From a virus, in IMG/VR virus record IMGVR_UViG_3300010316_000062, positions 1 through 21,679 of that record: 21,679 nt of DNA; one strand, 5' to 3'. The notes beneath the pieces were generated by a model. That model was not told where the DNA came from. It saw nothing but the letters and a program-made list of their open reading frames with translations, and made no database searches. Positions 1 to 21,679 of the stretch are shown here, one piece after another; the first letter of the stretch is position 1; every line of letters begins with the position of its first letter. A program made the translations under genes and the position numbers.

Positions 1-45
1 ACGCCACCCGGATCCACCCAAACGCCACGCCCTAGGGAAAACACT

Positions 46-60
46 TGCGAACCATTCGCA
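46..60. repeat. 15-bp inverted-repeat element, copy 1
   Basis: TGCGAA-CCA-TTCGCA is a perfect 6-bp inverted repeat around a 3-bp spacer. It is flanked by CCTAGG at 33-38 and 61-66. An identical copy lies at 262-276, also near a CCTAGG. It could be a binding site for a dimeric protein or a small cruciform; the function is unknown. Confidence 0.7.
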
Positions 61-116
61 CCTAGGCTTCCCCCCTGATCAGGAATAAGAACCACCCACG
101 CGTGTGTTTCCTATTC

Positions 117-209
117 GGCTGGCTGTGGCTGGCTGTGGCTGGCTGTGGCTGGCTGTGGCGATGGCGTGGCTGTGGCGTGGCTGTGGTTGGCTGTGGTTGG
201 CTGTGGTGG
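117..209 (+). repeat. 10-bp tandem array (GGCTGTGGCT)
   Basis: Four perfect GGCTGTGGCT units occupy 121-160 (the last one differs in its final base), preceded by a partial unit at 117-120. The array continues as degenerate GGCTGTGG units to about 209. A 10-bp period puts every unit on the same face of the helix, which suits cooperative protein binding or bending. Translation gives a Gly/Trp/Leu/Ala low-complexity string, so this is not coding. Confidence 0.85.
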
Positions 210-211
210 AT

Positions 212-223
212 CTTAGGGGATGC
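212..223 (-). repeat. Inverted copy of the GCATCCCCTAAG core
   Basis: The plus strand reads CTTAGGGGATGC, the exact reverse complement of the GCATCCCCTAAG core at 300-311 and 322-333. The motif is therefore present in both orientations within about 120 bp. Confidence 0.7.
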
Positions 224-261
224 ATCCACACGTCAAAATTACAGATGCAAAGAAAGCCAGA

Positions 262-276
262 TGCGAACCATTCGCA
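262..276. repeat. 15-bp inverted-repeat element, copy 2
   Basis: Identical to the element at 46-60 (TGCGAA-CCA-TTCGCA) and followed by CCTAGG at 282-287. The two copies are 216 bp apart and bracket the 10-bp GGCTGTGGCT array. Confidence 0.7.
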
Positions 277-298
277 AGTAGCCTAGGCGCATCGGATC

Positions 299-352
299 CG
301 CATCCCCTAAGCCACCCACTCGCATCCCCTAAGCCACCCACTCGCATCCCCT
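299..352 (+). repeat. 22-bp tandem array with CCCTAAG cores
   Basis: Two perfect 22-bp units (299-320 and 321-342) are followed by a 10-bp partial unit (343-352). Each full unit contains CCCTAAGCCACCC. The core recalls the short CCTAAAG repeats next to the terminal repeats of T7, which is known biology for that phage. The assignment here is by analogy of sequence and position. Confidence 0.75.
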
Positions 353-679
353 CAATGGATATACAATCTGACGCAAAGCCTTTGTTTCTATGGCGCTCGC
401 AGCGATAACATGCGGATCTGTTGCAGGGCGGTAAGGATGGAGGCGCAAAAGAACTACTACGCATGTGCCTGCATCCTCTGTGTGAGGGTGGGACCGCCCC
501 TGTTAGTGGCAAGGGGGGAAGTTCAGTTCGTGCTCTATCGGTAAGGTGATCACATTTTTCGGGAAAAACTATCGCTACCCTAAGCCCCCACAAGCCACCC
601 TACAGCCCCACTGTAGTTAAACAGCAGGACTGGCCCGATTGTTGGGCTAAAGGGCGCGTAGGTGGGCTTAGGCTGGCTC

Positions 680-1915
680 TTAGAACCCTCCAGTCACACT
701 GATGGTCCAGCCACGGCTACGCATAGCTGTGATAGCCGCTTCACCTGTGGCAGATGGGGCTGACCCACCAGACTGATTGAATGTGCCGTTAGATGTCGCA
801 GCGGTGTTTATGCTTGTAAGGATGTTGTCGATGGAGGTTTGAGTTAATGCCGTGTTGTCGAATGCGAAGGCGAAGTCGATACAAGGCGTAGCGTCGAACA
901 TATTAGAGGGGAATGAAGTCAGCGAAGAGCAACCGCGCCATGCGTTTGTCATGTTTGTTACGGAAGACGTGTCGAGCAATGGGAATGAAGCCAGCGAAGA
1001 GCAACCGTACCATGCGTTTGTCATGTTTGTTACGGAAGACGTGTCGAGCACTGGGAATGAAGTCAGCGAAGAGCAACCGTACCATGCGTTTGTCATGTTT
1101 GTTACGGAAGACGTGTCGAGCACTGGGAATGAAGTCAGCGAAGAGCAAGCGTACCATGCGTATGTCATGTTTGTTACGGAAGACGTGTCGAGCACTGGGA
1201 ATGAAGCCAGCGAAGAGCAACCGCGCCATGCGGCCTGCGCGGCTGTTACGGAAGACGTGTCGAGCAATGGGAATGAAGTCAGCGAAGAGCAATCGCGCCA
1301 TGTGTTTGTCATGTTTGTTACGGAAGACGTGTCGAGCACTGGGAATGAGGTAAGGTAATTCATACCCCTCCAATAGGCTGAAAGGTCGGATACACCTCCA
1401 TAGTCCCCACCGCCAAATGAAGCCTCGATTTCCTGCTTCTCTTTTATGGACAGAGATCCTTCTATACCAAAGAGACCAGTGATGTCAGGCCCCGGCCAGT
1501 AGGCACCGCCTAGTGTTGTTAAACCAGAAGGAAGAGATACACCATAAGTAGCTGTGCCCTCAGTCGTGCCGATGACCATGTCTCCCACAAGGCCACTACC
1601 GGGAACAGTGACGATCACGCCGTCGTCAACCCGGTCCATGACCAGCCTGTTCGGGGTCTCTTGGAACACAGGTTGCGTACCTGCGGAGCCTGTCTCAAGC
1701 TCGTAGCCATTGGGGCTAGAGTCCCCTGCAGTGTCAACAATGTCACCTGCAGTAGCAACAACTCCGGGAGCGCTCTCCACTGTCCCGGTCTCAAACTGAT
1801 ACCAAAAACCGAAGCGACCTGTGAATAGCGCTAAGACATCTACGGCCACTTCACCAAAGTATCCAGAGACCCGCAAAGGGGAAGCTACGACCCGGTTAAG
1901 GAGTTGCTTAAGCAT
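680..1915 (-). CDS. BspA-like repeat protein, probable virion surface or adhesion protein
   Basis: This 411-aa protein has a unique N-terminal half. It is followed by six 24-residue repeats of the BspA/DUF285 type, with consensus like SSVTNMTNAWYGCSSLTSFP, and a C-terminal segment with LTQTSIDNIL, SNGTF and RGWTISV. DUF285 repeats are leucine-rich-repeat-like units found in bacterial surface adhesins and in some phage structural proteins. The start codon directly abuts the stop of the upstream 86-aa gene (TAAATG), so the two are probably translationally coupled. The gene lies downstream of the terminase, at the position of T7 19.5, and behind a probable phage promoter. I infer a receptor-binding or decoration role. 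The repeats differ from one another only at amino-acid-changing positions. Confidence 0.8.
   Translation of the reverse strand: MLKQLLNRVVASPLRVSGYFGEVAVDVLALFTGRFGFWYQFETGTVESAPGVVATAGDIVDTAGDSSPNGYELETGSAGTQPVFQETPNRLVMDRVDDGVIVTVPGSGLVGDMVIGTTEGTATYGVSLPSGLTTLGGAYWPGPDITGLFGIEGSLSIKEKQEIEASFGGGDYGGVSDLSAYWRGMNYLTSFPVLDTSSVTNMTNTWRDCSSLTSFPLLDTSSVTAAQAAWRGCSSLASFPVLDTSSVTNMTYAWYACSSLTSFPVLDTSSVTNMTNAWYGCSSLTSFPVLDTSSVTNMTNAWYGCSSLASFPLLDTSSVTNMTNAWRGCSSLTSFPSNMFDATPCIDFAFAFDNTALTQTSIDNILTSINTAATSNGTFNQSGGSAPSATGEAAITAMRSRGWTISVTGGF
911..1342 (-). repeat. Six tandem 72-bp repeats inside the BspA-like gene
   Basis: Units begin at 911, 983, 1055, 1127, 1199 and 1271, exactly 72 bp (24 codons) apart. 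Because 72 is a multiple of three, every frame stays open, which creates false ORFs on both strands. Fifteen of the 24 codons are identical in all six units. The other nine codons vary, and every difference changes the amino acid. The unit at 1199-1270 is the most divergent (AAQA in place of NMTN). Confidence 0.95.
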
Positions 1916-2176
1916 TTAGTAAACCTCCACGGCGGCAGTGCCAGATGTGTAACCACCTGTGGCGATCCCGACCCGCAGGAACCAAGCGCTTGCTGGGGAT
2001 GCAGTCAGCACGGTTGGAGCGGTGGTGTTGCCAATGTCGATCCAGTTGGTGGTGCCGTCCTTGGACAGCTGGGCAGACACTGTACCGACGAATGTGCCGG
2101 ATACGGAGATGTCAAACCCTTTGTCACCCTGAATAAGCTGAGGGGACGTGAATGTGTTCTGTGCAGAGATGTCCAT
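1916..2176 (-). CDS. Small beta-rich protein of unknown function, possible virion accessory
   Basis: The product is 86 aa and starts MDISAQNTFTSPQLIQGDKG. It contains the pattern FDISVSGTFVGTVSAQLS, then TTNWIDIG, and ends with RVGIATGGYTSGTAAVEVY. This alternating hydrophobic, Ser/Thr/Gly-rich pattern suggests a small beta-sandwich, and similar short proteins occur next to phage structural genes. The open frame extends upstream to 2290, but that part overlaps the zinc-ribbon gene and is out of character, so I chose the ATG at 2176. The preceding bases (CGAAAGAAATAAAC) give only a weak ribosome binding site. Its stop abuts the start of the BspA-like gene. The function is not known. Confidence 0.75.
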   Translation of the reverse strand: MDISAQNTFTSPQLIQGDKGFDISVSGTFVGTVSAQLSKDGTTNWIDIGNTTAPTVLTASPASAWFLRVGIATGGYTSGTAAVEVY

Positions 2177-2205
2177 GTTTATTTCTTTCGTTGCTGTTGC
2201 TATGT

Positions 2206-2218
2206 CCCCTCGGAGGGG
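2206..2218 (-). promoter_or_regulatory. Short GC-rich hairpin upstream of the 86-aa gene
   Basis: The minus-strand RNA contains CCCCU-CCG-AGGGG, a 5-bp stem with a triloop, about 30 nt before the ATG at 2176. There is no U tract, so it is not an obvious terminator. It may be an RNA processing or stability element. Confidence 0.35.
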
Positions 2219-2250
2219 TAGGATGTAATCCGACCACGCAGAGGGGGGCC

Positions 2251-2364
2251 TCAGCTGGCTTTCGTGTAAACGGCACCACAGCATCCACACACCACGGTCT
2301 TTGCGGGGGTGAACGCCATAGGGCGATTGCAGTTGTTACAGGTCTTGGTGATGATGATTGTCAC
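2251..2364 (-). CDS. 37-aa zinc-ribbon-like small protein
   Basis: Read from the minus strand, the GTG at 2364 opens a 37-aa frame beginning MTIIITKTCNNCNRPMAFTP and ending VVCGCCGAVYTKAS. It holds two CxxC knuckles (CNNC and CGCC) separated by about 13 residues, with Gly after the second knuckle. This is the usual layout of a small zinc ribbon. The GTG overlaps the TGA of the upstream gene (GTGA), and AAGGA lies 9 nt upstream, so initiation and coupling are well supported. It may bind nucleic acid or protein; no specific function is visible. Below about 40 aa, chance ORFs are possible, but the paired knuckles plus a good ribosome binding site argue against chance. Confidence 0.65.
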   Translation of the reverse strand: MTIIITKTCNNCNRPMAFTPAKTVVCGCCGAVYTKAS

Positions 2365-2507
2365 CGGGGGAAGTCCTTCACATAGATCAACACGCCACCT
2401 TTCCACAGGACACCTCCGACATCGCTCTGGACGATCCTGTCGATGTCATATGCCAGTGCGGCGATGCCTAGGAGGAACCCCACCAGCATGTAAGCTGTGG
2501 GTCTCAT
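2361..2507 (-). CDS. 48-aa small membrane protein
   Basis: The ATG at 2507 opens a 48-aa frame: MRPTAYMLVGFLLGIAALAY, then DIDRIVQSDVGG, then VLWKGGVLIYVKDFPR. The N-terminal part is one hydrophobic membrane segment (about residues 5-20), followed by a short charged region and a second, shorter hydrophobic stretch. AAAGAGAG lies 7 nt or more upstream as a ribosome binding site. Its stop overlaps the start of the zinc-ribbon gene. It is the first gene after the probable phage promoter at 2618-2637, matching the place of small T7 genes 19.2/19.3. The function is unknown. Confidence 0.65.
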   Translation of the reverse strand: MRPTAYMLVGFLLGIAALAYDIDRIVQSDVGGVLWKGGVLIYVKDFPR

Positions 2508-2597
2508 CTGAGGTCTCTCTTTAATGGGGGGCTGGAGGGGGTGCCTCCCCTCACCATAACCATGTCCATAGCTCTAGAGTAACTATAGGGTAACGGA

Positions 2598-2618
2598 GGG
2601 GGGCGGGGGAGGCTGGGG
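2598..2618 (+). other. G-rich tract just downstream of the probable promoter
   Basis: The plus strand has runs of 6, 5, 2 and 4 G separated by 1-2 other bases. A second G-rich tract lies at 2526-2541 (runs of 6, 2 and 5). Plus is the template strand for the promoter at 2618-2637, so the first transcribed bases would be C-rich. Possible effects include a G-quadruplex on the template strand; this is inference. Confidence 0.5.
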
Positions 2619-2637
2619 CTATGGTGGCGGGTAATTA
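2618..2637 (-). promoter_or_regulatory. Probable phage RNA polymerase promoter, phiOR-like
   Basis: The minus strand reads TAATTACCCGCCACCATAGC, starting with the TAA stop of the large terminase gene. A copy with 19 of 20 identical bases lies at 19626-19645 in the same relation to an upstream stop codon. The sequence resembles the T3 late promoter (AATTAACCCTCACTAAAGGG) in its AT start, CCC centre, CACC-like block and ATAG end. In T7 the phiOR promoter lies in the same place, directly after gene 19. Transcription would run leftwards into the small genes and the BspA-like gene. Confidence 0.7.
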
Positions 2638-4407
2638 TCCGTCGTTCCACCGGGCGGCTTTCATGGCCAGCTCGATTGAGCCACCCATAGCGAGGATGTC
2701 GAGGCTGATGCCGTCCTGTCCGCTCCACGATGCAAGCTCTGCTTCGAGGATCTCAGCAGCACGTTGGTCCATCTTGTCTTCTTCGTTCTGGCCCATCTGC
2801 TCGACCCAGTAGGCGACACCGATAGCTAGGGCGTCCAGTCGGTCATCATAGGCTAGAGCGCCACGGGCTTTCGTGATCCGCGTGAGCTGGTACATGAGCT
2901 GCCTCTTCTGGGCCTGCTCGGTCGGGTAGTGCTGCGTGCTCTCCAGATCCTTACGGAGGACGCTGTCGCATAGGATCAGCTTGTGCTGGTTCATGACAGG
3001 CTCAAGGGTGTCGATGATCCGCGCCTCTTTCTGGGTGTTGTGCTTCACCTCTTCCAGCGTCATCGGATACCCGGCCTTCTTGAGGAAGGGTGTGAACAGC
3101 TTGGTGAACATACCGTCACCGAAGTTGCCCTCAATGATACCAGCGTTGCACTTGTTCCGCTTGGCGATCTGGGCAAGCTCTTCCATGACGGGGTCGTCGT
3201 ACCCGCCCTGCATCCCGCCAGCCTCTGTCACGTAGAGGTAGCCGTTCAGCATCTTGACCACAGCGTAGGTGGTCTCATCCTTGCCGCGACCTGAGGGGTC
3301 AATGGCCAGCACGGATCCTTCGTAGGGAACCCAGTCGCCAAGCATGGCAGCGGGCCTGTAGTAGCGATCCCCATTGAGGCCAGGGCAGTGCATGTCCTTG
3401 AGGGTGTACATGGGGTCAGCGGACCAGATGATCCGTTCAGAGGCGACCTCGTTGTTCAAGCCAGTGATCAGCAGATCGGACAGCTTGAGAGGGTACTTGT
3501 CACGGTCGGACAAGGCTGTGTCGAGCATGAACTGCAGGGAGAAGCCAGAGCGACCATAGGAGGCCTCACGCTCCATGAGATCCTGATCATCGAAGCGGAT
3601 TGGATCTGTGGGGTCACCGACCAGTAGCGTCCCTTGTACCATCTTTTCGAGGATCGTAGGGGCGATGGCTGCGAGGTAAGAGTTTGCAAGTCGGGTGCCC
3701 TTGGCGTCAGGCAGCTTAGGGGCACGTGCTGGCCAGATGCGGACCACGTAGCCACGCTCTGGGAGCTGGTTGTACAGGCTCTCTTCGGTCTGGGGGGTGC
3801 CAAGGTACTTGACGGACCCACCGGGCTTTAGAACCGCGTCAAACTCCTTCACACGCTCTGCCAGCTTGTCACGCATGGTCTGCGTCTCGGAGTTGTTAGG
3901 AACCTCAACGTCATCTGCAATGATCTCGTCGGCGCGGCCACCCGTAAGCTGACCGAAGATCCCTACGGACTTGACCGAGGGGCTGTGGTCGGCACGCGCT
4001 GGGCCTACGTCGAAGCTGATCTTGGACTGCCGCTGATCGGCGCGGGGGATCAGGTGCTTTAGGATGTCCATGTCGTTGATAAGACGAAGGGTGAAGGTGG
4101 AGAACTGATCGGCGCGTTCCTTGGAAGCGGACACGACCATGATCTTAAGCTGAGGGTTGCGTAGTAATCGCCAGCACACGTAGGCCGAGGTGATCCAGCT
4201 CTTGCCAACACCACGGAAGGCTTCGGTGATCATCCGGCGTGGGCCATACTGCAGCCAGCTTGCGATGTCGAACTGTACGGGTGTGGGGTCTGGCAGCATG
4301 AGGTGCCGCCACACGAGGATCAGAAAGTAGCGGAGGTCTTCAAAGATCTTCCAGTCTTCCTCTGGGTACTCCTTGCGCCACCACTTGACGTCGTCTTTAA
4401 TGGCCAT
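2635..4407 (-). CDS. terL: Terminase large subunit (T7 gp19-like DNA packaging motor)
   Basis: This 590-aa protein is close in length to T7 gp19 (586). The N-terminal ATPase carries the Walker A motif AFRGVGKSWIT (about residues 63-73) and the Walker B motif EIIADDVEVP (about 161-170). The C-terminal nuclease domain shows VLAIDPSGRGKDETTYAVV (Asp near 370), GIIEGNFGDGMF (about 423-433) and DDRLDALAIG (about 521-530), which supply the acidic metal-binding residues. The enzyme pumps concatemeric DNA into the prohead through the portal and cuts it at genome ends. AAAGGA lies 10 nt before the ATG. It follows the small terminase gene after a 115-bp gap. Confidence 0.97.
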   Translation of the reverse strand: MAIKDDVKWWRKEYPEEDWKIFEDLRYFLILVWRHLMLPDPTPVQFDIASWLQYGPRRMITEAFRGVGKSWITSAYVCWRLLRNPQLKIMVVSASKERADQFSTFTLRLINDMDILKHLIPRADQRQSKISFDVGPARADHSPSVKSVGIFGQLTGGRADEIIADDVEVPNNSETQTMRDKLAERVKEFDAVLKPGGSVKYLGTPQTEESLYNQLPERGYVVRIWPARAPKLPDAKGTRLANSYLAAIAPTILEKMVQGTLLVGDPTDPIRFDDQDLMEREASYGRSGFSLQFMLDTALSDRDKYPLKLSDLLITGLNNEVASERIIWSADPMYTLKDMHCPGLNGDRYYRPAAMLGDWVPYEGSVLAIDPSGRGKDETTYAVVKMLNGYLYVTEAGGMQGGYDDPVMEELAQIAKRNKCNAGIIEGNFGDGMFTKLFTPFLKKAGYPMTLEEVKHNTQKEARIIDTLEPVMNQHKLILCDSVLRKDLESTQHYPTEQAQKRQLMYQLTRITKARGALAYDDRLDALAIGVAYWVEQMGQNEEDKMDQRAAEILEAELASWSGQDGISLDILAMGGSIELAMKAARWNDG

Positions 4408-4522
4408 ACGAGAGATGTCCTTTGGGCACGCCTAAGCCGCCCACAGGGACTGCAGGGGCTAGGCTGTTGTGATTTCAGGGGTAGGTGTGGCCCCTGTTAG
4501 TTAGGGGCGCTGTGTGGACGCC
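4408..4522 (-). other. 115-bp intergenic gap between terminase genes with a hairpin
   Basis: No gene is seen here. In T7 the interval between genes 18 and 19 holds the Rz/Rz1 spanin genes, so the gap is notable. A perfect inverted repeat, GCCCCT-AACTAAC-AGGGGC (minus strand, 4490-4508), could form a 6-bp stem with a 7-nt loop but has no U tract. CCTAAGCC-type sequence also occurs at 4431-4438. The hairpin may be an RNA processing site. Confidence 0.45.
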
Positions 4523-4765
4523 TCAGTGGGCGTACAGGTGGTCGTCGTTGTCAGGCAGATCAGGAAGGCCATCGACCAGTGATTGCATACCGGGTGTCTT
4601 GCTGCCGTCTGCTTGAATGCCGTTGTCCTTGAGGAACTGCCGGATCACGTTGAGGTCGCTTGCTGTCAGCGTGTCAGGGCTTTCCAGCTTTGACTTCATC
4701 GCCTCAGCCATCTTTCCATGAAGGACAGCGAGCATGTCCTCTGTTGCTTTTGATTTATCGCTCAT
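4523..4765 (-). CDS. terS: Terminase small subunit (T7 gp18-like)
   Basis: The product is 80 aa, starting MSDKSKATEDMLAVLHGKMA, with the later motif DLNVIRQFLKDNGI and an acidic C-terminus (LPDLPDNDDHLYAH). This matches the short small-terminase type of T7-like phages (T7 gp18 is 89 aa) that recognises DNA for packaging and works with the large subunit. The open frame continues upstream to 4849. The ATG at 4765 is preferred because it overlaps the stop of the upstream holin-like gene (ATGA) and the upstream extension is Arg/His-rich and unlike the family. Identification rests on size, sequence pattern and the position before the large terminase. Confidence 0.85.
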   Translation of the reverse strand: MSDKSKATEDMLAVLHGKMAEAMKSKLESPDTLTASDLNVIRQFLKDNGIQADGSKTPGMQSLVDGLPDLPDNDDHLYAH

Positions 4766-4983
4766 AGTTGGTTCCATATGTCTTTGAGGAGTGTGAGTGC
4801 CACTGAACCAATGGCGGTTATGGCAGCGAGAGCGCCTAAGCGCTTCCACTGACCCTTCTCCAGCTTTCGGATGCGCGTCTCGTGGTCATCAACAACAGCC
4901 TTTCGATCCCTTAGGATGTCCAGTATCTGTTGTTGAGCGCCCTCAAGACGGCCTAGGCTGCGGTGGATGCTGTCTGCGTCCAC
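4762..4983 (-). CDS. Holin-like membrane protein with coiled coil (position of T7 17.5)
   Basis: This 73-aa protein starts with GTG directly after the tailspike stop (TAAGTG). Residues 1-48 are charged and heptad-like (LGRLEGAQQQILDILRDRKA, then HETRIRKLEKGQWKRL), predicting a coiled coil. Residues 49-66 (GALAAITAIGSVALTLLK) form a single membrane segment, followed by a short tail. Coiled coil then C-terminal membrane helix is the layout of XhlA-like proteins, and the gene holds the place of the T7 holin gene 17.5 between tail protein and small terminase. A holin or membrane-anchoring role in lysis is likely. A second holin candidate lies at 20051-20269. Confidence 0.65.
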   Translation of the reverse strand: MDADSIHRSLGRLEGAQQQILDILRDRKAVVDDHETRIRKLEKGQWKRLGALAAITAIGSVALTLLKDIWNQL

Positions 4984-6450
4984 TTAGAAACGGGTCCAAG
5001 TCCCGGCACCTGCATCAGTCAGACGATAGGTGTCTGAGCCAGCCATGATGTTTGGGTCGATGTAGAGGTCACCATTGGTCAGCGTACCGGGGAATGTATT
5101 GCCTGCAGGTGAGTTGTAGCCAGTGATGCGGCGGCGGAGGTTGTCCATTTCTTCGTACTGGTACCCAACGATAGCATCGTTTGAGAAAGGGATCGTCCCA
5201 TGTGCGAACGCATTGCCGCTGGCAAATACTGTGTGCTGTGTGCTTGAAGAGAACCCGTGCTTGAACAACGTAGTGTCACCAACTTTGTTATCGCGGATGA
5301 AGTAGGTCTGGGTTGACACAGCGTTGGAATCGAAGAAGCGAGCGTTTGCAAGGTTCTGGTGGGCCGCGTAGTGCCAGTCAACACCTTCAACGATGATGTT
5401 AGATCCAGACAGAGTCCCGCACTTAAAGATAGAGGGGTCTGCAGCACCATCCGGGTTAGCGCCAGCCATGCCGTCATCAAGGTATGCGAGTATACCAGAG
5501 AAGCGCAGGTTTTTACCACGCTGGATGTCCACGCAGTAATCCCGCGCATTGATGTGCCCAGACAGCATTGTGAAGCCGGGTTCGTTCGAAGTCCCCCGGA
5601 GTTGTACGCCAGTCCGCGAATAGTTCGCTGTGCAGTTTCGCAGTATACCGCCTTCTGCAGATCCGTTTGTATCAGACACAAAGGCCGCGCCTTCTGTGCC
5701 ATCAATAAGACCACCACCACAACGGAACATACAGTCTTCAAAGAAGAAGCCATAGACTTCCTTGAGGTGACACGCGCTCTCAGGGACGAAGGCGAGCCAG
5801 TTGTTGCGGTACTTATTTGCAGCGTCCGTCAAGTTGGCAGTCAAGAGCTGGTTTGAGCGCACGTTCTTTCCGTGTACAAACCATGCACCTTCAATGTAAA
5901 GCGGTCGGCTGAAATATCCCTGATCGTTGTTGAGGCTGTAGAACTCCACGTTCTCAAGGAGAACAGAGGTAAACCCGCGCAGACCCGGTGCAGGTGAGTG
6001 GATAATCTGGAGGCCGCGCCCGCAGTTAACAACACCACCCGAAATTGGAGATGCAGCGGAAAACGAGAGGTCTTTAATCTCAATGTCCATCGTCTTTGAA
6101 ATGCTGGTGCATTCCAGTTTCAACAGGCCAGTGGAATTAACATCGCCGTTTGCCACAAGCGTGGCGTTGTTCCCGTCGATAATCAGCTTTAGGTCAGTGG
6201 AAGCAGACCACGTTACCATAGCGTCCATACGAATGAACGCATGTGGTGGCATTACCAAGATTTTCTTGTCTGTGATCGCCGTATTAATGGCAGTCTGCAT
6301 AGCTGCGGACTTGTCTGTGCCAAGGTCTGTTGCGCTAACATAGTCATCACCATGAACGCCATCAGAAACGGCGAAGTGATAAGTCTTATCAATCCACTCC
6401 GCGTTCATTACGTTAGTGGGTAGCATCGCATAAGATACTGTGGTTACCAT
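4984..6450 (-). CDS. Tailspike with predicted beta-helix (pectate-lyase-like)
   Basis: This 488-aa protein has an N-terminal section with the pattern DGVHGDDYVSATDLGTDKSA AMQTAINTA and ILVMPPHAFI, typical of the start of pectate-lyase-superfamily beta-helix tailspikes. Short repeated strands follow (LLENVEFYSL, FFEDCMFRCGGGLIDG, GGILRNCTANYSRTGVQLRG). The C-terminus (SPAGNTFPGTLTNGDLYIDP, ending TDAGAGTWTRF) is a compact Gly/Thr-rich end domain like those found on many fibres. Such proteins bind or cut capsular polysaccharide or lipopolysaccharide at the host surface; catalytic residues cannot be assigned. AGGGA lies about 7 nt before the ATG. It sits between the fibre genes and the holin-like gene. 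Confidence 0.75.
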   Translation of the reverse strand: MVTTVSYAMLPTNVMNAEWIDKTYHFAVSDGVHGDDYVSATDLGTDKSAAMQTAINTAITDKKILVMPPHAFIRMDAMVTWSASTDLKLIIDGNNATLVANGDVNSTGLLKLECTSISKTMDIEIKDLSFSAASPISGGVVNCGRGLQIIHSPAPGLRGFTSVLLENVEFYSLNNDQGYFSRPLYIEGAWFVHGKNVRSNQLLTANLTDAANKYRNNWLAFVPESACHLKEVYGFFFEDCMFRCGGGLIDGTEGAAFVSDTNGSAEGGILRNCTANYSRTGVQLRGTSNEPGFTMLSGHINARDYCVDIQRGKNLRFSGILAYLDDGMAGANPDGAADPSIFKCGTLSGSNIIVEGVDWHYAAHQNLANARFFDSNAVSTQTYFIRDNKVGDTTLFKHGFSSSTQHTVFASGNAFAHGTIPFSNDAIVGYQYEEMDNLRRRITGYNSPAGNTFPGTLTNGDLYIDPNIMAGSDTYRLTDAGAGTWTRF

Positions 6451-6460
6451 TTTCTATTCC

Positions 6461-7351
6461 CTAGTAATACTGGTAGTCAACGACTACTGATGTTACACCA
6501 TCCGGCCAGCCGCCTGTGATGGTTACTGTTTCGCCTGAGACTGTGAAGTCTGATGGTCTCTGACGGATACCGTCTAGGTACACTTGCATGTCTGTTGTAG
6601 TTAATGGGGTTTCCGAAACAACAACGGATGGTCCTGTGCCTGTTACGGCGAACTCTTCTGTTGTCTTGATCGTGTTGGACAATAGCGTCCATACTGACCA
6701 GACGCCAGAATAGTACCGCCGCGTCCACACGGAGTCGCCAACTATTCCCCACCATGTCTGCATGGCTGTAGTTGGCCCAAGACTTTCGACGCGCAACAGC
6801 CCCCAGTGATTGGGATGTGGGAAGTCACCTGTTGTTGCTGTTGTTGTGGCGTGCCACCCAATGTGCAGTGTAGTGACGTTGATGTCTGTCGCGGTTCGGG
6901 CTGTGTTTCCGCCAAGTCCGAATGAACCATATTCCCCATCAACTTTGAGAAGGGCACCAGAAGTTTGGTCTATAGAGGACGTCTGTAACACTGGCCTGTT
7001 CAGGAGTACGTTGAAGTCCGTCGTACCAGCGACACCATCGTCACCTTGGATGCCTTGAACACCAATCACACCTTGTATACCTTGGATGCCCTGAATGCCC
7101 TGAATGCCATCAGAGCCTTGCGGTCCTGTCGCACCAGTGGCCCCAGCAGGCCCCGCAGACCCTGTGTCCCCCTTGGCCGCTACAAGCTGCCAGTAGGTCG
7201 CGTTAGTGGGCGTAATGCCCGGTGTGGTTCCGGTGATACAAACGTAGGATGAACCAAGGTATACGACGCTGTCGAGCGCGATGTAGGAAGTAGCTGCGCT
7301 GTAGTTTCCTCGTGGGAACATGCGGACGCGGCCAATGTTTAGAGTTGCCAT
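6461..7351 (-). CDS. Collagen-containing tail fibre protein with pyocin-knob-like region
   Basis: This 296-aa protein has three parts. Residues 1-60 (RGNYSAATSYIALDSVVYLG, then TPTNATYWQLVA) look like a small carbohydrate-binding module. Residues 61-109 are Gly-X-Y collagen-like, with repeated GIQ. The remainder includes TTGDFPHPNHWGLLRVESLG and QTWWGIVGDSVWTRRYYSGV (followed by WSVWTLL), resembling the pyocin knob domain. The end, MQVYLDGIRQRPSDFTVSGE, is a frequent C-terminus of phage fibres. It probably forms a trimeric appendage fibre. AAAAGGAG lies 6 nt before the ATG. The DNA at about 7046-7110 has 9-bp repeats that encode the GIQ units. It is 12 bp from the upstream fibre gene and probably co-expressed with it. 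Confidence 0.75.
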   Translation of the reverse strand: MATLNIGRVRMFPRGNYSAATSYIALDSVVYLGSSYVCITGTTPGITPTNATYWQLVAAKGDTGSAGPAGATGATGPQGSDGIQGIQGIQGIQGVIGVQGIQGDDGVAGTTDFNVLLNRPVLQTSSIDQTSGALLKVDGEYGSFGLGGNTARTATDINVTTLHIGWHATTTATTGDFPHPNHWGLLRVESLGPTTAMQTWWGIVGDSVWTRRYYSGVWSVWTLLSNTIKTTEEFAVTGTGPSVVVSETPLTTTDMQVYLDGIRQRPSDFTVSGETVTITGGWPDGVTSVVVDYQYY

Positions 7352-7363
7352 TATAGGCTCCTT

Positions 7364-8269
7364 TTAGATTACTGACGTGTCGGCTTGCATGTCGCCGTTA
7401 GCGTCGATGTAGAGCGCCCCAGTTGCGAGCGATCCGACGTATTCAAGTGTGAGCATTCCTGTGTTCGTCACCGCGAAGTTGCCAAATGCCAGAGCCATAG
7501 GGCTGTCGCCTAGAGGGCCTTGGTCGCCTGTTGGACCTTTATCACCAACACCACCGGGTTCGCCTTGGATGCCCTGAGGGCCTGTGTCGCCAACAGTTAC
7601 AATTCCAGCTGGGCCTGTTGGACCAACGCTGCCTTGAGCACCTTGGATGCCCTGCGCCCCCGCGACACCGATGACACCTTGTGGTCCTGGAACACCACGA
7701 GGGATGCTGAGTTCCATTGTACCAGTGTCGATGGAGTATGAAGCTATTGGGGTATCGGTGTAGTCCAGAGGCACTACCGTTACGTTCAGATCGGAAAGCT
7801 GATTACGGATCGCCACAACCTCGCCAAGACTTGAAGCCTCGTAGGTGGCAATAAATCCCAAAGGCACAGCGTCTGTCAGCTCCACCGGGGATGCTAGGTT
7901 GGTCAGGCGGCGGTCTTCGGCATCCCACACGGACCCATAGGCACGGCGGATGGCGTCGAAGCCTACGTCTCTGGCCTCCTGCGCTAGGTAAAGAGACTGC
8001 TGGTGGATAAGATCGAGATCGTCAGCCTCAAGGTTTGTTCCGTTGTTGAAGTTAATGAGGTCAGTGTCAGGTGTTACCCGATAGACCCGCACAAGTGCAT
8101 TCAGTGCAGGAGCAGGTGAGATGTTGATTGTTGAAGATGAGTTGAACGTGAACGACACCTGATCAGCGTCAACCTCAACGAAGACGTGAGTGCGGTCTAG
8201 GTATGGAAACGGGATATTGAACAACGTGGTCGCGCCATCACCGAACGTGGTAGAGGTAGCTGTTGTCAT
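7364..8269 (-). CDS. T7 gp17-like tail fibre (N-terminal attachment domain plus collagen stalk)
   Basis: This 301-aa protein begins with the T7 tail-fibre N-terminal domain, which docks the fibre on the tail. Signs are FGDGATTLFNIPFPYLDRTH, residues 70-85 (DLINFNNGTNLEADDL) and HQQSLYLAQEARD (about 89-101). Residues 192-255 are Gly-X-Y collagen-like, followed by a short C-terminal domain (TNTGMLTLEYVGSL, YIDANGDMQADTSVI). It is shorter than T7 gp17 (553 aa), so receptor binding may be passed to the next proteins (6461-7351 and the tailspike), with this one as adaptor. The only good Shine-Dalgarno sequence is 34 nt upstream behind a hairpin. Confidence 0.85.
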   Translation of the reverse strand: MTTATSTTFGDGATTLFNIPFPYLDRTHVFVEVDADQVSFTFNSSSTINISPAPALNALVRVYRVTPDTDLINFNNGTNLEADDLDLIHQQSLYLAQEARDVGFDAIRRAYGSVWDAEDRRLTNLASPVELTDAVPLGFIATYEASSLGEVVAIRNQLSDLNVTVVPLDYTDTPIASYSIDTGTMELSIPRGVPGPQGVIGVAGAQGIQGAQGSVGPTGPAGIVTVGDTGPQGIQGEPGGVGDKGPTGDQGPLGDSPMALAFGNFAVTNTGMLTLEYVGSLATGALYIDANGDMQADTSVI

Positions 8270-8310
8270 GACTTACCAGCCCACCCGCTGTGACACGGGC
8301 AGGCTCCTTT
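8270..8310 (-). promoter_or_regulatory. Split ribosome binding site with hairpin before the tail fibre gene
   Basis: AAAGGAG lies at 8304-8310 (minus strand), too far from the ATG at 8269 for ordinary use. Between them AGCCUGCCCG (8296-8305) can pair with CGGGUGGGCU (8278-8287), ten pairs including two GU wobbles, with an 8-nt loop. Folding would put the Shine-Dalgarno sequence about 8 nt from the ATG. Alternatively, the GTG at 8296 starts a 7-codon mini-ORF (MSQRVGW) that stops 3 nt before the fibre ATG, giving coupling. Confidence 0.55.
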
Positions 8311-8336
8311 CATTTTAGGATGGTTGGTTTAGGCGG

Positions 8337-11300
8337 CTACTTGCCGAGGTCGATCACACCACTCAGGAGTGAACGGGCGTTGGTCTGTGAAGCTGAGTAG
8401 CGCTCCACAACCGACTGGCGAAGCTCTGGATACAGGATCAGAAGCTCTTGCTGGGCCAGCTTACGGTATCCTGTGATCACGCGCTTTACCGCACGCAGTC
8501 GTGGGTCCATGTCTGGATCTGAAATGTCCCCTGTGCGTTCCCGGTTGATGTCGTATGTCGGGCTGCTGATCACCTTCTCCAGCTCTTGGTACAGCGTCCG
8601 ACGTGATCCCGGTGCCCGCACCTTTCCGTGCAGCTCAAGGTATGTCTCGTACTGCTTAGGTGACAGGTCAACTCCACGTATGTTGCGGAGGGGTGCAGGG
8701 AAGCCTACATTGAGATTGGCCAGCTCGTCGAGCACCTTGTCCTTCTTCCACTCACCCTCGTAGATCGGGTTCATGGAGGCGAAGGCTTCGCCCAAAGGTG
8801 AGAACGCATCCTTACCCCAGCCCTTTGGATAGAAGATTGGCTCCCCAGTGATGAAGGAGCGCTTGGCTGGTAGGCTGTCTGAGTACCCCGGAATAGTGTT
8901 CTTGATGCTGTCCAAGATCGTGCGGACGTCGCGCATCGCGGGGTCTCCTGCCTTACGCATCTCACGCATAGCAGCAGACATCGGCAAGAAGCTCGCTGCC
9001 ATTTTCTGCATGTACCCACCCATTCGCTGTTCTGGATCTGAGTATGCCTCAACAGCATCGGTCAGACCCTGCAGCCACGTCTTTGAACCGACGTTTTTGG
9101 CGACGGCAACAAGGCCAGCGTTTGCGATTTCACCAATCGTCTGCTCGTCCAAGTGTCCTGAGATTTCCGCAACGTCAGCGGCGATCCCGAAGAACATGGC
9201 GAACGGATCCAATCGTGCATAGGCGATGTACTTGTCACCGACCTTCACGCTGTAAGGTTGCCAGCCTGTGGCCATGAGCACCTTACGTTGTTCGAAGTCA
9301 GTAGGCCCAGACCCTGTGATCTTCCCCTCGTGTGCGGACAAGATAGCTGCTCCCCACATAAGGTTCCCTGTGGCCATCTTACCGCGAGCTGCGGCAACAC
9401 GAGAAGGGTCAGCGCTCTTTAGATCCTCCATGAAGCCCTTGCTCAGACGTCGGATGAGAGGTGTACGCTGCACCCCTGCCACGAGGATGTTGGTCGGTGT
9501 GCGAACAAACGGCACGATGGTCTTCAGCCACGGATGATCGTTTGTCATCTTCTGGATAGCACGCGGCATGGACCCCTGACGAAGCTCATTGGTGAACGTC
9601 GCCTCGCGTGCGTGTGTTAGGTCGTCCAGAGACTTTGCAGCCCCGTCAGCACCGATGCCAGACCGCATACGATCAGCGACCCACTTAGAAGCGTCAGCCT
9701 TAGCGATCTGGCCCCCATCAATCATGCGTGTGGCCTGCCCCATGAGGCGGGCGTACAGACTTGAACGGTAGTTGAGCTGCTTGAACACCTCATCACCTGC
9801 CAGAAGGAACCGCGAAGGGAGGCGGATGGTTTCGCCCACTGCGTTGATCAGGTTACGGGCCACCGCGTTCTCACTGTTTGAGGTGATCGCACGGAAGTCG
9901 CTGCCATTGGCCTCAAGGATTGCGGCCTCTGGATCAAGAATGTTGCGGCCCTTACGGAATGCAGCTGCAGCAGCTTTGAAGCTGTCCTTCACTGCTATAG
10001 AGAGGCCAACGTACTGGTTGGCCCCCTCACGCATCATCTCCCGGTTCCCAGCCATAGCGCCGCCTAGGAACTTCTCAGCTGGTAATAGAGCAGACTGAAA
10101 GCCATTGGAGATCATGTTGATCATGTGCGTGCGTGGGCCGGATAGAAGCCCGTTGATGCGGACCTCGTTTGTGACTGCCCAGAAGCCTTTCGCTTGGCGA
10201 TTGGCGGCGATACGCATCACCCCAGAAGCCCCGTTGCCAGCTGCCTTACTGAGAACGATCTGCATGGCGAGGTCATCAATAGCCTTGCGTCCCCCGGCAG
10301 CGTGCAGGCCATCCTCCATCTGTTTGAGGATCGAAGAGCTGGCAAGTTCACCCCCGGTCAGGATGTCTTCGGTGCGGATCCTGCCAGCTGCTGTTGTCTG
10401 TGCAGCCCCCTTGATCACGGACTTAAGATCCCCTGCAGTCTCCAGCAGACGGGATTGCAGGCGTACCATTCTGGAATAGTCTTCCACCACGCCGACACCG
10501 TTTGAGATCTTAACTGCCAGCAGCTCAACCTCACGTGAAAGGCTTTGGACCAGCATCTTACCAGCGATGACGATGCCCTGCTGTTGGCGTGCATCCTTTG
10601 CCATAGCGCGGAGTGACCCGTCGATGACCTCAGGGGAGACGTCAACACTGTCCCCTAGGAACGCCATAGCCTCGCTCCGCATCTTGTCGAAGGTCTTTGT
10701 ATCCTGCAGGGCGCTCTCTGGGATCGCGTCAGAGGCCATGTTCAGGTACTCTTTGATCGACGTCTCACTGTCCATCGTGTCGAAGTTGAACAGCTTACCC
10801 TCAACATATGCGTCAGGGTTCGTCATGGAGCCTGCACGCTGCATCCCCATCTCAAAGTCGATTGCAGATTGGAACGCTGCTACGTCCACAGGCTTCCGAG
10901 GGGCCACTGTGGATCCTGGGATTTTTGCGTCAGGGGCAGTTGGTGTTGGTGTAGGTGCTGCGTCACCCCCGTATACTTCCACCTTCTTAGGGCCAGCCCC
11001 AGCGTGTTGCAGGTTAGGGTCGGTTGTTGCGTCAAAGAGGTCAAGCTGTAGTGCCTCTGGGTTCTCGTCAACGATCTTGGCAATCTCAGCCTGCATCGTC
11101 TCAGCCGCAGCGATGTCTCCATCAGCCTGCTGTACCACCTTGGCCCGCTTGAACGAACGAGCCAGAAGGAACACACCCTCAGCCGCCACACCAAGCCCTA
11201 GGCCCTCTACCGCGTTCTTGAGCTTACCTTCCAACACCGTGTCATCCCCGTCCGCAGACAGGTACGCAGTGATGGGGTCAGACAATCCGAGATTATCCCG

Positions 11301-11963
11301 CAGGAAGTCGGAGAAGCGGTCCTCGTGGGCGTCGAAAGCCACGAAGTCAGTTGCGGCCCCGCCAGTCAGGCCCTTGACGATTACGCCCTTGCCGACACTC
11401 ATGGCCTTGCCAAAGGTGGCGTAGGCTGTGACGAACTGTGTGATGCCCTTTGTCAGGCCACCGGGCAGCGTCTGTGTGTCAGCTACCTCAGGGAGGCCTA
11501 CGCTTCCTTCATCCCCGAACAGGTCGCGCGTCTGCCACGCTGGGACATCATCGCGTGCCTTGACCTCTTCTGTGGTCAGCCATTCGAAGCCGTCAGTCTT
11601 GGTGTAGTAGACGTCCTTCCCGCCTGTGATCAGGTTCCCAAGGCCCTCACCAGCCCACTGGACTGTGTTAAGGGTCTCTTGTGCTGCGTCACGCACCCCG
11701 CCGACGACACCAACACCGATGTCGGCCATGTAGCCCCTGCCTGTTTCATCGGGGGCCAAGTCAAGTGTGATCTCTTGGGACGGAGGGGTTCCACCGCCGA
11801 CGATCTGCCCCTGTGCATCAAGGACAGGAAGCGGAGGGAGTTGTGCCCCACCAGCTGGCTGGCCCTGTGCATCAAGGATTGGCAGTGGAGGCTGTTGTGT
11901 TGCACCACTGTCCCCCAAGATTGGCAGAGGTGGTAGTTGGGTTGCCCCTGTTTCGTCGGCCAT
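8337..11963 (-). CDS. Large internal virion/ejection protein (T7 gp16-like position)
   Basis: This 1208-aa protein (T7 gp16 is 1318 aa) lies between the gp15-like gene and the tail fibre gene. It is expected to sit in the capsid core and be ejected into the cell to help make the DNA channel. Residues 5-50 hold three proline-rich repeats (PPLPIL, PPLPIL, PPLPVL). Long Ala-rich helical regions follow. The region with WGAAILSAHEGKITGSGPTD, GWQPYSVKVGDKYIAYARLD and PFAMFFGIAADVAE recurs in large phage virion proteins. I see no lytic transglycosylase motif, unlike T7 gp16. AAAGGAAAT lies 8 nt before the ATG. Assignment is mainly from size and order. Confidence 0.8.
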   Translation of the reverse strand: MADETGATQLPPLPILGDSGATQQPPLPILDAQGQPAGGAQLPPLPVLDAQGQIVGGGTPPSQEITLDLAPDETGRGYMADIGVGVVGGVRDAAQETLNTVQWAGEGLGNLITGGKDVYYTKTDGFEWLTTEEVKARDDVPAWQTRDLFGDEGSVGLPEVADTQTLPGGLTKGITQFVTAYATFGKAMSVGKGVIVKGLTGGAATDFVAFDAHEDRFSDFLRDNLGLSDPITAYLSADGDDTVLEGKLKNAVEGLGLGVAAEGVFLLARSFKRAKVVQQADGDIAAAETMQAEIAKIVDENPEALQLDLFDATTDPNLQHAGAGPKKVEVYGGDAAPTPTPTAPDAKIPGSTVAPRKPVDVAAFQSAIDFEMGMQRAGSMTNPDAYVEGKLFNFDTMDSETSIKEYLNMASDAIPESALQDTKTFDKMRSEAMAFLGDSVDVSPEVIDGSLRAMAKDARQQQGIVIAGKMLVQSLSREVELLAVKISNGVGVVEDYSRMVRLQSRLLETAGDLKSVIKGAAQTTAAGRIRTEDILTGGELASSSILKQMEDGLHAAGGRKAIDDLAMQIVLSKAAGNGASGVMRIAANRQAKGFWAVTNEVRINGLLSGPRTHMINMISNGFQSALLPAEKFLGGAMAGNREMMREGANQYVGLSIAVKDSFKAAAAAFRKGRNILDPEAAILEANGSDFRAITSNSENAVARNLINAVGETIRLPSRFLLAGDEVFKQLNYRSSLYARLMGQATRMIDGGQIAKADASKWVADRMRSGIGADGAAKSLDDLTHAREATFTNELRQGSMPRAIQKMTNDHPWLKTIVPFVRTPTNILVAGVQRTPLIRRLSKGFMEDLKSADPSRVAAARGKMATGNLMWGAAILSAHEGKITGSGPTDFEQRKVLMATGWQPYSVKVGDKYIAYARLDPFAMFFGIAADVAEISGHLDEQTIGEIANAGLVAVAKNVGSKTWLQGLTDAVEAYSDPEQRMGGYMQKMAASFLPMSAAMREMRKAGDPAMRDVRTILDSIKNTIPGYSDSLPAKRSFITGEPIFYPKGWGKDAFSPLGEAFASMNPIYEGEWKKDKVLDELANLNVGFPAPLRNIRGVDLSPKQYETYLELHGKVRAPGSRRTLYQELEKVISSPTYDINRERTGDISDPDMDPRLRAVKRVITGYRKLAQQELLILYPELRQSVVERYSASQTNARSLLSGVIDLGK

Positions 11964-11981
11964 GCGTTATTTCCTTTGGGA

Positions 11982-14219
11982 TTATTTGGGTGGTGTGTAG
12001 CCGTACAGCGTCCATACCTGTTGGCGGTACGCATCTGTAGTTAGGCCACTGTCTGCTGCAGCTTTTGCAATGCCAGCATCTGAGTAGCCCGCAAACGGAT
12101 CGGCTACGGTTTCGACACCGGATGCCACACTGTCGAGTTGTGTCTCGGACTGCTGGCTGTACAGGTCAATCGGCTGATATTCTGACTTCTTCATCAGCTC
12201 ACGCCGGGTATCACGAACGAACTTTCTCAGCTTAACGACAGAGGTCTCTGGGTTGTCCTCCAAGAAGATCAGGATCTCGTCCAGAAACTCTTCTTCGTAG
12301 GCCATCGCAGCTTTGAAGCCGTCACCAATGTTGTTGCCACTGATGTCTTTCAGGATGCGTCCGTCCGAGATTATGCTCGCACCGTCGTCGATCATGCGCC
12401 GAACGCTCTGGTCGTTGATCTTGTCTTCGAACTTGGCGACCCTTTCGAGGTCATCAAACAGGGCCATGCCCACAGACGACGGGTACTCGGTGCCAATGCC
12501 TTTCAGGATGCGTAGCTCCATCTCGTCCTTCGGGAAAGAGCTGCGATTGATGGCGAGACGTAGCTCACCGACTTGCTCGTGGTTGGTGTTGACGGTGTAA
12601 GTCTCTTGCTGGAGCTGGCGCTGCAGGTTGTGCATCTCCATTGCGAGGGAAGGCTCCCCCGCCTCTGTCAGAGCACTGATCATTTTCTTGTGGTCCCCGA
12701 AAGGGTCACTCATGATCGCCCTGTATCCCGCCTGCTTCATCACCCGCGTCTCTTCAACGCGCTGTTGGTCCTCTACGATCTTGGCGCGAGAGTCTGTCTC
12801 CCACGCTTCGTCGTCGATGTCCTCTGCAGCCTTGCGTCGTGCCTCACGCACCCAAGCGATGTTGCCAAGGGGACCGTGCCCAGTGTCGAGTTGTTCAAGG
12901 ACTGTGAGCATACTGGAGTCCCCAGAAGCCATCGCCTGTTCGATCACCGCGTGGACGGCCATCTCGTTGACCTTCTTTGGGTTCATCCCATTGGAGACCG
13001 CTGAGTTGATCATGCTTTGGATGTCGTGGGTGGCTGTGTCTTGGTAGTTCCCTGCGACAGGTGCCCCGCTATCGAACTCATGGATGGCCTGGACCAGCTC
13101 GGCCTGCATGGCGTTTCCATAGGATCCCCAAGCGTTGTCTTGTCCAGCGCCGGGTTTAACGAGGTCGATGTGGAAGCTGTCACCCATGTATTCAGGACCA
13201 AGGCCGAAGCCTTTTGCGCCATTGCGGGCTGCAGTGATCATGAACTGGCGGGAGCGAGGATCGTCAGCCTTCAATCGGTTACCCTGTGGGTCCACGATGT
13301 AGAAGTCAGCTGCGGTGCCAGTCTTGTGGCGCGTTGATCCGTGCTGCGGCTTGTCACCCTCCTGCCCTGAACCAACAACAATGCGCGTGCCCTTGCCTAG
13401 GACAGCCTCAGCGGATGCGCCGAGGACGTCGAGGATCTCATCATTAGGGCGATACGGGCGGGCCTTGCCCTCCAGCTGGAACTCAAACTCGACCGAGTGG
13501 GACAGGTTCGAGAGCACGGGAGGGCTATAGGGACCGCTGTTGCCCATTAGGGCGAGGCCTAGGCCAGCACTGAACTCGTCTTCGAACTCACCCATGCGTG
13601 CCTTTGAGCGGTACGACATATGGTGGCTCATGAGAGCTTGTTCAGCCTGTAGCAGCCTAGGTGTGAAGGCCTCTGCGGTAATCAGCGGGTCGATCCCGTC
13701 AAGGCCTTTACCTTTGGTGTAAGCCACCGTCTGGTTCTGCATCCACGCCTGCACAGCTGCAGGGTCATCCATGCCCTGAACGCCACCTTCGTTGTCCGTC
13801 CACTGTTGTTGCATGTGGGCAGCGAGGCCGACCCCGATCCGGGTAGCTTTCTGGGACACGAGGCCCCGACGAAAGTGGGGTGATGCCCCAACCAGATCGT
13901 CAGCTTTGCTGGTGCCGTTGATCTTGTCTGTTGCTCTCACCTCAGTGATCAGTTGCTGCCACCCGTTCTTGTTGGCCAGAAGGCCTGAGGATGGATCCGT
14001 GAACTGTGCGGCTGTCATGCCAGCAGCGAACTCACGCTCGGCCAGCTCTTTGTTGCGCGATCCCAAGAACCTTTGAAGCTCTGGGTTGATACGCGACAAG
14101 GACTGGGCAAGGCTTTGCAGCCCGCTGGTTTGTGGGGCTTCCAGACGTGGTGCTACGAAGGTGTCGACTGGTGCCGCTACGGGCGTCAGCGACGGGTCTG
14201 AAACGACTTTTTGAACCAT
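11982..14219 (-). CDS. Internal core protein (gp15-like) with embedded M15-type peptidase
   Basis: This 745-aa protein (T7 gp15 is 747 aa) lies in gp15 order. Residues about 260-370 look like a peptidase M15 (D-Ala-D-Ala carboxypeptidase / VanY-like) domain. GSTRHKTGTAADFYIVDPQG gives His298 and Asp305, and GDSFHIDLVKPG gives His350, matching the HxxxxxxD...H zinc triad. The flanks are long helical regions typical of core and ejection proteins. As a virion component it could trim host peptidoglycan crosslinks during DNA entry. AAGGAAAC lies 9 nt before the ATG at 14219. The domain assignment is by motif; the rest is inferred from order and size. Confidence 0.8.
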   Translation of the reverse strand: MVQKVVSDPSLTPVAAPVDTFVAPRLEAPQTSGLQSLAQSLSRINPELQRFLGSRNKELAEREFAAGMTAAQFTDPSSGLLANKNGWQQLITEVRATDKINGTSKADDLVGASPHFRRGLVSQKATRIGVGLAAHMQQQWTDNEGGVQGMDDPAAVQAWMQNQTVAYTKGKGLDGIDPLITAEAFTPRLLQAEQALMSHHMSYRSKARMGEFEDEFSAGLGLALMGNSGPYSPPVLSNLSHSVEFEFQLEGKARPYRPNDEILDVLGASAEAVLGKGTRIVVGSGQEGDKPQHGSTRHKTGTAADFYIVDPQGNRLKADDPRSRQFMITAARNGAKGFGLGPEYMGDSFHIDLVKPGAGQDNAWGSYGNAMQAELVQAIHEFDSGAPVAGNYQDTATHDIQSMINSAVSNGMNPKKVNEMAVHAVIEQAMASGDSSMLTVLEQLDTGHGPLGNIAWVREARRKAAEDIDDEAWETDSRAKIVEDQQRVEETRVMKQAGYRAIMSDPFGDHKKMISALTEAGEPSLAMEMHNLQRQLQQETYTVNTNHEQVGELRLAINRSSFPKDEMELRILKGIGTEYPSSVGMALFDDLERVAKFEDKINDQSVRRMIDDGASIISDGRILKDISGNNIGDGFKAAMAYEEEFLDEILIFLEDNPETSVVKLRKFVRDTRRELMKKSEYQPIDLYSQQSETQLDSVASGVETVADPFAGYSDAGIAKAAADSGLTTDAYRQQVWTLYGYTPPK

Positions 14220-14231
14220 CGTCTGGTTTCC

Positions 14232-14825
14232 TTATAATGAGTACGACCCAGTCTGTGGATCACGAACTGCGAATGTTTCGAATGAGCTTAAGGCTCCAGC
14301 CCCAAACTCTAGGGCTGAACCGAGAAGGCTCGGTCCTGCCACCGGATTGAGTGGCATAGTGTTGATGCGCCCTTCGGCCTGTGACTGTAGGCCCTGACGG
14401 CTACGCTCTAGCTGGTCATTGGTGAAGCCGAGCTGCTGCATCTGCGTGTCAGCATATGAGCTGTACTGCCTGTCATAGTCACTCAGCAGTGCGTCCATAG
14501 ACAGCCCTGAGCTTTCACTCGTTGCTACTGCGGTTGACGTGGCCTCACGGGCCTTTGTCTTTGCGTTCTGGATACGAAGCGCTGTTGATGCACTCTCTTG
14601 TTGCTCGCGCTGTTGTAGGCTGTCATTCCCGTCGATCATCGCCTGTACGGCGGCGTTGCGGGTGTTCAGGGCATTGGTCTCTTGGGCCTTTACCTGTGCG
14701 GTCTGGTTCTGCTTCTGGGCCATGTAGCTGACACCTGTCGATACCAACGTCAATGCCAGTGAAGCCGCCATCATCGTCGTAGCGGACATAGCGCCTATGG
14801 CACCAATAGCTGCTGGGAAGCACAT
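14232..14825 (-). CDS. Internal virion protein (T7 gp14-like)
   Basis: This 197-aa protein is almost the length of T7 gp14 (196). The N-terminus is strongly hydrophobic (MCFPAAIGAIGAMSATTMMA, then ASLALTLVSTGVSYMA). It is followed by a long Gln/Ala-rich helix (residues about 36-100) and a Ser/Gly-rich C-terminus. In T7, gp14 is ejected first and lodges in the outer membrane to start the DNA channel. AAGAGGT lies 7-9 nt upstream of the ATG, overlapping the end of the preceding gene. Assignment rests on size, hydrophobic start and synteny. Confidence 0.8.
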   Translation of the reverse strand: MCFPAAIGAIGAMSATTMMAASLALTLVSTGVSYMAQKQNQTAQVKAQETNALNTRNAAVQAMIDGNDSLQQREQQESASTALRIQNAKTKAREATSTAVATSESSGLSMDALLSDYDRQYSSYADTQMQQLGFTNDQLERSRQGLQSQAEGRINTMPLNPVAGPSLLGSALEFGAGALSSFETFAVRDPQTGSYSL

Positions 14826-14831
14826 ATGGTT

Positions 14832-15272
14832 CTACCTCTTAAATGGGATTACGCGGATCTTATCCACGCCGTAGTTGCTGATTGGATCGCCTAGGTCGAA
14901 GCCCATGAATTTGATCAGGCGGATGTGTAGCTTGTTGCGTGCGTCTACGACGTTCTCAAGTCGCCCATGCTTCATGGTCATGGCCGTGATCCATGCACGT
15001 CCGGTCGTCGCCAGCTCACGTGCATTGGTCTTTATGTCAGGGGCAGACAGCATCCACACAGCTCCGTAGGAACCTGTAGACACGACCCCTGCGACGAGGC
15101 TAACTGTCCCCTGTTTGCCTACCCCGGTGATGCAGTCCGTAGATTGCATGTAACCGAGGGAGAGGGCTTCCAGTGGCGAGAGGCCAGCCATAGACTGGAC
15201 CTCCCGTTGATCTTCCACCCGCATCGTGTTTGCGAGTTCTAGGATGTCGTTTGGTTCTGTTTTGCGGATCAT
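14832..15272 (-). CDS. gp13-like protein with acetyltransferase-like (GNAT) pattern
   Basis: This 146-aa protein starts at the ATG at 15272 (MIRKTEPNDILELANTMRVE). The frame is open back to 15311, but the chosen ATG overlaps the tail-tube B stop (ATGA) and fits the family length (T7 gp13 is 138 aa). The sequence has the GNAT-like pattern seen in this phage family: WMLSAPDIKTNARELATTGR, then LENVVDARNKLHIRLIKFMG FDLGDP. Gp13 of T7 is needed for virion assembly. Whether acetyltransferase activity remains is unknown. It is coupled to the tail-tube gene upstream and to the gp14-like gene downstream. Confidence 0.75.
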   Translation of the reverse strand: MIRKTEPNDILELANTMRVEDQREVQSMAGLSPLEALSLGYMQSTDCITGVGKQGTVSLVAGVVSTGSYGAVWMLSAPDIKTNARELATTGRAWITAMTMKHGRLENVVDARNKLHIRLIKFMGFDLGDPISNYGVDKIRVIPFKR

Positions 15273-17692
15273 CTGAACCCCGAGGTGTGACGACTGTACC
15301 GTCCCTCCCACTCGGCAGCGGTGAAGCCACTCGGCAGGAACGTGTCGTTGATTAAGGTTACGCTGAACTCCCCTGCCTTAGCTTGGACAGGCACACGCAG
15401 CACGCCTTGGACCGTGTTGATCTGGCCTAGGATTGTGCTCTCGTTGCCTAAGGTCACGCCAGTCAGCCCGTAGTTCAGCGGGTCTGATGCGTACTCTTCC
15501 CCTAAGCGCCCGGTGGCTTTCACCTCGACGCGGAAGTATCCTGTCTTTGCGTAGGCCACGAGCCAGCGGCTGATCTGTAGACGGCCAGCGATGACTGAGG
15601 CTACACCACCAGAGCTAGACTGGGCTTTGATAACAGGCTGCGAGAAGGTGTACTTGTGTGCGTATTTCACACCAGCGAAGAACTTCATGTTGGCAGCTAG
15701 GCCCGACACCGTAACCAGTGTTCCACCTCCAACTGGGTCCACAATTTGGGACACCACCGTGAGGTTCTTCCCCGGCCCGGTAGAAGACGTACCGTCCCCA
15801 ACGCGGGTGGCTACAGCTAAAGGTGCAGTGGTTTCATACGAGAGGCGGAACGTCGTCCTGCGTGCCCCCGTGTCTTCAACCAGATCGGTAACACTGGTCT
15901 CATCAACTCGGCGGTCAAGGTGGTACACAATCGTCTCACCTTCCTCTTCTCGGCCCTTCCCAAGGTCCATGACTTCGAGGTACACCCCGTCAGCGTATTC
16001 CGTGAGCAGGATGAGTTCGTCGCTGATGAAGTCCACGCTCCGCACCACACCGTCTTCTGGCATTGTCCATCGGGACCAGCTTGACTGCAGCTTCTGTTGT
16101 CCATTCCAGTGGTACTTGTAAACGAAGATCGAACGTGGATCACCAGAAGATAGAACCACAGCCATACCAGCACTCTCAGAAGCTGACACTTTTGTAATAG
16201 GCGCAGGGATATATGTGGGGACGTGTTCAGTGATCTCTGCTGCATCAGTCTCAGCGCTATCCTGCATGACGTAGTATTCATAGACAGCTCCAAATGTGCC
16301 TTTGTTGACTGGGAAGAACAGCGTCCGTCCAGCCCCAACAGGCGCAGTGTCCCCTCGGCTCTCATAGTCCGACAGGGTCTTGATTGTTGGCGGCTTTCCA
16401 GCTGCGAGGTATTCGTCTTCGATAACGAACTGTCGTTGATCAGAGAACAGAAGAACCTTCTTGTTGAACAGCACTGCGTAGTTGAGGCTGGTTACAGAGG
16501 TTCCCGGTGACGACACGTCGATAGGACCGTCGTCTAGGACTGTGATCACTGTGGCTGCGAAGAAGTTGAAGAAGTCGTTTGATGCTGACATACTCACGGT
16601 GTCAGCGCCTAAGAAGCACAGGCGGCGTCGGTCGAAGTAAACGTCTCGGATGGTTCCGCCAACGAAGGACGGCCAAGGAGACGTATCCACGTCACCAACC
16701 ACGCGCCGCCCCCAGTTGATCTGTCGCAGCTCGAAAGACCCATCGACCATCCGTACCAGTGAGTGTGGCATTGTGGCTGGGTTGAGTGCCGTAAGTGTCC
16801 CCGGTGCTGTGGTCTCTTCCCACACCCCACTGTCGTAAGTGAGGGATGCGTTGTTGGGGATGAACTTAAGGTAATAGTCGTCTGTCTCGGACCCTTCGTC
16901 CCCGGTGACCTTAACCAGAAAGTTCCGCTTGCCTACAACAGGGAGATCGGTGAACCGCTGGATACTGTCTGTAATTGCCTGCGTCTTGGTGTTGCCATCA
17001 TCGTCCGTAAACTCCAGCTCGAATGCAGAGTTGTCGGACTTCGTGATGTGCAGGATTGGCGAGTAAGAATTAAACAACCACCCAGTCGGGAGACTGCCCA
17101 GAAGTTGAGCCTTAAGGGCCTCTATAACTTCATCAACAGACACTGAAGCATCAGCATCTGCAGAAGCATCGGTAGTGTAGCTGGCAACCTCAGTCCCATT
17201 GATACGGACTTTGTAGGTTACGTCATAGTTCACTGCCTTTACAAACAACATAGCCTCTTCAATGGGAGCTGGAGCTGTCACGGTGAAGGTCTCAACAATG
17301 CGCTTGCGGTTCACGATGAACGTGTAGTCAGCGACAGTGATTGCCCGTAGGTCAAGAGCGGCATTCGTCGAGCTGATGTAGTTGGTTCCTGCCGGATACG
17401 TGACAGACCGCTCTTGACCTGTGGTCACGTCGTAGACAGCGATCCCTGTCCCATCAGCAATCACACTGTACCGTTCAGCGCTATCTCGGTTGATGGTGTG
17501 GAAGTACGCGCCCTGTGCTGTAGCAACTGTCAGCTTTGCCCTGAACTTCGTCGGAGGGCGTTTGATGTTGCCCTCAACAACGGACGAAACAGCGTTCTCC
17601 TGTAGCTCTGCCTGTGAGGCCATACGCATGGTAACAGCCTGCTGGCTCACGCCGTTCATCAGGTTTGGGAGTTGTTCAGAAACAAGCGTCAT
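15269..17692 (-). CDS. Tail tubular protein B (T7 gp12-like nozzle)
   Basis: This 807-aa protein (T7 gp12 is 794 aa) starts MTLVSEQLPNLMNGVSQQAV, the characteristic opening of this family (a PNLxxGVSQQ motif). A mostly beta-sheet protein follows, with SFVGGTIRDVYFDRRRLCFL and ALLFSDQRQF-type motifs; here VLLFSDQRQFVIEDEYL appears in the middle. It forms the hexameric tail nozzle below tail tubular A and carries the fibres. AGGA lies 8 nt before the ATG. It begins 9 bp after the tail tubular A stop and overlaps the next gene by 4 bp. Confidence 0.95.
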   Translation of the reverse strand: MTLVSEQLPNLMNGVSQQAVTMRMASQAELQENAVSSVVEGNIKRPPTKFRAKLTVATAQGAYFHTINRDSAERYSVIADGTGIAVYDVTTGQERSVTYPAGTNYISSTNAALDLRAITVADYTFIVNRKRIVETFTVTAPAPIEEAMLFVKAVNYDVTYKVRINGTEVASYTTDASADADASVSVDEVIEALKAQLLGSLPTGWLFNSYSPILHITKSDNSAFELEFTDDDGNTKTQAITDSIQRFTDLPVVGKRNFLVKVTGDEGSETDDYYLKFIPNNASLTYDSGVWEETTAPGTLTALNPATMPHSLVRMVDGSFELRQINWGRRVVGDVDTSPWPSFVGGTIRDVYFDRRRLCFLGADTVSMSASNDFFNFFAATVITVLDDGPIDVSSPGTSVTSLNYAVLFNKKVLLFSDQRQFVIEDEYLAAGKPPTIKTLSDYESRGDTAPVGAGRTLFFPVNKGTFGAVYEYYVMQDSAETDAAEITEHVPTYIPAPITKVSASESAGMAVVLSSGDPRSIFVYKYHWNGQQKLQSSWSRWTMPEDGVVRSVDFISDELILLTEYADGVYLEVMDLGKGREEEGETIVYHLDRRVDETSVTDLVEDTGARRTTFRLSYETTAPLAVATRVGDGTSSTGPGKNLTVVSQIVDPVGGGTLVTVSGLAANMKFFAGVKYAHKYTFSQPVIKAQSSSGGVASVIAGRLQISRWLVAYAKTGYFRVEVKATGRLGEEYASDPLNYGLTGVTLGNESTILGQINTVQGVLRVPVQAKAGEFSVTLINDTFLPSGFTAAEWEGRYSRHTSGFR

Positions 17693-17701
17693 GCTGCTAT
17701 C

Positions 17702-18307
17702 CTATGTTAGATGCCAGAACTCAGGCGTAGATCGGATCATGTTGAGATCTTCATCGTCTGCGTGCTGTTCAATGAATGTTGCACGTGCTCGCATCTCAGA
17801 TGCAGCCGTGTATCTATGGAGTGCCTCGGACCCGATAGTCGCGTCTTGGAACTCACGACAGGCGCGGTGTGTGATGTAGTATCTGGCACTCTCAGGCAGG
17901 TCTTCAAAGTCCAGCATGAATATGACCTTGGCCTTGATCATCTGGTTGAAAACCTGTGTGTGGTTCTGTCGGTCGTACAGCTTCCCACCACGCCAGACCG
18001 GATCCACTCCAGGGTATGCGTCCCGGTTGATGTCAACGGAAAGCGCGTTCTCTGGGAGGGTTATGGTGCCTGTCCCAAACACTGCGCCGGGGCTGTCGTC
18101 AGCTGTCATAAGCAGCGGGTAGTCATATTCCGTGTTGAACTGCCAGCCTTCCAGTAGGACAGAGCGCAGGACTTGATCCAACACGAGAAGAGCGTTGGCT
18201 GTGTCAAGCCCGCCTATGCCAGCTATGGTTGTTACAGGGGCTTCACCAACAGCACGCAGCAGCTGGTTCACCGCGTCGAGTTTGGGTGTAGGTGTGAGTG
18301 CAGTCAT
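17702..18307 (-). CDS. Tail tubular protein A (T7 gp11-like gatekeeper)
   Basis: This 201-aa protein (T7 gp11 is 196 aa) has the family pattern PTPKLDAVNQLLRAVGEAPV at the start, then LLVLDQVLRSVLLEGWQFNT, and ALSVDINRDAYPGVDPVWRG in the middle. It forms the dodecameric ring joining portal and nozzle. GAGG lies about 6 nt before the ATG. It is the first gene after the capsid terminator, whose U tract ends about 16 nt before the start codon. Its expression therefore depends on read-through or on a promoter I could not find. Confidence 0.93.
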   Translation of the reverse strand: MTALTPTPKLDAVNQLLRAVGEAPVTTIAGIGGLDTANALLVLDQVLRSVLLEGWQFNTEYDYPLLMTADDSPGAVFGTGTITLPENALSVDINRDAYPGVDPVWRGGKLYDRQNHTQVFNQMIKAKVIFMLDFEDLPESARYYITHRACREFQDATIGSEALHRYTAASEMRARATFIEQHADDEDLNMIRSTPEFWHLT

Positions 18308-18323
18308 GGGAGCCTCGTCTGTG

Positions 18324-18362
18324 AAAAAAAAGGGGGGCCAACGCTATTAACGTCAGCCCCCC
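18324..18362 (-). terminator. Intrinsic terminator after the capsid gene (T7 Tphi-like)
   Basis: The minus-strand RNA has GGGGGGCUGACG pairing with CGUUGGCCCCCC around a 7-nt loop (UUAAUAG). That gives twelve pairs including two GU wobbles, followed directly by eight U (18324-18331). It lies between the capsid and tail tubular A genes, as Tphi does in T7, where it lowers transcription of tail genes relative to capsid. Confidence 0.93.
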
Positions 18363-18384
18363 ATTGGAGATCTTAGGTGCGGGT

Positions 18385-19356
18385 TTAGGCCACAACACCA
18401 GTGGCGATCTCGATTGCACACTCAGGACGCAGAGGACCGTGGCCCATTGCGTACTTGCCGACCATCAGCGTACCTTGGTACATCAGTTCGTAGTCAGCGC
18501 CAGACTTCTGGATCTGTAGGTCCATCAGCTTGACAGTACCAGCAGCAGCTTTCTGGAAGACCAGACCTGCCGTGGTGGTGAAGTCGCCGTTGTAGGCGTT
18601 TTGCTCGCCAGTTGCAGCCGCAACAACAGCCGAAGGGACGTTGTTAGACTTGTGCAGCTGGATGCCGTTGATCTCAGGCAGTGTGCCCTTGGCATAGGAA
18701 CCAGCGCCGCCCCAGTCACGGTTCAGTGCGTCCTTCTGTTGGACCAGAAGCGAGTGTTGAGCAGGCTTGAACACGCCGTAGCGCTCGCCTTCCCACACGT
18801 CTTTCTCGTCGAAGGTTGTGCCAGCATCAAAGAGCAGAGAGGCAAGAACAGCGCCGTCAGTCTTTGCAGCAGCATTTACCAGACGCGAGCCACCGGGCAG
18901 GTCGTCGATCTTGTTTGCGGAGCGAGCGGCCAGAGCGATCACGCGGGCGACTTTCAGGTCGAACTCACGGGACAGAGCAGCACCAAGCTGTTTGGTGTAC
19001 TCAGAACGCACGTCGTAGTGGTTCTTCGCTTCTTCAAGCTCGTCGATGAAGACCTTGGAGATCAGGCGGTTGTCGATGTTGATCACGGTCTCGTTGGCTT
19101 TGATCTTTTCACCACCGACGATAGGCGTGCCAGCAACGTGGTAGGCTGCGGAGGCTTTGCCTGTGTGGTTGAAGGAGGCCGATTTACCCTGCGTGATCGT
19201 CCGCACAGTGTGCAGAGGCATGAAGATGTTCATCTCGTTGAAGGCAGTCAGCACTTCACCAGCGAAGGTCTTCAAGAACAGAGCGTTAGCAGCGGCGAAG
19301 TCAGCTGGAGTAGCAGCGTTGATAACACCGAGTTGGGAGATAATAGCGTCAGCCAT
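18385..19356 (-). CDS. Major capsid protein (T7 gp10-like)
   Basis: This 323-aa protein (T7 gp10A is 345 aa) starts MADAIISQLGVINAATPADF. It has the HK97-fold capsid features of T7-like phages, such as RTITQGKSASFNHTGKASAA, NIDNRLISKVFIDELEEAKN followed by HYDVRSEYTKQLG, and the C-terminal LMYQGTLMVGKYAMGHGPLR. AAGGA lies 7 nt before the ATG. It has its own regulatory frame, with the probable phage promoter 270 bp upstream and an intrinsic terminator directly downstream, fitting the need for high expression. No frameshifted longer form (as in T7 gp10B) is evident. Confidence 0.95.
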   Translation of the reverse strand: MADAIISQLGVINAATPADFAAANALFLKTFAGEVLTAFNEMNIFMPLHTVRTITQGKSASFNHTGKASAAYHVAGTPIVGGEKIKANETVINIDNRLISKVFIDELEEAKNHYDVRSEYTKQLGAALSREFDLKVARVIALAARSANKIDDLPGGSRLVNAAAKTDGAVLASLLFDAGTTFDEKDVWEGERYGVFKPAQHSLLVQQKDALNRDWGGAGSYAKGTLPEINGIQLHKSNNVPSAVVAAATGEQNAYNGDFTTTAGLVFQKAAAGTVKLMDLQIQKSGADYELMYQGTLMVGKYAMGHGPLRPECAIEIATGVVA

Positions 19357-19401
19357 TGGGGTATTCCTTAGTGAGTTTTCGGGGATTGCGTCCCTTCGAC
19401 T

Positions 19402-19554
19402 TCACACTCGCTTTCCACAGGGTTGTCCTCCGCAGAGGGCCAAGCGCTGCTTGTGCTGTGTCATCAGGTGCCAGCTCGCTAAAAAGCGATGGTGACTTCC
19501 GATCTCACTTAAGGTTGGGTGGTATATGTCCTCGGCCCAGACCGTGACCGTCAT
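19402..19554 (-). CDS. Possible 50-aa leader ORF between promoter and capsid gene
   Basis: The ATG at 19554 opens a 50-aa frame (MTVTVWAEDIYHPTLSEIGS, HHRFLASWHLMTQHKQRLAL, CGGQPCGKRV). An in-frame stop lies 39 nt upstream, so the start is fixed. No clear Shine-Dalgarno sequence precedes it. It lies entirely in the leader of the capsid transcript and contains a small hairpin (TCGCT/AGCGA, 19476-19489). It could be a real small protein or chance; I recognise no family. Confidence 0.35.
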   Translation of the reverse strand: MTVTVWAEDIYHPTLSEIGSHHRFLASWHLMTQHKQRLALCGGQPCGKRV

Positions 19555-19625
19555 TACGGCAGCTTGGTCTTGGGCTTCGGGACAATGGCGCTAAGGCATA
19601 CCGCTGCGGTGGCGGTTCTACCTAT

Positions 19626-19645
19626 GCTATGGTGGTGGGTAATTA
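19626..19645 (-). promoter_or_regulatory. Probable phage RNA polymerase promoter, phi10-like
   Basis: The minus strand reads TAATTACCCACCACCATAGC, starting at the TAA stop of the lipoprotein gene and running towards the capsid gene. It is 19/20 identical to the element at 2618-2637. Start at the terminal G of ATAG would give a leader of about 270 nt before the capsid ATG. The position matches T7 phi10, the strongest late promoter. Confidence 0.7.
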
Positions 19646-19873
19646 ACAGAGCTTGGCGAAAAGCTCATTGTGGTCACCGATCTTGTTAAAGTCGGAGGCG
19701 GCGCTGGGTGGCCACTCTTGTTTCGTCAGCCAATCCTTGGTTGCTTGATCAAACTCAATGGCCTCAGCCCAAGTGCATTCCTTTGGAATTACCGGGGTGG
19801 GCCTGTCGAGGAAGCTACATGCGGTCAAGAATGCTGGACTTATCAAGAGGCACAGGGCGAACGCGAACTTCAT
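19643..19873 (-). CDS. Small lipoprotein, probable outer-membrane spanin (Rz1-like)
   Basis: This 76-aa protein starts MKFAFALCLLISPAFLTACS, a lipoprotein signal peptide with a clear LTAC lipobox (Cys19). The mature part begins SFLDRPTPVIPKECTWAEAI and ends IGDHNELFAKLC. The CTW...HN...C pattern recalls Rz1-like lysis lipoproteins. Its start lies inside the end of the upstream membrane-protein gene in another frame (59-bp overlap), which is the usual arrangement of spanin gene pairs. It would act with the inner-membrane partner to fuse or disrupt the outer membrane in the last lysis step. Confidence 0.7.
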   Translation of the reverse strand: MKFAFALCLLISPAFLTACSFLDRPTPVIPKECTWAEAIEFDQATKDWLTKQEWPPSAASDFNKIGDHNELFAKLC

Positions 19874-20048
19874 AGGCCTGTTCCTTTATTTGGTGGGTGA
19901 TGGTCTTGGTGGTCAGGTCCGCGACCTCGTCGGAGAGGTGCTTGTTCCGTACCGTCAGGATCTTCCAGAAGATGAATGCGACTGCCCCCACTGTGGGGAG
20001 CAGCCACTTGCGGATCTGTTTGATGCAGATCAGGATGGATGCCATCAC
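19815..20048 (-). CDS. Small membrane protein, candidate inner-membrane spanin (Rz-like)
   Basis: This product is 77 aa from the GTG at 20048 (or 76 aa from the adjacent ATG at 20045). Residues about 14-31 (WLLPTVGAVAFIFWKILT) form one membrane segment near the N-terminus, followed by a charged, probably helical periplasmic part (LSDEVADLTTKTITHQIKEQ) ending in VRPVPLDKSSILDRM. Topology and the overlap with the lipoprotein gene fit an Rz-like partner, but it is about half the usual Rz length, so the call is tentative. No strong ribosome binding site is seen. It starts 2 bp after the upstream gene's stop. Confidence 0.55.
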   Translation of the reverse strand: MMASILICIKQIRKWLLPTVGAVAFIFWKILTVRNKHLSDEVADLTTKTITHQIKEQAYEVRVRPVPLDKSSILDRM

Positions 20049-20050
20049 AG

Positions 20051-20269
20051 CTAATTGTCCCGATCCGAAAGGCGGTTGGCCGGGGAGGCTTTGGCAGTCT
20101 TGGTCACCACACCAGCAATGAGTTCGACCACCTTGTAGATCTTACCAAGGATGATGTCGTCAGCTGGGGTTGGCGTAAGGTTCACAATGACCACCGCCAG
20201 ACCGTGCAGTGATGCAAGGCAGATGGAGATGGTGTTCACGTGAACCAGAAGGAAGGCGATGAGTTCCAT
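20051..20269 (-). CDS. Small membrane protein, candidate holin
   Basis: This 72-aa protein begins MELIAFLLVHVNTISICLAS and continues LHGLAVVIVNLTPTPADD, giving one long hydrophobic N-terminal region (residues 3-31). A second weaker hydrophobic stretch follows (IYKVVELIAGVV, about 44-55), then a polar tail (KASPANRLSDRDN). Its start overlaps the scaffold stop (TGATG), so translation is coupled. It is the first gene of a three-gene cassette ahead of the spanin-like pair, which suggests a holin. It could also be another membrane protein of unknown role. Confidence 0.5.
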   Translation of the reverse strand: MELIAFLLVHVNTISICLASLHGLAVVIVNLTPTPADDIILGKIYKVVELIAGVVTKTAKASPANRLSDRDN

Positions 20270-21156
20270 CAGCGTACTCCTAGGACCGCCTGCGATGACG
20301 AGGCCAGTTTCTTCTGGACGTTGTCACGGAAGGCAGCGGATGTCTTGTATTCAGGCTTGGCCATGTCTTCCAACAGCTGTGCCTCAGACTCGTAGCCAGA
20401 CACTGCTGCCGGGGTCTTGCCGCCGATCAACTTAGGCTCAACGCCAACAGCTTTTGTGTACCGGGCGTGTGCCTCGGCAACGGCAGCTTTGGCTGTCTCT
20501 GGGTCGTTCAAGGCAGCATTGAAAGCGTCTGCCTCAGTTTGGGTGTAGGTCGATGCCATGTGCTTTGTCATGGCGGCATACCCATCATCACCCCCAGCCA
20601 GTGCCTTCACCGCAGAGATCTGTTCTGCAGCAGACGCTGCGACAGCTTCCTGTGCAACAGCCGCGTCAGCGTTGGACGCAACCACACCACGAAGGTAGGC
20701 CTCGACAATCTCTTTTGGAAAGCCAGCAGCGTTGAACTTGTCCATCGTTTCAGGCGTAAACTTGCCGTCATTGTCGGTGAACTCTTTCTGGACGTCGGCC
20801 ACCGAAACACCAGCCGCTGTCAACGCATTGTCAACGACAGTTCCGTAGCCACTCGCTTTGGCGTCATCAGCCTTTGGTTCAGCTGGATCTTCTTTGACAG
20901 GCGCGTCATCAACAACAGGAGTCTCAGCTTCTGCTTCTTCGGCTGGGGCCTGCCCGCCCATCTTCTTCTCAAGGGCTGTGTATGCTGCGAGAAGGTCTTC
21001 GTTGGTCTTGAACTTACCACCGATCAGGGGGTTGTCCGCAGCTTCCTTAGCCGCAGCCGCCTCTGACGCAGCAGCTCCAGTGTCCACGGTTACGGTAGCG
21101 GCTTGGGCACCCTCGACCACGGTGATGTTCGCGCCATTGTCATTCACGTCGCTCAT
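20269..21156 (-). CDS. Scaffold / capsid assembly protein (T7 gp9-like)
   Basis: This 295-aa protein (T7 gp9 is 307 aa) is acidic and Ala/Glu/Lys-rich. It carries the family pattern NPLIGGKFKTNEDLLAAYTA LEKKMGG near residue 42, then a low-complexity acidic linker (APAEEAEAETPVVDDAPVKE). A helical C-terminal half follows, with AGFPKEIVEAYLRGVVASNA. It directs prohead assembly and leaves before DNA packaging. GAGGA lies 10 nt before the ATG, inside the preceding 39-aa gene. It is placed between portal and lysis cassette rather than directly before the capsid gene as in T7. Confidence 0.92.
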   Translation of the reverse strand: MSDVNDNGANITVVEGAQAATVTVDTGAAASEAAAAKEAADNPLIGGKFKTNEDLLAAYTALEKKMGGQAPAEEAEAETPVVDDAPVKEDPAEPKADDAKASGYGTVVDNALTAAGVSVADVQKEFTDNDGKFTPETMDKFNAAGFPKEIVEAYLRGVVASNADAAVAQEAVAASAAEQISAVKALAGGDDGYAAMTKHMASTYTQTEADAFNAALNDPETAKAAVAEAHARYTKAVGVEPKLIGGKTPAAVSGYESEAQLLEDMAKPEYKTSAAFRDNVQKKLASSSQAVLGVR

Positions 21157-21158
21157 GT

Positions 21159-21278
21159 TCAGAAGTCCTCACGTGTGGTTCCGCCAGTCAGTTTGATGGC
21201 TTTGGCTTTCGATGTCTTGACGGCCTTCGCTGGCTTAGGCGGCGACTGCGGGGCCTTGGGGGCTTGGGGGTTGTCCAT
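21159..21278 (-). CDS. 39-aa Lys/Pro-rich small protein overlapping the portal gene end
   Basis: The ATG at 21278 opens a 39-aa frame, MDNPQAPKAPQSPPKPAKAV then KTSKAKAIKLTGGTTREDF, in a different frame from the portal gene. AAGGA lies 10 nt upstream. The ORF covers the whole portal-scaffold gap and ends 2 nt before the scaffold ATG. The Lys-rich middle and the ordered end (IKLTGGTTREDF) look like real protein. Another possibility is a +1 frameshift at CAA-CCC-C, which would add this sequence to the portal as a C-terminal extension. The function is unknown. Confidence 0.55.
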   Translation of the reverse strand: MDNPQAPKAPQSPPKPAKAVKTSKAKAIKLTGGTTREDF

Positions 21279-21679
21279 CTGGTGCTTGTCCTTGCTGTAG
21301 TTGTTGGGCGATCATTGGCCCGACTTGCTTCATCATCTCAGGTGCGAGGTTCTGCATTGAAGCAGTCTGTTGATCCTGCTCTTGCTTGGCTGCACGATCT
21401 GCAGACGAGATCAGGAGGCCTTTGGTTTCTATGCCGTCAGACACGGCGAGGCGGGATGCGAGTTCATCCAAGTTGATGTAGCTTTCGAGCTTTTCCTTAC
21501 CCACGAGCTGGGCAATGGTCTCGGCGTAGCGCATCAGCTTGTCGCGGTCGTGCCCACGTCCAAGAGCAGCGAAGCCTGTCACGATGACTGGCTCAACACC
21601 CTCGGGAAGCTGTGGCATTTTCCCACCCTTACGGAGCAGGAATAGACGACGACGCACGAATGGCAGCTGGAAGTCTTGG
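21235..21679 (-). CDS. Portal (head-tail connector) protein, C-terminal part only
   Basis: The frame is open to the right edge (…QDFQLPFVRRRLFLLRKGGK), so the N-terminal portion lies outside the window; the visible part is 147 aa. It has the T7-like portal end motif PQLPEGVEPVIVTGFAALGR GHD, then KLMRYAETIAQLV, and a Gln/Pro-rich tail (PMIAQQLQQGQAPDGQPPSP). The dodecameric portal forms the DNA entry vertex, binding terminase during packaging and the tail afterwards. Its tail is overlapped by the 39-aa gene. Confidence 0.9.
   Translation of the reverse strand, partial: QDFQLPFVRRRLFLLRKGGKMPQLPEGVEPVIVTGFAALGRGHDRDKLMRYAETIAQLVGKEKLESYINLDELASRLAVSDGIETKGLLISSADRAAKQEQDQQTASMQNLAPEMMKQVGPMIAQQLQQGQAPDGQPPSPQGPAVAA

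Follow-up and report, generated by a model that had tools for sequence, protein, structure and literature searches.

The window, that is, the whole 21,679-nucleotide stretch analyzed here (IMG/VR virus record IMGVR_UViG_3300010316_000062), encodes a protein with a central array of tandem repeats (Table 1). Unit boundaries were set at the TTC of FPVL..., in frame on the minus strand from 1345 down to 914, which is the same 432 bp as the 911-1342 interval of the preliminary description shifted by one codon. Tandem Repeats Finder reports 909-1348, with a period of 72, 6.1 copies and 91% matches. The unit alignment and counts confirmed the earlier account of six 72-bp units with 15 of 24 codons identical at the DNA level in all six, nine variable codons and no synonymous difference. 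The variable codons are GTG/TTG, AAC/GCC, ATG/GCG, ACA/CAG, AAC/GCC/TAC, ACA/GCA, CGC/TAC, GAT/GGT/GCT and ACT/GCT. By codon position (1/2/3) the variable columns of the window array number 8/6/1, with 14 of 15 at position 1 or 2. Unit 1 carries a block in which AAC ATG ACA AAC is replaced by GCC GCG CAG GCC. An imperfect 9-nt inverted repeat (1218-1226/1237-1245) covers this AAQAA block and adjoining codons, a weak hint of a possible template-switch scar.

Table 1. Features of the array gene and its surroundings in the window.
Feature	Position	Strand	Remarks
Array gene	680..1915	(-)	411 aa; BspA-type LRR (DUF285/PARCEL) protein by Pfam and AlphaFold, with the NCBIfam match just below cut-off
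Repeat array, six 24-codon units (72 bp)	914..1345	(-)	15 invariant and 9 variable codons
Unit 1 with divergent block AAQAA	1202..1273	(-)	9 base changes within 12 bases
N-terminal beta-rich domain, residues about 96-189	1348..1630	(-)	From alignment; predicted strands at 99-153 in the model
C-terminal cap (TSIDNILTSI...SRGWTI), conserved	683..913	(-)	Present alongside arrays of further phages, among them S-SKS1 and S-CBWM1
ORF of up to 124 aa	1916..2290	(-)	Its stop codon directly precedes the array gene's ATG; no family match
Terminase large subunit	2635..4407	(-)	phrog_38, E=5e-113; used to find nearest relatives
T7-type tail fiber N-terminal domain and collagen-like repeats	7364..8269	(-)	PF03906, E=3e-34

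By alignment, the N-terminal domain of the array protein is common to other phage arrays, such as those on contigs L009 and L013. Across the homologs, the layout is a variable N-terminal domain, then the units, then the conserved C-terminal cap.

Family, predicted fold and phage context

The array protein matches the Pfam families DUF285 (PF03382; E=1.1e-13, 51.5 bits against a cut-off of 25) and LRR_5 (PF13306; E=1.8e-8, 34.8 bits against a cut-off of 27.7). A single-sequence structure model was poor (pLDDT 48), and an AlphaFold model built from an alignment was used instead (mean pLDDT 78; mostly 86-97 across the repeats). This model matches LRR proteins at Z 14-16, including the BspA-like 4fs7 (BACOVA_04585; Z 16.0 over 228 residues) and 4h09 (EUBVEN_01088; Z 14.1 over 196 residues), although both are cellular proteins with only 16-17% sequence identity to the window protein. 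It also matches 66 viral models at E<=0.001, the top one from S-SKS1. We conclude that the array gene product is a BspA-type LRR (DUF285/PARCEL) protein with a predicted LRR solenoid.

PARCEL/DUF285 repeats were described by Roske et al. (2010) as tandem arrays of ~25 residues with conserved hydrophobic and variable hydrophilic positions. The arrays are partly located in mobile elements, the mycoplasma proteins include surface lipoproteins, and the repeat-coding DNA has a recurrent dyad symmetry, with palindromes found using MEME (PMC2996958). The window protein resembles this family in its DUF285 match and in a match to the NCBIfam PARCEL repeat just below the cut-off of 30 (TIGR02167; E=6e-7, 29.0 bits). 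It differs in its phage structural context and apparently in the DNA of its units, where a search for inverted repeats returned a single 9-nt inverted pair in one unit. Single-strand folding z is about 0 for five window units. As these two analyses gave no recurrent PARCEL palindrome, it was rejected as a probable cause of the DNA identity. An overlapping gene enforcing the identity was also rejected, the plus-strand frame giving only weak, unrelated Pfam matches. Several other reading frames are open across the array, which is uninformative because the 72-bp period makes open frames cheap.

Homologous arrays with the cap are encoded by the Synechococcus phages S-SKS1 (AGH31651) and S-CBWM1 (gp93, annotated as a putative tail protein), with 53-55% identity over array and cap. 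They vary at the same positions as the window array but have other N-terminal domains and synonymous differences between units.

By its T7 tail fiber N-terminus, terminase, major capsid protein and internal virion protein, the window phage is T7-like, probably an Autographiviridae-like podovirus. In the late region near the terminase, the array gene comes immediately after a small ORF, and the main tail fiber is encoded apart from it. The small ORF and the array gene are likely co-translated, judging from their abutting stop and start codons; no homology was detected between this ORF and the one adjoining the array in L009. L090, the relative closest by terminase (74% identical), has at the locus of the array (L090:8440-10950) an unrelated 836-aa protein with a SASA (sialic-acid-specific acetylesterase) carbohydrate-esterase domain, as expected of an exchangeable host-surface module. 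Elsewhere, arrays are often found among genes for the tail sheath, tail tube, capsid or head, and some homologous array proteins are annotated as tail or fiber proteins.

The array gene recurs letter for letter in a second IMG/VR contig, L001, which shares 11.5 kb with the window. Within this overlap all differences fall in a non-coding TGGCTG-type repeat region, near 118-190. The tandem repeat itself lies at window 118-206, and L001 differs there by 10 nt in length, the sole length difference, plus one base change nearby. An assembly artefact, against which the preliminary description had cautioned, was rejected at the level of single contigs since L001 has the identical array, though a copy-number collapse common to both short-read assemblies may have occurred.

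L001 extends ~5 kb past window position 1 and there encodes a pentapeptide protein, a MarR-like regulator, a tyrosine integrase and a tRNA-Leu, the last two lying 4-5 kb beyond the array gene. At L001:14627-16448 the integrase is followed by the tRNA-Leu(UAA) and by an ORF in which a T7-type RNA polymerase may begin; the N-terminus of such a polymerase is suspected at this contig end and gave no Pfam match. The T7-like phage may be temperate, with the tRNA marking its attachment site. Four near-identical elements of ~75 nt (L001:12323-12397, 13014-13088, 13350-13424 and 13604-13678) lie among early-region ORFs and share a conserved strong hairpin (-24 to -27 kcal/mol, z -2.0 to -2.9). They have no match in Rfam and are possibly RNA-processing or regulatory sites. 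Beside them, the 84-aa pentapeptide-repeat protein (L001:13094-13348) has a 15-bp repeat at the DNA level.

Base changes between repeat units

At least 17 base changes, a minimum count, separate the six window units and none of them is synonymous. With an expected synonymous fraction of 0.27-0.30, the probability of 0 of 17 is 0.002-0.005 if the changes are taken as independent. However, nine of the 17 form the one block in unit 1; with the block counted once there are about nine events, the fairer count for this array, and P rises to 0.04-0.06. The window array is real and its pattern suggestive, but by itself the window is not decisive. As these statistics are modest, inferring selection required the sequences of other phages.

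We found 79 array loci in viral contigs and only two in cellular genomes. An exact DNA search for the framework in IMG/VR returned the same phage only. A non-redundant set of 57 arrays (585 units) was analyzed, with the units anchored at their conserved W/F. Most of these arrays have abundant synonymous differences from unit to unit, the observation that the preliminary description had said would speak against diversification, and whole-unit pN/pS is mostly 0.35-0.9. The lack of synonymous change in the window is thus a sign of the youth of its array and not a rule of the family, and the proposed recent expansion is supported.

The selection signal was found at five positions, -5, -3, -2, +1 and +2 relative to the conserved W/F. 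Among 142 unit pairs at least 85% identical (22 arrays), pN at these positions is 0.295 against a pS of 0.13-0.14, while framework pN is 0.042. With the window array left out, pN/pS is 2.16 at the five positions (bootstrap over arrays 1.56-3.10) and 0.31 in the framework, these being simple counts and not codon-model fits, with recombination-linked pairs only partly handled by the array bootstrap. Because the five positions were picked after looking at the data, a held-out test was run in which the top five were chosen on a random half and tested on the other half. This gave a pN/pS of 1.73 (1.48-2.06) that was never <=1, and positions -3, -2, +1 and +2 came up in every split. For eight positions defined solely on the window array, pN/pS is 1.48 (1.10-2.06) in the most similar pairs of the other arrays and 0.99 at 75-85% identity. 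There is an excess of non-synonymous change at the same five positions across phages. Diversification of one set of residues, as first proposed from the window, therefore stands in a sharper form, with pN about twice pS at five positions in other phages and a ratio of ~0.3 in the framework; the absence of synonymous change does not carry over to the family.

Codons at the variable positions favor NNY. For amino acids that allow a third-base choice, the Mantel-Haenszel odds ratio against the rest of each gene is 2.56 (57 arrays, L003-L087).

Recombination within arrays

Contigs L010 and L011 are 99% identical and differ mainly in one unit. The left part of unit 2 in L011 is like unit 3 and its right part has the same codons as unit 1 throughout, so that one block, carrying synonymous as well as non-synonymous changes, was copied from a neighboring unit. 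The difference may also be an assembly chimera in one of the two contigs. Repeated blocks of units occur in L014, and identical unit pairs are found in L014, L049, L073 and L080. When unit codons 2, 16 and 22 of the window array are compared pairwise, two of the three pairs contain all four combinations, a pattern expected from recombination or recurrent change.

Near-identical contigs otherwise carry identical arrays, L010/L011 being the exception, and on this ground hypervariability within populations was rejected. With arrays mostly identical in near-identical phages, no runaway hypermutation is seen, and diversification is not fast at the sampled time scale.

Proposed function of the variable residues and competing explanations

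We propose, with a probability of roughly 0.68, that the array protein is a virion-associated host-binding LRR solenoid in which recombination within the array homogenizes the units and selection diversifies one stripe. That the protein is in the virion, that it binds the host and that the five positions are surface-exposed is what we infer from the data above. The gene would encode an adhesin (a tail or head fiber accessory) consisting of the N-terminal beta domain, a six-unit solenoid and the C-terminal cap. Its units would stem from recent tandem duplication, with unequal crossing-over and gene conversion in the array maintaining their similarity. The W/F-flanking residues at -5, -3, -2, +1 and +2 would face the solvent, and since equivalent positions of equal solenoid units stack in register, they would form a stripe along the solenoid. 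Selection for altered binding to host surfaces would favor amino acid changes at these five positions. Differences would therefore pile up at the first and second codon positions, whereas the framework, synonymous sites included, would remain uniform.

The five variable positions alternate with hydrophobic or core ones (-7, -4, -1, 0, +3, +6 and +9), suggesting that the variable ones face outward. On a reading of the motif, the LxxLxL strand would be +6 to +11, with conserved outward residues, and the variable stripe would lie on the other side or the edge. The preliminary description expected a receptor- or immune-facing surface. A receptor-facing one is plausible by the reasoning given here, and an immune-facing one found no support.

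A different explanation is neutral concerted evolution, in which the array is young, its framework is under purifying selection and exposed positions drift, the lack of synonymous change being small-number luck and one multi-base event. It draws on the P of about 0.05 in the window with the unit 1 block counted once, on the synonymous change abundant in most homologous arrays and on the imperfect inverted repeat in which the block lies, a possible trace of template switching. However, relaxed constraint brings pN/pS near 1 at most, and the five positions are at 2.16 (1.56-3.10), or 1.73 when held out; we consider the neutral account unlikely. That the protein does not bind the host at all, but is a decoration, inter-particle, lysogeny-related or cell-surface protein of infection whose variable face serves another partner, seems to us quite improbable. 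The phage may be temperate, given the integrase and tRNA-Leu on L001, and surface lipoproteins are known among mycoplasma PARCEL proteins (PMC2996958), yet no signal peptide or lipobox is evident by eye in the N-terminus of the array protein, and the gene lies in the late region by the terminase, where the nearest relative has the esterase-domain protein.

The proposed host-binding solenoid shares with phage diversity-generating retroelements (DGRs) the concentration of change on few codons of a probably host-facing protein. A DGR or similar templated mutator would use AAY codons in a template repeat to rewrite the variable codons, and the NNY bias and the changes at codon positions 1 and 2 are what it would leave. 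The bias is also expected if NNY ancestors changed only at positions 1 and 2. Unlike in phage DGRs, no RVT_1 reverse transcriptase was found in any of 50 records (the window, L001 and other array-bearing contigs, which may be fragments), while three control genomes were positive. Within the window, the unit core was found only inside the array at up to 3 mismatches, leaving no template repeat there. These searches bear out, and for the reverse transcriptase extend to 50 records, the earlier remark that neither element is in the window; on their basis a DGR was rejected. Such a mutator would also need to rewrite every unit of each array separately. The suggestion that many changes derive from A gained no support, near-identical phages mostly carrying identical arrays, and we regard templated mutation as highly improbable.

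The DUF285/PARCEL family and its variable hydrophilic residues are already known (PMC2996958); that paper describes sequence variation, and the word "synonymous" is absent from its main text. What is new is the selection pattern across phages. In the open-access literature, which leaves subscription papers mostly uncovered, we found no paper on site-wise or diversifying selection in phage LRR arrays of this type. The recurrence of the same five positions in many phages suggests that DUF285/PARCEL repeats, a functionally uncharacterized family, form a host-facing surface in general, and it predicts which residues contact the host in a protein class found in many environmental phages. The array would also be a naturally occurring, modular scaffold for binding, one that needs no retroelement to diversify and relies on recombination and selection.

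More tentatively, phages of several morphotypes may share an evolved scheme for diversifying host binding with PARCEL-type LRR arrays, in which near-identical framework codons serve as recombination anchors for shuffling and renewed duplication of units, and about five stacked residues per unit are under positive selection; we hold this broader claim to be possible but doubtful. If true, phages would have a heritable analog of the LRR-based repertoires of immune receptors that works without reverse transcriptase. The variable lymphocyte receptors (VLRs) of jawless vertebrates are assembled somatically from genomic cassettes. Like VLRs, the phage arrays consist of LRR cassettes with a constant framework and variable residues, and the predicted fold matches them at Z about 14-15. 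Unlike in VLRs, the variation of the phage arrays is heritable and, from the motif, the variable positions would lie outside the LxxLxL strand.

Follow-up and report, generated by a model that had tools for sequence, protein, structure and literature searches.

A promoter set with distinct specificity letters, probably read by the phage-encoded T7-family RNA polymerase, in a temperate-type T7-like phage

Described T7-family promoters and the two copies in the window

Residues 746, 748, 756 and 758 of T7-family RNA polymerases (RNAPs) contact the promoter, and the substitution N748D switches T7 RNAP to T3 specificity. The promoters of T7 (TAATACGACTCACTATAGGG) carry CGACT at -12 to -8, with N748 and Q758 in the cognate RNAP, which is encoded by the phage itself; those of T3 (AATTAACCCTCACTAAAGGG) have CCC at -11 to -9, T at -8 and a GGG start. 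For Pseudomonas phage LUZ100 (OP329100), eight phage promoters, phi1 to phi8, are annotated. In the source (PMC10134795), five of these were above threshold by ONT-cappable-seq, the other three rest on the motif and the authors' manual inspection, and transcription at +1 was reported to be by the phage RNAP and not by that of the host.

The DNA analysed here, referred to as the window, is the whole 21,679-nucleotide stretch of the IMG/VR record IMGVR_UViG_3300010316_000062. A scan of the window for TAATTACCCRCCACCATAGC gave matches at 2618-2637 and at 19626-19645, which share the minus strand and run in the direction of the genes (Table 1). The two copies are identical at 19 of 20 bases, and their flanks diverge beyond the 20-mer. 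No third match with 3 or fewer mismatches was found in the window, the next-best places having 7, and 100 dinucleotide-preserving shuffles of the window gave 0 matches. The first three bases of each copy are a TAA stop codon, that of terL (2635-2637) and that of a 76-aa open reading frame (19643-19645), respectively. Promoters of the T7/T3 kind commonly begin on a stop codon: among the stretches compared, the stop codon of the preceding gene coincides with the promoter start in 6 of 13 T7 promoters, and such an overlap occurs in 7 of 11 T3 promoters. The first-pass annotation had described the pair, its strand and identity, the stop codons and the small probability of a chance placement, all of which were borne out; in calling the element two-copy it fell short, as described below. 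The start predicted at 19627 lies 271 bases upstream of the capsid ATG (19356), and the major capsid gene is likely the main gene served by this copy.

Table 1. Coordinates of the promoter copies, neighbouring genes and predicted leaders
Feature	Record	Position	Strand	Remarks
Promoter copy after terL	window	2618..2637	-	-18 at 2637, predicted +1 G at 2619; same place as LUZ100 phi8
Promoter copy upstream of major capsid gene	window	19626..19645	-	-18 at 19645, predicted +1 G at 19627; LUZ100 phi7
Terminase large subunit, 590 aa	window	2635..4407	-	phrog_38, E 5.4e-113
Major capsid protein, 323 aa	window	18385..19356	-	phrog_267, E 1.6e-73
76-aa ORF without PHROG match	window	19643..19873	-	ORF list
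Head assembly/scaffold protein, upstream of capsid promoter	window	20269..21156	-	phrog_1052, E 2.2e-46
Predicted first 110 bases of capsid transcript	window	19518..19627	-	fold more stable than that of shuffles, z -4.4
Predicted first 110 bases of post-terL transcript	window	2510..2619	-	GCCTCCCC/GGGGAGGC stem, z -2.7
Promoter copies	G001	22604, 21709, 20943, 18548, 11825, 8133	-	pattern search
Promoter copies	G002	8869, 15820	+	pattern search

The completed phage and its eight promoter copies

Searches of IMG/VR with the capsid and terL proteins returned two contigs from one sample with 100% identical proteins: L003, which is record G001 (24,075 bases), and L083, which is record G002 (16,449 bases). 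Window positions 11494-21679 correspond to G001 1-10186 and window positions 1-11504 to G002 11494-1, each at 99.9%. The phage map was closed at about 40.6 kb by L194, a 7.5-kb MAG contig that matches the end of G002 at 99.98% and the start of G001 at 100% identity, 74 bases separating the two. Since L194 is the same phage, the Bacteroidetes label of this contig was rejected as a host assignment and names no host with confidence. A search of 398 Pseudomonadota genomes with the 86-base tRNA-Leu, run without a positive control, gave 0 matches at E 1e-20.

In the joined contigs the gene order is T7-like. The genes include those for RNAP, a Bro-N protein, single-stranded DNA-binding protein, endonuclease I, amidase, primase/helicase, DNA polymerase, exonuclease, scaffold, capsid, tail proteins and terminase; the terminase is followed by a MarR-like gene (PF12802, E 4.1e-7), an integrase (PF00589, E 1.1e-29), a tRNA-Leu and then the RNAP gene. 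This T7 gene order, with a MarR-like gene and a tyrosine integrase before the RNAP gene, is that of the LUZ100/Pasto-type temperate T7-like phages. The RNAP gene, present whole in L194 (4845-7469), encodes a T7-family enzyme (PF00940, E 1.9e-107; RPOL_N, E 4.4e-20). Compared with 2573 phage records with a matching RNAP, it was less than 60% identical to all, the best-ranked being at 40.2%.

Eight copies of the element were found in the phage, all in the direction of the genes and six of them outside the window; the G001 and G002 coordinates in Table 1 cover all eight, the two window copies included. The consensus of the set is AATTA-CCCR-CCACCATWR, exact in five of the eight. When CACCATAG was aligned on T7 CACTATAG, AATTA fell at -17 to -13, as in the T3 promoter; in this register the specificity letters CCCRC occupy -12 to -8, CAC -7 to -5 and CATW -4 to -1, with the start at the next base. 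CAC is present in all eight sites and AATTA in five (AGTTA, CATTG and GATTA in the others), and the predicted +1 is G in seven and A in one. With a weight matrix run on both strands of the phage sequence, only these eight positions reached 8 bits or more. Leave-one-out scores ranged from 19.8 to 33.0 bits vs shuffle maxima of 15.5 to 19.6; the weakest site (G001 11825-11843), at 19.8 bits, is barely above the shuffle maximum of 19.6. At 3 mismatches, reversed-pattern controls matched at most once per strand in G001 and G002, and up to 3 times in G007 and G017. The 18-base core (with R) occurs in only three IMG/VR contigs, all of this phage, and was not found in the literature searched. Multiple copies in one direction, the layout, a cognate RNAP and a specificity block that goes with residues 748 and 758 (see below) are among the marks of a promoter for a T7-like single-subunit RNAP.

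Compared with T7, the sites share a layout with 17 bases ahead of the start, CAC at -7 to -5, ATA before the start G and a cognate RNAP encoded by the same phage; they differ in having CCCRC with E748. With T3 they have in common AATTA, C at -11 and -10, CAC at -7 to -5, an acidic residue 748 and the stop-codon overlap, two T3 promoters beginning TAATTACCC like the window copies. In contrast to T3, the CCC lies one base further from the start (-12 to -10), -8 is C and the start is a single G.

In LUZ100, RATTACCACACAG was found in the same register in seven of the eight annotated promoters, phi5 being without the motif. These seven share RATTA at -17 to -13 with the phage studied here; CA at -7/-6 and a start near G are common to both phages. 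Six of the eight sites have the gene places of LUZ100 promoters: before and after the RNAP gene, at the amidase gene end, before the portal region, before the capsid gene and after terL. The first-pass annotation had set the two copies at the T7 phi10 and phiOR places; the copy at 19626 is phi10-like, and that at 2618 matches the place of LUZ100 phi8, just after terL. In both phages a MarR-like gene and an integrase precede the RNAP gene. LUZ100 differs in having CCACA at -12 to -8 with D748, an RNAP gene without an internal promoter, and the tRNA-Leu between the MarR-like and integrase genes, whereas here it lies between the integrase and RNAP genes; its RNAP is 39.5% identical to that of this phage.

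A site was present 218-402 bases upstream of the capsid gene in all 12 closest capsid loci (at least 73% identical; about seven distinct lineages, L003 and L004 being this phage), in 11 by the strict pattern and in L009 by a looser one. In these loci AATTA and CCACCAT are constant, and -12 to -9 is CCCA, GGTG, AGTT, GGGA, GGTT or GAGTT-like, according to lineage; in the next ten capsid loci (47-57% identical) no such site was found. In G007, a related 42,222-base IMG/VR contig, nine matches to the pattern, each with 0-2 mismatches, lie on one strand; the reversed control pattern matched this contig 3 times. Seven of eight places are common to G007 and this phage, including one inside the RNAP gene. 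Its letters at -12 to -9 are mostly GGGA, or GGTG, with K748, the opposite letters and the opposite charge to CCCR and E748.

Some features of the predicted transcripts were also recorded. Leaders with z below -2 were found at 3 of 8 sites in this phage and 1 of 7 in G007, against 0 of 30 random 110-base windows; the leader of the site within the RNAP gene gave z -1.7. A tie between leader hairpins and promoters is suggestive. Directly after the promoter at the amidase gene end (G001 near 18500; L098/L097 of G007) there is a strong hairpin, which in G007 is followed by a T run in the manner of an intrinsic terminator; a predicted LUZ100 terminator (T6) lies at the same place. Just past the region of the terL transcript, at 680-1915 of the window (minus strand), a 411-aa protein with BspA/DUF285-type leucine-rich repeats is encoded, and its gene contains near-identical 72-base DNA repeats.

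Covariation with polymerase residue 748 and the alternatives

RNAP loci from 80 IMG/VR contigs and from LUZ100, T7, T3, SP6, gh-1 and EcoDS1 (86 in total) were searched blind for repeats on the RNAP strand, with TA and CA as the only anchors. A passing cluster was obtained in 29 of the 86, representing 22 distinct specificity loops; the other 57, gh-1 and EcoDS1 among them, failed the filter and lie outside the count. The promoters of T7, T3 and SP6 were recovered de novo by the same search, and LUZ100 was entered with its annotated phi7 sequence. L125, with Q at 748 and a doubtful motif, is one of the 22 and falls in neither the basic nor the acidic count.

Across the 22 distinct polymerases, of 666 positions compared, residue 748 (T7 numbering) came top for -12, -11 and -10 and residue 758 for -8; the top position for -9 was 869, outside the specificity-loop residues. 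A basic residue 748 occurred with G at -11 in 10 of 10 polymerases and an acidic one with C in 9 of 9 (Fisher p 1.1e-5, only a guide because the 22 polymerases share ancestry); the remaining three have N with G, N with A and Q with C. By parsimony, the class of residue 748 changes eight times on the tree, and the match is therefore not accounted for by shared ancestry alone. This phage (E748, CCC) is nested in a clade with K and GG, and its two nearest RNAP relatives have K748 with G. Of 24 further loci held out, three passed strictly: L225 and L228 (D, C) agreed and L196, with R748 but A at -11, disagreed, so the rule linking residue and base is not exact. Below the threshold, L224 and L229 (K, G) agreed and L205 (D748, A at -11) disagreed.

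Both window copies are very probably promoters of the phage's own T7-family single-subunit RNAP, two of a set of eight. Promoter activity, start sites and regulation are inferred from sequence comparison, and the pairing of the set with the phage RNAP rests on the covariation. The promoter kind is a known one, and the set appears to be a genuine member of it with a new specificity, CCCR at -12 to -9 differing from the letters of T7, T3, SP6, LUZ100 and the nearest relatives. An RNAP with a promoter specificity of its own, as the first-pass annotation had suggested, gains support from the T7-family gene in the same phage, from the six copies beyond the window, and from the distinct CCCR, E748 and a core confined to this phage in IMG/VR. 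By analogy with T7 and T3, the first RNAP would presumably be made by the host polymerase. The phage enzyme would then read the AT-rich block and, via its specificity loop, the CCC block, with E748 facing C at -11/-10 (in the two nearest relatives K748 would pair with G), melt the CATW stretch and transcribe the genes of the middle and late classes. The capsid gene would be served by the copy at 19626, and that at 2618 would drive transcription onward past terL; the copy between the integrase and RNAP genes would feed the RNAP gene in an autogenous loop, and one more lies inside that gene.

The element might instead be a repeated binding site of another phage protein (the MarR-like regulator, the integrase or a replication/packaging factor) and no promoter. 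Genes for a MarR-like protein and an integrase are present in the phage, and other repeated sites do occur in related phages, such as GTGCAGnnnCTGCAC in L117-L119; but all eight copies point in one direction, their letters covary with RNAP residue 748 and their places coincide with those of LUZ100 promoters, which makes such a site very improbable. A host sigma-70 promoter or other host signal, to which the position before gene starts and the partly AT-rich composition would be suited, is less credible still: no sigma-70-like site was found in the 600 bases around either window copy, the core is C-rich and its letters vary between phage lineages. A resemblance between unrelated 20-mers through chance or coding, for which the stop codons would supply the first three bases, has a negligible probability in view of the shuffles, the eight copies and the orthologous sites in relatives.

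The palindrome GTGCAGnnnCTGCAC itself is repeated 14, 7 and 10 times in L117, L118 and L119, respectively (at least 11 of 12 letters). In L117 and L118 it lies exactly 25 bases upstream of 3 of 10 promoters, in L119 of 0 of 4, and was rejected as a general promoter neighbour, as no rule emerged.

The polymerase gene and its surroundings

In G001, G007 and L110 (L095, L097 and L110 2061) a promoter site lies within the RNAP coding sequence, at about T7 position 588. It occupies the same place in all three polymerases of the clade and is found in none of the 26 other passing loci; the RNAP stretch that holds it is longer than in most relatives. Each site bears the letters of its own phage (CCCG in G001, GGGA in G007 and GGTT in L110), and the encoded amino acids differ with them (LPATIA, LGTTIA and LGSTIA, respectively). 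Among the papers found in searches on wider questions, none was seen to describe a promoter within the RNAP gene of a T7-like phage. According to PMC4299498, T7 RNAP split at 601 works in trans and the 601-883 piece sets promoter choice. A putative second product of 252-254 aa, containing the specificity loop, would be a natural counterpart, at low odds, of this engineered 'sigma fragment', and such a C-terminal piece could modulate the complete enzyme or compete with it.

An in-frame start candidate for the piece lies at T7 616-618. It is an ATG with GGAG 8 bases before (a 4-base match only) in this phage, a TTG with AGGAGGT 7 bases before in G007, and an ATG with AGGAG directly before, too close, in L110. 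Of the 252 internal ATG codons in this phage, 11 have a match of at least 5 at a spacing of 4-10, and the fragment candidate is not among them. The start-codon evidence for a natural C-terminal piece is weak and the signals are uneven, so the natural sigma fragment stays a low-odds reading.

In this phage and in G007 a promoter lies between the integrase and the tRNA-Leu (L096 15820-16046; L109 9457-9619), and no other such site was found in the interval from tRNA to RNAP; in L113, L114 and L117 the promoter is between the tRNA and the RNAP gene. The whole tRNA-Leu gene lies between integrase and RNAP in this phage. In a P. putida prophage a tRNA-Leu immediately precedes the RNAP gene, and 55 bases of the 3' part of this tRNA recur without a mismatch 40.5 kb further along, about 200 bases past an ORF read by eye as an integrase. 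Integration at tRNA-Leu was seen only in this prophage, in which a de novo promoter search gave no cluster. Inverted repeats TGTTGC/GCAACA, possible regulator sites, are present just before the RNAP start both in the phage studied here and in G007 (L096 16195-16207; L109 9959-9978).

If the phage integrates at tRNA-Leu, its RNAP gene would be parted from its own promoter and the positive feedback would be broken in the prophage. This reading and that of a second, C-terminal product from the intragenic promoter are bold ones of low probability. An intragenic promoter at the seam of the designed T7 RNAP split would, if it works, come as a surprise to specialists. The findings point to a new RNAP-promoter pair from a lineage without cultured relatives. 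Between close relatives the promoter set goes from GGG to CCC at -12 to -10 as residue 748 goes from K to E, and the change extends to the copy inside the polymerase gene, where it alters the encoded protein. How a polymerase and all its promoters change together can thereby be tested directly on two or three natural pairs.
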